From positions 1 through 64,000 of the forward strand of contig JAJXZL010000032.1 of NCBI GenBank assembly GCA_021780075.1: DNA of 64,000 bases, given 5' to 3'. The number at the start of each line of letters is the position of its first letter. Positions within the stretch are counted from its first letter, which is position 1. This document shows positions 1 through 64,000 of this stretch, in pieces. The notes beneath the pieces are model-generated. The model was given only the letters and a program-made list of their open reading frames with translations, searched no databases and was not told where the DNA came from. Origin of the DNA: Acidobacteriota bacterium (GTDB lineage: Bacteria; Acidobacteriota; Terriglobia; Terriglobales; Acidobacteriaceae). The position numbers and the translations under genes are program-made.

Positions 1-37
1 TCGGGCCGACGTTTTGGTCCGCTGACGAAAGATGCGC

Positions 38-1249
38 ATGAAGTTCAACAGATCGAGCCAGCTGGTGCTGGTCTCCGCGGTCAGTCTGCTGGCATCAGGA
101 TTTCTGTCTGCCTGCAGCTTCCTCACCGGCACGCTTACCGTGGATTTTGTGTATGTCACCAGCGCCCTGGCAGCAGGACCGAACCAGTACGGCGAGGTAG
201 ACGTCTTCGAGATCAACAGGGAGTCAGGCCGTATGCGCCAGATCCCGGCCTCGCCCTTCCCCTCGGGCGGGCGTAATCCCATTGCCGAGGCTCCCTCGGC
301 GGATAATACCAACCTCTACGTGGTGAATGAGGATGACAACACCATTGTCCAGTTCATCATCGGCAACGACGGCAAGTTGTATCCGCAGAGCACAGTGAAT
401 ACCCCCGGAGTCTTCCCGATGGCGATCACGGTGGCGGGCTCGCGCCTTTACGTGCTGGACACCTACCAGCCGTTGCCCACCTGCTCCACTGCGGCGCCCT
501 GCTCGGGCTCAGTGGCCGTATACCCGGTCAATACCAACGACTCGCTGGCGCCGCCGGTGGCCAATGCGAGCATCGGCGGAAACTACTGGCCACTGATCCT
601 GCCCAGCAATCCCACGCACGTGATGACGCCCACGGCAATCACCACTGCGGCCTCGGGCGCATATGTATACGTAACGGCGTATGACACGACCGCAGGCGGC
701 GGCTACATTTTCGGCTTTACAGCCAACTCTGATGGCACCCTCAGCGCACTGAATTCGGGCGTGCCGTTTGCTGCTGGAACGGAGCCCTTCGCAATCGCCA
801 GCGACTCCACGGGCAGCTATGTCTACGTAGCGGATTACGCTAAAGGCGACATTCTCAGCTACCAGACAAACGCCGGGCTTCTAACCCCCGTGAGCGGCAG
901 CCCGTTTCCGGCGGGCAATCAGCCATCGTCGATCGTCGTTGATGCAACGGGCAAGTTTGTTTTTGTTGCCAATGCACTTGACTCTACCGTGACCTCTTAC
1001 ACAAGCGCCGGCGGAGTGCTTTCAACCGTGGGCACCTATAGCACCGGGACACAACCGGTCTCCATCGGCATTGATCCCGCGCTGAATCAGTACCTTTACA
1101 CGGCCAACTTTCTGGGTAACACCGTCTCGGGTTTCCAGTTGAACCCGAGCGACGGCACACTGCTCAACACGCAGTTTTCGCCGTTCAAGTCCAACGCGCA
1201 GCCGACAGCCGTGGCTGCGATTCCGCACGGGAGTGTGCAGAAGAAGTAG
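38..1249 (+). CDS. Beta-propeller lipoprotein (YncE/lactonase-like), paralogue 1
   Basis: A 403-residue exported lipoprotein. Residues 1-26 form a signal peptide ending in the lipobox LSAC, with Cys26 as the lipidated residue. The rest is a chain of roughly 45-residue blade-like repeats with the pattern YVANxxDxTVxxY and phrases such as PSSIVVDATGKFVFVAN, typical of seven-bladed YVTN/lactonase-like propellers. I chose the ATG at 38 rather than the ATG at 32 because the downstream paralogue begins at the equivalent codon and the leaders align. The reaction or ligand is unknown; lactonase activity should not be assumed, as many relatives are structural or binding proteins. Gene and paralogue lie in tandem on one strand. 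Confidence 0.82.
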   Translation: MKFNRSSQLVLVSAVSLLASGFLSACSFLTGTLTVDFVYVTSALAAGPNQYGEVDVFEINRESGRMRQIPASPFPSGGRNPIAEAPSADNTNLYVVNEDDNTIVQFIIGNDGKLYPQSTVNTPGVFPMAITVAGSRLYVLDTYQPLPTCSTAAPCSGSVAVYPVNTNDSLAPPVANASIGGNYWPLILPSNPTHVMTPTAITTAASGAYVYVTAYDTTAGGGYIFGFTANSDGTLSALNSGVPFAAGTEPFAIASDSTGSYVYVADYAKGDILSYQTNAGLLTPVSGSPFPAGNQPSSIVVDATGKFVFVANALDSTVTSYTSAGGVLSTVGTYSTGTQPVSIGIDPALNQYLYTANFLGNTVSGFQLNPSDGTLLNTQFSPFKSNAQPTAVAAIPHGSVQKK

Positions 1250-1432
1250 CCAGCAGTTCAATACCCTGCTCTGAGCTTGTATTTGAGATGTCGCAAGAGA
1301 GCAGGTCAGCAGATTCAGGCCCGATGCCGGGCATGGTAGCAATACCCCGTACAGGGCTTTTACAATCAATACGGGGCAACTCAACCAGTTTTCATTGGGC
1401 TCGACACGGATGGCCCACGACGAAGGAAGCGC

Positions 1433-2641
1433 ATGAAGTTCAGCAAATTGAGCCAGCTTTTTCTGGTCTCTGCCATCGGCCTTCTAGTGGCCACTTTTTT
1501 GACTGCCTGCCAGCTTGTTACCATCGACTTTGTTTATCTGGCCACAGCTGGCACGGGAACCACCAGCGACGGCCAGATTCAGATCTTCGCGGTTGACTCC
1601 CAGTCTGGCGCACTGCGCACCGGGGCGCCGATTGTATCCTCCGGCGGCTTGAACCCGGTGGCCCTGGCCATTAGCAGCGATCACAAGCAGCTCTTTGTCG
1701 CCAATCAGGGCGACATGACCGTGGTCCATTTCACGATTGCGTATGACGGCACGCTGACGAAAAAGGACTCGATTACCCTGAGCGATGCTCCTGTTTCGCT
1801 GGCCGTGAACACGGCGGGAACCTACCTGTACGTTGTGACTGGCACGACCACTGCGACGCTGACTGAGTATGCGCTGTCCTCGGGCACCATTGGCTCGGTT
1901 ACCGCGCAGGAGAGCATGGTCCTGCCCGGCTTCACCGGCGATACGGTCATCCCGACCGCAGTGACGGTGCTGCCCAATAACAACGTCGTATATGCCACGG
2001 TATATGACCAGTCCGCTTACAATCCTGGCGGAGCGGTGACCAGCAACGCACACCCCGGCTGGGTCTTCGGCTACACCGTTGGCACCGGAGGCGCCCTGGC
2101 GCCGTCCACGGGAAGCCCCTACCAGGCCGGCGTGAAGCCCAGTGCACTGGCGGCCGACCCCACCAACCGATTTGTGTTCGTGACCGACTTTGCTTCAAAC
2201 CAACTCATCGGCTATGGCATTCAGTCGGGCAGCATCCTGTCCTACCTGATCAATGGCCCCTTCAAGACCGGCAGCCAGCCTAGTTCGGTGGCAATCGACC
2301 CGCGCGGCCTTTATATGTACGTCTCCAACGCGCTCGATTCGACAGTTTCTGCTTACGTCATTGATCTGAAGACCGGCACACCGTCGTCGGCTGTTAACCC
2401 CACGGGCAACGGCTACAACTTCTCGGATACCCAGCCGGTCTCCATCGCTGTCGATCCGGCACTGGGCCGCTTTGTGTATACCGCCAACTACCTGGGCAAT
2501 TCGGTTTCAGGCTTCATGCTGGACCCGAACGCGGGTACGCTGACTCTTACGCAGGCCACACCTTATCCCTCGGGGCTTCATCCCACGGCCTTGGTTATCG
2601 CGCCCCACGGCAACCACTCCTCGCAGGCCGTCTACCCGTAG
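1433..2641 (+). CDS. Beta-propeller lipoprotein (YncE/lactonase-like), paralogue 2
   Basis: A 402-residue paralogue of the preceding gene, sharing the leader (MKFSKLSQL versus MKFNRSSQL), a lipobox LTAC with Cys26, and the same blade repeats (SSVAIDPRGLYMYVSNALDS, PVSIAVDPALGRFVYTANYL). A good ribosome site, GAAGGAAG, precedes the ATG. The sequences upstream of both genes are also alike (gacgaa..g.agcgc before the ATG), so the duplication included the translation-initiation region. A perfect-stem terminator follows 24 bases after the stop, so this pair forms its own unit. Outer-membrane or periplasmic anchoring is expected; substrate unknown. Confidence 0.82.
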   Translation: MKFSKLSQLFLVSAIGLLVATFLTACQLVTIDFVYLATAGTGTTSDGQIQIFAVDSQSGALRTGAPIVSSGGLNPVALAISSDHKQLFVANQGDMTVVHFTIAYDGTLTKKDSITLSDAPVSLAVNTAGTYLYVVTGTTTATLTEYALSSGTIGSVTAQESMVLPGFTGDTVIPTAVTVLPNNNVVYATVYDQSAYNPGGAVTSNAHPGWVFGYTVGTGGALAPSTGSPYQAGVKPSALAADPTNRFVFVTDFASNQLIGYGIQSGSILSYLINGPFKTGSQPSSVAIDPRGLYMYVSNALDSTVSAYVIDLKTGTPSSAVNPTGNGYNFSDTQPVSIAVDPALGRFVYTANYLGNSVSGFMLDPNAGTLTLTQATPYPSGLHPTALVIAPHGNHSSQAVYP

Positions 2642-2664
2642 AACGAGCGGCAACAGACACGCTG

Positions 2665-2693
2665 AAGCCCAGCCGTCACTGGCTGGGCTTTTT
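2665..2693 (+). terminator. Rho-independent terminator
   Basis: A perfect 10-bp stem (aagcccagcc / ggctgggctt) with a 6-base loop gtcact, running into a short T tract. It sits just behind the second propeller lipoprotein and probably ends that transcript. Confidence 0.85.
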
Positions 2694-2781
2694 GCTGGGC
2701 ACTTCCATGACGCGGAGCCGAGCGTGCGGATTTTACGTGGGCCGTGCAGGGTGTGTTGGGGCTTCTGGGCGTTGAGTGGTG

Positions 2782-3876
2782 CTACGCTGCCATCCATTTG
2801 CGCAACTGGCGCTGTGCGGGCTTCTCGACGAAATGGAGCGCCAGGAGCGCGAGTGCAATCAGCAGCACGTAGCTGATCCACGGATCGAGCCCGCTGAGGC
2901 CAACCCAGTTGAGGATATGGTTGTCTTGAATCAGATTCCACAGGTTGAAGTGGAGCAGATAAAGGCAATAGCTGGCTTCGCCAACAAAGACGAGCGGGCG
3001 CGCACTGAGCGCGTAAGCCAGTACATTGTTACCTGCCAGGCCCAGAACGATGCAGCCAAACAGGGGCATGAGCAGGCCGTCGTGCAGTATAGGATATGGC
3101 ATCGCAGAGCCCAGCGAAAGGATTCCAAAGGTGATGGCGAAGCCGCCGACGCCGAGGATGAGGCGCAGGCGGGTGCTGCGCGGCACCAACTCGTCCAGCT
3201 CGGCTAGAAGGACGCCGAAGACGAAGCTGGCCAGATGCGGCAGGGGGGTGTACTTAAGGGCCTGCAGCCAGGGGCCATAGCTCCAGCGGTCAGTGTGGGC
3301 GAGACCGTCCGGCTGAAAGATCATGTAAAGCGTGCCGGGGATGAGTCCCAGCATCCAGACGCCGCCCATCTTCCACAGATGATGCCGGATGTTTGTGGGC
3401 TTCTTCCATCGCGCCATCCGTGGAAAGATGACGTAAAAGAAGGACTCGGCGGACATGGTCCAGGCGGGTGTGTTGAGGAAGGTGGCGAGCGACGGAATCC
3501 ACCCCTGCAACAGGAGGGGTGTGAGCACCATGCCGGTCCAGAACATGGCATGGGTGTGGGCGCGGTACTCCAGCGGAACGACCCACCAGCTTAGGAGCAG
3601 GCTCAGGAAATAGATGGGATAGAGCCGTGTGAAGCGCGCCTTGTAGAAGCGGATCGTGTCCAGCTCACCGGCGCGGGCGCGGGCGTTGTAGTTGTACCCG
3701 AGCACGAAACCGGAGAGCAGGATGAAGTAGCTGACGGAGGCGTATCCGGCATTCACGATGGGCGCGAACCAGCCGAACCATGCGGGGTTGGAGAAATGAA
3801 AGAAGACGATATTGACGGCCGCGAAACAGCGCAGGCCTGTCAATGCTCTCAGCGGGGCTGGCTTGCGTTGTTCCAC
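2782..3876 (-). CDS. Acyltransferase family 3 membrane protein (OafA/YrhL-like)
   Basis: 364 residues, polytopic, with about ten hydrophobic segments. The N-terminus (ALTGLRCFAAVNIVFFHFSN) carries the family hallmark RxxAxxxVxxxH, where the conserved histidine is needed for acyl transfer. A typical C-terminal ending HFVEKPAQRQLRK matches the acyltransferase-3 family (E-x-P near the end). Members O-acetylate or otherwise acylate sugars of O-antigen, exopolysaccharide, macrolides or glycans at the inner membrane. The acceptor is not predictable. The gene ends 27 bases after the stop of pyrH on the same strand, so read-through from pyrH is possible. Confidence 0.88.
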   Translation of the reverse strand: MEQRKPAPLRALTGLRCFAAVNIVFFHFSNPAWFGWFAPIVNAGYASVSYFILLSGFVLGYNYNARARAGELDTIRFYKARFTRLYPIYFLSLLLSWWVVPLEYRAHTHAMFWTGMVLTPLLLQGWIPSLATFLNTPAWTMSAESFFYVIFPRMARWKKPTNIRHHLWKMGGVWMLGLIPGTLYMIFQPDGLAHTDRWSYGPWLQALKYTPLPHLASFVFGVLLAELDELVPRSTRLRLILGVGGFAITFGILSLGSAMPYPILHDGLLMPLFGCIVLGLAGNNVLAYALSARPLVFVGEASYCLYLLHFNLWNLIQDNHILNWVGLSGLDPWISYVLLIALALLALHFVEKPAQRQLRKWMAA

Positions 3877-3903
3877 TGCCTTGTTTGACGACTCCGGCCG
3901 GCG

Positions 3904-4608
3904 TTACGCCGTGACCAGCGATCCGACCTTCTCACCCAGCACCACGCGGCGGATGTTGCCGGGCTGGTTCATGTTGAAGATGATCATTGGCAGGTTGTTG
4001 TCTTTGCAGAGGCTTACGGCGGTCAGGTCCATCACCTTGAGGCCCTGGCGCAGGATTTCCATGTAGGTAATTTCGTCGTACTTTACGGCGTCCTTGACCA
4101 GCACGGGATCTGCGCTGAAGACGCCCTCGACCTTGGTTCCCTTCAGCAGCACATCGGCCTTGATCTCCATCGCGCGGAGGCTGGCTGCGGTGTCCGTGGA
4201 AAAGAACGGGTTGCCGATGCCGGCGGCAAAGATGACCACACGGCCTTTCTCAAGATGACGCACGGCGCGGCGGCGAATATAGGGCTCGGCGACCTGGTTC
4301 ATGAAGACGGCGGTCATAACGCGGCACTGCACGTTGCGCTGCTCCAGCGCGTCCTGCAGGGCGATGGCGTTGATGACGGTGGAAAGCATGCCCATGTTGT
4401 CGGCGGCCACACGGTCCATTTCCCTGGCCTGCTCGGCTACGCCGCGAAAGAAGTTGCCTCCGCCGACGACGACACCGATTTCCACGCCCAAAGCGTGCAC
4501 GTCTGCGATTTCGGCGGTGATTGCAGCCACCTTTTCGGCATCGAGGCCAAACCCGCGCGCGCCTGCCAGCGCCTCACCCGAAAGCTTTAGAACAATGCGC
4601 TTATACAT
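3904..4608 (-). CDS. pyrH: Uridylate kinase (UMP kinase)
   Basis: 234 residues, the usual length for bacterial UMP kinase of the amino-acid-kinase fold. It phosphorylates UMP to UDP with ATP in pyrimidine nucleotide synthesis. Visible hallmarks are the N-terminal [12 protein letters not shown], the glycine-rich [11 protein letters not shown], the [15 protein letters not shown] segment and the [20 protein letters not shown] stretch. In many bacteria pyrH follows rpsB-tsf; here those genes are not adjacent and the 500 bases upstream are a repeat-bearing intergenic region. An acyltransferase gene follows closely. Confidence 0.96.
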
Positions 4609-4726
4609 GCTTTTCTGAGTATCGCATAGGAGATGGGTGCGGGTAGAGCGGGCACGGTCCTACAGGGGCCTGGCAATGGGGGGGGTGGGTCTCAGCGAAG
4701 CACGTTCGCGGGTGCGCCGGTCACGG

Positions 4727-4815
4727 AGATGATCTGCACATATTTTATGGAAAACTGCGGATCAATTTTGCCGGGGGGGGTAGGGGGGGGTACCCGCTAA
4801 CCCTTAGCTAATTGC
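4727..4815. repeat. Degenerate intergenic repeat, copy A (with G tracts)
   Basis: Contains gatgatctgcaca, then tggaaaactgcgg, a T-rich bit, and G8-TA-G8 at 4773-4790, then a gctaacccttagcta segment. The same order occurs at 26185-26290 (gatgtgcaag, tggaaaaccgcac, T-rich, G5-TATA-G7-TA-G7, then ctagctcctagc). Function unknown; it lies between genes in both places. Confidence 0.65.
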
Positions 4816-4860
4816 CCCTGGCTCTTCCTTGCTTGTGCTGGCAGAGTTGGCGCTATTTGT

Positions 4861-4911
4861 ATTGTGCGCTATGTGGGGGAAATGATCTGCAAATCGCGGG
4901 AAAGATTTTTT
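4861..4911. repeat. Degenerate intergenic repeat, copy B
   Basis: Starts attgtgcg, then GGGGGAAATGATCTGCAAA, a gcgggaa segment and a T run. The same succession occurs at about 26352-26420 and 26509-26568, where GGGGAAAT is followed by a TCTGCAAA- or TCGGCAAA-like octamer, then gcgg and a T-rich block. It abuts the 100-base repeat that follows. Confidence 0.6.
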
Positions 4912-5010
4912 GTGGGGCAACCCTGTGGCTGGGTTGGGATTGTGGTCTCCCACCCATGTCGCCCGCCTGCGGCGAACGCCATGGATGGGGCACCCGCAGT
5001 TCTACGGTAA
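4912..5010. repeat. Dispersed 100-base repeat, copy 1
   Basis: Almost identical to 6353-6450: both read from gtggggcaaccc through a shared block around cccacccatgtcgcccgcct to a gcggtaa-like end, with only a few differences over about 98 bases. It is GC-rich, contains short inverted elements (gcccgcctgcggcgaac), and is intergenic both times. It is not a recognisable IS and encodes no transposase. Confidence 0.85.
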
Positions 5011-5109
5011 GGAAAGAATGAGAAAAGACATGCATGGGCCACCCGCCCAATGCTCAATGCTCCACTACCTAGAGCCTTGGCGGTGCATGACTTGTACCAG
5101 GGCGTGCTG

Positions 5110-5343
5110 TTACTTGGGGCGTTGATGGTTTGGTGATTTACCGAGGATAGCGATGCCTGCACCCAACAACATCAATATCAATCCTCCGAGAATGCCCACT
5201 ACGAGGGAGACTAAAAAGTTTACATGCTTTATCTCGTATAGGAATGCATCTCCGATGAGAAAGACCGCAGCTCCCGCCCACAATAGTAGGCGGGAACTTC
5301 CTCGGATAAATGCCTGTAAGAATGAATGCCCAGAGTCGGCCAT
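5110..5343 (-). CDS. Small two-helix membrane protein behind the Rhs gene
   Basis: A 77-residue protein of unknown family with two hydrophobic segments (about residues 16-34, LLLWAGAAVFLIGDAF, and 43-66, FLVSLVVGILGGLILMLLGA) and a basic tail. I chose the ATG at 5343 because GGGGAG stands 6 bases upstream; the longer TTG-start version would lack a site. It begins 28 bases after the stop of the Rhs-core gene on the same strand, so the two are probably co-transcribed. By position it could be the immunity partner of the Rhs tip, but this is inference; it could equally be an unrelated small membrane protein. Confidence 0.62.
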   Translation of the reverse strand: MADSGHSFLQAFIRGSSRLLLWAGAAVFLIGDAFLYEIKHVNFLVSLVVGILGGLILMLLGAGIAILGKSPNHQRPK

Positions 5344-5371
5344 AGATTCTCCCCTCAATGGAGATCACAGG

Positions 5372-6274
5372 TTAAAAGTGCGATGCGATAGCACATCCGG
5401 CATGTACAGTGAGTTGGCCGGCGGTGGCGGCCAAAGCCACCGGCAAAACGACTTCCTTGGCGACAACATGGATTCCCTCTGCTGCCGCACCACTCAATAC
5501 CGCCGTTACAAACTGCGCATTCGACCCTTCCAACATCGTTGGCGAATTTGCAACTTGAAGCAGGCCTTTGTAAGCCAGATATTTCAATCCTGTCCCACCG
5601 AAATCTTCAATGGCACTGTCTACTCTATTGGGACCGATAAGCGGAGATGCGAGGCTCCAGAAGTTGTAAAATTTCCCATCTGGCGTGTTGTTGACCTTAT
5701 TCAGGCAATCTTGTTGTTTCTGTTGTTGTGTCTGTCCGTTACTTGGGGCAGGAGCGCTTGGCCCGCCGAAGAGGGGTGGAGACCAGTATCCGGGGCCCCC
5801 ATCGAAATAGCCTCCGGCTGAATCTCCCCCACCGTTGCACCAATCAGAAACATACAACGATATCGATCCATCGGAGTTCTGTATTCCGAAGGAATCCTCC
5901 CAGCAGCCGTTTCCGAGATAGCGCGCGAGACCAAGGGGATCTACGCTCGCGGTTGGATTGTCTTCAACATAGGCATACCGGTTCATGCTCTGCGGATTGG
6001 AAAAATCGTAGCTTCCGCCATACGGGTCGGGCGAGAGCCAACGTCCTTGTGTGCTGCTGTACTGGCGGAACTGTGCATGGTCGGAGTTGGCCTCCGTGTC
6101 ATGATCGAGCCCGGCGTAGTGATAAGCGTCCGCATTATCTGTCGTCTGGGCGTCGCCGAAGGGCAGGGATGTGAAGGTCGCTTCCACGGCGCCATTGTAC
6201 GCCGTGCGCATCCGCTCCGTCCCCAGCCGATGCTGATGCTGGAATGGCGCATCGCCAGCTTCGTAGAACTCCAC
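5372..6274 (-). CDS. RHS repeat-associated core domain protein, 5'-truncated
   Basis: About 300 residues corresponding only to the C-terminal end of an Rhs/YD-repeat protein. The core domain is visible: YHYAGLDHDTE, then FRQYSSTQGRWLSPDPYGGS and NRYAYVEDNPTASVDPLGL, the usual junction after which polymorphic tips begin. The tip of about 190 residues (from ARYLGNG to the end) is Gly/Pro-rich, then has a hydrophobic helix near the C-terminus (VVLPVALAATAGQLTVHAG). The frame is open upstream only to a stop at 6314-6316, inside a dispersed repeat, so the thousand or so residues of YD repeats of a normal Rhs are absent. GTG at 6274 is merely the first possible start. It may be a remnant or an orphan tip cassette. 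Confidence 0.7.
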   Translation of the reverse strand: MEFYEAGDAPFQHQHRLGTERMRTAYNGAVEATFTSLPFGDAQTTDNADAYHYAGLDHDTEANSDHAQFRQYSSTQGRWLSPDPYGGSYDFSNPQSMNRYAYVEDNPTASVDPLGLARYLGNGCWEDSFGIQNSDGSISLYVSDWCNGGGDSAGGYFDGGPGYWSPPLFGGPSAPAPSNGQTQQQKQQDCLNKVNNTPDGKFYNFWSLASPLIGPNRVDSAIEDFGGTGLKYLAYKGLLQVANSPTMLEGSNAQFVTAVLSGAAAEGIHVVAKEVVLPVALAATAGQLTVHAGCAIASHF

Positions 6275-6352
6275 CGCCGTGCTACCCCGATCGGTCTGCC
6301 CCTGAAGTGGGGTTCAACCCCACCCTGTCTTTCGCTGGCGCGAAGGACAAGG

Positions 6353-6450
6353 GTGGGGCAACCCGGCTGGCTGGGTTGGGATTGTGGACTCCCACCCATG
6401 TCGCCCGCCTGCGGCGAACGCCATGGATGGGGCACCCGCATCTGCGGTAA
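6353..6450. repeat. Dispersed 100-base repeat, copy 2
   Basis: Second copy of the element at 4912-5010. Here it is preceded by a short inverted repeat (tggggttcaacccca, about 6308-6322) and by ctttcgctggcgcgaaggac. It sits between the truncated Rhs gene and the downstream end of the protease-like gene, exactly where the Rhs frame breaks down. Confidence 0.85.
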
Positions 6451-6540
6451 GTCAGCATCGCGAAGGGTGTGCCACCCTGCCGCCGATTTTGAGGGTGAGT
6501 CGGACGTGGCGCACCTCGTTCTTTGGCAGATTTTGCTGTG

Positions 6541-8775
6541 TCAGAAAAGGCGCAGGCTTTGCGGAGTGGCGAGGGTGGACGGGTTGAATGTGCGGGGTGA
6601 GGCTGCATGCGGCAGGCAGTGGCCGCGCGGCTCATACGGCGCGTCATAGGAGCGCGTGACGTGCATGCGGCCCATGACCACGTAGCGCGTGCGCAGTCCG
6701 CCGACGGTTTGCGGCAGTTGCGCGGGGAGATGGCGGCGGTCGACATAGATGACCAGCGCGGCGTCGCGGGGATTGTCGAGGCTCTGGCCCACGCCCACGG
6801 CGAAGAAGGCGGGGTTCTGCTGCATGAGCGTGTGCGCCCACTGGTGCTTGATGGCGAGGGCTGGCGCGAGCACGCGCGCGGCGAGCGGGGGCGCGTCGGC
6901 AATCGTATTCGCCATGGGCGCCGCGCCCAGCGCGACGCTGTTTGAGTTGGAGGGAATGACGAGGGTGCGCACGCCGTCGACGGTGGCGGGAACAGCGGTT
7001 TGCTCGGTCTGATCGACGTAGACGATGACGGCGGCTTCGCCCGCGCGGTCACTGCTTTTGCCCATGGCGACGCCGAGGATGCCTGCGTCCGGATTGACGA
7101 GCGCGCGCGCCACGGCCAGCGCCTGCTGCACGTTGTTGATTTCCGCGTCGGGCAGCGCTCGGGCCTGTGCCGTGCTGACGGTGCTGTTGCCAAAGCTGAG
7201 GCAACTGACGGGGTGGTCCGCCGCGCCGACGAAGGTGAAGCCGGCGCCGGAGCCGAGCTGTGTGCTGAGCTCGTTGAGCAGGTCGGGGGCGGGATTGGCC
7301 ATGCCCTGACCGACGCCTGATGCGTCTGTGCCACCCGCAAAGTAAAGGCCAACGGGCTCGGCGTTGGCGGCATCGACGACGAGTGCGCCGGAGTCGCCCG
7401 CGTTGCTGAATCGGTCTCCGCTGAGGGCGATCTGGTTGGTGAATGTCTTGGTGAGGTAGGGGTGGGTTTCGCCGCAGTCGTGAAAGTAATCGACCGCAAT
7501 ATCGACGCTGATGGCGGAGATGCTGCCGCAGGTGAGGCCGGTGGTGCGTCCGCTTTTGGCGACGCGCAGCGCCAGGGTGGCGGCTTCGCCTTTGCCGCCG
7601 GTAGAGGAAATGCCGGGAGGCGCAGCGGCGAGGGTGCCGTCGGGCTGGCGCGTGCCGAGCTCAAGAATGCTGCCTGTGGGGTCAACGGTGCGGGAGGCGA
7701 CCTGCGCGATGGCTGCGTCGGCGTTGGTCTGTGCGGAGTTGAGGGGGAGCCAGCCGGTGAGCGAGCCGACGGGCACGGTGCCGGGACCTTCGCCGTTGGG
7801 CGTGCAGTTGTTGTCAATCAGGCCGGGCTGCACGATGGTGTCGCCGACGGCAGCGTGGTCACTACGCGCGAGGACGTGGTTGTTGCTGAGCAGGAACTGG
7901 CGGCCTGAGGCGTCTTGAATGAGCGCGCCGAGGGTGCCGCTGCAGCAGTCGATGATGGTGTTGCCGCTCGAGTCGTAGTCGCCGTTGTTGCCGCCGGAGC
8001 TGCCGAGCTGCATGGGCGCGGCGAGCTGTGCCTGGTGGGTGGCGGGGTTGCTGGTGACTCCTGCGGAGTTGAGCAGGACGGCGGTTTCGGTTCTGGCGAA
8101 TCTGCCTGCCGAGGCCACGATGTAGGTGACGCCGGTGGCTTGCAGAACGGCGGGGGCGGTGTAGGTGACGGTGCAGGCGGTGAAGGCCTTGCCCGAGCGT
8201 TCGCAAAGGGGCGCGCTGAGCGAGCCCTGCCCGCCGCTGGAGCTGCCGGGTGCGTCGGCGAGGGCGAAGTAGATGCCGACTCCGCCGCCGGCCTGGGCGA
8301 GATAGCCGGTAATGGTGGCGGTGCCGTTGGGGCCGAGGGCGAGATTCTCCGGCGTGAGGGGGCGCAGGAAGCCGGGCGTGAGGGTGAGTATGGAGGTGGC
8401 CTTGATGGCAGGATTGAACTTGAGCGCGGCGGTGACGGTGACCTGCACGCGGTCCGCGGTGAGGTAGGTGGGCGGGGTGTACTGGCCGTCCGGGCTGATG
8501 GCACCGGGGCCCGCGGTGGCGTCCCCGCCGGAGAGCGACCATGTGACCGCCACTTCTCTGCCGCCCGCCTGCGTTGCGACGAACTGGTCTACACGGCGGC
8601 CATGGGCGTCTGTGGCGTTGCATCCGGTGCAGTTTGTGTCGATTGATGTTGTGCCGGACGTGAGGGAGAAGGCGTTTTGCGTGGGATTGGGGGTGGCTTC
8701 TCCACCGCAGCCCGCGAGGAGGGCCAGGCTTGGGAGCAGAAGCGCCGGAAGCATGCGGAGCGCAAAGTCGCACAC
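6541..8775 (-). CDS. Trypsin-fold (Nal1-like) peptidase lipoprotein
   Basis: About 744 residues. A lipobox LAGC (Cys23 with the chosen GTG start) follows a hydrophobic run; AAGGG lies 7 bases before this GTG, while a longer TTG start at 8841 has no clear site. An N-terminal Ig-like region (VTWSLSGGDA) precedes a serine-protease-like core showing the three expected positions: His in LLSNNHVLA, Asp in NADAAIAQV, and Ser in NAGDSGALVVD. After the core come two similar modules of about 70 residues, ILGVAMGKSSDRAGEAAVIV...VDGVRTLVI and FFAVGVGQSLDNPRDAALVI...VGGLRTRYV. Substrate unknown; extracytoplasmic location likely. Confidence 0.75.
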   Translation of the reverse strand: MCDFALRMLPALLLPSLALLAGCGGEATPNPTQNAFSLTSGTTSIDTNCTGCNATDAHGRRVDQFVATQAGGREVAVTWSLSGGDATAGPGAISPDGQYTPPTYLTADRVQVTVTAALKFNPAIKATSILTLTPGFLRPLTPENLALGPNGTATITGYLAQAGGGVGIYFALADAPGSSSGGQGSLSAPLCERSGKAFTACTVTYTAPAVLQATGVTYIVASAGRFARTETAVLLNSAGVTSNPATHQAQLAAPMQLGSSGGNNGDYDSSGNTIIDCCSGTLGALIQDASGRQFLLSNNHVLARSDHAAVGDTIVQPGLIDNNCTPNGEGPGTVPVGSLTGWLPLNSAQTNADAAIAQVASRTVDPTGSILELGTRQPDGTLAAAPPGISSTGGKGEAATLALRVAKSGRTTGLTCGSISAISVDIAVDYFHDCGETHPYLTKTFTNQIALSGDRFSNAGDSGALVVDAANAEPVGLYFAGGTDASGVGQGMANPAPDLLNELSTQLGSGAGFTFVGAADHPVSCLSFGNSTVSTAQARALPDAEINNVQQALAVARALVNPDAGILGVAMGKSSDRAGEAAVIVYVDQTEQTAVPATVDGVRTLVIPSNSNSVALGAAPMANTIADAPPLAARVLAPALAIKHQWAHTLMQQNPAFFAVGVGQSLDNPRDAALVIYVDRRHLPAQLPQTVGGLRTRYVVMGRMHVTRSYDAPYEPRGHCLPHAASPRTFNPSTLATPQSLRLF

Positions 8776-9309
8776 ATTCCTGCCCTTGAGTCGCAGGGTT
8801 GCAGGGGACGCTTCCGTGATGGTTCGCGTGGCCAGCGCCAATGCTCAACCGGCTTTCGTCAAAGTCTGGGTGCTATTGGTTTCGACGCACTTCAGCCATC
8901 AAGGTTAACCCAAGTTCGAGTTGCGCGGGTGCGCAAAATCATGCGGCGCGGCGGGCGTGCCGGCCGGACTCCTCTTTTTAAAAAGCTGCATACAGACGAG
9001 TTGGCGCGGGCTTTGCCGGTGGTTTTGCTTCTCGGCTGATCACAGGGCAATGTGATGTTCCCGGTCTGCAACGGCTCAGGATGCTCCATGTGTCTGCCTT
9101 CATCCCGGCGAAAGGGCTGCCGTGAGCAAGTTCTTGGTTTTCATGGGATTTTAATTGCCTTTGACCGCAGAGAAGAGTAGGTTTGTGCGGTCAGGTTGCG
9201 TGGTCTGCCTCCCTGCAGAGCACGTGGTCTATCGGCATCGGGGGATCACAGGCCGATAGCGGAGGGTCAACCACCCTGATAATCCATCAATGCGTTTGGG
9301 GGTCGACAA
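8776..9309. other. Divergent intergenic region with an inverted repeat
   Basis: Region between the divergent peptidase lipoprotein and the beta-helix gene; it must carry both promoters. An 8-bp inverted repeat (ctatcggc at 9229-9236, gccgatag at 9252-9259, 15-base loop) lies about 50 bases before the beta-helix start and may be a regulatory hairpin. A short palindrome ctttttaaaaag lies near 8975. No gene is seen; I cannot place a promoter reliably. Confidence 0.5.
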
Positions 9310-10617
9310 ATGAAAGTGCAAGTGAAGCGAATGAGCCTTGGCCTGGCCTTGGCTGTGTGGAGTGTGACCATGGTTGGCATGGTTCAATCGGCTGCCGCGG
9401 CGACGCTGTGCGTGTCTGCGGGCAGTCCGAACTGCTACGCCACCATCGGTGCGGCGCTTGCCCATGCCGTCGCGGGTGACACTATCCAGGTGTCGCAGGG
9501 GATCTACCACGAGGATGTGGTGATCGGCATGCCCATTTCCCTGATTGGACAGAATCCGGCGAACACGATTATCGATGCGATGGGGATGGCGAATGGCATT
9601 TACATCGATGGGCTCGATCACGCGGGGTTGAGCCATGTGGTTGTGTCCGGGTTCACGGTGAGGAATGCCAATTTCGAGGGCATTCTGATGACGAATGTGT
9701 CAGAAGCCGCGGTGTGGGGCAACATACTTACGGGCAATGACCGGGGCCTGGACTATGCGAAGCAGTCCTGCCCGGGATTGCCGGCGTTTGAGACGGCGGA
9801 GGGCTTCGACTGCGGAGAAGGAATCCATCTCTCTGGAGTGGATCACTCCCGGATCGGAGGCAATACGGTTCAGGGCAATTCCGGGGGAATCCTTATCAGC
9901 GACGAAACCGGGCCGACGCATGACAACTGGATCGCCAACAATCTGGTGAAGAGCAACATCTATGACTGCGGCATCACGATTCCGTCGCATCCACCTGCTC
10001 TTGCTTCCGCGAACGGAGTACCATTCGGCGTCTACGGGAACGTGATCTCCGGTAATGTGTCGGAATACAACGGGACCATGGGCGGAGGCGCGGGGATCGG
10101 CCTGTTCGGTTTCCTGCCCGGCGCGCGCGTGTCTGACAACACGATTTCCGGGAACACTATTATCGGGAACGGGTTGCCGGGCGTGGCGATGCATGCGCAC
10201 TCGCCGGGCGAGAACATGAACAACAACGTGATCACCGGCAACTACATTGCGGGCAACGGGGCGGATACCGCCGATGCGGCAACGCCGGGGCCGACGGGGA
10301 TTAACCTCTACATCAACGTGCACGGGGCGTCGGGGCCATCCGGGATCGTGATCTCGAAGAACGTCATCAAGAATGAGACCGATGACGTGGTGGTGAAGAT
10401 GCCTGAGACGCTGGCTGTGAACTGGAATAACCTGAACGGCGGCGGTGCGGGAGTGGTGAATCTGGGGATGGCCGCCGTGGACGCCACGAATAACTGGTGG
10501 GGATGCAGCCAGGGACCGGGCGGCTCTGGATGTTCGAGTGTGATGGGGCCGATGGTGACGGTGGATCCTGTTCAGGATTCGCCAGCAGTGCCGAACGGGT
10601 CGCCGACCGCACAGTAA
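9310..10617 (+). CDS. Secreted right-handed parallel beta-helix protein
   Basis: 435 residues. The N-terminus has Lys/Arg, a hydrophobic core (LGLALAVWSVTMVGMV) and an SAAAA cleavage region, so it is secreted by Sec. The body opens with a DUF1565-like segment (CYATIGAALAHAVAGDTIQV, GIYHEDVVI) and continues with PbH1 repeats such as SRIGGNTVQGNSGGILISDE and ARVSDNTISGNTIIGNGLPG, rich in N-x-I/V-x-G-N turns. This fold is used by pectate lyases, NosD-like and other carbohydrate-binding or cleaving proteins. No catalytic set can be assigned. Start: ATG preceded by gggggtcgacaa. Confidence 0.8.
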   Translation: MKVQVKRMSLGLALAVWSVTMVGMVQSAAAATLCVSAGSPNCYATIGAALAHAVAGDTIQVSQGIYHEDVVIGMPISLIGQNPANTIIDAMGMANGIYIDGLDHAGLSHVVVSGFTVRNANFEGILMTNVSEAAVWGNILTGNDRGLDYAKQSCPGLPAFETAEGFDCGEGIHLSGVDHSRIGGNTVQGNSGGILISDETGPTHDNWIANNLVKSNIYDCGITIPSHPPALASANGVPFGVYGNVISGNVSEYNGTMGGGAGIGLFGFLPGARVSDNTISGNTIIGNGLPGVAMHAHSPGENMNNNVITGNYIAGNGADTADAATPGPTGINLYINVHGASGPSGIVISKNVIKNETDDVVVKMPETLAVNWNNLNGGGAGVVNLGMAAVDATNNWWGCSQGPGGSGCSSVMGPMVTVDPVQDSPAVPNGSPTAQ

Positions 10618-10690
10618 TCATGCGGCTGGGCGGGTCGCCTATCCGTCACCAGGATTGGCGCGCTCGCCCCAGGCCACTCTTTTGATCGAC

Positions 10691-11695
10691 TTACTCCACC
10701 GTGAGGACCAGCTTGCCGAAGTGGGTGGCTTGCTCCATGCGGCCCAAGACTTCTCGGGCTTCGGTCCAGGGGAAGCTTTCCTCGACGGGCCGGAGTTGTG
10801 CGAGGGCGATGGCTTTGTTCATTTGCTCGAAGTCGCGGCGTGAGCCGACGTAAATGCCGCGGATGCGGGCCTGTTTGTGAAGGATGACGGGGAGTGGGAG
10901 CAGCTCGGATGGCTCGGAGAGCACGCCGATCTGGGCGATTGTGCCGCCCATGCGGATGGCGCGCAGCGAGCGGGGCAAGGTGCCTACGCCGCCGACTTCG
11001 ACGACCAGATCGACACCTTCTCCGCCGGTTTCGTCGAGCGCCCAGCGATCCCAGTCAGAAATCTCGCGGTAGTTCAGGCCGGCATCGAGGCCGAGGGCGC
11101 GGGCGCGCTCCAGCTTTGCTGGCGTGCCGGAGATGCCGAGTACACGGGCACCCATGAGTTTGGCAAATTGCAGGGCAAAGATGGAGACGCCGCCGGTTCC
11201 CTGAATGAGGACAGTGGAGCCCGGCTTGAGGTCTGCGGCAGCCAGGGCGTTCCATGCGGTGACGGCGGCGCAGGGCAGGGTGGCAGCCTCCTCGAAGGTG
11301 AGGTGGCGGGGCACGGCGACGAGACCGGACTCATGAAGGACGACGTGTTCGGCCAGCATGCCGTCGATGTCGCCGCCCAGAGCGCCCTTGACTTTGGCGG
11401 GTGTGGGCGGGCCGTCGAGCCAGTTTTGCATGAAGATGCCGGCCACGCGATCCCCACGCTTCCATGCGGTTACGCCCTCGCCGACGGCGGTGACTTCGCC
11501 AGCGCCGTCGGAGCAGGGGATGCGCGGGAACTTCAATTTGGGGTTGTACAGCCCCTTGACCATAAGGAGATCGCGATAATTGAAGGAAACTGCATGAACT
11601 TTGACGAGCACTTCGCCGGGGCCCGGCTTGAGTGCGGGTCGCTGTGTAAACTCCAAGGAATCAACGCCAAACTCGGAAATCTGCCAGACACGCAT
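10691..11695 (-). CDS. Zinc-independent alcohol dehydrogenase / quinone oxidoreductase family (MDR)
   Basis: 334 residues of the medium-chain dehydrogenase/reductase superfamily. The N-terminal GroES-like part has PGEVLVKVHAVSFNYRDLL and PCSDGAGEV; the Rossmann part has VLIQGTGGVSIFALQFAKLMG as the NADPH-binding glycine motif, followed by VVEVGG. The catalytic zinc ligands of true alcohol dehydrogenases are not evident, so an NADPH-dependent quinone or enone reductase is more likely. The ATG at 11695 has GAAGGAG six bases upstream; the longer open frame above it is spurious. It stands divergent from the small coiled-coil gene. Confidence 0.87.
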   Translation of the reverse strand: MRVWQISEFGVDSLEFTQRPALKPGPGEVLVKVHAVSFNYRDLLMVKGLYNPKLKFPRIPCSDGAGEVTAVGEGVTAWKRGDRVAGIFMQNWLDGPPTPAKVKGALGGDIDGMLAEHVVLHESGLVAVPRHLTFEEAATLPCAAVTAWNALAAADLKPGSTVLIQGTGGVSIFALQFAKLMGARVLGISGTPAKLERARALGLDAGLNYREISDWDRWALDETGGEGVDLVVEVGGVGTLPRSLRAIRMGGTIAQIGVLSEPSELLPLPVILHKQARIRGIYVGSRRDFEQMNKAIALAQLRPVEESFPWTEAREVLGRMEQATHFGKLVLTVE

Positions 11696-11777
11696 GATGG
11701 CTCCTTCAGTCGATTGACGGTGTGGGGCGGCCTGTGACCAGCCGCTCTGCCCGAATGACCGCCTTAGAATAGAAGAT

Positions 11778-12044
11778 ATGGCACGTGGTTGGGAAAGTAA
11801 GTCCGTGGAGGAGCAGATGGCAAATGCCTCGCAGAAACCGGAAATGAAATCCGGCAACGGGTATGTGAGCGAGGAAGCGCGGCGGCTTGCAGAGCAGAAG
11901 CGCGCCGAAAAGACGCGCCAGATGCAGTCGCTGAACCTGCAGCGGGAGAACATTCTGTCGCAGCGAACCTCGCACCCTGCGAGGCGCGCCGCGCTGGAAG
12001 CCGCGCTGACGCAGATCGAGTCGCAGATCCAGGCACTGAGCTAA
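11778..12044 (+). CDS. Small coiled-coil protein, conserved unknown
   Basis: 88 residues, highly charged, without membrane segment or signal. From about residue 30 it is almost wholly helical by composition (SEEARRLAEQKRAEKTRQM, ALEAALTQIESQIQAL), with a heptad-like pattern at the end. I do not recognise a family; the regular composition and clear stop make it a likely real gene. It reads away from the MDR gene and converges on the SDR gene at 12096. Function unknown. Confidence 0.6.
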   Translation: MARGWESKSVEEQMANASQKPEMKSGNGYVSEEARRLAEQKRAEKTRQMQSLNLQRENILSQRTSHPARRAALEAALTQIESQIQALS

Positions 12045-12095
12045 GGCCTGTTTACGGTACACAGGCGGCGTGGCGGGATTGCTCCGTCTGCCAGT

Positions 12096-12866
12096 CTACT
12101 CGTTGCGCGAGAAGAGCAGAGAATTTGCCTGCTGCACGGTCGTGAGCTGTACGCGCGCGATGTTGACGTGCGCCGGTTGCCTTGCAGCCCAGACAATGAC
12201 CTCGGCCACGTCTTCGGGCGTGAGGGGCTTGATACCGTTGTAGACCTTGGCGGCGCGTTCTGAGTCGCCATGGAAGCGCACCATGCTGAACTCCGTCTCC
12301 ACCATGCCGGGGTCCACGCTGGTGACGCGCAAGGGGGTTCCCAGCACATCCTGGCGCAGGCCGTCGTTGATGGCCTTTTCGGCAGCCTTGGTGGCGCAGT
12401 AGACGGCTCCGTTGGGGTAGGTGAGTTCGCCGGCGGTCGAGCCAAGATTGATGACGTGGCCGTGGCCTCGGACCACCATGCCCGGCACCACGGCGCGGGT
12501 GACATAGAGCAGCCCCTTGACGTTGGTGTCGATCATCTCTTCCCAGTCCTGAATCTTGCCCATGTAGAGCTTGTCGAGGCCCCGGCTGAGGCCTGCATTG
12601 TTGACCAGGATGTCGATTTCAGCCCATTCCGGCGGCAGGTCGTCGACCGCCTGCTGCACGGCGCGGTGGTCGCGTACGTCGAGGTCAATGGAGTGGACGG
12701 CGGGTGCTCCGCGCTCGATGGCGCGCGAGGCCACCTCGGCCAGCTTTGAGGCGCGGCGCGCAGCGAGGAGCAGGCGCGCACCTTCGGCAGCGAATGCAAG
12801 CGCAGTGGCGGCACCGATGCCGGCGCTGGCTCCCGTGATGAATACGATTTTTCCCCTCAGACTCAT
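12096..12866 (-). CDS. Short-chain dehydrogenase/reductase (YdfG-like)
   Basis: 256 residues, classical SDR. The cofactor motif TGASAGIG is at about residues 11-18, followed by Arg residues (LLLAARRASK) that suit NADP. DILVNNAGLSRG is the structural NNAG motif, the catalytic Ser is in INLGSTAGEL, and YCATK is the Tyr-xxx-Lys pair. Closest in style to YdfG, an NADP-dependent 3-hydroxy-acid or serine 3-dehydrogenase, but the exact substrate is not certain. It may be co-transcribed with the 3-hydroxyisobutyrate-type dehydrogenase upstream (gap 90 bases). Confidence 0.9.
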   Translation of the reverse strand: MSLRGKIVFITGASAGIGAATALAFAAEGARLLLAARRASKLAEVASRAIERGAPAVHSIDLDVRDHRAVQQAVDDLPPEWAEIDILVNNAGLSRGLDKLYMGKIQDWEEMIDTNVKGLLYVTRAVVPGMVVRGHGHVINLGSTAGELTYPNGAVYCATKAAEKAINDGLRQDVLGTPLRVTSVDPGMVETEFSMVRFHGDSERAAKVYNGIKPLTPEDVAEVIVWAARQPAHVNIARVQLTTVQQANSLLFSRNE

Positions 12867-12956
12867 GGCACTATCCTAACCAAACATTGCGAATGGCGGC
12901 GTGATGGGAATTACAGCTCAGGGTGCGCAAGGCTACGATTTGCACGCGGGCCGGTG

Positions 12957-13841
12957 CTACTTTGCCAAAACGCCGCGGCGCTGAGCCATGCGGTACTGGC
13001 CCACGGCCCAGTCCGTTTTGCCGAGTCCTGCCTGCTGGGCCTGGGCAAAGATTTCGGCCAGGCTGTCGGCGAGGCTGAGGCGGGTGTGACGGCTGGCTGC
13101 GGCTTCGCGGAGCAGGCGGAGGTCCTTGGCACCCAGCTCGACGGTGGCTCCGGCCTGCTCGGGCGGGTGGAGCATGACGTTGCCATAGGCCGCGTAAAAG
13201 GGCGACTGGAAGAGCGCGGAGTTGACCGCATCGAGGAAGGTTTCTGGAGCAATGCCCTGCGATTCAGCGTAGACAAAGGACTCGCCCAGGGAGTGAATCA
13301 TGGCGCTGATGAGGAAGTTGCCGCCGAGCTTGAGTGCGTGGGCCTGGCGCGGCTCACTGCCGATGACGGAGATGCCGCGCGCGAGCGGTTCGAGCAGGGG
13401 GCGGGCCTTCGCGACGGCGGATTCCTCGCCGGCGGCGACAATCCACAGGCGGCCGTCTGCCGCGACATTGGGGCGGCCGAAGACAGGCGCGGCGACGAAG
13501 AGATGGCCATGGCGGGCGTGCTCAGCGGTGATCCGCTCAGAGAGCGCCACGCTGATGGTGCTGCACGCGATGTGAAGCGTGCCCGGTGAAAGCGCGTCCA
13601 TCAGCCCGTTTGCCCCGAAAAGCACCTCCTCGTGCGCGGCGTCGTCGAAGAGCATGGTGATGACCGCGTCTGCGCCGAGCTCGGCTTCGGCCGGGGTGCC
13701 CGCAACGATTGCGCCCTCGCGAGCCAGCGGTTCGGTGCGTGCTTCGCTGCGGTTCCACACGGACAATTCATGGCCGGCTGCGATCAGGCGAAGCGCCATT
13801 GCCGTTCCCATCTGGCCCAACCCAAGAAATCCGATTCTCAT
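12957..13841 (-). CDS. NAD(P)-dependent 3-hydroxyisobutyrate-type dehydrogenase
   Basis: 294 residues of the beta-hydroxyacid dehydrogenase family. The N-terminus has the Rossmann motif GFLGLGQMG with the usual WNRS next strand; the catalytic Lys lies in LKLGGNFLISAM at the family position. Members oxidise 3-hydroxyisobutyrate, tartronate semialdehyde or reduce succinic/glyoxylic semialdehyde. The ATG at 13841 is preferred because GGGAGG stands about ten bases before it, whereas the GTG nine bases upstream would be too close. Confidence 0.9.
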   Translation of the reverse strand: MRIGFLGLGQMGTAMALRLIAAGHELSVWNRSEARTEPLAREGAIVAGTPAEAELGADAVITMLFDDAAHEEVLFGANGLMDALSPGTLHIACSTISVALSERITAEHARHGHLFVAAPVFGRPNVAADGRLWIVAAGEESAVAKARPLLEPLARGISVIGSEPRQAHALKLGGNFLISAMIHSLGESFVYAESQGIAPETFLDAVNSALFQSPFYAAYGNVMLHPPEQAGATVELGAKDLRLLREAAASRHTRLSLADSLAEIFAQAQQAGLGKTDWAVGQYRMAQRRGVLAK

Positions 13842-14034
13842 TTTATCCACCCCTCCCTATTCTGGCATTGAAGCGCAGTGCAACTGCAAGCGGCGCGCTT
13901 CCGGCTGAAGGACGCGTGGCTGAAGCCACGAGGCTGCTGCTGAATGCGCGCGACGGCGCTGGAGCGCGCCGCTGCGCAGCTTAGTAGTTGGGTTGAAGGC
14001 AGATGCGGAGTGCCCGGCTTTCTTGCCGCTGGAT

Positions 14035-14730
14035 TTATTGCTGGGCCGTCACGAGGTGATGCGCGATGGCGAACAAAGCCAGCTCCAGGCGGGTGGAGAC
14101 GCCGGTTTTGTCAAAGATGTTGGAGAGGTGGCGCTTGATGGTTTCTTCGCTGAGGCCGAACTGCTTGGCGATATCTCGGTTGCTGCAACCCTCAACGATG
14201 CAGCCGACGACTTCAAGCTCGCGCGGCGTGAGGCCGTAGGTTTTGTGCTGCGGGGGTGCGGCCTGCTGCATGAGGTCATGGAGCGCCGAAACCAGGTTGA
14301 CGACGCGCTTGCCGCCGATCCAGTAGTCGCCTGCGCAGACGGTGTGGATGGCAATCTTGAGATGGCCTGCGAGTGCGTCTTTGAGCACGATGCCGCGGGC
14401 GCCGATGTGGAGCGCCTCAATGATCTGCTGGGTCGTGATGGTCGAGGTGAGGAGGAGAATCTTGACGGAGGGTGAGCCGTTCATGATGGCGCGCATGGCC
14501 TCAAGGCCAGGCAGGCGGGGCATCTGGACGTCGAGGAGGAGGATGTCCGGCTGCAGCTCCAGGGTCTGGGTGATGGCCTGATCTCCGTCGTCGGCTTCGC
14601 CTACGACGTCGAATCCTTCCTGCAGGGTGAGCATGTTGCGCACACCGATTCGAACCACGGGATGGTCATCTGCCAATACGATTCTGATCGGTTTTTCCAC
14701 GCGATTGGCCGCCCTTCCAAGGCCCGTCAT
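14035..14730 (-). CDS. NarL/FixJ-type response regulator
   Basis: 231 residues. The receiver domain (about 14-130) has the acidic pair Asp21-Asp22, the phospho-acceptor Asp67 in LLLDVQMP, and the conserved Lys in VLKDA. The C-terminal LuxR-type helix-turn-helix reads LTPRELEVVGCIVEGCSNRD and SEETIKRHLSNIFDKTGVST. It is therefore a DNA-binding transcriptional regulator controlled by a sensor kinase. No histidine kinase gene is nearby. It lies 81 bases behind the receiver-HPt gene on the same strand, so the two may be part of one relay. Confidence 0.93.
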   Translation of the reverse strand: MTGLGRAANRVEKPIRIVLADDHPVVRIGVRNMLTLQEGFDVVGEADDGDQAITQTLELQPDILLLDVQMPRLPGLEAMRAIMNGSPSVKILLLTSTITTQQIIEALHIGARGIVLKDALAGHLKIAIHTVCAGDYWIGGKRVVNLVSALHDLMQQAAPPQHKTYGLTPRELEVVGCIVEGCSNRDIAKQFGLSEETIKRHLSNIFDKTGVSTRLELALFAIAHHLVTAQQ

Positions 14731-14811
14731 TTAAGCGAGTTTGCCGGCGGGTCAAGCTGCCGAACAGGTTGATGTGCCTTGCGTATCCCTTGAAAGATTA
14801 AAACATACTAT

Positions 14812-15549
14812 CTAAGAAGGGAATTCTGCATCCAGCATACGCTCAAGGTTTTGCACGGCGGCGTTCAAATCTCGCAGGACCTTTTCTGAGTTATACAGTT
14901 GATCACTCTCCGCTTCAAGCATGGCGCCGAGCCGGGCAGCCTGGAGTGCTCCCGCCATGCCGCAGCCGCCCTTGATGGCGTGCCCGATGCGTCGGACTTC
15001 TGCTGTATCTCCCCGGGCGATTGCTTCCGCAAGCGAGACATGTCTTTTTCTCAAGTCGGCTGTGACGGCGGAATAGACTTCGCGCACCATGGGTTCGGGC
15101 ATAAGCTGGCGGAACTGGGCGAGGGTCTTGGGGTTCAAAACAGCCTCAGAGTGGTCTGGCGTGGGCATGGACGACTGCGGGATGTGCCCCTCGAGGAGCT
15201 TTTTCAGGGCCGCGACGTCAAAGGGTTTCATGAGGAAACCATTGGCGGCGGCGAGGACTTCCTGAGAAGGCTGGCTGCCGCTGACGGCGTAGATGTACGC
15301 CGTGGTGTGCTGTCGGAGCTGCTCAATCAGCTCTGATCCGCGGAGGCCGGGCAACTGTGCATCCATGAGGATGACCTGCGGCACGCACACGCCGGATTTG
15401 AGCTGCTGCAGCGCGTCTTCGCCGTCGATGGCGGTGTGGACGGTATAGCCGTTGAGGGTGAGCAGAGTGGCCACAACTTCGCGGCTGACCATATCGTCAT
15501 CGATGGCCATGATGATGGGAAGCTCGCGATTTGCGCCAATTCGAAACAT
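14812..15549 (-). CDS. Receiver plus HPt phosphotransfer protein
   Basis: 245 residues with no output domain. Residues about 10-122 are a receiver with Asp17-18-19, phospho-acceptor Asp63 in ILMDAQLPG and Lys108 in LMKPF. Residues about 135-245 are a histidine phosphotransfer domain with His190 in RRIGHAIKGGCGMAGA. Such a protein shuttles phosphoryl groups in a multistep phosphorelay. It begins 36 bases after ftsK ends and is followed by an orphan LuxR-type regulator that could be the next receiver. The sensor kinase must be elsewhere. Confidence 0.9.
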   Translation of the reverse strand: MFRIGANRELPIIMAIDDDMVSREVVATLLTLNGYTVHTAIDGEDALQQLKSGVCVPQVILMDAQLPGLRGSELIEQLRQHTTAYIYAVSGSQPSQEVLAAANGFLMKPFDVAALKKLLEGHIPQSSMPTPDHSEAVLNPKTLAQFRQLMPEPMVREVYSAVTADLRKRHVSLAEAIARGDTAEVRRIGHAIKGGCGMAGALQAARLGAMLEAESDQLYNSEKVLRDLNAAVQNLERMLDAEFPS

Positions 15550-15585
15550 GCGTGCCTAACCCTTGCCGGGCCGGTTACTGCGGCC

Positions 15586-18183
15586 TTACTCGTTCGAAAC
15601 CGAAACCTCGTGCAGCCAACCGGGAGCCTTGAGCAACTCGCGGGGGCGGGAACCGTCGGCAGGGCCGATCAGGCCGTCGCGCTCCATGAGATCAATCAAG
15701 TGTGCTGCCCGTCCATACCCAATTCGTAGCCTACGTTGTAACAACGAAGTGGATGCCTTGCCGAATTCGAAGACCAGGCGGAGTGCATCGTCAAACAATG
15801 GATCGTTGTCATCGGGGTCGCCGTTTGAATCTTCATTGCCGGGGCGCTCGTCCTTGGGCGACTCTAGGAAGCCTTCAGCGTACTCGGCCGCGCCCTGATC
15901 TTTCCAGAAACCGACGACGGCGGCGGTTTCCTTTTCGCTGACGTAGGGAGCGTGGAGGCGCATGAGGCGGCTGGTTCCCGGGGGCAGGAAGAGCATGTCG
16001 CCGCGTCCCAGCAGGGCCTCGGCGCCGTTGGTGTCGAGGATGGTGCGGGAATCGACCTTGGTGGCCAGGCGGAAGCTGATGCGGGTGGGGACGTTGGCCT
16101 TGATGAGTCCAGTGATGACTTCCACGCTGGGCCGCTGGGTGGCGAGGATGAGGTGAATGCCGACGGCACGGGCCATCTGAGCCAGGCGGGTGATGGATTC
16201 CTCGACGTTGGAACGGTCGAGCATCATCAGGTCAGCCAACTCGTCGATGATGATGACGATGTAGGGCAGCGGCTGCTCGTCCTCGCCTTCAGAGAAGAGC
16301 GAGGGCATGGCGCCTTCGAATAGCTTGTTGTACTGGTCGATGTTGCGCACGCTGCGGCTGGCGAGGAGCTTGAGGCGGCGCTCCATTTCGCGGACGGCGT
16401 TGCGCAGGGCGTTGGCGGCCAACTTGGGCTCGGTGATGATGGGCGTGAAGAGGTGCGGAATGCCCTCGTACATGCCGAGTTCGACGCGCTTGGGGTCCAC
16501 GAGGATGAGGCGCACCTGGCTGGGCGTGGTGCGGAAGAGCAGGCTCATGATCATGGCGTTGATGGCCACCGATTTGCCCGAACCGGTGGAGCCTGCGATG
16601 AGCACGTGCGGCATGGAGGCGAGGTCGGCGGTGACGATGCGGCCGTTGATGTCCTTGCCCATGGCGAGTGTCAGACGCGACTTGGCCTTGGCGAAGGTTT
16701 CCGACTCCAGCACGTCGCGCAGGTGGATGGTTTCGCGCTCGTGGTTGGGCACCTGGATGCCGACGGTGCTTTTGCCTGCCATGCGCTCGATGAGGATGCT
16801 TTCAGCACGCATGGCAAGGCAGAGGTCTTCAGCGAGGCCCGTGACGCGGCTGTATTTGACGCCGGCCTCGGGCTTGAACTCGTAGGTGGTGACCATGGGG
16901 CCGGGATTGATCTGGACGACCTGGCCGCGTACGTCGAACTCGCCGCATTTCTCGACGAGGACCTTAGCTTCTTCGCGCAGTTCGTCTTCGCGGATTGCCT
17001 GAGGGCCTTCGCCGGCGTTGAGCAGGGTGCTGGGCGGAAGCTTGAATCCGCTGACGTTCTTGGGGGCTACGGTGACGCTGCGGACTTCAGCATCGGCGCG
17101 CTCGTGGATGGCGATTTCGCCGGGAGCCGGAGCGGGAGCCGGTTCCGGCGCGCGGGCTGGCTGCTGGGCCACTGGTGCGGGCCGCATCTCCACCACCCGG
17201 GGCGACGCTTGCGGAACGACCGCAGGGGCAGATACGGGCGCGGCAGGAGCGGGCGTCATTTCGGCTACCGTGCGCTCCCAGATGCTGGTGCGGCGGTTAA
17301 TGGGTTCCACCGGGGCCTGCGCTTCGACGGGTTGTGCTGCTGCTCTCTGGAATGCCGGAATATCGACCACGGGATCCGGTTCGAAGGGGCGCTCGCGCCG
17401 GTTGAAGAAGGCGGCGAGGCGGCTGCGCAGAGGGGCGGGCGGCTCCAGCTCTTCTTCATTGGCCGCGTCGCTATGGGCTGCGTCCATGGAACCGGAGAAG
17501 AGGCGTTGGTCGGGGCCGGGCGACTCCTGCTGCGCGCGCATGGCTTCACTCTCCGCCTTGCGCTCGGCGCGCTCTTCGCGCCAGTTGCGCCAGCGGTCGT
17601 TGAGGGCGATGGCGTGAATCCAGCGGTCTTCGAGGAATGTCCGGATGGCGGTGAAGCTGATGGCGGAGGCGAAGTATACGCCTGCGGCGGCCAGTACGGA
17701 GGCCACCAGCCATGCGCCCTGGATGTTGAACCAGGGGACCAGCAGGCCAGCCATGAGCCGGCCTACGACGCCCTCGATGGGTACTGCGTGAAGCCAGTGC
17801 CAGTGCCAGGGGAGCAGGCCGAAGACGGCGGGCAGGAATACGAGAGCCAGCGCGCATCCGAGCAGGCGCACTTTGCCGGAACCGGCGGAGCGGGAATGCA
17901 TCCAGGACCAGCCCAGGCTGGCGAGCCACAGCGGCAGCAAGAATGCAGTGATGCCAAACGTTTGGAGCAGGAGGTCACTGAGGAAGGCGCCGAAGAGGCC
18001 GGTCCAGTTGTGCACGGCATGGGGGATTGCCACGTCGGTTGCCGTGTTCATGGAGGGGTCAGCCGGGTGATAGCTGGCCAGTGCGAGGAACAGGAGGAGC
18101 GAAACCAGCGCCAGGACGATGCCCAGAAGCATGTTCGTGGGGCGGTTGCGCGTCGGCGACAGGGAAATCTGAATGGGCTTCAT
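15586..18183 (-). CDS. ftsK: DNA translocase FtsK/SpoIIIE
   Basis: 865 residues from the ATG at 18183 (GGAGG ten bases upstream). An N-terminal membrane domain with about four helices (MLLGIVLALVSLLLFLALAS and later) is followed by a Pro/Ala-rich linker and the motor. Walker A GSTGSGKS is at about residue 530, then VRLILVDPKRVELGMYEG and the Walker B-like IIIDELADLMM. The C-terminal gamma domain (LLQRRLRIGYGRAAHLID) recognises KOPS-type sequences. The protein pumps chromosomal DNA through the division septum for dimer resolution and segregation. Length suits a short-linker FtsK. Confidence 0.96.
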   Translation of the reverse strand: MKPIQISLSPTRNRPTNMLLGIVLALVSLLLFLALASYHPADPSMNTATDVAIPHAVHNWTGLFGAFLSDLLLQTFGITAFLLPLWLASLGWSWMHSRSAGSGKVRLLGCALALVFLPAVFGLLPWHWHWLHAVPIEGVVGRLMAGLLVPWFNIQGAWLVASVLAAAGVYFASAISFTAIRTFLEDRWIHAIALNDRWRNWREERAERKAESEAMRAQQESPGPDQRLFSGSMDAAHSDAANEEELEPPAPLRSRLAAFFNRRERPFEPDPVVDIPAFQRAAAQPVEAQAPVEPINRRTSIWERTVAEMTPAPAAPVSAPAVVPQASPRVVEMRPAPVAQQPARAPEPAPAPAPGEIAIHERADAEVRSVTVAPKNVSGFKLPPSTLLNAGEGPQAIREDELREEAKVLVEKCGEFDVRGQVVQINPGPMVTTYEFKPEAGVKYSRVTGLAEDLCLAMRAESILIERMAGKSTVGIQVPNHERETIHLRDVLESETFAKAKSRLTLAMGKDINGRIVTADLASMPHVLIAGSTGSGKSVAINAMIMSLLFRTTPSQVRLILVDPKRVELGMYEGIPHLFTPIITEPKLAANALRNAVREMERRLKLLASRSVRNIDQYNKLFEGAMPSLFSEGEDEQPLPYIVIIIDELADLMMLDRSNVEESITRLAQMARAVGIHLILATQRPSVEVITGLIKANVPTRISFRLATKVDSRTILDTNGAEALLGRGDMLFLPPGTSRLMRLHAPYVSEKETAAVVGFWKDQGAAEYAEGFLESPKDERPGNEDSNGDPDDNDPLFDDALRLVFEFGKASTSLLQRRLRIGYGRAAHLIDLMERDGLIGPADGSRPRELLKAPGWLHEVSVSNE

Positions 18184-18391
18184 GACGGGGACGCCTCCGC
18201 TTGACTGCGGGATGAACGGGAAATCGCGCGGCCTTTGTTGCGATCGTGCAAAGTCGGCGCTCCCTTTGGGTGCGTTGACACTACGATCCCAGTTTCGGAA
18301 CAAAACAATTCCGAAGCAGCTATGGCCACCACAATCGACGCGAACAAACCGCCAAGGCGGACGAGAAATCCCAGAGCAAGTTCATTATCTC

Positions 18392-18410
18392 TGGCGGAGA
18401 GGGGGATTCC
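18392..18410 (-). other. Fragment resembling a tRNA-Ser 3' end
   Basis: Read on the minus strand this is ggaatccccctctccgcca, similar to the T-stem, acceptor strand and CCA of many bacterial serine tRNAs. No matching 5' acceptor half or anticodon arm is found 80-95 bases away, so it is not a functional tRNA. It lies in the 294-base gap between uppP and ftsK, which otherwise shows no gene. It may be chance or an old integration scar. Confidence 0.25.
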
Positions 18411-18477
18411 GGGCAAAACAAAGCGGGGGGAACCTTGCTGTCCACCCCCGCCGGAGATTGGGATTTGATTGAGCTGC

Positions 18478-19344
18478 TTACGCGCGGATGAAACGGCTGC
18501 CGAAGAGCAGCAGGGCGATGCCGAGGAGGATGCGGTAGAAGGCAAAGATGGCAAAGCCGTGACGGCGGACCCAGACGAGGAACCACTCCACCACGCCGAG
18601 GGCGACGATGAAGGAAACGATGAAGCCGATGGCGAGGACGGCCCAGCGGTCGGTGTTCATGACGACATGCGCGGCCGCGTGGGAGCTGCCGGGATGAATT
18701 TCCTTGACCAGGTCATAGCCGGTGGCGGCGAGCATGGTGGGAATGGAGAGCAGGAAACTGAACTCGAGCGCGGACGGGCGGTCGAGGCCGGCAATCTGGC
18801 CTGCGGCAATGGTGGACATGGAGCGCGAGACGCCGGGGAAGATGGCAGACAGCGCCTGGCAAAGACCGATCCAGATGGACTGGCCAACGCCCATTTCCTC
18901 GACATGGGTGGTGGTAGCGTCCTGATGGGAATACCAGGCATCGACGGCCCACATGACTACGCCTCCGATGAGCAAGGCGAGGGCGATGACGGTGAGACTG
19001 CCGAGATTCCTGTCGCTCCATTTCTTAAGCAGCAGCGCCGGGGCGGAGGTGAAGGCAAAGGCGAGGAAGGTGAGCGAGATCGGATGCGTGAACCAGTTGC
19101 GGTCGCCGTTTTCGCCCTCAGGAAAGGTGCGCAGGAAGCCGACGATGCGGCTGAGGTAGAGAAGCAGCAGGGCCAGGATGGCTCCGGCCTGAATGACGAT
19201 GCTGTACATCTTCCAGTACTCGTCATCCAGCGAAATCTTCATCAGCGCTTCAGCGATGCGCAGGTGGGCCGTGGAACTGACGGGCAGGAATTCGGTCAAG
19301 CCTTCCACTATGCCCAATAGGACAGACTGAATGTATACGTTCAA
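18478..19344 (-). CDS. uppP: Undecaprenyl-diphosphatase
   Basis: 288 residues, polytopic, of the BacA/UppP family. It removes a phosphate from undecaprenyl pyrophosphate at the membrane, recycling the lipid carrier for peptidoglycan and other glycans and giving bacitracin tolerance. Motif 1 is GIVEGLTEFLPVSSTAHL (residues 11-28) and motif 2 is FPGVSRSMSTIAAG; both are the family active-site segments. Start ATG agrees with family length. It lies upstream of ftsK on the same strand. Confidence 0.96.
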   Translation of the reverse strand: MNVYIQSVLLGIVEGLTEFLPVSSTAHLRIAEALMKISLDDEYWKMYSIVIQAGAILALLLLYLSRIVGFLRTFPEGENGDRNWFTHPISLTFLAFAFTSAPALLLKKWSDRNLGSLTVIALALLIGGVVMWAVDAWYSHQDATTTHVEEMGVGQSIWIGLCQALSAIFPGVSRSMSTIAAGQIAGLDRPSALEFSFLLSIPTMLAATGYDLVKEIHPGSSHAAAHVVMNTDRWAVLAIGFIVSFIVALGVVEWFLVWVRRHGFAIFAFYRILLGIALLLFGSRFIRA

Positions 19345-19404
19345 AAAGCCTCCAGAATAAGGGTATTCAGTGCCGCTGAGCGCGCGGATAAAGGCTCGCG
19401 CGGC

Positions 19405-20457
19405 TTACTGGCGGTCGATGCCATAGACGGGAACATCCTCATCCAATTTGTACACCAAGGCTGCCGCGCGCCAGGTGTAATCCGACTGCGGAAATTTGTC
19501 TTTCAACTTTGCGGCGAGCGCGCGGGCGTGGTTGTGGGCCTGGTCCTTCTTTTTGTCGCTGCCGTCAGCGGCGTACATGTCTGTGAGGACCGCCTGCCGG
19601 TAGGCGGCTTCATAGAGCGCCTTGGCCGTGCGCGGGCTGTCAGGATGCTCGGCTGCGTATTTCTCGTAGATGTCGGATTCGCGCTCAGGGCACTTGGGTG
19701 ATCCTTGCCAGTCGCCGCAGAGCTTGTTATCGAGGAGTTCGAAGGCGGCAAGATCGGCCCAGCGCGTACGCGGGTAGTACTTGACGACCTTCTTCAACTC
19801 GTCCTCGTCCATTTGTTCGCGCAGGATGGGGTCGCGCTCCTTGGCGGAAGGCAAGGAGGAAAGGTCGGCCTTCTCCAGTTGCCACAGGATGTCCGCGGCG
19901 CGCCACGCTGCCTGGGGCGCGAGGGGCGAGTCGGGGAACATTTCCACGAGGCGGCGGTAGAGCAGGCGGGCGCTGCGGGCGGCGTTTGCGGGGCCACGCG
20001 GATCGCTGGCGAGCGCTTCCTGATTGGCGGCCGTGCCCATGAGCACCTGGTCGCCGTTGGGAGTGGTTTCAATGACGACGCCCTTGGCCTCCATCCAGCC
20101 GGTGATGGGCGGAGGCGTGTCATTGCTGCCGAAGTCCGGGGTGTCGCTCCGGTGCTCCTCTTCAATGTCGGTGTTGGCGTAGACGCGCAACCAGGGGCCG
20201 CTCTTGTCCGCGACGACCATTTCGCGGCCGATCTGCACGCGGTCCACCTTTTGCGCGCTTTTGTCGGGTGTGATGTAGAGCCAGGTCACGCGCAGCACGG
20301 TGGCGCGCGGGCCAGCCATGGGCTTGACCATCTGCGGCGGCTTCTTCTGGCCGCTGGCGGCGAGCGCGGCGCAGGCGACGGCCAGGACGAGAGCCAGCGC
20401 GCGCGGAGCGGCGTGGCAAAGTGCGCGGATGGGGGGCTTCGTCACAGAAAGCATCAT
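19405..20457 (-). CDS. Secreted SH3-like/TPR-like protein of unknown function
   Basis: About 350 residues. A signal peptide (ALALVLAVACAALAASG) is followed by a segment that looks like a bacterial SH3 domain (TVLRVTWLYITPDKS, VQIGREMVVADKSGPWLRVY), and then by helical repeats with the pattern ARLLYRRLVEMFPDSPLAPQ and YEKYAAEHPDSPRTAKALYE, as in TPR proteins such as the YbgF/BamD group. I chose the ATG at 20457 because starts further upstream would overlap threonine dehydratase. The gap to that gene is 13 bases, suggesting co-transcription. Envelope role is inferred only. Confidence 0.68.
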   Translation of the reverse strand: MMLSVTKPPIRALCHAAPRALALVLAVACAALAASGQKKPPQMVKPMAGPRATVLRVTWLYITPDKSAQKVDRVQIGREMVVADKSGPWLRVYANTDIEEEHRSDTPDFGSNDTPPPITGWMEAKGVVIETTPNGDQVLMGTAANQEALASDPRGPANAARSARLLYRRLVEMFPDSPLAPQAAWRAADILWQLEKADLSSLPSAKERDPILREQMDEDELKKVVKYYPRTRWADLAAFELLDNKLCGDWQGSPKCPERESDIYEKYAAEHPDSPRTAKALYEAAYRQAVLTDMYAADGSDKKKDQAHNHARALAAKLKDKFPQSDYTWRAAALVYKLDEDVPVYGIDRQ

Positions 20458-20470
20458 AGCGGAAAGGACG

Positions 20471-21517
20471 CTACGGAGCGGTTTCGGTAAGCACATCGGC
20501 GAGCAGGGCGGGATCGACATTGCCGCCGCTGACCACGGCCACAGCCTTGCGGTACGAGGGCAGCTCGGCGGCGTGAAAGAGCAGCGCGGCTACGGCCACG
20601 GCTCCGCTGGGCTCGGGTACAAGACGGGCGGTGGAGACGATGGCGCGCATGGCGGCGCGAATCTCCGCCTCTGTGACGGTTACGATGCCATCGACGAACT
20701 TCTGGATGTGCGCAAAGTTGCGCAGGCCCACGCTCTGCGTGCGCAGACCGTCTGCGATGGTGCGGCTGGTGAGCTCGGCGGGCCACTCGACGACGCGGCC
20801 GGTGCGGAAGCTTTCCGCGGTGTCGCCTGCCAGTTCGGGCTCGACGCCGATGACTTTGGCCTGGGGGCGCACTTGCTTGACGGCTGCGGCAACTCCACTG
20901 AGCAGGCCGCCGCCGGAAACAGGCGCGAGGACGAGGTCCACGTCGGGGAGTGATTCGACGATCTCAAGGCCGCAGGTGGCCTGCCCGGCGATGATCTGCT
21001 CGTCGTCGTAGGGCGGAATGACGATGTAGCCGTGCGCGCGGACGAGTTCTTCTGCCTTGGCGAGGCGTTCGCTGGAGGCTACGCCGACATCGACGACCTC
21101 TGCGCCAAGGGCCAGCGTGGCGGCGCGCTTGATGGCCGGGGCGTTGGACGGCATGACGATGACGGCTTTACACCCCGTCGACGAAGACCTGTCGCCGGGG
21201 ACCCCGTACTTTGCTCCGACGGCGCGGGCGGCGTAGGCGACTCCCTGCGCGTGGTTGCCGCTGGAGTAGGTGATGACGCCGCGGGCGATTTCCTCTGGTG
21301 TGAGCTGGAGGATTTTGTTGGCTGCGCCGCGGATCTTGAAGGCACCGATGGGCTGGAGGCTTTCCGCTTTGAGCCAGATTTCTTTGCCTGTGCCGTAGCC
21401 GGCGACGCCGGGAAAAGGCGCGCTGACAAGCGGGGTTTTAACGGCGATGCCGGCGATGCGCCGGGCGGCGGCGCGGATAGTTGCAAGATTGACCAGTTCC
21501 AAGTCAGTCCTCGTCAC
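20471..21517 (-). CDS. Threonine dehydratase (PLP-dependent, with an insertion)
   Basis: About 348 residues of fold-type II PLP enzymes. The Schiff-base Lys is in GAFKIRGA, the phosphate-binding loop is SGGGLLSG, and TYSSGNHAQGVAYAA is the substrate loop. It deaminates threonine or serine to a 2-oxo acid and ammonia. No C-terminal ACT regulatory domain is present, so it is likely a catabolic or short form. Between AARAVGAK and KAVIVMP, normally contiguous, there is an extra segment GVPGDRSSSTGC of about a dozen residues. GTG at 21517 is one of several poor starts; TTG at 21586 gives a longer N-terminus. Confidence 0.87.
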   Translation of the reverse strand: MTRTDLELVNLATIRAAARRIAGIAVKTPLVSAPFPGVAGYGTGKEIWLKAESLQPIGAFKIRGAANKILQLTPEEIARGVITYSSGNHAQGVAYAARAVGAKYGVPGDRSSSTGCKAVIVMPSNAPAIKRAATLALGAEVVDVGVASSERLAKAEELVRAHGYIVIPPYDDEQIIAGQATCGLEIVESLPDVDLVLAPVSGGGLLSGVAAAVKQVRPQAKVIGVEPELAGDTAESFRTGRVVEWPAELTSRTIADGLRTQSVGLRNFAHIQKFVDGIVTVTEAEIRAAMRAIVSTARLVPEPSGAVAVAALLFHAAELPSYRKAVAVVSGGNVDPALLADVLTETAP

Positions 21518-21573
21518 AAAACGATCACGTGCAGTTCCAGTGTAGACTTGGCCGTTCAGGAGTGTGCGCTTCC

Positions 21574-22080
21574 GTGGGAGTGACAAAGTTTTTCAAGGCC
21601 TACCGGGCCAAATGGCGGTTTGCCAGGAAAGATCGAGAATGGCAGCGGTCGCCTCGGCGAGAGGAACTGGATGCTGAGCGCGACCTGCCGCCTCGACCTC
21701 TTGCAACCCAGGAGCACGAATTGCTTTCGTGGATTCTTTATCACGGCTCGGAGGAAGCCAAATCTTTCCTGCCTCAGCTTGAGGGGATTCGGGCGGTGAG
21801 GTCTTGTACATGCGGCTGTCCGTCAATCCAGCTTGAGGTCACGGAGGGAACTCCTCTCGGGGTGACGTTGGCTGGCAGGTTGGTCTGTGATTTCGTGGGA
21901 AGAACCGCAACAGGCGCTTTGGTGGGACTCATCCTGTTTCAGGATTGCGGAAAGCTCTGTGAATTGGAGGCTTATTCGCTCGACGGTGAAGCGGGCCCTC
22001 CCGAGTTTGAATGGCCTACCATCGAAAGCCTGAGAGCGTTCGGCACAGCCGAATCCAGTGCGCCACCGCTCAATGAATAA
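21574..22080 (+). CDS. Conserved hypothetical protein with CxCGC motif
   Basis: About 168 residues, soluble, no signal. The first 50 residues are basic; the remainder begins QEHELLSWILYHGSEEAKSF, then has VRSCTCGCPSIQLEV with three close cysteines, and an acidic end. This resembles conserved acidobacterial unknowns, but I cannot name the family. The start is uncertain: GTG at 21529, 21562, 21574 or 21580 are all in frame, and AGGAG at 21559-21563 best suits 21574. Its 5' end is divergent from and close to threonine dehydratase. A cysteine cluster could bind metal, but this is not shown. Confidence 0.6.
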   Translation: MGVTKFFKAYRAKWRFARKDREWQRSPRREELDAERDLPPRPLATQEHELLSWILYHGSEEAKSFLPQLEGIRAVRSCTCGCPSIQLEVTEGTPLGVTLAGRLVCDFVGRTATGALVGLILFQDCGKLCELEAYSLDGEAGPPEFEWPTIESLRAFGTAESSAPPLNE

Positions 22081-22090
22081 TTGATGGAAC

Positions 22091-22123
22091 ATGCTTAGGG
22101 AGCGCTGAACATGCCCTAAGCAT
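22091..22123. terminator. Perfect inverted repeat between convergent genes
   Basis: atgcttaggg and ccctaagcat form a perfect 10-bp stem around a 13-base loop. It lies between the convergent unknown gene and RNase J. No T run follows on either strand, so termination is only suggested by position. Confidence 0.45.
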
Positions 22124-22191
22124 TCCCTCCGGGGCTAAAGCCCGATTCATTCTGCTTGCGTTGCTGTACGGGCTGAAGCGCGTACCCTTCG
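22123..22191. repeat. Dispersed ggggctaaagcccc-type repeat, copy 1
   Basis: Begins ttccctccggggctaaagcc and ends gggctgaagcgcgtaccctt. A close relative is at 29572-29638. Both carry two small inverted motifs (gggctaaagccc, gggctgaagccc) 30-40 bases apart, giving a likely double hairpin. Confidence 0.8.
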
Positions 22192-22221
22192 AAATGACCA
22201 ATCTGTAAGAGGTTCCCTGGA

Positions 22222-23877
22222 TCAAATTTCCATGATGACCGGCATGATCATGGGGCGGCGGCCGGTAGTTTTCTGGATGAGGCGCTTCAGGTCGGAGCGG
22301 ACTTTGTCCTTGACCATGCCGTAGTCGGTTTTCTGCTCGCCGCTCAGGTCTTCGAGTGTTTTGAGGACGGCTTCGCGGGCCTGCTCGGTGATGTCTGCGC
22401 CGCCGAAGCCGCGCATGACGACTTCGGGCGCCAGTTCGAGCTTGCCGGTGCGCTTGTTGATGGCCAGCACGGCGAGAACGATGCCGTCTTCAGAGAGGAT
22501 GCGGCGGTCGCGGATGACGAGGTCTTCGACCACGTCAATGGATGAGCCGGAGTCAATGAGCACGCGGCCCGCGGTGACCTTGTCCTTCTTGCGGGCGTTG
22601 TCCTTGTCGAGTTCGAGTACGTCGCCGTCTTCAATGACGATGGCATGCTCGACGGCGCCGGTTTCCATGGCGATCTGAGCGTGGCGGCGCAGGTAGCGGT
22701 AGTCGCCGTGCACGGGGATGAAGAACTTGGGCCGGACAAGGTTGATGAGCAGGCGCTGCTCCTCCTGGCTGCCGTGGCCGCTGACGTGAATGAGGCCGCT
22801 GGAGCCGTCGTCGCAGATGACGTTGGCATCGCGGCGGTAGAGGTGGTCGATGACGCGGAAGATGCCCTTCTCATTGCCGGGGATGATGCGGGAACTGAGT
22901 ACGACCGTGTCGCCGGCGTCGATGTGGGCGTGCTTGTGGTTGTCCACGGCGGCGCGGCTGAGTGCGCTCATGGGTTCGCCCTGCGTTCCGCTGATGAGGA
23001 TCATCAGCTGATCGGGGGAATAATCGCGTATCTGGCCGGGATTGATGACGAGGCCCGGCGGAATGTCGATGTAGCCCAGGTCCTGCGCAATCTCAGTGCT
23101 CTCCATCATGGAGCGGCCAACGACGGCCACCTTGCGCCCGTGGGTGCGGGCCAGCTCAAGGGCAATCTTGATGCGGTAGATGGACGAGGAGAAGCAACTG
23201 AAGAAGAGCTTCTTTTTGGTGCGGGAAAAGATTTCATCGAGACGCGGCACGACGGCGCGCTCGCTGGGCGTGTAGCCGTGGCGCTCGACATTGGTCGAGT
23301 CCTGGAGCAGGGCGAGAACGCCGCGCTTGCCGTATTCGGCAAAGGTGTGGAGATCAAAGGGCGTGTCGTCGAGCGGCGAGAGGTCGATTTTGAAGTCGCC
23401 GGTGTGGATGACGACGCCAACCGGGGTCTCGATGGCCAAGGCCACGCAGTCCACCAGCGAGTGGGTGACGCGGATGGGCTCGATGGTGAACGGGCCGATG
23501 GTGAATTTCTCTTTGGGCGTGATCTCGATGAGTTCGGTCTCGTCGAGCATCTGGTTCTCTTCGAGATTGCCCTCGACGTAGGCCAGCGTGAACTCGGTGG
23601 CGTAGACGGGAACCTTGAGTTCGCTGAGAAACCAGGACAGTCCGCCGATGTGGTCCTGATGGCCGTGGGTGAGGATGATGGCGCGGACGTGGGCCTTGTT
23701 CTCAACCAGATAGGAGATGTCCGGGACGACAACATCGACGCCCAGCAGTTCGGACTCGGGGAACATGAGCCCGGCGTCGATCACGATAATGTCGTCTTCC
23801 CAGCGCAACGCGAGGGAGTTCATGCCGAACTCGCCGAGCCCGCCCAGGGGGATGATTTTCAGTTTTTTTGTATGCAT
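22222..23877 (-). CDS. rnj: Ribonuclease J
   Basis: 551 residues of the metallo-beta-lactamase/beta-CASP family. RNase J has 5'-3' exonuclease and endonuclease activity in RNA decay and maturation. The zinc motif HGHQDHIGG is near residue 70, further ligands appear in VIHTGDFKID, and the beta-CASP block has LISGTQGEPMSAL and HVSGHGSQEEQRLLI with the histidine of VHGDYRYLRRHA. The C-terminal domain (about 450-551) is complete. Start ATG at 23877. It is divergent from the GH18 gene. Confidence 0.94.
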   Translation of the reverse strand: MHTKKLKIIPLGGLGEFGMNSLALRWEDDIIVIDAGLMFPESELLGVDVVVPDISYLVENKAHVRAIILTHGHQDHIGGLSWFLSELKVPVYATEFTLAYVEGNLEENQMLDETELIEITPKEKFTIGPFTIEPIRVTHSLVDCVALAIETPVGVVIHTGDFKIDLSPLDDTPFDLHTFAEYGKRGVLALLQDSTNVERHGYTPSERAVVPRLDEIFSRTKKKLFFSCFSSSIYRIKIALELARTHGRKVAVVGRSMMESTEIAQDLGYIDIPPGLVINPGQIRDYSPDQLMILISGTQGEPMSALSRAAVDNHKHAHIDAGDTVVLSSRIIPGNEKGIFRVIDHLYRRDANVICDDGSSGLIHVSGHGSQEEQRLLINLVRPKFFIPVHGDYRYLRRHAQIAMETGAVEHAIVIEDGDVLELDKDNARKKDKVTAGRVLIDSGSSIDVVEDLVIRDRRILSEDGIVLAVLAINKRTGKLELAPEVVMRGFGGADITEQAREAVLKTLEDLSGEQKTDYGMVKDKVRSDLKRLIQKTTGRRPMIMPVIMEI

Positions 23878-23985
23878 CTGTCAGTTTTGATGCTAACACT
23901 CATTGGCTTAGCGGGGTTAGCAGAGGTGGTGCGGCGGTGGAATTGGCGACGGTACTTTGGACGAGGTTTTGCGTCCATTGCAGAT

Positions 23986-25107
23986 ATGCGCCTGATTTTG
24001 ACGGCTGTTGCCTTTGCCATGCCCTTGTGTGCTGTTGCCGTGCCGCCCGCTGGGACTGCGGTGGCGGGCTATGTGTTTCCGCAAAAGACGATCCTGCAGC
24101 CGGGGCAGGTGGATGCGGACGGGATGACGCGGATCTATTACGCCTTCGCCAACATCAAGGATGGGCGGATGGTGGAGGGGTTTGCGCAGGACGCGGAGAA
24201 CATTCCGCAGGTGACGGCGCTTAGGCGGGAGAACTCGCAGCTTGAGGTGATGATCTCAGTGGGCGGATGGCTGTGGTCAGGCGGGTTCTCTGACGTGGCG
24301 CTGACGGCGAAGAGCAGGAAGGTGTTTATCCAGAGCGTGATGGAGTTTCTGGATCGCTATAGCCTTGACGGGCTGGATGTGGACTGGGAGTACCCTGGCA
24401 TGCCGGGCGCGGGACATGCCTTTCGCAGCGAGGACAAGGAGAACTTTACGCTGCTGCTGAAGGAGCTGCGCAAGCGGTTTGACTCGGAAGGGAAGAAGAG
24501 GCAGCGGAAACTCTATTTGACGATTGCTGCGGGGGCTTCAGATGAGTATCTGGCGCACACGGAGATGGGGAAAGTTGAGCGCTATGTGGATACGGTGAAT
24601 CTGATGACTTACGACTACTACACGCCGGGTGAGGACACGGTGACGGGGCATCATGCGCCGCTGTTTGCCAATCCTGCGGACCCGAAGCATGTATCGGCGG
24701 ATGCAACGGTGCAGGCGTTTGAGCAGGCCGGCGTGCCGGCGGGGAAGATTCTGCTGGGGATACCTTTCTATGGCAAGGTGTGGGGCGATGTGGGGGACAA
24801 GGATCATGGGCTGTTCCAGCCGGGGGTGAAGGCGCCGGGCGTGGATGCGGCGTATAGCGCGATTGAGGATACGATGCTGGGGCACGGGTTTACGCGGTAC
24901 TGGGATTCCAGCGCAAAGGTTCCTTATTTATATAGCGAAGAGAAGCGGGAATTTGTTTCGTATGAGGATGCGGAGTCGATTGGCGTGAAGTGCGACTACG
25001 TGCGGACGCATGGGCTGGGCGGGGTGATGTTCTGGAGCTACTTCAACGATCCTTCGGGCGAGCTGCTGGGGGCGATTGGCCACGGGTTGCACGAGGAATC
25101 GCAATAG
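23986..25107 (+). CDS. Glycoside hydrolase family 18 (chitinase-like), secreted
   Basis: 373 residues. A signal peptide (LILTAVAFAMPLCAVAVPPA) leads into a TIM-barrel with the GH18 signature DGLDVDWEYP at residues 128-137; Glu135 is the acid/base. LEVMISVGGW is the SxGG motif, VNLMTYDYYTP holds the substrate Tyr/Asp pair, and GGVMFWSYFNDP is the late-barrel Trp. All essential residues are present, so hydrolysis of chitin or a related GlcNAc polymer is expected. In-frame Met codons exist upstream at 23875 and 23899 but would spoil the signal peptide; no strong ribosome site is seen for any. Confidence 0.9.
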   Translation: MRLILTAVAFAMPLCAVAVPPAGTAVAGYVFPQKTILQPGQVDADGMTRIYYAFANIKDGRMVEGFAQDAENIPQVTALRRENSQLEVMISVGGWLWSGGFSDVALTAKSRKVFIQSVMEFLDRYSLDGLDVDWEYPGMPGAGHAFRSEDKENFTLLLKELRKRFDSEGKKRQRKLYLTIAAGASDEYLAHTEMGKVERYVDTVNLMTYDYYTPGEDTVTGHHAPLFANPADPKHVSADATVQAFEQAGVPAGKILLGIPFYGKVWGDVGDKDHGLFQPGVKAPGVDAAYSAIEDTMLGHGFTRYWDSSAKVPYLYSEEKREFVSYEDAESIGVKCDYVRTHGLGGVMFWSYFNDPSGELLGAIGHGLHEESQ

Positions 25108-25115
25108 GCGCGGAG

Positions 25116-26114
25116 CTACTCGCCGGGGAAGCGGACGCCGAGAGCGGTGCGGGCAGACTCAAGCAGGCGGGCCATGCCGATGGAGAGCTCGTGGGTGATT
25201 TCGGGGCTTTCCAACTGGTCGTGGCGGATGAGATCGCAGAAGTGGGCTGTCTCATAGTTGAAGCCGCCGTGGGTGAAGGGCTCATGGAGCTCGACGCGGC
25301 GGGCGTCGAGGTAGTGGACGGTGGCGCGCGTGGGGTTCCACCAGTTTTCGTGGATCATGACATAGCCGCCGGGAGCGGCGAGCAGAGCATCGCCTCGGCT
25401 GAGGAGGTCAAGGCCGGTGTGGAGCTGGGCCATGCCGCGCTCGTGCTCGGACTGGAAGAGAGCGAGGGTATCGACGCCTGCCGGACTGACGCGGCCCATG
25501 GTCTGCACGCGCTTGAGCGGGCCGAGCCAGTCGAGGGCCAGAAAAGCTTCATACGGGCCAATGCCCATGATGCCGCCACCGGCGAGCTCGGCGAAGTGGA
25601 GCGGGTAGTCGGGGGCGAGTGAAGAGTCCGCGTGGCCGGCGCGGACGTAGCCGACGGGGCCGATCGGGTCGGATTGCAGGTGCTCGCGGAGGCGGCGGTA
25701 GAGCGGGAAGAACGGTGGCTTCATGGCTTCCATGAAGAGGCGACCGTGGCTGCGGGCGGCGGCGAGGACTTCGGTTAGCTGGCGCTCGTTGAGCATGGCG
25801 GGTTTCTCACACATGACATGCTTGCCGGCGGTGAGGGCTGCGAGGCAGATTTCGGCGTGCGTGTCAGGGTGCGTGGAGACGTAGATGGCGTCGATGTTGG
25901 CGGCGGCGAGATCGTTGAGCGTGTCACAGACCTGCGGGACGTTGAAGCGCTGGGCGTAGGCGTGAGCGCGCTCCGGTGTGCGTCCCCAGACGGCGGCGAG
26001 CGAGGCGGCGGGGACGGCGGCAAGGCCCTGGGCGAAGCGCGCGCCGGCGCGTCCGGGACCGGCGACGCCCCAGCGGATGTGCTGCGGGGTTGGATTCACG
26101 TGCGAAGAGACCAT
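25116..26114 (-). CDS. Gfo/Idh/MocA family oxidoreductase
   Basis: 332 residues. The N-terminal Rossmann domain has WGVAGPGRAGARFAQGL for nucleotide binding, then IDAIYVSTHPDTHAEICLAA and the catalytic CEKPAML segment with Lys. The C-terminal alpha/beta domain resembles dehydrogenases acting on sugars, inositols or trans-dihydrodiols. The ATG at 26114 (MVSSHVNPTPQ) is preferred over a start 108 bases upstream, which would read into the repeat-bearing intergenic region. It converges on the GH18 gene, 8 bases apart. Substrate not predictable. Confidence 0.88.
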   Translation of the reverse strand: MVSSHVNPTPQHIRWGVAGPGRAGARFAQGLAAVPAASLAAVWGRTPERAHAYAQRFNVPQVCDTLNDLAAANIDAIYVSTHPDTHAEICLAALTAGKHVMCEKPAMLNERQLTEVLAAARSHGRLFMEAMKPPFFPLYRRLREHLQSDPIGPVGYVRAGHADSSLAPDYPLHFAELAGGGIMGIGPYEAFLALDWLGPLKRVQTMGRVSPAGVDTLALFQSEHERGMAQLHTGLDLLSRGDALLAAPGGYVMIHENWWNPTRATVHYLDARRVELHEPFTHGGFNYETAHFCDLIRHDQLESPEITHELSIGMARLLESARTALGVRFPGE

Positions 26115-26184
26115 CGACTCAATGTACCGCGTTGAGGTCGCGCGGGCCACAGCGACGCGAGCTTTGGCATGCGGAGTGCGGCAA

Positions 26185-26290
26185 GGAAATGATGTGCAAG
26201 CAAATTGTGGAAAACCGCACATTCTTTTTGGGGGTATAGGGGGGGTAGGGGGGGTGCCTTTTAGCCGCTAGCTCCTAGCTTCTAGCTCCT
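26185..26290. repeat. Degenerate intergenic repeat, copy C (with G tracts)
   Basis: Contains GGAAATGATGTGCAAG, tggaaaaccgcac, a T-rich block, then G5-TATA-G7-TA-G7 at 26230-26254 and a short tandem ctagctcctagcttctagc array at about 26268-26293. It parallels copy A at 4727-4815 in the same order. Confidence 0.65.
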
Positions 26291-26351
26291 AGCCGGGGTG
26301 GTTACTGGACGGAATCTGGTGCGGAGCGGGAGCTGTGGTTTGGTTTCACTT

Positions 26352-26420
26352 GCTGCAATTCCATTGTGCGGTATTGAGGGGAAATACTCTGCAAATTGGG
26401 CGGAGGAATTTTGGGGAGTG
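26352..26420. repeat. Degenerate intergenic repeat, copy D
   Basis: cattgtgcgg, then GGGGAAATACTCTGCAAATT, gggcggaggaattttgggg and gagtgg. Matches copy B and copy E in the order and spacing of motifs. Confidence 0.6.
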
Positions 26421-26508
26421 GCTGGATGGGAGTCGAGGCGAATTGACCTGGGCATGGCTGTGCATGATGGGTGGCTCTCTTCCGGGATTCATATTCAGAT
26501 GCACTTAC

Positions 26509-26568
26509 CATTGTGCGCCGGGGCGGGGAAATATTCGGCAAAACAGCGGCGCATTTTTTGGCGAGTGG
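26509..26568. repeat. Degenerate intergenic repeat, copy E
   Basis: cattgtgcgccgggg, then GGGGAAATATTCGGCAAAAC, agcggcgcattttttggc and gagtgg. It stands about 155 bases from copy D in the same orientation. Confidence 0.6.
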
Positions 26569-26871
26569 AATGAATGGGTTAGGGATGGACGCCGGACGTG
26601 GAGGTGTTGACAGCGCGTAAGTGGGACAGCCGAGGTTCGTTTGGGTTAGGCCTGGTTCGGCGAGATCACTACCCGGAGTCTGGAAGTGATTCTGAGGGGT
26701 TTTTGAACGCTCGCCGAGTTAAGGGGATTGGACTGGAGTTTCGCTATCGGATTCCGGGTTGAGATCTGTGGAATCCCCGGTCCCCAACTGCGAGGGACCG
26801 GGGGCACCCCTCATTTTTGGTTGAGAGAGGACGCTGGGATCGTGGCCACCCGCCGTCATCTGGCGCGCGTC

Positions 26872-28125
26872 CTAAGGGCCTGTTTCCCTAGGTTGCTTTT
26901 CCACCACCCCAGCGTATTTTCGACGACGGAAGTAGTCCGCGAGTTGGGAGATGCTGGTGGTTTCCGCAAAGTCCGGGTTCGATAAAAGGATAATCACAAC
27001 GCTCCGGCAAATCTGAAGAAGCGCGTTCAGGTCCTCTTCCTCAACCGAATTCTTTCCGGAATGCACAACAGACGAACGGATTCCGTAAAGGCGCTTCATT
27101 TCTTTTTCGACCTCCCACGGTTGCCATTTCGAGTTGCCTAGAAGGAACGCACAACTTTCGGCGATCTGGGCCATGATCGAGGGCGTGATTACACCTTTTT
27201 CGTTTGCACTGAAAAGCACTTCGAGCGCGATGGTGCCTTTGACGAAGGCGCTTGCGCCGTTCTGATCACCCATCGCTTGGCCCGTCCATTCCGCGCATCG
27301 TAGAACATGCCGTTCGAGTTCTGTGTTCTCGCTGGAAATCAGTTCAAACAGCCGGGAGATGGGCGCTTGTGGCTTCGAGAAATACGGATCATTGAGAGGA
27401 ATAGGTTGAAGTGCTCCGTTCCACGACGAGTTGTGTGTCATCGGGCCCTCCTCCGCAAAGACGAGACAATCTCGCAACTGCGGACCGGTGTAGTTCAGAA
27501 TGCCGACCTCGAGACGTTCAGTTCTGCGACCAATGAATACGCGGAAAACCTGTTCAAAACTATAAAAGCGAAGATTTGCGATCTCTTTGGCCCGTTCAGT
27601 GTCTCGCGCCTCGACTGTGCATTCGATGTAAACCTCATTCAATTCCTCGGGTTTGAAGGCCATCTCGATCAAGGGCGTCCGAGCTTTATCTCCGAGCAAT
27701 TGATTGCCGAATCCGATATCAAACTTCCCTAGGTTGATTGAGGGAGAACCAGGCGCAAGCATTACACCAAAAATTCGGCGAAATACCCGGAATCGGTAAA
27801 GAGGTAGATTCTTGATCTCATCCTCGAATCTCTTGGCCTCTTCGGGGGTGAATTCACTTCCGGCCAAGACCTTTTCCCGAACGAGCGGGATAAGCCTATC
27901 GAGCAGTTCCTTCAGGGACAGCGACTCTCTGACTTGAGGGCGCGTCTCGCGCAGGCATTCGAGAGCGTCTGTGAAGGAATCCACGTTCTCGCCCAGTACA
28001 CTGATTGCGGACTCTGAACCGATTCCAAACGTGCGGGAATTGATATTGCTTCCTACGGGAATGTCGCCTCGTACAAACAGCCTCACAATACCGTTAAGCT
28101 CTGATTGAATCGTGGTTCTTGGCAT
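26872..28125 (-). CDS. HEPN-domain (Apea-like) protein, unknown N-terminus
   Basis: 417 residues, soluble. Residues about 1-260 match no family I recognise. The C-terminal third looks like an Apea-like HEPN domain: helical, with ALEVLFSANEKGV and MAQIAESCAFLLG, then the motif RSSVVH (Arg350, His355), which fits the R-x(4-6)-H active site of HEPN ribonucleases. Codon use is visibly less GC-rich than neighbours, suggesting acquisition. Such proteins occur in abortive infection and other defence settings, or with unknown roles; defence is inference. The gene stands alone, about 510 bases from tRNA-Met. The ATG lacks a strong ribosome site. Confidence 0.68.
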   Translation of the reverse strand: MPRTTIQSELNGIVRLFVRGDIPVGSNINSRTFGIGSESAISVLGENVDSFTDALECLRETRPQVRESLSLKELLDRLIPLVREKVLAGSEFTPEEAKRFEDEIKNLPLYRFRVFRRIFGVMLAPGSPSINLGKFDIGFGNQLLGDKARTPLIEMAFKPEELNEVYIECTVEARDTERAKEIANLRFYSFEQVFRVFIGRRTERLEVGILNYTGPQLRDCLVFAEEGPMTHNSSWNGALQPIPLNDPYFSKPQAPISRLFELISSENTELERHVLRCAEWTGQAMGDQNGASAFVKGTIALEVLFSANEKGVITPSIMAQIAESCAFLLGNSKWQPWEVEKEMKRLYGIRSSVVHSGKNSVEEEDLNALLQICRSVVIILLSNPDFAETTSISQLADYFRRRKYAGVVEKQPRETGP

Positions 28126-28345
28126 ACCCCAAGTTTATGCCCGCTGATGGAATTGATCGGCGCGAGGTTGGGATTTGCCGGTTGTTTCTCAATTCCAACT
28201 AACGAGAGCAGGGCAAGTCACTCGTTGACCGCGATTTCCCTATCGCTTCAGCCGATAGGTCCCCGGAAACGGGTTTCAGTCAATCGACTCGTGGATTGCG
28301 TTGCAGGGCGCTTGTCGGGCGGGGTGGAGAGGGCGCAAGGCAACC

Positions 28346-28392
28346 GCGGATCTTTCGACTCCCTGCGCTGCGCTCCGGTCGCTCAAGATGAC
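28346..28392. repeat. Intergenic repeat of the gatctttcg...ctcaagatgac type, copy 1
   Basis: Begins gcggatctttcgactccc and ends gctcaagatgac. A related unit follows 60 bases later. This resembles a repeat style (ending CTCAGGATGAC) found between genes in many bacteria; origin unknown. Confidence 0.65.
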
Positions 28393-28451
28393 AGCCCGGT
28401 TTTGGTGGGGTGGCTGTGTCATCGTCAAACCGGAGATAAGAGAGAACGAAA

Positions 28452-28523
28452 GCAGATCCTTCGCTCCGCTTGCCCCAACGCGCTGCGCGCGCCGGGGCCC
28501 CAGGCTGCTCCGCTGAGGATGAC
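28452..28523. repeat. Intergenic repeat of the gatcctt...gaggatgac type, copy 2
   Basis: Begins gcagatccttcgctccgc and ends cgctgaggatgac; compared with copy 1 it has a longer GC-rich palindromic middle (cgcgctgcgcgcg, ccggggcccc). Confidence 0.65.
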
Positions 28524-28636
28524 ACCGCGCTGGGTGGGGCCGGAAGTCGTGCTCCGCTCAGGGTGGCAAGGCTTTGGATGTACGGGGGGCGGCGCGGTAG
28601 GGGCGCGGGTGCGGAGTGTGGCGTTGAGGAGACATC

Positions 28637-28713
28637 TGGTGGCGGAGGACGGGATCGAACCGTCGACCTTGGGGTTATGAATCCCACGCTCTAACCATCT
28701 GAGCTACTCCGCC
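28637..28713 (-). tRNA. tRNA-Met (CAT), elongator type
   Basis: 77 bases with encoded CCA. Acceptor GGCGGAG pairs with CTCCGCC, discriminator A. D-arm GCTCAGATGGTTAGAGC, anticodon loop TTCATAA with anticodon CAT, and T-arm GACGGTTCGATCCCGTC are all in place. The 5' GGCGGAG pair and D-arm fit elongator Met rather than initiator. Confidence 0.95.
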
Positions 28714-28838
28714 GGGAGGGAGCGGCGCGAGTGCGCCACCATATTGATGATACGGGCGGTTGGATTTGAGGTCAAACCTGCGGGGCGCGGCGGGCGGCGC
28801 GGCGATGCGCGGGGCGGCGCTGGGGTAAACTCGGCTGC

Positions 28839-29642
28839 ATGAGCAGGTTTCGTGTTGCAGGGGTGATACCGGCGCGGCTGAGTTCGACGCGGCTGGCGAG
28901 GAAGGTGCTGCGCGAGATTGCGGGGCGGCCGATGGTGGAGTGGGTGTGGCGCGCGGCGATGGCGAGCGGGCTGATGGACCCGGTGGTGGTGGCGACGGAC
29001 GCGGACGAGGTGGCGGCGGTGTGCCGGGAGCGGCGGATTCCGGTGGTGATGACGCCGGTGACGTGCCCGAGCGGGTCGGACCGCGTGCGGGAGGTGGCGC
29101 GGGAGATTGATGCGGATATTTATGTGAACATTCAGGGCGACGAGCCGACGCTGACGGGGGATTTTTTTGTGCCGCTGCTGGGGTTGTTTGAGCGGCCTGA
29201 AGTGGATGTGACCACGCTGGCGGTGCCGTGCGCGGCGGAGGAGATTGGGAATCCCAATGCGGTGAAGGTGGTGACGGCGCTGGATGGGCGGGCGCTGTAT
29301 TTCTCGCGGGCGACGATTCCGTTTGACCGCGATGGGGAGGGTTTCAAGGGGTATCGGAAGCACCTGGGGATTTATGCGTACCGGAAGGCGGCGCTGGAGC
29401 GGTTTGCGGAGTTGAAGCCTTCTCCGCTGGAGCAGGTGGAACGGCTGGAGCAGCTGAGGCTGCTGGAGAATGGGATTGCGGTGTATGTGGCGGCTGCTCC
29501 GCGGGACACGATTGGGGTGGATACGGAGGAGGATTTGGCGCGGGCGGAGAAGGTGCTGCGGGAGCGTGGAGTTCCCTCAGGGGCTAAAGCCCCCGCTATT
29601 TGCGGCGTTCATGTGCGGGCTGAAGCCCGTACCCTTCGTTGA
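28839..29642 (+). CDS. kdsB: 3-deoxy-manno-octulosonate cytidylyltransferase
   Basis: 267 residues. It activates Kdo with CTP to CMP-Kdo for lipopolysaccharide inner-core synthesis in the cytoplasm. Motifs: PARLSSTRLARKVL (residues 11-24), VATDADEVA, and VNIQGDEP, followed by YRKHLGIYAYR and PLEQVERLEQLRLLENG; all typical of KdsB. The family normally ends shortly after the D-T-x-EDL segment (VDTEEDLARAEKVL). Here the last 22 residues or so, from VPSGAKAP to the end, are encoded by a dispersed repeat that also leads into the TGA. This implies Kdo-containing LPS and a Gram-negative envelope. Confidence 0.93.
   Translation: MSRFRVAGVIPARLSSTRLARKVLREIAGRPMVEWVWRAAMASGLMDPVVVATDADEVAAVCRERRIPVVMTPVTCPSGSDRVREVAREIDADIYVNIQGDEPTLTGDFFVPLLGLFERPEVDVTTLAVPCAAEEIGNPNAVKVVTALDGRALYFSRATIPFDRDGEGFKGYRKHLGIYAYRKAALERFAELKPSPLEQVERLEQLRLLENGIAVYVAAAPRDTIGVDTEEDLARAEKVLRERGVPSGAKAPAICGVHVRAEARTLR
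29572..29638. repeat. Dispersed ggggctaaagcccc-type repeat, copy 2 (in kdsB 3' end)
   Basis: Begins ttccctcaggggctaaagcc and ends gggctgaagcccgtaccctt. It is a close copy of 22123-22191, but here it forms the last codons of kdsB. Confidence 0.82.
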
Positions 29643-29761
29643 AGCTTCTGCCTTTGGAGGGTGTCAGCAGGTTTACAGGTTCCCGGTGTACCTGCTTGCT
29701 TGTGAAGAATTTGAATTGTAAGCAAGATTCGGAGTGCGCGGTGGGGCGCGGCTGGGCGACG

Positions 29762-30862
29762 ATGGCTTGCATGAGCGCGAGTGTTGCTGTGGCAGTGAGA
29801 GATGTGAAGAGAGTAACGATCGATCCCGAAACGGCGTGGGCGCAGGTGGTGCGGCGCGATGCGGCGGCGGGATTTTTCTATGCCGTGACGACGACGGGCG
29901 TGTTTTGCAGGCCGGGGTGCGCGAGCAGGCGGCCACGGCGGGAGAATGTGCGCTTTTTTGCGACGGCGCGGGAGGCGGAGGCTGCGGGATTCAGACCGTG
30001 CCAGCGATGCAGGCCATTGTCGCCGGCGAGCGATGTGGTGGCGAAGTTGCGAGCATACATTGAGCGGAACGCAGACCGAGCGGTTGCATTGGACGAGCTG
30101 GGGCGCGTGGCGGGGATGAGTCCGTTTACGGTGCAGAGACGGTTCAAGGAGGCGATGGGAGTAAGTCCGCTTGAGTATCAGCGGGCGCTGCGCGCGGGAC
30201 GTTTGCGAGAGGCGTTGAAGCGGGGTGCGACGGTGACGGATGCGGTGTATGCGGCGGGGTTTGGGTCGGCGAGCCGGATGTATGAAGGCGCGGGGCTGGG
30301 GATGAGTCCAGCGCGGTTTGCGCAGGGCGGCAAGGGCGAGCGAATCGGGTTTACGACGGCGCGGACGGCGTTTGGGTGGATGGTGGTGGGCGCGACGGAG
30401 CGCGGGCTTTGCTGGTTGGCGCTGGCGGGAACGGCGGGCGAAGCGGAGGCGAGCTTGCGGGAGGAGTTTCCGGCTGCCACGCTGCGGCGGGATGCGTCAC
30501 TGAGAGAGCTGGTGGACGCGTCGCTGGCGAGCGTGGAGGGCAAGGCGCGGACGCAAAAGCATGCCGCACCGCAGGTGCCGCTGGATTTGCGCGGGACGGT
30601 GTTTCAACTGCGGGTGTGGCAGGCGCTGATGGAGATTCCGCGGGGCGAGACGCTGAGTTACAGCGAACTGGCGCGGGAGATGGGCGCGCCGAAGGCGACG
30701 CGCGCGGTGGCGCGGGCCTGCGCGATGAATCGCGTGGCGCTGGTTGTGCCCTGCCATCGGGTGGTGGGCGCGAGCGGATCATTGACCGGGTATCGCTGGG
30801 GCGTGGAGCGCAAGCGGCAACTGCTGGAGGCGGAGAGACGAGAGGTTGCTTCCAGCAGCTAG
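29762..30862 (+). CDS. ada: Ada bifunctional DNA repair protein / AraC-type regulator
   Basis: 366 residues. The N-terminal zinc domain has Cys49, Cys53, Cys80 and Cys83 (GVFCRPGC, FRPCQRCRP); the first accepts methyl from phosphotriesters. The middle is an AraC helix-turn-helix (DELGRVAGMSPFTVQRRFKE, VTDAVYAAGFGSASRMYE). The C-terminus is the O6-methylguanine transferase with VPCHRVVGASGSLTGYRWG, the Cys being the acceptor. It repairs alkylated DNA and in E. coli activates its own transcription. The start at 29762 is a judgement; an in-frame ATG at 29639 would add an unlikely leader. It follows kdsB by about 120 bases. Confidence 0.93.
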   Translation: MACMSASVAVAVRDVKRVTIDPETAWAQVVRRDAAAGFFYAVTTTGVFCRPGCASRRPRRENVRFFATAREAEAAGFRPCQRCRPLSPASDVVAKLRAYIERNADRAVALDELGRVAGMSPFTVQRRFKEAMGVSPLEYQRALRAGRLREALKRGATVTDAVYAAGFGSASRMYEGAGLGMSPARFAQGGKGERIGFTTARTAFGWMVVGATERGLCWLALAGTAGEAEASLREEFPAATLRRDASLRELVDASLASVEGKARTQKHAAPQVPLDLRGTVFQLRVWQALMEIPRGETLSYSELAREMGAPKATRAVARACAMNRVALVVPCHRVVGASGSLTGYRWGVERKRQLLEAERREVASSS

Positions 30863-30900
30863 CTTTTCGGTTCCAGCCACAATGCTCCGGTTTTGTGCGC

Positions 30901-32187
30901 TCAGCGGTAGGAGTCGTCGCGGTGGATGACGAATTCGGGATAGGCACCGCCGCCGAGTTCGTGGAGGTCCATGCCGATGCGCTCGCCGTCTGCTTCTACG
31001 CGGAAGGGGAGCACGCGGTTGAGGAGCCAGAACAAGAGATAGACGAGCGGCAGGATGAGTCCGAGGAGCGTGGCGACGCCGACGAGCTGGGCGATCAACT
31101 GGCCCGGCGCGGAGGAGAAGATGCCCGCGGCGATGAGTCCCCAGATGCCGCCGCCGGCGTGGACGGAGATGGCGCCGGAGGGGTCGTCGATGGAGAGAGC
31201 GAGCTCGAGGAGCTCGACGAAGACAGGGGTGATGATGCCGGCGACGATTCCTGCGAAGAGCGCTTCAAGCGGCGTGGCGATGCTGGCGCAGGCGCTGGAT
31301 GTGGCAAGTCCGGCGAGCCAGCCGTTGGCGCAGAGGCTTGCGTCTGGCTTGCCGAAGCGGATGCGGGTGATGGCGAATGTGGTGGCGAGCGCTCCGGCGG
31401 CGGAGAGCAGCGTGTCAATGGCGATGACCGGCAGCGCGGTGGGCGTGGTGTTGAGCCAGAGGATTGCTCCGGCCATGTTCCACGCGAGCCAGCCGACGAG
31501 GGCGAGCAGGCAGCCGAAAACGATATAGACAGCGTTGTGTCCGGGAATGGCTGTGGAGAGGCCTTCGCGGGGGAATTTACCTTTGCGGGGGCCGGCGATC
31601 CAGACGACGACGAATGCGCTGAAGCCGCCGAGGACATGGACGAGAGACGCGCCACCGCCGTCCAGGAAGCCCTGGCCGAGCGCGAAGTTGATGCCGAGCT
31701 GCGCGAGCCAGCCGGTGCCCCAGACCCAGTAGGCAAGGATGGGAAAGACAATGGCGGCAAGGATGGCAGCCGCGGCGGCGCCAGCGGTCAGACGCCAGCG
31801 ATCGGCTCCAGAGCCCCAGGGAATGATGACGGCGAAGGCGACGGCGAGGAATTCAAAAAGGATGCCGAGCTGCGTCTCGACGGACTCTGCGCCGAGGCCG
31901 CTGAGCGCGAAGTGACCCTGGCCGATCCAGTTCCAGGGCTTGCCGGCGATTTCAAAGAGATAGCCGGTGGGAGGGTAGGCGAAGGTTGCGCCGATGAGCG
32001 CGAAAACGATGATGGCCACGGCGACGATGACGAGGCTGCCGAGCAGCGACTGTGCCGCCGAACGCGCACGGCCAAGGCCCGTGTTGATGAGCGCCACGCC
32101 CGCAATGGCAAGCGGCGCCATGAGGAGAAGCACCAGGGTCAGAGCAAAGGCTGTTTCAGGGAAGGGAAGAGCTGCGTATGGATCCAT
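30901..32187 (-). CDS. amt: Ammonium transporter, Amt family
   Basis: 428 residues, about eleven membrane segments. It carries ammonium/ammonia across the inner membrane. The twin-histidine pore residues lie in ASLVHVLGGFSAFVVVW and in SVHAGGGIWG, and IPGHNAVYIVFG is the family signature. It diverges from the AmtB consensus (DGAGG becomes DGGGA). No glnK gene is seen next to it. The start at 32187 has GAGGAG nine bases upstream and lies 2 bases behind a very small membrane protein gene, which probably heads the operon. Confidence 0.92.
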   Translation of the reverse strand: MDPYAALPFPETAFALTLVLLLMAPLAIAGVALINTGLGRARSAAQSLLGSLVIVAVAIIVFALIGATFAYPPTGYLFEIAGKPWNWIGQGHFALSGLGAESVETQLGILFEFLAVAFAVIIPWGSGADRWRLTAGAAAAAILAAIVFPILAYWVWGTGWLAQLGINFALGQGFLDGGGASLVHVLGGFSAFVVVWIAGPRKGKFPREGLSTAIPGHNAVYIVFGCLLALVGWLAWNMAGAILWLNTTPTALPVIAIDTLLSAAGALATTFAITRIRFGKPDASLCANGWLAGLATSSACASIATPLEALFAGIVAGIITPVFVELLELALSIDDPSGAISVHAGGGIWGLIAAGIFSSAPGQLIAQLVGVATLLGLILPLVYLLFWLLNRVLPFRVEADGERIGMDLHELGGGAYPEFVIHRDDSYR

Positions 32188-32189
32188 GG

Positions 32190-32366
32190 CTACTTTTCTC
32201 CTCGGTTCGCCAGATGGGCGCGGACGGCGACGGTAAGGCCGATTAATTCGACGAGCAGGCCTGAGAGCACAAAGGCCGCGCGGGGGGCGGTGGAGGAAAA
32301 CAGCACGATGGCTGCAACAGAGAGGAAGAATCCCGCTGGCATGACCAGCAGTCCGGCGTTTTTCAT
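32190..32366 (-). CDS. 58-residue small membrane protein upstream of amt
   Basis: Begins MKNAGLLVMPAGFFLSVAAI and continues with a second hydrophobic stretch (FVLSGLLVELIGLTVAVRA), ending in NRGEK. Two membrane helices are evident. AAGGG lies upstream of the ATG, and the stop codon stands 2 bases before the amt ATG, whose ribosome site GAGGAG is inside this gene. It is therefore probably translated, coupled to amt. The family is unknown to me; a role in Amt assembly or regulation is only a guess. Confidence 0.65.
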   Translation of the reverse strand: MKNAGLLVMPAGFFLSVAAIVLFSSTAPRAAFVLSGLLVELIGLTVAVRAHLANRGEK

Positions 32367-32588
32367 GGCCCTACCCTTTCAAACTTGCATTTGATGGATG
32401 ACCGCTCTCCAGACTCGTGTCGATAACTTACATAAGAATTTTGTGACGGAGCGCAACTGGCTGAAACGTCCTTATGAATTCTAAAGCATCCGAAGGTTAG
32501 GATTGGGCAAACGGTCGCGGTGGCGGTGTGCATCAGCACTGCGGGCTGCGTCCCTGCTGCTTTCCCACTTTAATTGGAGGTCTTCATC

Positions 32589-32948
32589 ATGAGTTTCTTG
32601 AATCGGCTGGTGGCAAACCCGCTGGGCGCTTTCAGTGTGCTGAGCGTGGCGGCGTTTCTCGAGGTCTGGGGCGACTCGTTCTTTCAGGCGAGCTTTTACC
32701 GCTCGGCGGGGTTGGGGCGGGTGCTTGCGTTTGCGGCGGGCGCGGTGGTGCTGGCCTGCTACGGTTCAGTAGTCAACGTGCCGCAGTGGGATTTTGGCAA
32801 GCTGCTGGGGGTGTATGTGGTTTTGTTTTTCGTGATGGCGCAATTGATGGCAAGGGTGCGCTTTGGGCAGTCGCCCACGCCGTCGATTTATGCAGGAGGC
32901 GCGCTGATTGTGGCGGGCGGCCTGGTGATTGCGTTCTGGAAGGGCTGA
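32589..32948 (+). CDS. Small YnfA-like membrane protein
   Basis: 119 residues with four hydrophobic helices. Features such as FLEVWGDSFFQ near the N-terminus, LACYG in the middle, DFGKLLGVYVVLFFVMAQ and the ending AGGALIVAGGLVIAFWKG resemble YnfA/UPF0060 and small DMT-superfamily proteins. GGAGG precedes the ATG at 32589 by nine bases, so the in-frame TTG at 32574 is not the start. Transport function is plausible but unproven. The gene is monocistronic, converging on the TauE-like gene. Confidence 0.72.
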   Translation: MSFLNRLVANPLGAFSVLSVAAFLEVWGDSFFQASFYRSAGLGRVLAFAAGAVVLACYGSVVNVPQWDFGKLLGVYVVLFFVMAQLMARVRFGQSPTPSIYAGGALIVAGGLVIAFWKG

Positions 32949-32994
32949 GCCAGGCATTGCATAGGTGATGCGCTGATTGGGCTCCGGGCCCGGC

Positions 32995-33723
32995 TCAGAT
33001 GCGGCCGGTGATTGCCTGGACCATGAGAACTGCGCCGATGCAACCGAGGCCGAGATAGACGTACTTCATAAAGACTTCGGCGCGGAGGCGGTGATTGATG
33101 ACCCGGCCCAGGAAGACGGCGGGCAGCATGACGGGCAATGCGAGCAGATAGTAGCGCGTTACGGCGTGGACCCAGAGGCCGCTGAGCCAATAGCCGGTCA
33201 TGCCGAGAATGCTGGCGGGGAGAAAGTATGCCTGGAGCGTGGCGCGGAAGTGCTGCGCGGACCAGCGGCGCATGGATCCGTAGATGACAAGCGGCGGGCC
33301 GTTCATGCCGTAGGCGCCGCCGAGGACGCCTGCAATGAAGCCGAAGAGAAGCAGCCATGCGCGGCGATCGCTGCGCAGTTCCAGCGGCGTGCTCCCGGAG
33401 AGCGAGTAGACAGAGAAGGTGATGATGAGCGCGGCCAGTGCGGCTTTCACGGATCTTTGATGGCTGCTGGTGAGGAGCAGGAGGCCGAGCGGTATGCCGA
33501 AGAGCGTGGGCAGCACGAGCCAGCCCGTGCTGTAGAGATGAATCTTTTTCCAGTCCTGCGCGACGACGATGCCGGCAATGGTGATGGAGACAAGCACGGC
33601 GAGCGGCGCGGCCACGCGCAACGGCATGAAGAAGGCAAGCAGCGGGACAGCGACGAGCGCTTCACCGAATCCGAATGCGGAGCGGATGAGCGTGGCGAAA
33701 AATACGATGAGAAGAACAGCCAA
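32995..33723 (-). CDS. TauE/SafE family membrane transporter
   Basis: 242 residues, about seven to eight membrane helices. It has the two related halves of the family: an early LIRSAFGFGEALVAVPLLA and a later AGVLGGAYGMNGPPLVIYG. Members export sulfite or sulfoacetate-like anions, but many are of unknown substrate. The TTG at 33723 is the first start in frame that gives a normal N-terminus; there is no strong ribosome site, and an ATG at 33792 is in a different frame. The start is therefore the weak point. Confidence 0.8.
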   Translation of the reverse strand: MAVLLIVFFATLIRSAFGFGEALVAVPLLAFFMPLRVAAPLAVLVSITIAGIVVAQDWKKIHLYSTGWLVLPTLFGIPLGLLLLTSSHQRSVKAALAALIITFSVYSLSGSTPLELRSDRRAWLLLFGFIAGVLGGAYGMNGPPLVIYGSMRRWSAQHFRATLQAYFLPASILGMTGYWLSGLWVHAVTRYYLLALPVMLPAVFLGRVINHRLRAEVFMKYVYLGLGCIGAVLMVQAITGRI

Positions 33724-34277
33724 AGTAACGAGGTGGATTGTGATCTCCGTGACGCGCGGGATTTGAGATTGCCGGCGCGGACAGGAGTCATGTTCTCACG
33801 CGCGGAGTGATGGATGCTGGATTGGCGGTCCAGACAGTTGCGGGGGGCAGAGCCTACGGCCAATTTTGATGAGCATGCGGCGCGTTGGAGGGATCTGAGG
33901 ACCGCGGTAAATTGCCACAATGCGAGACGAGTGGCGAGTGGTTAAGTTGACGTGATAATTTGTTTGGAACGTTGCACTCTCTGGTGTTCGGTACGCCAGA
34001 GAGACGGTGGTGTATTCCCCATAAATGAATTCGTCACAACGTATAGTGTTTTCAAGGCTATACAAAAGTTTCGCAGGGCAAACATTTTTTGAAATTTGAG
34101 GGGCAGGAAGGCTTGCGGAAAGGCTTTAGGCTGCTATATTGAATTTTCGGGGTCATCCGATGCACTTCCCCTCTCCGCATTAAAACAGAAAATAACCGCA
34201 ACGTATGTGACGGCCAGCACAACGCTCACGATACGGTACGCAACTGAAGCAAGCGAAATCGAAGCAGGAAAGCATTC
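33724..34277. other. AT-richer upstream region of the respiratory operon
   Basis: About 550 bases without a supported gene. It is visibly less GC-rich than the surroundings, as expected for a promoter region of a long operon. It contains a 6-bp inverted repeat (gtatag at 34041-34046, ctatac at 34058-34063) that could be an operator, and a promoter candidate at 34113-34140. Confidence 0.6.
34113..34140 (+). promoter_or_regulatory. Candidate sigma-70-type promoter of the act-cox operon
   Basis: TTGCGG and TATATT separated by 16 bases, about 137 bases before actA. The -10 matches 5 of 6; the -35 only 3 of 6. No experimental support. Confidence 0.33.
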
Positions 34278-35137
34278 ATGGCGCAGATATTTGATCGCAG
34301 CTCCAATGCTTTGGCTCGGGCGAGCCTGGTTTTGACGGGGCTGATTGTGATCGCACTTGGAGTGACGTTGAACCAGTTGCAGCGTTCTCCCTGGGTAACG
34401 CGACAGGGCCAGCGGCCGGACCAGCCGGTGCCGTTCAGCCACAAGCATCATGTGCAGGGATTAGGGCTGCAGTGCCAGTACTGTCACGTCACGGTGGAGA
34501 AGTCGAGTTATGCGGGGATTCCCCCGACCAAGACGTGCATGAATTGCCACGCGCAGATCTGGACCAACGCGCAGTTGCTTCAGCCGGTACGGCAGAGCTG
34601 GGCGACGGGCCAATCCATCACGTGGACGAAGGTTCACGATCTGCCTGATTTTGCCTACTTCAGCCACGAGATTCACGTGAACAAGGGCCTGGGCTGTGCA
34701 AGCTGCCATGGCCGCGTGGACCAGATGCCGCTGATGTATGCGCAAAACACGCTGCAGATGGAGTGGTGCCTGAACTGCCATCGCAATCCGGCAAAGAATC
34801 TGCGGCCGACGAGCGAGATCTACAACATGGCTTGGAGCAAACCGACCGAGGATCGTCCGGTGTGGTGTTCGGTTGGTGCTGAGAAGAGCGGCGTGCCCAC
34901 GGCGCAGAGCGTGAATTGCGTGACGAAGGATCCGGCGGGCGAGGGGCCGCAGATGGCGTCGTTGCAGATGCCGGTGGGCGGCGCGAACGGCCTGGTATCT
35001 GACGTGGCCGCGGCCAAGCTTCCGGTGCTGCCGGCCTATCAAAAGTTCACCAGCCAGGACGATCTGGGGAAATTTCTGGTGAAGCACTACAAGATCCGTA
35101 CCCCGCGCGAGCTGTCCAGTTGCGAGGTTTGCCATCG

Positions 35138-35141
<4 letters not shown>
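34278..35141 (+). CDS. actA: ACIII subunit ActA, pentahaem cytochrome c
   Basis: 287 residues with one N-terminal membrane helix (LVLTGLIVIALGVTL) and five haem c motifs: CQYCH, CMNCH, CASCH, CLNCH and CEVCH. It is the multihaem subunit of Alternative Complex III, a quinol:electron-acceptor oxidoreductase that replaces cytochrome bc1. It probably passes electrons from ActB to ActE or the oxidase. AGGA lies upstream of the ATG. It overlaps actB by 4 bases (ATGA), so translation is coupled. It is the first gene of the operon. Confidence 0.95.
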
Positions 35142-38260
<3,119 letters not shown>

Positions 38261-38276
38261 GAGGCTCGAAGCCACG

Positions 38277-39694
<1,418 letters not shown>

Positions 39695-39695
<1 letters not shown>

Positions 39696-40237
39696 TGCCC
39701 CCACGCGAAGGAACCTACGGCCTGCTGGCCGAATTCGATACGCCGGGCGACCTGGTGCGGGCCGCGCGGCAGGCACGCCAGGATGGCTGGCGGCGCATGG
39801 ACTGCTACACGCCTTACCCGGTGGAAGAGGCGGCGGAGGCCATCGGCTTCCATCGCAACAAGGTGCCGCTGATCACGCTGATTGGCGGCCTGATGGGCCT
39901 GGCGGCCATGTTCTCGCTGGAGACGTGGATCTCAACGCTGGCGTTTCCTCTGAATATCGGCGGACGCCCGACGTACTCATGGCCGGCATTCATTGTGCCC
40001 GCCTACGAGTGGACGATTCTGTTTGCAGGCTTGTCGGCGGCGTTTGGCATGCTGGCGCTGAACGGGCTGCCTGCGCTCTATCACCCGTTGTTCAATGCGC
40101 CCAACTTCCGCGATGGGGCGACCACGGACAAGTTTTTCCTGTGCCTTGAGGCGTTGGACCCGAAGTTCAACCTGGCGGAAACGAAAGCCTATCTCGAAGG
40201 CCTCCAGCCGGTTTCAGTGGTGGAGGTGGAGTACTGA
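39695..40237 (+). CDS. actD: ACIII subunit ActD (DUF3341)
   Basis: 180 residues with two membrane helices (PLITLIGGLMGLAAMF and PAYEWTILFAGLSAAFGML). The N-terminus GLLAEFDTPGDLVRAA and CYTPYPVEE are typical of the DUF3341/ActD family. It is a structural membrane subunit. Its start overlaps actC by one base (TGATG), and its stop overlaps actE in the same way, so the reading frames are tightly coupled. Confidence 0.92.
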
Positions 40238-41037
40238 TGCAAGCGAACCGCCTCAATTTAACGGGCAAGATGCTCAGGCGCGCCACTCCTGCTGTGGGTC
40301 TGGCAGCCCTGCTGCTGGTGGCCGGATGCCGCCAGGACATGCAGGACCAGCCGAAGCTGATTCCGCAGCGCGGCTCGGAGATGTTTGCCGATCATCGCGG
40401 TGCGCGTCCGCAGGTGCTGAATACGGTGGCCCGCGGCCAGCTGCGCGAAGACAGCTACTTCTATACGGGCGTGATTCAGGGCGCCAACGGCTATCGCGAA
40501 GAGCAGGATCTGATGCCCTTTCCGGTGACGATGGAAGTGCTGAAGCGCGGCCAGGAGCGCTTCAATATCTACTGCACGCCGTGCCACTCTCGCGTGGGCA
40601 ACGGGCTGGGCGAGATTGTGGAGCGCGGCTACAAGCCGGCTGCCAATTTTCACGATCAAGTGCGGCGGGCGCAGCCCGTTTCTCACTACTTCTACGTGAT
40701 GACGCATGGCTACGGAGCGATGCCGGACTACTCTGCGCAACTGGCGCCGGTGGACCGCTGGGCGGTGGCGGCGTACATTCGCGCCCTGCAACTGAGCCAG
40801 GCGGCAACGCTGCAGGATGTTCCCGCAGGCGTGCAGGTAAAGAGCCTGAGCGAGGTGGCGGCAGAGCATAACCTGCCGGCCAGCTACGCGCAGCCGTGGG
40901 CACTGCCCTCGGCGACAAGGGCCCAGGCGTATCCGAACGACACGAAACAGGGAACGCCTGCGATGGCTCCGGCCAGACCGGCTGATCCGAAGATTTCGAT
41001 TCCAGCAAGCAAACCGGCTCCCGTGGCCGCGAAGTAA
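40237..41037 (+). CDS. actE: ACIII subunit ActE, monohaem cytochrome c lipoprotein
   Basis: 266 residues. A lipobox VAGC follows a hydrophobic stretch (AVGLAALLLVAGC), so it is anchored by lipid at the outer face of the inner membrane. One haem motif, CTPCH, and a later methionine (YGAMPDYSAQL) as likely sixth ligand give a monohaem cytochrome c. It probably takes electrons from ActA and hands them to the oxidase. The C-terminal 50 residues are Pro/Ala-rich. One-base overlap with actD. Confidence 0.93.
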   Translation: MQANRLNLTGKMLRRATPAVGLAALLLVAGCRQDMQDQPKLIPQRGSEMFADHRGARPQVLNTVARGQLREDSYFYTGVIQGANGYREEQDLMPFPVTMEVLKRGQERFNIYCTPCHSRVGNGLGEIVERGYKPAANFHDQVRRAQPVSHYFYVMTHGYGAMPDYSAQLAPVDRWAVAAYIRALQLSQAATLQDVPAGVQVKSLSEVAAEHNLPASYAQPWALPSATRAQAYPNDTKQGTPAMAPARPADPKISIPASKPAPVAAK

Positions 41038-41048
41038 GGACTGAAGGA

Positions 41049-42323
41049 ATGGCTCACGAAACACACGCCAAAACGCTGCCCGCCGATCTGGGTGCGCCGG
41101 CCTTTGTGGATGGCTGGAAGTCGCGCGCGCTGATGGTGGGAGTGGTCTTCTCGGTGATTGCTGCCGGGTTGGCTTTTGCGGACGGGTCGATCGAACATGT
41201 GCTGCGCGCATGGGTGCTTGGCCTGATGATGACATTTGGTTTCTCAGTGGGCGGGCTTGCGCTGCTGATGGTGCAGTACTGCTCGGGCGGCAAGTGGGGC
41301 CTGCTGCTGCGCCGGCCTCTTGAGGCGATGAGCCGCACGCTGCCGCTGGTATTTGTGTACTGGCTGGTGGTGGCCTTCGAGGTGAAGAGGCTGTACCTGT
41401 GGGCGCAGGTCAGCGATGTAACGGCGGCGCTGAAGTCTGGCCTGATTAATGAAGTTCAGGCGCACGCGATCGAGTTCAAGCGGCCCATGCTGAATCCCGG
41501 AACGTTCATCTGGGTAAGCGTGTTGTGCTTTGCGATCTGGGGCCTCTATACATGGCGGTTGAATGCGCTGGGTCTGAAGCGCGACTCCGACTCGCCGGCC
41601 AATACGCCTTACTGGATCAAGAAGCTGGAAAACATCAGCGGACCGGGCATTGTGGTGTATTCGCTGACGATGACGGCGGCGGTAATTTACTGGGTCATGT
41701 CGATGGATCCGACGTGGTACTCGTCGGTGTACGGGCTGCTGTTCCTGGTCGGCCAGGGATACATGGTGCTTGCCTTCTCGATCATCGTGTCGCTTGGTCT
41801 GTCAAAGGCTGAGCCGTTTCGCACCGTGCTTCGCCAGACCGAGCAGCATGACATGGGCAAGTTCATGTTCGCTTTTGTGATGCTGAATATCTATCTGGCC
41901 TTCGGGCAATTCCTCATCATCTGGTCAGGGAACCTGCCCGAGGAGATTCCGTGGTACCTGGACCGCATTCGCGGACACTGGGGCATCATCATCACGCTCG
42001 ACTTCATGTTCCACTGGCTGATTCCGTTCACGCTGCTGCTGTCGCGCGACATCAAGCGCAACAAGAAGCGGCTGGTGCGGGTGTGCCAATGGATGATCTT
42101 CGCCAAGGCTTTCGATCTGTTCTGGCTTATCGAGCCCAACTACAAGGACGCGGCGCGGAACCTGCACTTCAGCTGGGGAATTCTGGAGTACGCGGCAGTG
42201 CCGGTGGCGATGACGGCCTTCTGGGTTGCATTTTTCTGCACGCGGCTGAAAGCGCGCCCGCTCGTGCAGACCAACGATCCGCATCTGGCGGAGATTCTGG
42301 AGCCTGAGCATGTCCACGCATAA
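41049..42323 (+). CDS. actF: ACIII subunit ActF, second NrfD-like membrane subunit
   Basis: 424 residues, about ten membrane helices, related to ActC. Recognisable stretches include FSVGGLALLMVQYCSGGKWG, PLVFVYWLVVAFEV and WFSSVYGLLF-like (WYSSVYGLLFLVGQGYMV), all typical of the second quinol-complex subunit. GAAGGA lies directly before the ATG. The end overlaps the next gene by 14 bases. No separate actG-like gene is seen; the next protein has a different make-up. Confidence 0.93.
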   Translation: MAHETHAKTLPADLGAPAFVDGWKSRALMVGVVFSVIAAGLAFADGSIEHVLRAWVLGLMMTFGFSVGGLALLMVQYCSGGKWGLLLRRPLEAMSRTLPLVFVYWLVVAFEVKRLYLWAQVSDVTAALKSGLINEVQAHAIEFKRPMLNPGTFIWVSVLCFAIWGLYTWRLNALGLKRDSDSPANTPYWIKKLENISGPGIVVYSLTMTAAVIYWVMSMDPTWYSSVYGLLFLVGQGYMVLAFSIIVSLGLSKAEPFRTVLRQTEQHDMGKFMFAFVMLNIYLAFGQFLIIWSGNLPEEIPWYLDRIRGHWGIIITLDFMFHWLIPFTLLLSRDIKRNKKRLVRVCQWMIFAKAFDLFWLIEPNYKDAARNLHFSWGILEYAAVPVAMTAFWVAFFCTRLKARPLVQTNDPHLAEILEPEHVHA

Positions 42324-42933
42324 TCACCACGAGCCGGAAGATCAGCAGCCGGAAAAGATCGATGCGTCGCTGGGCTACGAGCCATCCGATGTGCGCGTGT
42401 CGGGCATTGTTGTGTTTCTCGCTTCGATGGCGATATTTGTCGCGGTGACCGCGATTACTGCTTATGGGATGGGCAAGGCGATCAACGCGTGGATGAACAG
42501 GGAAGACGGGCCCACGAGCAAGTGGGCTACGACCGTGAATATCCGCCAGTTGGGAAATTTGCCCGCCAGCCCGGAGATGCAGCACAAGGTTGCGGAACTG
42601 ACGCAGCAGTTTCCCACGCCGCGACTGCAGACCGATGACGGCAACCAGGATGTAACCGACTTGCACCAGCGCGAAGATCTGCTTTTGGATCACTACACCT
42701 GGGTGGACCAGTCCCAGGGCAAGGTGAGGATTCCCATTGACCGCGCGATGGAACTGATTGCGCAGCGCGGCCTGCCGGTGGCGCCGGCGGCGCAACACGC
42801 ACCGCTGATGGCCGGCGACAGCGAACCAACAATTTCGATGCCGCTGACCAATGGGTTTGCGCGCACCGGGTACGAACAGGACCAGGCGGCACTGCAGAGC
42901 GCCGAGTCGCGACGCCCGCAGGCAGTGAAGTAG
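42310..42933 (+). CDS. Membrane-anchored protein of the ACIII-oxidase cluster
   Basis: 207 residues: a His/acid-rich N-terminus, one helix (VSGIVVFLASMAIFVAVTAI) and a long soluble part that faces the periplasm if N-in. The segment LHQREDLLLDHYTWVD followed by GKVRIPIDRAMELIAQRGLP is one I associate with small proteins of acidobacterial and related respiratory clusters; function unknown. The IPIDRAM segment may interact with other subunits. It overlaps actF by 14 bases and is followed by SCO1, 65 bases later. Confidence 0.72.
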   Translation: MSTHNHHEPEDQQPEKIDASLGYEPSDVRVSGIVVFLASMAIFVAVTAITAYGMGKAINAWMNREDGPTSKWATTVNIRQLGNLPASPEMQHKVAELTQQFPTPRLQTDDGNQDVTDLHQREDLLLDHYTWVDQSQGKVRIPIDRAMELIAQRGLPVAPAAQHAPLMAGDSEPTISMPLTNGFARTGYEQDQAALQSAESRRPQAVK

Positions 42934-42998
42934 GGCGCGCAAAGCCAGAACCGAGCCGGTGATTTTTGCAGCCGGCGCAACAGCAGTGAGAGGCGGGA

Positions 42999-43919
42999 AT
43001 GATGCAGCATGAAAACACAATTCGGAGAAGCTGGCGCAGCGTGGCGGTGTACGCGGCCGGTGCGATTGTGTTGTGCGTGGCCTCTCTGACGCCATCTCTG
43101 CGTGCACAGGTTTCCGGCTACGGCGACAAACAGATGGGCGAGGAGAATAGCAAGCCGTCGGTTCTGAATAAAGTTGGCATTGCGCAGCACCTGAACGAGC
43201 AGTTGCCGCTGGACCTGACCTTTACCGATGATGCGGGCAAGCAGGTGAAGCTGGGCGATTACTTTGGCAAGCGGCCTGCGATTCTGGCCTTGGTGTATTA
43301 CCAGTGCCCGATGCTTTGCTCAGAAGAACTGAACGGGCTGACCAGCGCTTTGCAGATGGTGAACTTCGTTCCCGGCAAGGATTTCAGCGTGGTGGTGGTG
43401 AGCATCGATCCGAGCGAGGGAACAGACCTGGCCGCAGCGAAGAAGCGGAGCTATCTGAAGCGCTACGGGCATCCCGAGACGGCGGATGGCTGGCATTTTC
43501 TTACCGGCACGCAACCGAACATTGATGCACTGACTCATGCGGTGGGTTTTGGCTATGTAAGGATTCCGGGACCGGACGGCAAGCTGACGCAGTTTGCGCA
43601 TGCGAGCTCGATTCAGATTGTGACGCCGGAAGGCAAGCTGGCCCAGTACTACATGGGTGTTGAGTACTCGCCCAAAGACATGCTGCTGGGGCTGAATGAA
43701 GCTTCGTCCAACCGGATCGGCTCTCCGGTGGACAACATACTCACGTACTGCTACCACTACGATCCCCAGACCAACACGCACTCGCTGATCGTGGCACGGG
43801 TAGTGCAACTGGGTGGATTTATCACGGTGGTTCTTCTTGGCGGATTCATGGTGGTGATGCTCCGCCGGGATTACCGGCAGGCACACCCGTCAGCGAAAGA
43901 AACAAAGGTGAACGGATAA
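42999..43919 (+). CDS. SCO1/SenC-family copper chaperone
   Basis: 306 residues. A signal/anchor (VAVYAAGAIVLCVASL) precedes a thioredoxin-fold domain with copper ligands in CPMLC and the His of QFAHASSIQ. A second hydrophobic segment (GGFITVVLLGGFMVVML) is near the C-terminus, so it is probably held by two helices. SCO proteins deliver copper to, or reduce, the CuA site of oxidase subunit II, whose gene begins 4 bases later. The placement strongly supports this role. Confidence 0.92.
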   Translation: MMQHENTIRRSWRSVAVYAAGAIVLCVASLTPSLRAQVSGYGDKQMGEENSKPSVLNKVGIAQHLNEQLPLDLTFTDDAGKQVKLGDYFGKRPAILALVYYQCPMLCSEELNGLTSALQMVNFVPGKDFSVVVVSIDPSEGTDLAAAKKRSYLKRYGHPETADGWHFLTGTQPNIDALTHAVGFGYVRIPGPDGKLTQFAHASSIQIVTPEGKLAQYYMGVEYSPKDMLLGLNEASSNRIGSPVDNILTYCYHYDPQTNTHSLIVARVVQLGGFITVVLLGGFMVVMLRRDYRQAHPSAKETKVNG

Positions 43920-43923
43920 CGGA

Positions 43924-45015
43924 ATGTCCCAAATCAGTCCAGTAATCTGGCAGTTTCTCGTCAAGTGGATGACGAACTTCGCGCTCTTTCCGCCGGAGGC
44001 GTCGCGCATTGCGCCACAGATGGACGCGCTGTACTTCTTCATGGTCCTGGTGAGCCTGATCGGACTGACGATTGTCATTCTTCTGGTGACCAGCTTCTCG
44101 ATTCTGTACAGCAAGAAGCGTCATCCAGTCGCCGTGCAGATCGAAGGCTCAACGTTGCTTGAGGCCACGTGGACCATCATTCCACTGGGCCTGTTCCTTG
44201 TGATGTTCGTGTGGGGCGCGCTGATCTACTTCCGCGTGTACACGCCGCCGGCCAACGCGATGAACATTTACGTTGTGGGCAAGCAGTGGATGTGGAAGGC
44301 GGAGCATCCGGGCGGTCAGCACGAAATCAACTCGCTGCATGTGCCTGCAGGCCGGGCGGTGCAACTGACACTGATCTCGCAGGACGTGTTCCACAGCTTT
44401 TCGATTCCCGCATTTCGCGTGAAGCGGGAGGCGATTCCCGGGCGCTATACGTCGGTGTGGTTTGAGGCCACGACGCCGGGCACGTATCACCTTTTCTGCA
44501 CGCAGTACTGCGGCACTGACCACTCGCACATGATCGGCGACGTGGTGGTGCTGACGCCGGATGACTACAAGAAATGGCTGGCCAGTTCTACCAGCGGCGC
44601 CTCGCTGGCGCAGAACGGGGAGCGGCTTTTTGCCAGCCTGAGCTGCGCTGCGTGCCACAACACGCGGCCCGACGCGCGGGGACCAAGCCTCGCGAACGTC
44701 TACGGATCGAAGCTGCGGTTGACGAGTGGCCAGACGGTGATTGCGGACGACGCGTATCTGCGCGACGCAATCCTTAATCCCTCGCAGCACATCACGCAGG
44801 GATACGCGCCGATCATGCCCACGTACCAGGGACAGATCAGCGAAGAAGGCGTGATTGCACTGGTTGAGTACATCAAGAATCTCGACTCAGACTATCGCGT
44901 GCAGCAGACGACCACGACGACCGATTTGCTGCCGCAAAGTGAAGGCAAGGCGGCGCCCGCGGGACAAAATGCCGCGGGGAAGGATCCCGCAGGACAAGGG
45001 ATGGTGAAGCAATGA
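43924..45015 (+). CDS. coxB: Cytochrome c oxidase subunit II with fused cytochrome c (caa3)
   Basis: 363 residues. Two N-terminal helices ([18 protein letters not shown] and [18 protein letters not shown]) precede the CuA domain, with [16 protein letters not shown] and the ligand set [13 protein letters not shown] fused cytochrome c has CAACH and a later Met in PIMPTYQGQ. It accepts electrons and passes them to CuA and haem a. The fused haem means the enzyme is caa3-type and can take electrons straight from ACIII. It overlaps coxA by 4 bases. Confidence 0.95.
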
Positions 45016-46676
45016 GCTCAACAATCGTCAGTCTTCCCGACCAATCGACGGCCAGGATTCCCAAGGTGAACTTTCTGACCAAAGAGAACGGTCTGCTGAG
45101 CTGGCTGCTGACGGGCGACCACAAGCGGATTGCGATTCTCTACCTGATCTCGATCAGCTTCTTCTTCTTTATTGGCGGAGCTCTGGCGGGTCTGATCCGC
45201 CTTGAGTTGCTGACGCCGCAGTCAGACCTGATGGCCACGGACACCTATAACAAGGTGTTCAGCATGCATGGCATCATCATGATCTTTTTCTTCCTGGTGC
45301 CGTCGGTTCCGGCCACGCTGGGGAATTTCTTTATCCCCATGATGCTTGGGGCCAAGGATCTTGCGCTGCCGAAGGTGAACCTGCTGAGTTGGTATCTGTA
45401 CGTCGCGGCCGGGATGCTGGCGCTGTATGCGATGATCACCGGCGGCGTGGACACGGGTTGGACCTTCACGACTCCGCTTTCGACGCACTATGTGAACACC
45501 AATGTGATCACGACAGGCCTGGCGATTTTTATTGCCGGCTTCAGCTCCATCTTTACGGGGCTGAACTTCATCGTGACCATCCACAAGATGCGCGCGCCGG
45601 GCATGACGTGGTTCCGGATGCCGTTGTTTGTTTGGGCGCATTATGCGGCCAGCATTCTGATGGTGCTGGGCACGCCGGTGCTTGCGATTGCGCTGGTTCT
45701 TGTGGTTCTTGAGCGGACGGTGGGCATTGGAGTTTTCGATCCGGCCAAGGGCGGCGATCCGCTGCTGTTCCAGCACCTGTTCTGGTTCTACTCGCATCCG
45801 GCCGTCTACATCATGATTCTGCCGGGCATGGGTGTGATCAATGAAGTGATTTCGACCTTCAGCCGCAAGCGGGTATTCGGCTACACGGCCGTGGCGTTCT
45901 CCTCGGTGGCTATTGCGGTGTTCGGCTTCTTTGTCTGGGCCCATCACATGTTCATCATGGGCGTGTCGAACTATGCAGTGCTGGTGTTTTCGCTACTGAC
46001 CATGCTTGTTGCGGTGCCTTCAGCGATCAAGATTTTCAACTGGGCCTTCACGCTCTACAAGGGTTCAATCACGTTTGAGACACCGATGCTTTACAGCTTC
46101 GGATTCATGGGGCTGTTTACGATCGGCGGACTGACGGGCGTGTTCCTTGGCACTTCGGGCACGGACATTCATTTGACCGAGACGTACTTCATCGTGGCGC
46201 ACTTCCACTTTGTGATGGTGGGCGGGATGCTGATGGCCTTCCTGGCCGGCCTGCACTTCTGGTGGCCGAAGATGACCGGGCGCATGTATCCGGAAAAGAT
46301 CTCGCAGCTTGCAGCGGTGGTCACGTTTATCGGATTCAACTTCACATTTTTCCCGCAATTCATTCTGGGCACGCTGGGCATGCCGCGGCGCTACGCCTCG
46401 TACCCGCCGGAGTTTCAGGTGCTGAACGTTTTCTCCACCGCGGGGGCGACGATTCTGGGCGTGGGTTACCTGTTGCCGGTGCTGTATCTGACGTGGTCGC
46501 TGAAGTATGGCGAAATCGCGGGGAACAATCCCTGGCAGGCGACCGGGCTGGAGTGGCAGACACAGTCGCCGCCACTGACTGAGAACTTTACCGAGATTCC
46601 CATCATGGACCACGAAGCCTACGACTACGAGTGGCTCGAGCGCCAGAAAGAAAAAGAGGTAACCAGTGTCGGATAG
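45012..46676 (+). CDS. coxA: Cytochrome c oxidase subunit I, A2 type
   Basis: 554 residues, about twelve helices. It contains the haem a, haem a3-CuB centre: [15 protein letters not shown] has the CuB His and crosslinked Tyr, [10 protein letters not shown] has the His pair, and [11 protein letters not shown] has the haem ligands. The segment reads YSHPAVY rather than HPEVY; the loss of Glu with Tyr-Ser one turn away is the mark of the A2 group found in caa3 enzymes. It reduces oxygen and pumps protons. ATGA overlap with coxB. Confidence 0.96.
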
Positions 46677-47418
46677 CCCCGTGATTACCCAAGGCGCGAT
46701 GGAGGCGGCTCATCACGAGCATCCGCCCTACCAGCGCCACCACTTCGAGACGATTGGGCAGCAGAACGACGCCACGAACTTTGCGATGTGGCTGTTTCTG
46801 CTGACGGAAATCATGTTCTTCGGAGGGCTGTTCACCGCCTATCTGATCCTTCGTAACTGGTATTACCCGGCGTTTGTAGCGGCGTCGCACCAGTTGAACA
46901 TAGTCTGGGGCAGCGCTAATACGGCTGTTCTGATCACTTCCAGCTTCACGATGGCCATGGGCGTGTGGTGCGCGGAGACGCGCCGCAAGAGCGGGCTTGT
47001 TCTCTGCCTGGTGCTTACGTTTCTGCTGGGCCTGGTCTTTCTTGGCATCAAGTCCATCGAGTACTCAGAGAAGATCGAGAAGCACCACGTTCCGGGCTTC
47101 CACTACAGCATTCAATCCTTCGTGGATCCAGCTTCAGACCCGGTGGCAGCGGCGTACGGCGATAAGCCTCTGGCTTTGGATATGGCGCGCAAGACGGAGC
47201 TTTACTTCTTCCTCTACTTCGCCATGACAGGCATGCACGCGCTGCACATGATTATCGGTATCGCGATACTGGGATTCATGATCTTCAGGGCGCGCGCCGG
47301 GGCGTATACGATGGGGCACGTCACGTTTGTTGAGAACTTTGGACTGTACTGGCACTTTGTAGACATCGTCTGGATTTTCCTGTTTCCGCTGCTTTACCTG
47401 ATCAGCCGACACCAATAA
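46666..47418 (+). CDS. coxC: Cytochrome c oxidase subunit III
   Basis: 250 residues, about five to six helices. [20 protein letters not shown] and the ending [20 protein letters not shown] are hallmark subunit III segments. It has no catalytic centre but stabilises subunit I and its proton uptake. GTG start at 46666, AGAGG eight bases upstream; its first bases lie inside the end of coxA (11-base overlap). Confidence 0.94.
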
Positions 47419-47430
47419 AGGACACCTGGC

Positions 47431-47745
47431 ATGAGCGAACAACACGAACAAGAACACGAGCACCATATCGTCAGTCCCAAGATTTACGTGACGATCTTCT
47501 TCGCACTGCTGGTGCTTACGACGGCGACAGTAGCGGCGTCGTTTGTTGAGATGGGAGTCTTCAACCCGATCGTGGCATTGGCCATCGCGGTGGTGAAGGC
47601 GGTGCTGGTGGTGCTTTTCTTCATGCATGTGAAGTACAGCACCAAGCTGACCAAGCTGACGGTGGGCGCCGGGATCTTCACGTTCCTGGTTCTCATCAGC
47701 CTGACGCTGGCGGACTACTTTACGCGCGCATGGGGACGCTGGTAG
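47431..47745 (+). CDS. coxD: Cytochrome c oxidase subunit IV (bacterial type)
   Basis: 104 residues with three helices; the segment VKAVLVVLFFMHVKYS is typical of the prokaryotic COX4 family. A His/Glu-rich N-terminus (EQHEQEHEHH) precedes it. It is the last gene of the respiratory operon; the terminator begins 23 bases after the stop. Confidence 0.92.
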   Translation: MSEQHEQEHEHHIVSPKIYVTIFFALLVLTTATVAASFVEMGVFNPIVALAIAVVKAVLVVLFFMHVKYSTKLTKLTVGAGIFTFLVLISLTLADYFTRAWGRW

Positions 47746-47768
47746 GCGAGGGAGTTGCGGAAGAACGA

Positions 47769-47795
47769 GGGCTGCCCTGCGGGGCGGCCCTTTTT
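47769..47795 (+). terminator. Rho-independent terminator of the act-cox operon
   Basis: gggctgcc and ggcggccc form an 8-bp stem with one G-T pair and a 6-base loop, followed by five T. It ends the operon just before the photolyase gene. Confidence 0.88.
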
Positions 47796-47826
47796 GCTGA
47801 GGAGTAAAGTCTGTGATGGAGCACGG

Positions 47827-49263
47827 ATGAAGCGAATGCCCGACGAGGCTGGAATTCCGGAAGAGCTTGTCCGCCTTGCCGGCCAGGTGCGCGTGCAGGT
47901 GCGACGTGGAGGCGCGCCGCGCACGAGCGCGAAGTGCGTTGTGTATTGGATGCAGCGTGCGATGCGCATCGTGGACAATCCGGCGCTGGATGTGGCGATT
48001 GAAGCGGGGAATCTGCTGGGGCTGCCGGTGGTGGTTTTCTTCTCTGTGATTCCCAACTACCTGAATGCGAATCTGCGGCACTACCACTTTATGGCGCAGG
48101 GACTGCGCGATGTGGCGGAGGATGCGGCGGAGCGGGGCGTGGGCTTTGTGGTGCGGCGGCATCCGGACAACTCGCTTGAGATGTTTCTTGAGGAAGTGGA
48201 AGCGGCGCTGGTGATTGGCGATGAGAATCCCTGCCGCGAGCCGGAGCGCTGGCGCAAGGTGCTGGCCGGGCGGCTGCGCGTGCCCTTCTGGACTGTGGAC
48301 GCGGATGTGGTGGTGCCTTCGGCGATCTTTGGGCGCAGCTATTTTCTGCTGCATCACTTCAGACCGCACCTGAAGGCGCAGCTTCCGACCTATCTCGTCG
48401 CACAACGGAAGACACGCCCACTGCACCCGTGGAATGCATGGAAGAGCTTCGCATCTTTTGGTCTTGCCGGCGACATCACGGCGGGGTTTACGAAACTGGA
48501 CCGCAGTGTGGGGCCGGTGGACAGCTTTACGGGGGGGACGCATGCCGCGCTCAAGCGGCTGGATGCGTTTGTGAATCACGAACTGGCCGCGTATGAAGAG
48601 ACGCGCAATCGTCCCGAGGTGAAGGGGACGAGCCGCCTGTCGCCGTATCTGCACTTTGGCCACATCAGCCCGCTGACCATTGCGCTGGCGGTGGAGAAGG
48701 CGGTGGCGCGAGGCAAGGCTCCAGCTTCGGCAAAGGACAAGTTTCTGGATGAGCTGATCGGGTGGCGCGAACTGGCGGTGCTGTTTGTGCGCCACAATCC
48801 CAACTATGACAACTGGGAGTGCGCTGAGCCGTGGGCGCGGAAGACCCTGGTGGAGCATGCGGGCGACCCACGTCCGCACCGCTACACGCTGGAGCAGATG
48901 GAGCGCGGCGAGACCGGCGATGAACTGTGGAACGCTGCCCAGCGAGAGATGGTGGACACCGGCTGGATGCACAACTATATGCGGATGTACTGGGCGAAAA
49001 AGATTCTGGAATGGTCGCCGGACCCGGCGCGTGCGTTTGAGTGGGCGGTGACTTTGAACGACCGCTACGAACTGGATGGGCGCGACCCGAATGGCTACGC
49101 AGGCATTGCCTGGGCCATCGTGGGCAAGCACGACCGCCCGTGGTTTGACCGGCCGGTTTTCGGAGTGGTGCGGCCGATGAGCGGCGCAGCGATTGCGAAG
49201 AAAATTAACGCACGGGAATATATACGGCAGAACGGTGGAGGGAGTGGACGGCTGGAGTTTTGA
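47827..49263 (+). CDS. Class II deoxyribodipyrimidine photolyase
   Basis: 478 residues. It splits cyclobutane pyrimidine dimers with light, using FAD. Class II features are the N-terminal CVVYWMQRAMRI and the C-terminal GWMHNYMRMYWAKKILEWSP and NDRYELDGRDPNGYAGIAWA, which bind FAD. Start at 47827 is preferred (GGAG upstream) because the open frame above it passes through the oxidase terminator. It may have its own promoter in the 31 bases after the terminator or use read-through. Confidence 0.93.
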   Translation: MKRMPDEAGIPEELVRLAGQVRVQVRRGGAPRTSAKCVVYWMQRAMRIVDNPALDVAIEAGNLLGLPVVVFFSVIPNYLNANLRHYHFMAQGLRDVAEDAAERGVGFVVRRHPDNSLEMFLEEVEAALVIGDENPCREPERWRKVLAGRLRVPFWTVDADVVVPSAIFGRSYFLLHHFRPHLKAQLPTYLVAQRKTRPLHPWNAWKSFASFGLAGDITAGFTKLDRSVGPVDSFTGGTHAALKRLDAFVNHELAAYEETRNRPEVKGTSRLSPYLHFGHISPLTIALAVEKAVARGKAPASAKDKFLDELIGWRELAVLFVRHNPNYDNWECAEPWARKTLVEHAGDPRPHRYTLEQMERGETGDELWNAAQREMVDTGWMHNYMRMYWAKKILEWSPDPARAFEWAVTLNDRYELDGRDPNGYAGIAWAIVGKHDRPWFDRPVFGVVRPMSGAAIAKKINAREYIRQNGGGSGRLEF

Positions 49264-49442
49264 TGATCTTCGACAGGCGGGATGTGAGCTGCATCACAAA
49301 AAACTTTGCTCAGCGACGTTCTATAATGGGCCTCGATTCCAAACCTGAAAGCTGCTTGTTTCGCGTTACGTAATCCATCGGATTTCGCTTAAGTCCCTTC
49401 GGATCTTTCGAGAGGGAGGCAGGAATCTGACTTTGGACGCGA

Positions 49443-52400
49443 GTGAAGACTTGGTTGCCTAAGCAATTTGTCTGCAACGCTGCCCTTGGCGGTAGTGCGA
49501 GGGAGTATGCGCCTGTTTGCCACGATGGCTGCCGGGGAGTTTGGAGGGGTGCCTGGACGCTGACGTGGCTGGTGATGCTGGCGATTGTTCCCGTCCACGG
49601 AGCACTGGCACAACTTGCAGCGGCGTCACGGACGGCGGCGCAGCAGCAGAATCTGCCCCCGCGGGTAAGGCAGGCGCAGCGGTTTCTTGCGCAGCGTGGC
49701 GGGGGTATGCGGGCGGCGTCGATCAGGCCGCAGGCGGCGACGGCGTCCACCGCAAGCTGGCAGCCTTTGGGCCCCGCAGCAGTGACCTCTGCTCACTACG
49801 GGCTCGTGACGGGGCGAGTCTCGTCGATTGCGTTTGATCCTGCCGACTCCACTGGCAACCGGGTTTATGTGGGTACGACCGGAGGCGGGGTGTGGCTGTC
49901 GCAGAATGCGGGCACGTCCAATGCATCGAGCGTGACGTTCACGCCACTGACGGATACGCTGACGGCACTGAGTGGCGCGATTGACGCCTCGATCAGCATT
50001 GGCGCGGTAAGCGTGCAGCCGGGCGGGAGCGGGGTGATTCTGGCGGGCACGGGTGACCCGAATGATGCGCTTGATTCCTACTATGGCGCGGGGATTCTGC
50101 GCTCGACCGACGGCGGCACTGCGTGGGGGCTGATCCAGACGACTCAAGATGTGGAGCAGGGACTGGGGTTTCAGGACTTCGCATTTGCAGGGGAGGGGTT
50201 TGCGGGCTTCGCGTGGAGCACGGTGACGCCGCAGTTGGCGGTGGCGGCTGTTTCGCAGGCATATGAGGGCACGCTTGTGGATGCGGAGCGCCCGGGCGTG
50301 AGCTATGAGGGCTTGTATTACTCCAGCGATAGCGGGGCCACGTGGCACTTGGCGACGATTACGGATGGGAGCGGATCGGATGTGCAGGGGCCGACTGACG
50401 CTGTTGCGCTGCCGGATGGCAACGCAGCGACGGCGGTGGTGTGGAACCCGGTGCGACGGCTATTTATTGCGGCGGTGCGGTATCACGGCTACTACCAGTC
50501 GGCAGATGGCGTGACGTGGACGCGGATGACGGCGCAGCCGGGCACGGGACTGACGGCGCAGAAGTGTCCGACGAACCTCGGGTCAACGGGGTCGGTGGCG
50601 TGCCCCATTTTTCGCGGCGCGCTGGCGGTGAATTCGCTGACTGGCGACACGTTTGCGTGGACGGTGGACGCGAACAACCAGGACCAGGGCGTCTGGCAGG
50701 ATGCGTGCGCGATCAGCGGCGGCGCGTGCACGAATGGGACGATCACGTTTGCCAAGCAATGGAGCGCCGCGGCGCTGGAGACAAGCACAGCGCTGGGCGC
50801 GGTGACCATTGCAAATGGAGACTACAACCTGGCGCTGGCGGCAGTGCCGTCGGGGCAGGACACGCTGCTGCTGGCAGGCGCGAACGACCTTTGGAAATGC
50901 AGCCTGGCGGCGGGCTGTGCGTGGCGCAACACGACCAATGCGGGCACGTGCATGAGCGCGCAGGTGGCGGGTTATCAGCATGCGCTGGCGTGGAACACGG
51001 CGAATCCGCTGGAGATTTTTGTGGGAAACGACAGCGGGCTCTGGCGCTCGACGGATGATATTGGCGAGACAGGCACGGCTTGTAATGCGACGGACGCCAC
51101 GCACTTCGAAAACCTGAATGGGGGTCTGGGATCGCTGGCCGAGGTGGAGAGCATGTCCGCGATTCCCACTACGCCTTACACGATGATGACGGGGCTGGGC
51201 GTGAACGGGACCGCGGGCGTGAAGAGCACGACGGGACCGACGGCGGATTGGCCGGAGATTCTTGGCGGCGAAGGCGGACCGGTGGCAATCGATCCGGCAA
51301 ACAGCTCGAACTGGTATGTGAACAACGAGGCGGGCGTGTCCATCCACGTGTGCTCGCAGACGGGCAGTTGCACGGCATCGGCGTTTGGCGCGTTGCCGGT
51401 GGTGAGCGATGCGGATGTGAATGGCGATGGGAACACGATGACTGCGCCGGCTCCGTTTCTGGTGGACCCGCTGGACTCTTCGCAATTGCTGGTGGGCACA
51501 TGCCGCGTGTGGCGCGGGCCGGCGAGCGGAGGCTGGAGCGGCGCAAACGCGATCAGCCCGTTTCTGGATGGCGTGACGGGCAACAGCTATTGCAGCGGCG
51601 ACGCGCTGATCCGCACAATGGCAGCGCTGGCGACGACGGGCGGCGGCGAGGTAGTGTACGCGGGCATGTACGGCGCGGCGGATGGCGGGGCGATGAGGGC
51701 CGGGCATGTTTTCAGCGCGATGCTGAATCCGAGCACGGGCGCGTGGTCGGCGTGGACGGATCTGACATTGAACCCGGTGAGCAATGATGCGCAGGGGATG
51801 AATGCGTACGGGTTGGATATATCGAGCATCTATGTCGATCCGCATGACGCGACGGGGAACACAGTGTATGTGACGGTGGAAGGCGAGCCGAATCCAAGCC
51901 AGGCGATTCGCGTGGCGTATCGCTCGACGGATGGCGGGGCACACTGGGCTGTGATTACGTCGAATCTGCCTGCTGCGCCTGCGAGCAGCATCGTCATTGA
52001 CCCGCTGGATGCGAATACGGCGTATATCGCGACGGATGTGGGTGTGTACTCGACGCGGCAGGTGGGCAACTGCGCGAGTGCGGCGTCAAATTGCTGGTCA
52101 GCCTATGGGGCGGGATTGCCGGAGGCGCCGGTGGTGGGGCTGAGTGCGACTCCGACAACGGCGCAGCAAAGCGTGCTGGCAGCGGCGACGTACGGGCGAG
52201 GCGTGTGGCAGATTCCACTGTGGACTGCGGGAGCGCAACTGGCGACTGCGACAGTGAGTCCGACGACGCTGACGTTTGGGAATCAGGCGTATGGGACGAC
52301 AAGCAGCGCGCAGACGGTGACGCTGACCAATACCGGAAGCACGGCTCTGACGCCGACGTCGATTGCGGTGAGCGGGGACTTCAGCGAGACGGACAACTGC

Positions 52401-54623
52401 GTGAACTCAACGGTGCAGGCAGGCGCGAGCTGCACGGTGCAGGTGACGTTCACGCCGAGCCAGACGGGGACGCGCACGGGACAACTGACGATCGATGCGA
52501 ATATCGCGGGCGGGCAGTTGACTGTGGGGCTGACGGGAACCGGCGTGAGTGCAGGTGCAGTGCAGTTGTCGCCTGCATCCATCGGCTTTGGAACGGTGGA
52601 GGCGGGGACGACGTCGAGCGCGCTGCAGGTGACGGTGGGAAACAGCGGCTCGGTGGCGATTTCCATTGCGAGCATTACGGCAACCGCGCCCTTTGCGCTG
52701 GCGAGCAATGCATGCGGGACGTCCATCGCGGCGAACAGCGCCTGCCAGTTGACGGTGGACTTTACGCCGACGCAGGCGGGTGCGGCGACGGGAACACTGA
52801 CCGTGGTGGATGACGCGGGGACGCAGACGGTCGCGCTGAGCGGGACGGGCGCTGCTCCGCCGACGGATACGCTTGCGCCGACTTCGCTGACGTTTTCTGG
52901 AACGATTATCGGGCAGCTTTCGACGGCGCAGACGGTTACGCTGACGAACAGCGGAGGCGAGCCGCTGACGTCGATTGCAACATCGGCGAGCGGGCCGTTT
53001 CAGGTGTCGAGCAACTGCACAACGCAGCTGGCGGCGAGCTCGAGTTGCGCGATCAGCGTGGTGTATGCCCCGACGGCGGCAGGCGCGCAGACGGGCACGC
53101 TGACGGTCTCTGATGCGCTGAAGACGCAGACGGTTGCGCTGACTGGCGCCGGGCTGTTGCCGCCCGCGATTGGAGTGAATCCGGCGAGCCTGAGCTTTGC
53201 TTCGGAGCAGGTGGGGACGGCGAGTGCGCCACTGACGCTGACGGTGAGCAACACGGGCGGAGCGCCGATGGCGAATGTTGGCTTTCAAATTACGGGCCTG
53301 TCGGCGGGCAGTTTTTCGACCGGATCGACGACATGCGGAGCGACGCTGAACAGCGGCGGCAACTGCACGGTCCAGGTGATTTTCACGCCGGCGGCGGTGG
53401 GCGGGAATACGGCAGCGATGACGGTTACTTCTTCAACGCTGGGGGTAAAGGCGGCTTCAGTTGGGTTAAGCGGGACAGGGACTGCGGCTTCCGGACTTAA
53501 CGTGAGCCCGGCGCAGATGACGTTTGTGGCGGCGACCATCGGCCAGGCCAGTGCCGCGCAGACGGTGACGGTGACGAACTCCGGGACGGTGGCGGCGAGC
53601 GAGCTGACGATGGTGACGACGGCGCCTTTCAGCCTGACGCAGAACACCTGCGGAACGAGTCTTGCCGCCGGGGCAAGCTGCACGGTGGGGGTGGTGTTTA
53701 CGCCTGTCGCCAATGGCACGGTTGCGGGCACGCTGAACGTGAGCTCAAGTACGTTGAATTCCGCTGCGGTGCTCCTGAGTGGGGCGGGCGGACTTGCGGG
53801 GACGGTGCTGGCGCAGCCTGCGCAGTTGAGCTTTCCCACGACCGGGGCGGGCACAACGAGCAGCGCGCAGATTGTGACAATCACCAACAGCGGCGCAGCG
53901 GTGCCGCTGACCAATCTTGCGCTGAGTGTTTCCAGCGGCTTTCAACTGAGCGGGAACACGTGCCCCGCCTTGCTGTTGCCGGGGGCAAGCTGCACAACGG
54001 GGGTGGTGTTTGCGCCTACGAGCGCCGGACAGAAAACGGGGAGCCTGACGGTTGCGAGCAGCGCCCTTGCTGCCAGCGTGCAGGCTTCGCTGTCGGGCAT
54101 GGGATTTGACTTTACGGCGGCGCTCTCAGGGCAATCGAGCCAGACGGTGGCGAGCGGCCAGACGGCGAACTATACGATCGACCTTTCGCCGCTGAATGGA
54201 TCGGCGGGGACATTCACTTTTCAGTGCGGTTCGCTGCCCGCGCATGCGGTTTGCGTTTTTAATCCTGCGAGTGACACTGTGGCGGCGAGCGCCTCCGGCA
54301 GTGTGACGGTGCAGGTGACCACGGGGCCGACGCAGGTGACGGGCATCGAGCGCAAGGCGGGATGGGGTTTTGCTCCCGCGCTGTGCGGGCTTGTGCTGCT
54401 GCCGCTGGCGTGGCGGCGGCGGAGGGGTTTGCTGCTGCTGGTTGCGGCACTGCTGGTTGCTGGCGGATTGTCGAGCTGCTCGGGGTCGGGCGGAGGAAGC
54501 GGAGCTGCGCCCCCGGCCAGTTCCGGCAGCACCAATACACCGGCGGGAACGTATTCGATTCCTGTGACCATCGCGTCGAACGGGGTATCGCACAAAGTGA
54601 CGCTGTCTCTGACTGTGGATTGA
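49443..54623 (+). CDS. Giant secreted protein with sialidase-like propeller and tandem ASH domains
   Basis: 1726 residues. An unusually long leader ends in a hydrophobic run (LTWLVMLAIVPVHGALAQ). Residues about 90-930 have BNR-like repeats (STDGGTAWG, STDGGAHWAVI), as in glycosidase or Vps10-type propellers. From about 930 six ASH/HYDIN-like repeats of about 100 residues each follow, with the motif SxAQTVTLTNSG...SCTVQVTFTP...GTLTV. A seventh shorter repeat precedes two hydrophobic segments (APALCGLVLLPLAWRRRR and LLLLVAALLVAGGLSSC), then a soluble tail. Surface or secreted role is likely, ligand unknown. GTG start at 49443. Confidence 0.8.
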   Translation: MKTWLPKQFVCNAALGGSAREYAPVCHDGCRGVWRGAWTLTWLVMLAIVPVHGALAQLAAASRTAAQQQNLPPRVRQAQRFLAQRGGGMRAASIRPQAATASTASWQPLGPAAVTSAHYGLVTGRVSSIAFDPADSTGNRVYVGTTGGGVWLSQNAGTSNASSVTFTPLTDTLTALSGAIDASISIGAVSVQPGGSGVILAGTGDPNDALDSYYGAGILRSTDGGTAWGLIQTTQDVEQGLGFQDFAFAGEGFAGFAWSTVTPQLAVAAVSQAYEGTLVDAERPGVSYEGLYYSSDSGATWHLATITDGSGSDVQGPTDAVALPDGNAATAVVWNPVRRLFIAAVRYHGYYQSADGVTWTRMTAQPGTGLTAQKCPTNLGSTGSVACPIFRGALAVNSLTGDTFAWTVDANNQDQGVWQDACAISGGACTNGTITFAKQWSAAALETSTALGAVTIANGDYNLALAAVPSGQDTLLLAGANDLWKCSLAAGCAWRNTTNAGTCMSAQVAGYQHALAWNTANPLEIFVGNDSGLWRSTDDIGETGTACNATDATHFENLNGGLGSLAEVESMSAIPTTPYTMMTGLGVNGTAGVKSTTGPTADWPEILGGEGGPVAIDPANSSNWYVNNEAGVSIHVCSQTGSCTASAFGALPVVSDADVNGDGNTMTAPAPFLVDPLDSSQLLVGTCRVWRGPASGGWSGANAISPFLDGVTGNSYCSGDALIRTMAALATTGGGEVVYAGMYGAADGGAMRAGHVFSAMLNPSTGAWSAWTDLTLNPVSNDAQGMNAYGLDISSIYVDPHDATGNTVYVTVEGEPNPSQAIRVAYRSTDGGAHWAVITSNLPAAPASSIVIDPLDANTAYIATDVGVYSTRQVGNCASAASNCWSAYGAGLPEAPVVGLSATPTTAQQSVLAAATYGRGVWQIPLWTAGAQLATATVSPTTLTFGNQAYGTTSSAQTVTLTNTGSTALTPTSIAVSGDFSETDNCVNSTVQAGASCTVQVTFTPSQTGTRTGQLTIDANIAGGQLTVGLTGTGVSAGAVQLSPASIGFGTVEAGTTSSALQVTVGNSGSVAISIASITATAPFALASNACGTSIAANSACQLTVDFTPTQAGAATGTLTVVDDAGTQTVALSGTGAAPPTDTLAPTSLTFSGTIIGQLSTAQTVTLTNSGGEPLTSIATSASGPFQVSSNCTTQLAASSSCAISVVYAPTAAGAQTGTLTVSDALKTQTVALTGAGLLPPAIGVNPASLSFASEQVGTASAPLTLTVSNTGGAPMANVGFQITGLSAGSFSTGSTTCGATLNSGGNCTVQVIFTPAAVGGNTAAMTVTSSTLGVKAASVGLSGTGTAASGLNVSPAQMTFVAATIGQASAAQTVTVTNSGTVAASELTMVTTAPFSLTQNTCGTSLAAGASCTVGVVFTPVANGTVAGTLNVSSSTLNSAAVLLSGAGGLAGTVLAQPAQLSFPTTGAGTTSSAQIVTITNSGAAVPLTNLALSVSSGFQLSGNTCPALLLPGASCTTGVVFAPTSAGQKTGSLTVASSALAASVQASLSGMGFDFTAALSGQSSQTVASGQTANYTIDLSPLNGSAGTFTFQCGSLPAHAVCVFNPASDTVAASASGSVTVQVTTGPTQVTGIERKAGWGFAPALCGLVLLPLAWRRRRGLLLLVAALLVAGGLSSCSGSGGGSGAAPPASSGSTNTPAGTYSIPVTIASNGVSHKVTLSLTVD

Positions 54624-54759
54624 GAAAGCGGCCCCGACAAGCGGCAAAGCGCAAGCGATGACGGGCTATACTTTAGCTTCGGGTGCTGCTGCCGTAGTGC
54701 CCGCAAAACTATCCATGCTGCGATCTGAAGAGGATAGCGGAGATTGGGAAGGCCCTGGC

Positions 54760-55071
54760 ATGAGTGCCAAAGTAACCGTGGAAGATGTAGAACGCGTGGC
54801 CGAACTGGCGAACCTGGAGCTGGCTCTGGGCGAGACGGAAAGCATGTTGCACGACCTGAACGCCATTCTTGAGCACGTGGCCGAGCTGAATGAGCTTGAT
54901 ACCTCCGGTGTGGAGCCGCTGGCGCAGGTGAATGAGTTGAAGGGCGCGGGCGGGGCAAGCGTGCTGCGGCCCGACGCGAGGGAGGCTTCACTGGATCGCG
55001 CAGCCGTGATGCAGGAGGCGCCGGAGACGGATCAGGCCTTCTTCAAGGTGCCCAAGGTAATTGAGCGCTGA
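54760..55071 (+). CDS. gatC: Asp-tRNA(Asn)/Glu-tRNA(Gln) amidotransferase subunit C
   Basis: 103 residues. Typical start VTVEDVERVAELANLEL, middle LNAILEHVAELNELDTSGVEPL and ending FFKVPKVIER. It joins GatA and GatB in converting misacylated Glu-tRNA(Gln) or Asp-tRNA(Asn). ATG at 54760 with GGGAAGG upstream; an ATG at 54658 would add a non-homologous leader. gatA follows 96 bases later; gatB is not in the window. Confidence 0.94.
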   Translation: MSAKVTVEDVERVAELANLELALGETESMLHDLNAILEHVAELNELDTSGVEPLAQVNELKGAGGASVLRPDAREASLDRAAVMQEAPETDQAFFKVPKVIER

Positions 55072-55167
55072 GCGCGCTTGTTGCCGGATTGACGGCCATC
55101 GAGGCCGATAGCCCAGAGAACCAGGCCGCAGGAAGCCCCACGCGAGGCTCCGGAGAGGAAAGTTCGA

Positions 55168-56634
55168 TTGTCCAGCGAAACAAAGAGCACAGAAAGCTAC
55201 GTTGAAAAGCCAAAGAGCCTGACGGAGCTGCGCGGAGCGATTGCTTCGGGCGCGGTGAAGGCCACGGATCTGGCTGCGACTTATTATGACCGCATCGCGA
55301 CGGTGAATGCGCGGCTGAATGTGTATCTGAGCCTGACCAAAGAGCGGGCACTGGAGCAGGCGGCGCGCGTGGACGATGCTGCGGCCAAGGGCGATCCGCT
55401 GGGGCCGCTGGCGGGGATTCCGGTGGGCATCAAGGACGTGCTGGTGATGAAGGGCGCACCGGCGACGGCGGGGTCGAAGATTCTGAAGGGCTATCATCCG
55501 CCGTACGACGCGACCGCTGTGACGAAGCTGGAGGCGGCGGGGGCGGTTCTGCTGGGCAAGATCAACTGCGACGAGTTTGCGATGGGCTCGTCGAACGAAA
55601 ACTCGGCGTATGGGCCGGTGCGGAACCCGGTGGATACGGAGCGCGTTCCAGGCGGCTCAAGCGGCGGCTCGGCGGCGGCGGTGGCGGCGAACATGGCTGT
55701 GGCTACGCTGGGCACGGACACGGGCGGCTCGATTCGCCAGCCGGCAAGCTTTTGCGGCGTGGTGGGCGTGCTGCCGACGTATGGGCGCGTCTCGCGCTAC
55801 GGGCTGATTGCGTTTGCTTCGTCGCTGGACCGGGTGGGACCGTTTGCCGCGAATGTGCGCGATGCGGCCACGCTGCTGGGAGTGATTGCGGGGCACGATC
55901 CGAAGGACGCGACCAGTTCGCCTGCTCCCGTGCCGGATTATGCGGGCGAGAGCGACAAGCCTGTTGAGGGGCTGCGCATTGGCGTTCCCGCTGAGTACTT
56001 TGGCGAGGGGCTGGACCCGGAGGTGCGCGCGGCGATTGAGAGCGGCATTGACGCGCTGAAGGCGGCTGGCTGCGCGGTGAAGCCGATCTCGCTGCCGCAC
56101 ACGCGGTATGCGATTCCCACGTATTACCTGGTGGCGACGGCGGAGGCGAGCGCGAACCTGGCGCGATTCGACGGCGTGCGCTATGGATATCGGTCGCCGG
56201 CTTCAGAGACTTTGGCAGCGATGTACAGGCACTCGCGCGACGAGGGATTTGGCGCGGAGGTGAAGCGGCGCATTCTGCTGGGGACGTATGCGCTGAGCGC
56301 GGGCTACTACGATGCCTATTACCTGAAGGCGCAGCAGGTGAGGCGTCTGCTGGCGGAGGAGTTTCTGCGCGCCTTTGCAGATGTGGACGCGATTGTGACG
56401 CCGACCTCGCCGGTGCCGGCCTTCAAGCTGGGCGAGAAGACGGGCGATCCGCTGGCCATGTATCTGGCGGATATTTACACGGTGACAGCGAGCCTGGCGG
56501 GCATCTGCGGCGTGACGGTTCCGTGCGGCACGACCGGGGCCGGGCTGCCGGTGGGGATGCAGGTACTGGCTGTGCATTTGAATGAGGGCACGGCGTTTCG
56601 CGTGGCACGGGCTGTCGAGGCGGCAAAGGGATAG
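55168..56634 (+). CDS. gatA: Asp-tRNA(Asn)/Glu-tRNA(Gln) amidotransferase subunit A
   Basis: 488 residues of the amidase-signature family. The catalytic Lys is in VGIKDVLVMKG; the Ser-Ser pair is in GGSSGGSAAAVAA and GTDTGGSIRQPA. It hydrolyses glutamine to feed ammonia to GatB. Start is TTG at 55168 (GAGAGGA upstream), giving a protein of normal length. Confidence 0.95.
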   Translation: MSSETKSTESYVEKPKSLTELRGAIASGAVKATDLAATYYDRIATVNARLNVYLSLTKERALEQAARVDDAAAKGDPLGPLAGIPVGIKDVLVMKGAPATAGSKILKGYHPPYDATAVTKLEAAGAVLLGKINCDEFAMGSSNENSAYGPVRNPVDTERVPGGSSGGSAAAVAANMAVATLGTDTGGSIRQPASFCGVVGVLPTYGRVSRYGLIAFASSLDRVGPFAANVRDAATLLGVIAGHDPKDATSSPAPVPDYAGESDKPVEGLRIGVPAEYFGEGLDPEVRAAIESGIDALKAAGCAVKPISLPHTRYAIPTYYLVATAEASANLARFDGVRYGYRSPASETLAAMYRHSRDEGFGAEVKRRILLGTYALSAGYYDAYYLKAQQVRRLLAEEFLRAFADVDAIVTPTSPVPAFKLGEKTGDPLAMYLADIYTVTASLAGICGVTVPCGTTGAGLPVGMQVLAVHLNEGTAFRVARAVEAAKG

Positions 56635-56636
56635 CG

Positions 56637-57374
56637 ATGCGAGCGCCAGGGCGGACTGCGACGGTGGGGATGGCGGTGGTGGCGATGGTTGTCGCCCTGC
56701 CGTTTGCGCATGGTGCCGAGCACAAAAAACATGCCGTGGTGCTTGGCGCGGCGCGGACGGTGCCTTACTCCCATGAAGGCGATCCGGCGGGCGCCATGGC
56801 GGGCGAGACGGCGCTGAAGATTCGCGCGCTGGTGGTGGATGGCGCGGTGAAGGAGTGGGTGACCGGCGACGCGCATGACGTGACGGACCGCAGCTTTGTG
56901 GTGCGGCGGGCGTTGCGGCTGAACGATGCCCTGCCGGGAGACAAGCCCGCGTCCGGCGATAAGAAAAGCCAGTGGGTGTGGCAGCGCGGGCCGTGGCTGC
57001 TGGTGGATCGCGTGACGGGCCATGAGACGGCGCTGAAACTGCCGGACTACGACCCCGGCGTGAGCCAGGTGAGCTGGTTCCGCGATTACGGCGCGTATTG
57101 CGGAGTGACTGCAAGCGGCAAGAGTCTTTATGCCGTGGTGACGCAACTGGCGGCGCGCAAGCCGGTGCTGGCAAAGAAGCTGGAGGCTCTGGAGGCGGGA
57201 AGCCGCACGCAAGCGGCCTGTAGCCAGCCGGAGTGGCAGCGCGAGCCGCTGCGGGTGACGTTTCACCCCGCAGGAAAAGATGCGGCGAGTTTTGACATTG
57301 TGCCGGGCTCGGCGGTGCTGGTGGAGGACTCGGGCGACGAACCGGAGAAGGTGCAGCCAGCGGGAACGAATTAA
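56637..57374 (+). CDS. Secreted protein of unknown function
   Basis: 245 residues. A signal peptide (VGMAVVAMVVALPFAHGAEH) leads into a soluble domain with beta-strand-like alternation (KIRALVVDGAVKEWVTGD, FVVRRALRLND, WFRDYGAYCGV). No family is recognised. It starts 2 bases behind gatA, so it is likely co-transcribed, although there is no functional link to tRNA amidation. Two Cys residues (in YCGV and AACSQ) could form a disulfide in the periplasm. Confidence 0.72.
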   Translation: MRAPGRTATVGMAVVAMVVALPFAHGAEHKKHAVVLGAARTVPYSHEGDPAGAMAGETALKIRALVVDGAVKEWVTGDAHDVTDRSFVVRRALRLNDALPGDKPASGDKKSQWVWQRGPWLLVDRVTGHETALKLPDYDPGVSQVSWFRDYGAYCGVTASGKSLYAVVTQLAARKPVLAKKLEALEAGSRTQAACSQPEWQREPLRVTFHPAGKDAASFDIVPGSAVLVEDSGDEPEKVQPAGTN

Positions 57375-57494
57375 CGGGCCATCAGGGCACTGTGTTTGGT
57401 TTGGAGTTTAAGGATCCCCATTCTTTTGCTGGAAAGAAGGCGAAAGGATGGGCGTGGAAATGACTGACACGTAAGTGGAAAGCCCGGGAAACGT

Positions 57495-58109
57495 ATGGAC
57501 TCTCTCGACGAGCTTTTGCGGAAGGCTGAGACGGCGCATGGGCACCTGTGCGCGGGGCAGATTCTGGGCGCGCGCATGGCTTTGCTGGGATTGGCGCGGC
57601 TGGGCATCACGGACCCGCTTGGGGCGGACCGCAAGCGGCTGGTGACGTATGTGGAGATCGACCGCTGCGCCACGGATGCGATTGCGCTGGTGACCGGCTG
57701 CAGGCTGGGCAAACGGGCACTGAAGTTCCGCGACTGGGGCAAGATGGCGGCCACCTTCGTCGATCTGGCGTGTGTCGATCAGGCTTCGTGCCGCGGTGTG
57801 AGGGTGGTGGCTCTTGAGAACTCGCGGGAGCTGGCGCGGCAGCTTTATCCAAACATTGAAAGCAAAAGCCAGCAGCAGATGATGGCCTATCGAGAATTGC
57901 CGGACGAGCAGCTTTTCAGCGTTCAGTGGGTGCGCGTGAGGGTTGAGCCGGCGGAGATGCCGGGAAATAAAGGGGATCGCTTTCTGTGCCCGCGGTGCGG
58001 GGAAGGGGTGAATTTTGGCCGCTTTGAAGAAAGAGCGGGGGAACGGCTGTGCCTGAGCTGCGCGCGGCCCGAGCTGCGCTACTGGGCGCCGGATTGCGCG
58101 GAGCAATGA
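57495..58109 (+). CDS. FmdE-family protein
   Basis: 204 residues. The N-terminal domain has HGHLCAGQILGARMA, the mark of the FmdE (formylmethanofuran dehydrogenase subunit E) family, and the C-terminus is a zinc ribbon, CPRCGEGVNF...CLSCARP. In methanogens FmdE is an accessory subunit of a molybdenum enzyme; in bacteria the role is not settled. No other C1-pathway gene is here, so I would not call it a C1 enzyme. Cytoplasmic; stands between the secreted unknown and yajC. Confidence 0.85.
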   Translation: MDSLDELLRKAETAHGHLCAGQILGARMALLGLARLGITDPLGADRKRLVTYVEIDRCATDAIALVTGCRLGKRALKFRDWGKMAATFVDLACVDQASCRGVRVVALENSRELARQLYPNIESKSQQQMMAYRELPDEQLFSVQWVRVRVEPAEMPGNKGDRFLCPRCGEGVNFGRFEERAGERLCLSCARPELRYWAPDCAEQ

Positions 58110-58534
58110 GGCGGAAGAGGTTGCGGAGCAGGTTGCGCCTTGACACGCAGACGGCTGCGCGTTTCTTATCTTTCTAGGGCTTCTTCAGGATTCCGGCTGA
58201 CCTGTGCGCAGCGAACGTGGTGTGGCTTACAGGCCGGATCCACAGGGGGCTGTGTCGAACAGGAAGCAGACGGAGCTGGGTTACAGGTTTCAAGCGGGCA
58301 GGGCTCAAATCCAATTGCTTGCGCGGTAGCCTAACCCTCCTTCCAGAGCCTGATCCGGACGTACTCGATGCGTCTCTCGAACGGCAGGAGTGAAGCACTC
58401 CGCTATTATTCGAGAAACGCAGAAGAGGCCAGGAATATTCCCGGAGACAAATATCGATGAGGCGTCCGGCATAATGACGGGCGCGCTTGTGCGCTGAGAG
58501 GCTGTGGGGTTCAGCGGCCGAAGGCGAGCAAAGG
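58110..58534. other. Intergenic region upstream of yajC
   Basis: About 425 bases with no supported gene. It should hold the yajC-secDF promoter. I looked for SRP RNA, RNase P RNA and tRNA patterns and did not find any. Short open frames lack ribosome sites. Confidence 0.55.
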
Positions 58535-58858
58535 ATGATTGTGGCGACGATTTTGGCATTATGGGCGGGTACCCCCGCCGGACCTGGTGGGAGCAGTCTT
58601 CCGATGCTTCTGCCGTTGCTTTTGATTCCGGTCCTCTACTTTGTGATGATCCGGCCGCAGCAGAAGCGGCAAAAGCAGTGGCAGGAGATGCTTGGCAGCA
58701 TCAAGACGGGCGACCGGGTGACCACGGCTGGAGGCATCAGGGGAACGATTCTTTCGATCAAGGATGATGTCATTATCATTCGCGTGGCGCCGGATAATCT
58801 GAAGCTGGAAATTGCCAAGAACTCGATTGCTTCAGTGACCACCCAGGAAGGCTCCTAA
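58535..58858 (+). CDS. yajC: Sec translocase accessory protein YajC
   Basis: 107 residues. One membrane helix (MLLPLLLIPVLYFVMIRPQ) followed by QQKRQKQWQEMLGSIKTGD and the typical VTTAGGIRGTI core. It forms part of the SecDF-YajC complex that helps protein export. ATG at 58535 is preferred; the in-frame ATG at 58487 would add 16 non-family residues. secD follows 52 bases later. Confidence 0.93.
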   Translation: MIVATILALWAGTPAGPGGSSLPMLLPLLLIPVLYFVMIRPQQKRQKQWQEMLGSIKTGDRVTTAGGIRGTILSIKDDVIIIRVAPDNLKLEIAKNSIASVTTQEGS

Positions 58859-58910
58859 GCTTCCGGGCGGGCCTTTTGGCTTTTACTTTTCGGACTAGAG
58901 AATTGGGGAA

Positions 58911-60527
58911 ATGAAAAAGAATCTCAACGGCAAAATTGCGCTGATTGTTGCGTGCCTGGTGGTTTGTTTGTACGGCATCTTCGGGGTGCCCTCGGGCATT
59001 TCCGGCAAGGCGCTGACAGAGGCCATGACCAAGCGGATTCATCTTGGTCTTGACCTGAAGGGCGGCGTTCACCTGATTCTGCAGGTTGTGGTGTCAGAGG
59101 CGGTGAGCGCCGAGACAGACAACACATCGGCGCGAATCCAGCAGGATCTGAAGGCGGCGCACCTGACGTTTTCGCAGGTTTACAAGCCCGACCCTGCCCA
59201 GCCCCAGTCGATTCGCATCGAAGGCACGACGCCGGCGCAGTCCAGCGCGGTTCGCTCGCTGCTGGACAACAAGTACTCGAATGAGTACGACGTGACCGGC
59301 GGCAGCACGGACAACAGCTTTACCGTCACCATGAAGCCCCCGGTTGTAACGGCTCTTGAACAGAAGACCGTGCAGCAGGCGATCGAGACGATTCGCGACC
59401 GCGTGGATACGCTGGGCGTGAGCGAGCCGGTGATTCAGGAGTATGGCCTGGGCAGGAACGAGATCCTGGTGGAGCTGCCGGGCATCTCCGATCTGGACCG
59501 GGTAAAGACGATTATTCAGTCGACAGCGCGGCTTGAGATTCACGCCGTGGTGGGCGGCCCGTATCAGGACGAGCAGACGGCGCTGGCCAGCGTCGGCGGC
59601 ACGCTTCCGCCGGACGAGCAGCTTGTGCATGGCTCTGGCGCGCTGGCGACGGGCTCGGATGCGGACAGCGTGTATGTGTTGCAGCGGGTTTCGATTGTGG
59701 CGGGCAGCGACTTCCGCTCCGCCGATCCGGGCACGGACCAGAACGGGCTGCGCAATGTGCGCTTTACGTTGACCAACGAGGCGGGCGACCGCTTCTATGA
59801 CTACACCAGCAACAACGTGGGCCGCAGTATGGCGGTGGTGCTGGGCGGACGGGTGCGCGAGGTGGCCAACATCAAGAGCGCCATTCGCGATTCGGGCGAA
59901 ATTACGGGCAGCTTCTCGCAGGACGAAGTCGAGGTGCTGTCAAAGATGCTGCGCACGGGCGCGCTGCCGGCTTCACTGAACTACCTTGAAGACCGCACGG
60001 TAGGCGCATCGCTGGGGGCGGATTCAATTCGCGAGGGCGTGACGGCGGCGGTGGTTGGCGTGCTGGTGGTGATGGGCTTCATGCTTGTCTACTATCGCGG
60101 CGCGGGCATCAACGCTGATCTGGCGCTGTTTCTGAACCTGGTCATCCTGCTGGGATTTCTGGGCTTCTCAAGCGCGACGCTGACGCTGCCGGGCATCGCC
60201 GGTGTGATTCTGACGATCGGCATGGGCGTGGATTCGAACGTGCTGATCTTCGAGCGTATTCGTGAAGAGGTGCGGGCGGGCAAGGCGCCTTCAGCGGCTG
60301 TGGACCAGGGCTTTGCGCATGCCTGGATCACGATCGTCGATACGCACGTGACCACCATCGTTTCGGCAGCGATCTTGTTCCTGTTTGGAACGGGGCCGGT
60401 GAAGGGCTTTGCGGTTACGCTGACCTTTGGTCTGGCGGCCAACCTGTTCACGGCAGTGTATGTCTCGCGGGTGATTTTTGATGCTCACCTGAACAAGATG
60501 AAGCCCGGGGAAATGGTGTCTATTTAG
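58911..60527 (+). CDS. secD: Protein translocase subunit SecD
   Basis: 538 residues, six helices with a large periplasmic P1 domain between the first and second. LGLDLKGGVHLILQV is the D1 signature, and VDSNVLIFERIREE the conserved charged segment of helix 4. It pulls preproteins through SecY using the proton motive force. GGGGAA precedes the ATG. Confidence 0.95.
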   Translation: MKKNLNGKIALIVACLVVCLYGIFGVPSGISGKALTEAMTKRIHLGLDLKGGVHLILQVVVSEAVSAETDNTSARIQQDLKAAHLTFSQVYKPDPAQPQSIRIEGTTPAQSSAVRSLLDNKYSNEYDVTGGSTDNSFTVTMKPPVVTALEQKTVQQAIETIRDRVDTLGVSEPVIQEYGLGRNEILVELPGISDLDRVKTIIQSTARLEIHAVVGGPYQDEQTALASVGGTLPPDEQLVHGSGALATGSDADSVYVLQRVSIVAGSDFRSADPGTDQNGLRNVRFTLTNEAGDRFYDYTSNNVGRSMAVVLGGRVREVANIKSAIRDSGEITGSFSQDEVEVLSKMLRTGALPASLNYLEDRTVGASLGADSIREGVTAAVVGVLVVMGFMLVYYRGAGINADLALFLNLVILLGFLGFSSATLTLPGIAGVILTIGMGVDSNVLIFERIREEVRAGKAPSAAVDQGFAHAWITIVDTHVTTIVSAAILFLFGTGPVKGFAVTLTFGLAANLFTAVYVSRVIFDAHLNKMKPGEMVSI

Positions 60528-60578
60528 TGCCCGTGCGGAAAATTGGCAAGACAGGGTTGGCAAGGGAAAACTTTGAAC

Positions 60579-60600
60579 GCCGCAGCTCGGGGGCTGCGGC
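60579..60600 (+). other. Strong hairpin between secD and secF
   Basis: gccgcagc and gctgcggc form a perfect 8-bp stem around the loop tcgggg, 21 bases before the secF GTG. No T run follows, so it is not a standard terminator; it may protect mRNA or set the secD:secF ratio. Confidence 0.55.
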
Positions 60601-60621
60601 CCACAGGAAGGCAGAGAACCA

Positions 60622-61584
60622 GTGGAACTGTTTCACAGCGTAAATGTAGATTGGCTCGGAAAGAAGTGGTACTTCCTCCTCTTTTCGTTGATCTTCAGCG
60701 TGGCGGGCATCATCTCGATGGGCATGCACTGGGCGCATACAGGCAGCCCGGTCCCGCTTGGCGTGGACTTTAGCGGCGGCACGCAGGTGCAGGTGCAGTT
60801 TCAACGGACGCCGGATATCAATAGTATCCGCCAGGCCGCTGATGCAGCGGGGATCAAAGACGCCAAGATCCAGAGCTTCGGCGCGGCCGGCACAAACGAA
60901 TTGCTCATCAGCCTGCCAGAGCAGACCAATGAGGCGGCACTTGATCTGGGCCGCCAGCAGATTGTGGACGCTCTGAAGGCGCATTACGACAATCCCTTCA
61001 CGGTGCGCAATGTGCAGGTGGTGGGCCCGACGGTAGGCAAGCAGTTGGAGAGGCAGGCCGGCCTGGCGACGATTTATTCGCTGATCGGCATGCTGATCTA
61101 TCTGTGGTTCCGCTTTCAGCTTATTTATGGCGTGGCGGCCGTGGTGGCGGTGTTTCACGACACGCTGATCACGGTGGGCGCATTCGCGCTGACCAACCAG
61201 GAGATCAGCCTGACGGTGATTGCGGCCATTCTGACGCTGGTTGGCTATTCGATGAACGACACCATCGTCGTGTTTGACCGCATCCGCGAGAACCTTCGTC
61301 TGAGCCGGCGCGAGTCGCTGCCGGACGTGGTGAATCGCAGCATCAATCAGACGCTGAGCCGGACGGTACTGACCTCTGGGCTGACCTTCCTTACAGTGCT
61401 GTCGCTGTACATTTTCGGCGGCCAGGTATTAAGGGGTTTTTCCTTTGCGCTGGTGGTCGGTATTCTGATCGGCACCTACTCGTCGATCGCGGTAGCCGCG
61501 CCGATGCTGGTTGCCTGGCAGGAGTGGCGTGCCAAGCGGGGCAAGGCCGCGGTTTTGCCCGCCGCGAAGCGCGCGAAGGTTTAG
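60622..61584 (+). CDS. secF: Protein translocase subunit SecF
   Basis: 320 residues, six helices. VPLGVDFSGGTQVQVQF is the SecF P1 signature; SMNDTIVVFDRIREN is the conserved helix-4 charged segment. It works with SecD. GTG start at 60622; the site AGGCAGAG lies upstream. It is 94 bases behind secD. Confidence 0.95.
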   Translation: MELFHSVNVDWLGKKWYFLLFSLIFSVAGIISMGMHWAHTGSPVPLGVDFSGGTQVQVQFQRTPDINSIRQAADAAGIKDAKIQSFGAAGTNELLISLPEQTNEAALDLGRQQIVDALKAHYDNPFTVRNVQVVGPTVGKQLERQAGLATIYSLIGMLIYLWFRFQLIYGVAAVVAVFHDTLITVGAFALTNQEISLTVIAAILTLVGYSMNDTIVVFDRIRENLRLSRRESLPDVVNRSINQTLSRTVLTSGLTFLTVLSLYIFGGQVLRGFSFALVVGILIGTYSSIAVAAPMLVAWQEWRAKRGKAAVLPAAKRAKV

Positions 61585-61751
61585 TATTTGTACGTTGGCT
61601 GCTGCACCGATTTTGTAGCAGGTTTTGCAAGTTGTTGCGTGGTTCTGATATAGGTGAAACACGCTCTTGTGTTACCGTTTCGATGCCGGGAACATTTCTT
61701 ATTTGAACGGTGTCTAAATAAAGGTAACCCACACCCGATTCGAGGCTGGCC

Positions 61752-62471
61752 ATGTTTGAAGATTCCACATTTGAATCCGGAGGAAGGATCAAAAGCAAAA
61801 GCAAGTACTGGATGATGGTGACATTCATCACCAATGGGTCCGTTCTGCTGCTGCTGATTCTGATTCCGCTGATCTATCCTGAGGCTCTGCCGAAGGCTGC
61901 CATGTCGACGGTTCTGACCCTTCCTCCACCGCCGCCTCCTCCACCGCCGCCGCCACCGCCTCCTGAGGTTCATGTGGTTCACGTGCAGTCGCAGATGATG
62001 AACAATCAGCTGATGGCTCCGACCAAGATTCCGCACGATATCAAGATGGTGAGCGAGAAGGAAGCGCCTCCGTCGAGCTTCGGTGTAGCCGGCATGGAAG
62101 GCCTTGGCGGCAGCGCCGGTGGTGTGATGGGCAGCGTTTTTGGAAGCGGCAGCGGCCCGAAGGTGCAGGCAGCGGCTCCCAAAAAGGTGAATATCTCGGC
62201 CGGTGTCGCCGTTGGCATGTTGATCCAGCGGACCCAGCCTGTTTATCCGCCCATCGCCAAGGCCGCGCGCGTTTCTGGCACGGTGGTACTGCAGGCCACG
62301 ATTTCCAAGGCGGGAACCATCCAAAATCTGCGTGTTGTGAGCGGACCTGCGATGTTGCAGCAGTCGGCTTTGGACGCAGTGAAGACCTGGCGATATCGGC
62401 CCTACCTGCTTAACAACGAACCTGTTGAAGTGGAGACCACCATTAACGTGATCTTCAGTCTCGGCGGATAA
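61752..62471 (+). CDS. Energy transducer TonB-like protein
   Basis: 239 residues. One N-terminal helix (GSVLLLLILIPLIYPEAL), then a run of about fourteen Pro, and the C-terminal domain QPVYPPIAKAARVSGTVVLQ through ALDAVKTWRYRPYLLNNEPV. This matches the TonB/TolA-type C-terminal fold of Acidobacteriota. It transmits energy from ExbB/ExbD to outer-membrane receptors. exbB and exbD follow, confirming the role. Confidence 0.92.
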   Translation: MFEDSTFESGGRIKSKSKYWMMVTFITNGSVLLLLILIPLIYPEALPKAAMSTVLTLPPPPPPPPPPPPPPEVHVVHVQSQMMNNQLMAPTKIPHDIKMVSEKEAPPSSFGVAGMEGLGGSAGGVMGSVFGSGSGPKVQAAAPKKVNISAGVAVGMLIQRTQPVYPPIAKAARVSGTVVLQATISKAGTIQNLRVVSGPAMLQQSALDAVKTWRYRPYLLNNEPVEVETTINVIFSLGG

Positions 62472-62606
62472 GGCAAATTCTTGCCTTGTCCCATGTCCAA
62501 GGGAGAGGGCGTTTCAATTGACCCGAATGCGAATCCGGAAAGAGCCGCATTCCAACAATCGCAATCAGTTGCAGTCCACAAGAAACTCCTTAGGAGGAAC
62601 GATTCA

Positions 62607-63347
62607 GTGATTCTCGCTCAGCTCGCACATTTCGCTTCGCACACGGTCAGCAGCCTGGCGCTTTTCCAGGAAGAGCAGACAGTCAGCTTCAGCCCCATGG
62701 GGCTGTGGGAACATATGGGATGGCTGGCTCGCGCCGTGGCCATTCTTCTTTTCATCGAGTCGATCTGGTCGCTGGCCGTGATGATCGACCGCTACCTGTA
62801 CTTCTCCGCCGCCCGCAAGCAGTCGCGTGAGTTCGCTCCCAAGGTTGCCGGCGCGCTGAAGGACAGCAAGCTGGAAGAAGCGATCAAGATCGCCGATCGC
62901 AACAAGAAGTCTCACCTGGCCGAAGTTGTGACCGCGGGCCTGCAGGAATTTCGCGCTTCAGGCGGAGCGGCCACCGAATCTACGATCGAGAGCTCGCAGC
63001 GCGCTCTGGAGCGGGCCGAGGCCATTGTTCACGCAAAGCTGAAGAGGGGCCTTAGTGTTCTGGCCACCATCGGCTCCACGGCACCGTTCGTTGGACTGTT
63101 CGGAACCGTCGTCGGCATTCTGAACGCCTTCCAGCAGATCGCGACCCAGAAGACTTCGGGTATCGGCGCGGTTGCCGGCGGTATTTCTGAAGCTCTGGTG
63201 ACCACCGCGTTCGGACTGCTGGTTGCGATCCCTGCTGTGATGGCGTTCAACTACTTTACTGGACGGGTCGAGGCTTTCGACGTGGAGATGGACAACTCCT
63301 CGAGCGAGCTGATCGACTACTTCATCAAGCAGAGCAACAAGCGCTAA
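62607..63347 (+). CDS. exbB: ExbB/TolQ/MotA proton-channel protein
   Basis: 246 residues with three helices. LARAVAILLFIESIWSLAVM is helix 1; GSTAPFVGLFGTVVGILNAF and ISEALVTTAFGLLVAIPAVM are the family-typical helices 2 and 3. GTG at 62607 has AGGAGG nine bases upstream and is preferred over an ATG at 62481. It forms a proton channel with ExbD to drive TonB. Confidence 0.93.
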   Translation: MILAQLAHFASHTVSSLALFQEEQTVSFSPMGLWEHMGWLARAVAILLFIESIWSLAVMIDRYLYFSAARKQSREFAPKVAGALKDSKLEEAIKIADRNKKSHLAEVVTAGLQEFRASGGAATESTIESSQRALERAEAIVHAKLKRGLSVLATIGSTAPFVGLFGTVVGILNAFQQIATQKTSGIGAVAGGISEALVTTAFGLLVAIPAVMAFNYFTGRVEAFDVEMDNSSSELIDYFIKQSNKR

Positions 63348-63380
63348 GCGGCGGCCGGCTCGAGCGAGAAGTTGCGGGGA

Positions 63381-63404
63381 CAGGAGGGCGGAAACTCCCT
63401 CCTG
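63381..63404 (+). other. Hairpin between exbB and exbD
   Basis: caggaggg and ccctcctg form a perfect 8-bp stem with an 8-base loop. It is followed by ccgcccggtttt, so a partial terminator is possible. It lies in the 151-base gap before exbD. Confidence 0.45.
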
Positions 63405-63498
63405 CCGCCCGGTTTTCAACGACGCGCCAGCCACGCAGTTCAATGGGTAGTGCCGGAAGCCATCCGGCATGAAAATTTATAGGCATGGAGCCTCATCA

Positions 63499-63939
63499 AT
63501 GGCAATCTCAGTTCGCAACGAAGGCAGTAAGATTAGCTCCGACATCAACGTGACACCGATGGTGGACGTGATGCTGGTGTTGTTGATCATTTTCATGGTC
63601 ATCACCCCGATGCTCCAGCAAAAGGTGGCTGTTGATATGGCCAAGGTGGAAAACCCCACCTCCATGCCGGACGCTGACAAAGAAGATGCGATTGTCGTGG
63701 CAATCACGCGTGACGGGGGAGTGTTTCTGGGGCAGGACAAGATCGCTACCAGCGAGCTTGGCGCCAAAGTTCGCGACAAACTGGCCGACCATCCGGGAAA
63801 GACCATCTACATTCGCGCGGACGCGCGGGCGCAGTACCGGGCGGTGGAAGACGCAATCGACGCAGTGCGTACGGCAGGCGTGGATGAAGTGGGCCTCTTG
63901 ACGCAGAAGCGCGAAGGCAACCTCGCAGGCGGAGAGTAA
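63499..63939 (+). CDS. exbD: ExbD/TolR-family biopolymer transport protein
   Basis: 146 residues. One helix with the critical Asp in MVDVMLVLLIIFMVITP, then a periplasmic domain with typical IYIRADARAQYRAVEDAID. It partners ExbB. ATG at 63499 (GGAG nine bases upstream) is preferred over an ATG at 63469. A second exbD-like gene often follows; the last bases of the window (aggaaacgaggagtttga) hold a ribosome-site-like sequence for the next gene, which is outside. Confidence 0.93.
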   Translation: MAISVRNEGSKISSDINVTPMVDVMLVLLIIFMVITPMLQQKVAVDMAKVENPTSMPDADKEDAIVVAITRDGGVFLGQDKIATSELGAKVRDKLADHPGKTIYIRADARAQYRAVEDAIDAVRTAGVDEVGLLTQKREGNLAGGE

Positions 63940-64000
63940 TTTTCTTCTATTTTATTCTTGCGCTGTCCATTTAACGATATGCAGGAAACGAGGAGTTTGA

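Follow-up and report, generated by a model that had tools for sequence, protein, structure and literature searches.

A short palindromic repeat of the Acidobacteriaceae at the lengthened 3' end of kdsB and in frame within other proteins

Introduction

Rickettsia and some REP-bearing species are the main bacteria in which palindromes are known to lie in frame within conserved proteins. The Rickettsia palindromic elements, found in Rickettsia, measure 105–146 nt (passages of PMC2229807) and are portrayed in excerpts of PMC2229807 and PMC3733652 as small palindromes that occur between genes as well as in frame in conserved proteins, which they lengthen and in which they are tolerated. REPs of the GTAG/CGTC type are short palindromes as well and mostly intergenic; according to passages of PMC3733652, some lie in open reading frames, slightly more than 10% are found at the ends of coding regions, and some provide a stop codon. 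MITEs with coding frames (ERIC, Correia and YPAL) form a third point of comparison, being non-autonomous repeats with open frames that become fused to genes (passages of PMC2229807). In the Acidobacteria, many short repeats were counted in Solibacter in PMC3174227, in passages that contain no such protein insertions, and a search of the open-access literature, with subscription papers and preprints outside its scope, yielded no report of protein-inserted palindromes.

The element described here was found in a 64,000-nt stretch of Acidobacteriaceae DNA (contig JAJXZL010000032.1; hereafter the window) and resembles all three systems in the traits of form and placement just listed. It differs from the Rickettsia palindromic elements, with which it was compared by description rather than by sequence, in its length of about 67 nt, its two separate hairpins and its occurrence in the Acidobacteriaceae. 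One copy lies at the 3' end of kdsB, and a first-pass annotation had claimed that this copy lengthened the gene.

Results

The element opens with TTCCCTCA and the hairpin GGGGC-TAAA-GCCCC; about 20 nt of variable spacer then lead to a second hairpin (consensus GTRCGGGC-TGAA-GCCCGTAC) and CCTTC. Two copies are present in the window (Table 1), with spacers that differ in both length and sequence; the pair was not reported by an ungapped repeat finder with a minimum of 40 nt. The second copy is flanked by an ORF that stops at 22080 and the gene for RNase J (22222–23877, reverse strand). The covariance model R1, built from seven copies of this genome including both window copies, gave 49 matches at E ≤ 1 in the whole 3.88-Mb genome, 29 of which were below 1e-3. 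A strict two-hairpin pattern matched the genome six times and the reversed control not once. On these counts, the element is not due to chance. Conservation fell at both edges (130 upstream and 120 downstream contexts, taken from the 130 copy loci described below), and the element is therefore a discrete unit; the edge consensus is TTTCCCTCA ... CCCTTCA (120–130 contexts).

Folded alone as DNA, the kdsB copy formed both hairpins with a modestly low energy (z −1.76, equalled by 11 of 200 shuffles). In an alignment of 32 distinct copies of this genome, which was fitted to the model and is hence biased toward its pairing, 96.5% of the pair cells were standard (78.0% in shuffles) and both-side changes occurred at 10 of 12 pairs. 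When the partner columns of these copies were shifted by 1–3, pairing dropped to 25–48%. No listed Rfam family matched the element in a search of window positions 20000–34000 at E ≤ 1, which returned a tRNA (28640–28713) and, far short of their gathering scores, two human lncRNAs.

Table 1. Positions of the element, its hairpins and the neighbouring features in the window.
Feature	Position	Strand	Basis and details
Second window copy of the element, intergenic	22123–22190	+	Model R1, 77.8 bits, E 2.3e-18 genome-wide
kdsB (3-deoxy-manno-octulosonate cytidylyltransferase)	28839–29642	+	267 aa; stop TGA at 29640–29642
Two-hairpin palindromic element	29572–29637	+	Model R1, 82.9 bits, E 8.5e-20 genome-wide
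First hairpin, GGGGC-TAAA-GCCCC	29580–29593	+	Sequence, fold, covariation
Second hairpin, GTGCGGGC-TGAA-GCCCGTAC	29613–29632	+	Sequence, fold; 8 of 8 pairs changed on both sides among copies
Extra DNA missing from empty sites, containing the stop now used	29638–29712		Empty-site comparison
ORF of ada type (Ada_Zn_binding, AraC-type HTH and methylguanine-DNA methyltransferase domains)	29639–30862	+	Pfam
Leader of the downstream ada-type gene, matched in empty-site relatives	29713–29829	+	blastn to L154 and L158

Two curated models identified the product of the lengthened gene as KdsB, with scores above their cut-offs (NF003952, 275.5 bits, cut-off 193; TIGR00466, 202.9 bits, cut-off 155.2), while the scores with NF009905, NF003948 and NF003950 were below theirs. 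The kdsB frame stays open across the whole element, which overlaps codons 245–267 and supplies those residues in whole or part; the C-terminus reads ...RERG-VPSGAKAPAICGVHVRAEARTLR. As judged from this open frame, the tail would be translated in the cell. Curated KdsB models stop at residues 233–243 of the window protein, and KdsB chains of the PDB align no further than residues 236–244. An AlphaFold2 model computed with 20 aligned KdsBs had a mean pLDDT of 85.4 and a final helix at 230–242. The predicted KdsB fold was confident to about residue 245, and residues 246–267 had a pLDDT <50. The tail lies outside the conserved fold and is disordered by prediction. The match that the first-pass annotation had drawn between the kdsB end and an intergenic copy near 22123 is real (Table 1). 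Its statement that the repeat gives the C-terminus holds for residues 245–267, whereas the stop into which the repeat was said to lead begins two bases outside the element, on its 3' side; the tail peptide it gave does derive from the element but lacked the last three residues.

The C-terminus was compared across 136 kdsB loci (80 named, 30 from a genus search including the window's own locus L093, 3 further loci and 23 stretches), among which some genomes are present twice. The genus search had matched kdsB in 53 of 59 genomes, with one locus examined in each, and gave no match in 6. From residue 226 onward, the protein extends over 17–29 residues in all 135 other loci and over 42 in the window. 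None of these 135 has the element near the stop (in up to 400 nt behind it), and none has the same C-terminus without a repeat in its DNA. The closest relative by kdsB, G034 (91% over residues 1–243), ends in ...KNRDEP and has unlike sequence behind the stop. In two places, L155 (G071) and G026:C19:28480-28677, a second partial kdsB 3' end was found about 1.4 kb behind the first, possibly a tandem partial duplication.

An assembly or base-call error, in which a frameshift or chimaera near 29570 removed the stop, could also produce a long C-terminus, and the genome is a draft of 53 contigs known from its assembly alone. Such an artefact is nevertheless highly improbable: the site lies inside a contig, the same element occurs at many other places, and the frame is intact up to the element, with 91% identity to L094 over residues 1–243 and no intervening stop.

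The same kdsB–ada junction was present without the repeat in G067 (L154, with an identical reading in L012) and G075 (L158). Its matching flanks are separated by 24 and 14 nt in these genomes, compared with 155 and 145 nt in the window, so that the window junction is 131 nt longer in both comparisons. The element accounts for only 66 of these 131 nt; therefore, either this was not a clean single insertion or later changes followed. The extra DNA behind the element had no second copy in the genome and a weak fold (z −0.60). The true start of the ada-type gene is probably further in than 29639. That the repeat lengthened the kdsB frame, as initially claimed, is supported by these two empty sites and by a tail unique among the 136 loci. 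The comparison with KdsB of relatives that had been proposed as a check found all 135 others without the tail. The other proposed check was for genes ending in the same peptide: in the 30 copy loci of this genome, with L138 left out of one of the two gene-call analyses, no other gene reads through a copy to end in the KdsB tail peptide, but a weak copy (29.8 bits) provides, in a hairpin loop, the TAA stop of an amino-acid permease (L149, approximately 1505–1516).

Overall, the best explanation, to which we assign a probability of roughly 0.86, is that insertion of the element lengthened kdsB and that the tail was tolerated. A short non-autonomous palindromic element, present in high copy number in the Acidobacteriaceae, would have entered the kdsB 3' end once this lineage had split from the closest relative sampled. 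The former stop, found in relatives a few codons past residue 244, would thereby have been displaced. Being free of stops in the orientation and frame of kdsB, the element would have permitted read-through to the TGA in the flanking DNA, with the addition of about 23 residues. The tail is most likely a harmless, tolerated accident and near-neutral, a neutrality that we infer. A co-opted tail or co-opted message-end hairpins, stabilizing KdsB or its mRNA and kept by selection, would fit the intact hairpins at the kdsB end, the conserved function of kdsB in this genome (curated models) and the suggestion, in passages of PMC3733652, that REPs downstream of genes act on mRNA. We consider this unlikely, as the tail occurs in one species only and is predicted to be disordered, and copies of the family are scattered over unrelated genes.

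Every one of the 79 genus genomes searched contained the element (E ≤ 1e-6); between 1 and 64 matches were obtained per genome, from at most 65 candidates scored in each. In a phylum sample of 297 genomes, it was present in 32, namely 28 of the 31 members of the Acidobacteriaceae and 4 genomes outside the class; these denominators were derived from the listing order, in which 245 genomes without a match are unnamed. One genome of another genus of the family (G279; L407–L421) contained 15 near-identical cores in units with imperfect terminal inverted repeats of approximately 20 nt, a sign of recent MITE-like movement. In the genus studied here, the sampled copies show no such terminal inverted repeat, and their conservation ends at the core.

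Insertion into kdsB presumably occurred by transposition of the element. A neighbouring RAYT was considered as the mover and dropped: a scan with R1 of 32 PF01797 loci (three of this genome and 29 of relatives, best-scoring loci only) gave one weak match (E 0.018, L003). Neither a GTAG nor a CGTC tag was found at the element edges in the 120–130 contexts. With neither the tetranucleotide that marks one palindrome end in these super-families nor, in the 32 loci, the flanking RAYT of the GTAG type, the element was not filed as a GTAG/CGTC REP.

Other repeats were also observed. A different dispersed 73-nt repeat with a hairpin occurs twice in the window (4926–4998 and 6368–6440; 99% identical) and resembles, by eye, hairpins that follow the kdsB stop of L096 and L107. 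Elsewhere in this genome (L091, approximately 660–1640), a tandem array of another repeat lies immediately 5' of a Y1-type transposase gene. Window positions 52293–53893 contain six copies of a 44-nt stretch at a spacing of approximately 300 nt, probably encoding a repeat-domain protein.

Copies inside other proteins were sought in 130 copy loci (30 of this genome and 100 of relatives), taken best-scoring first. Hits numbered 168 in 126 of the 130 loci; after removal of 24 that did not span the full model, 144 remained (138 distinct by context), of which 116 were intergenic, whereas 22 lay antisense and 6 sense relative to a called gene. Gene calls came from a codon model of our own, for which eight gene segments of the window served as the training set, and not from a standard gene finder. 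Where a copy overlapped no more than a called start (L233, L234, L271, L300 and L150), the start was likely mis-set and the copy was not counted as coding. Twenty of the antisense copies, at 19 distinct places, share one frame that reads KGTGFSPY, followed in nearly all by GALAPEG. Pfam named 14 of the 17 scanned proteins with such copies: an ABC transporter, Lhr, DUF58, RsmB, Maf, ThyX, LpxB, UvrC (twice), a CorC-type protein, a glycoside hydrolase, TsaD, leucyl-tRNA synthetase and a relative of AIR synthase; L250, L286 and L292 had no Pfam match. Within this genome, the element lies antisense and in frame in the ABC transporter (L123, C34), Lhr-type (L132, C31) and DUF58 (L133, C33) proteins. 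One sense copy lies inside a ScpA protein (L315), and a proton-antiporter-type protein (L322) terminates within a copy. The element peptide is at different positions in the UvrC proteins of L265 (G037) and L318 (G060).

Two of these proteins were compared with relatives. DUF58 was matched in 62 of the 79 genomes, and 29 relatives were fetched; the peptide was absent from 27, including G034 with 85–91% identity on either side, whereas L326 has a form of the peptide and L325 a sister form. In L326 (G007), the start of the peptide occurs three times in tandem (KGTGFSP-KGTGFSV-KGTGFSPY). The ABC transporter was matched in 72 of the 79 genomes. Among 29 fetched relatives, 17 have a short loop, approximately 10 carry this or a related repeat peptide (as read from the alignment) and 2 are unclear. 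G034, also among those fetched, shares the insert; the two sequences differ at 4 of 75 nt, in each case between the hairpins. One linker was thus hit repeatedly. By sequence comparison, the in-frame copies are insertions in DUF58 and the ABC transporter, the two proteins tested.

The frame and orientation of the copies were biased. All 20 antisense KGTGFSP copies have a core-to-core spacing of 35, compared with 42 of the 105 intergenic copies whose spacing was measurable (in 11 further ones it was not). This is largely a condition of read-through rather than proof of selection, because other spacings place a stop in that frame. The frame bias tells more: several frames are free of stops, yet among 25 copies lying in a frame with 80 or more open codons to either side, 19 use the KGTGFSPY frame, which makes up 65 of 254 open frame-copies (binomial 1.9e-7); stop-free length does not prove a gene and some of these 25 may be shadow ORFs, the best-scoring copies were sampled, L123 and L224 are orthologous insertions, and L229 and L290 represent a single place. 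Of the copies within 100 nt of a gene end, 61 were antisense and 37 sense, so that the orientation of insertion alone does not suffice to explain the frame bias. The excess of one frame may come from tolerance of the peptide, from orientation bias or from both. The kdsB copy has the less usual orientation, opposite to that of most intragenic copies.

Discussion

The element works like the Rickettsia palindromic elements and intragenic REPs. As in the former, the palindrome is in frame in conserved proteins, at 19 distinct places, in 14 of 17 scanned proteins named by Pfam and with empty sites for two proteins. DNA-repair genes are among the targets in both this element (uvrC) and the GTAG/CGTC REPs (uvrA, in passages of PMC3733652). 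Terminal inverted repeats, as in MITEs, surround the core in the 15 units of G279 and were not seen in the sampled copies of the genus studied here. As a habit of the family, intragenic copies would survive where they are in frame and in loops, linkers or ends of proteins. A wider reading, offered tentatively and held with some doubt, is that untagged two-hairpin palindromes form a superfamily in the Acidobacteriaceae that is adapted to protein interiors and in which one antisense frame (KGTGFSPY...GALAPEG, with a sister KGHDFSRA...) provides a flexible peptide that repeatedly enters loops of essential enzymes. Gene bodies and intergenic DNA would then both be its habitat, and the kdsB tail, in the opposite orientation, a minority case.

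Taken alone, the kdsB case is a modest example of a known phenomenon, and the element family is the more interesting result. It places such insertions in a free-living family in which many genomes harbour tens of copies, close relatives show empty sites, and the ABC transporter linker and UvrC have been hit repeatedly. Where a protein of the Acidobacteriaceae has an odd tail or loop insertion, a repeat may be its source. The Acidobacteriaceae system could be used to study how functioning enzymes acquire peptides from mobile DNA, what makes a single orientation and frame predominate, and whether such additions are neutral.
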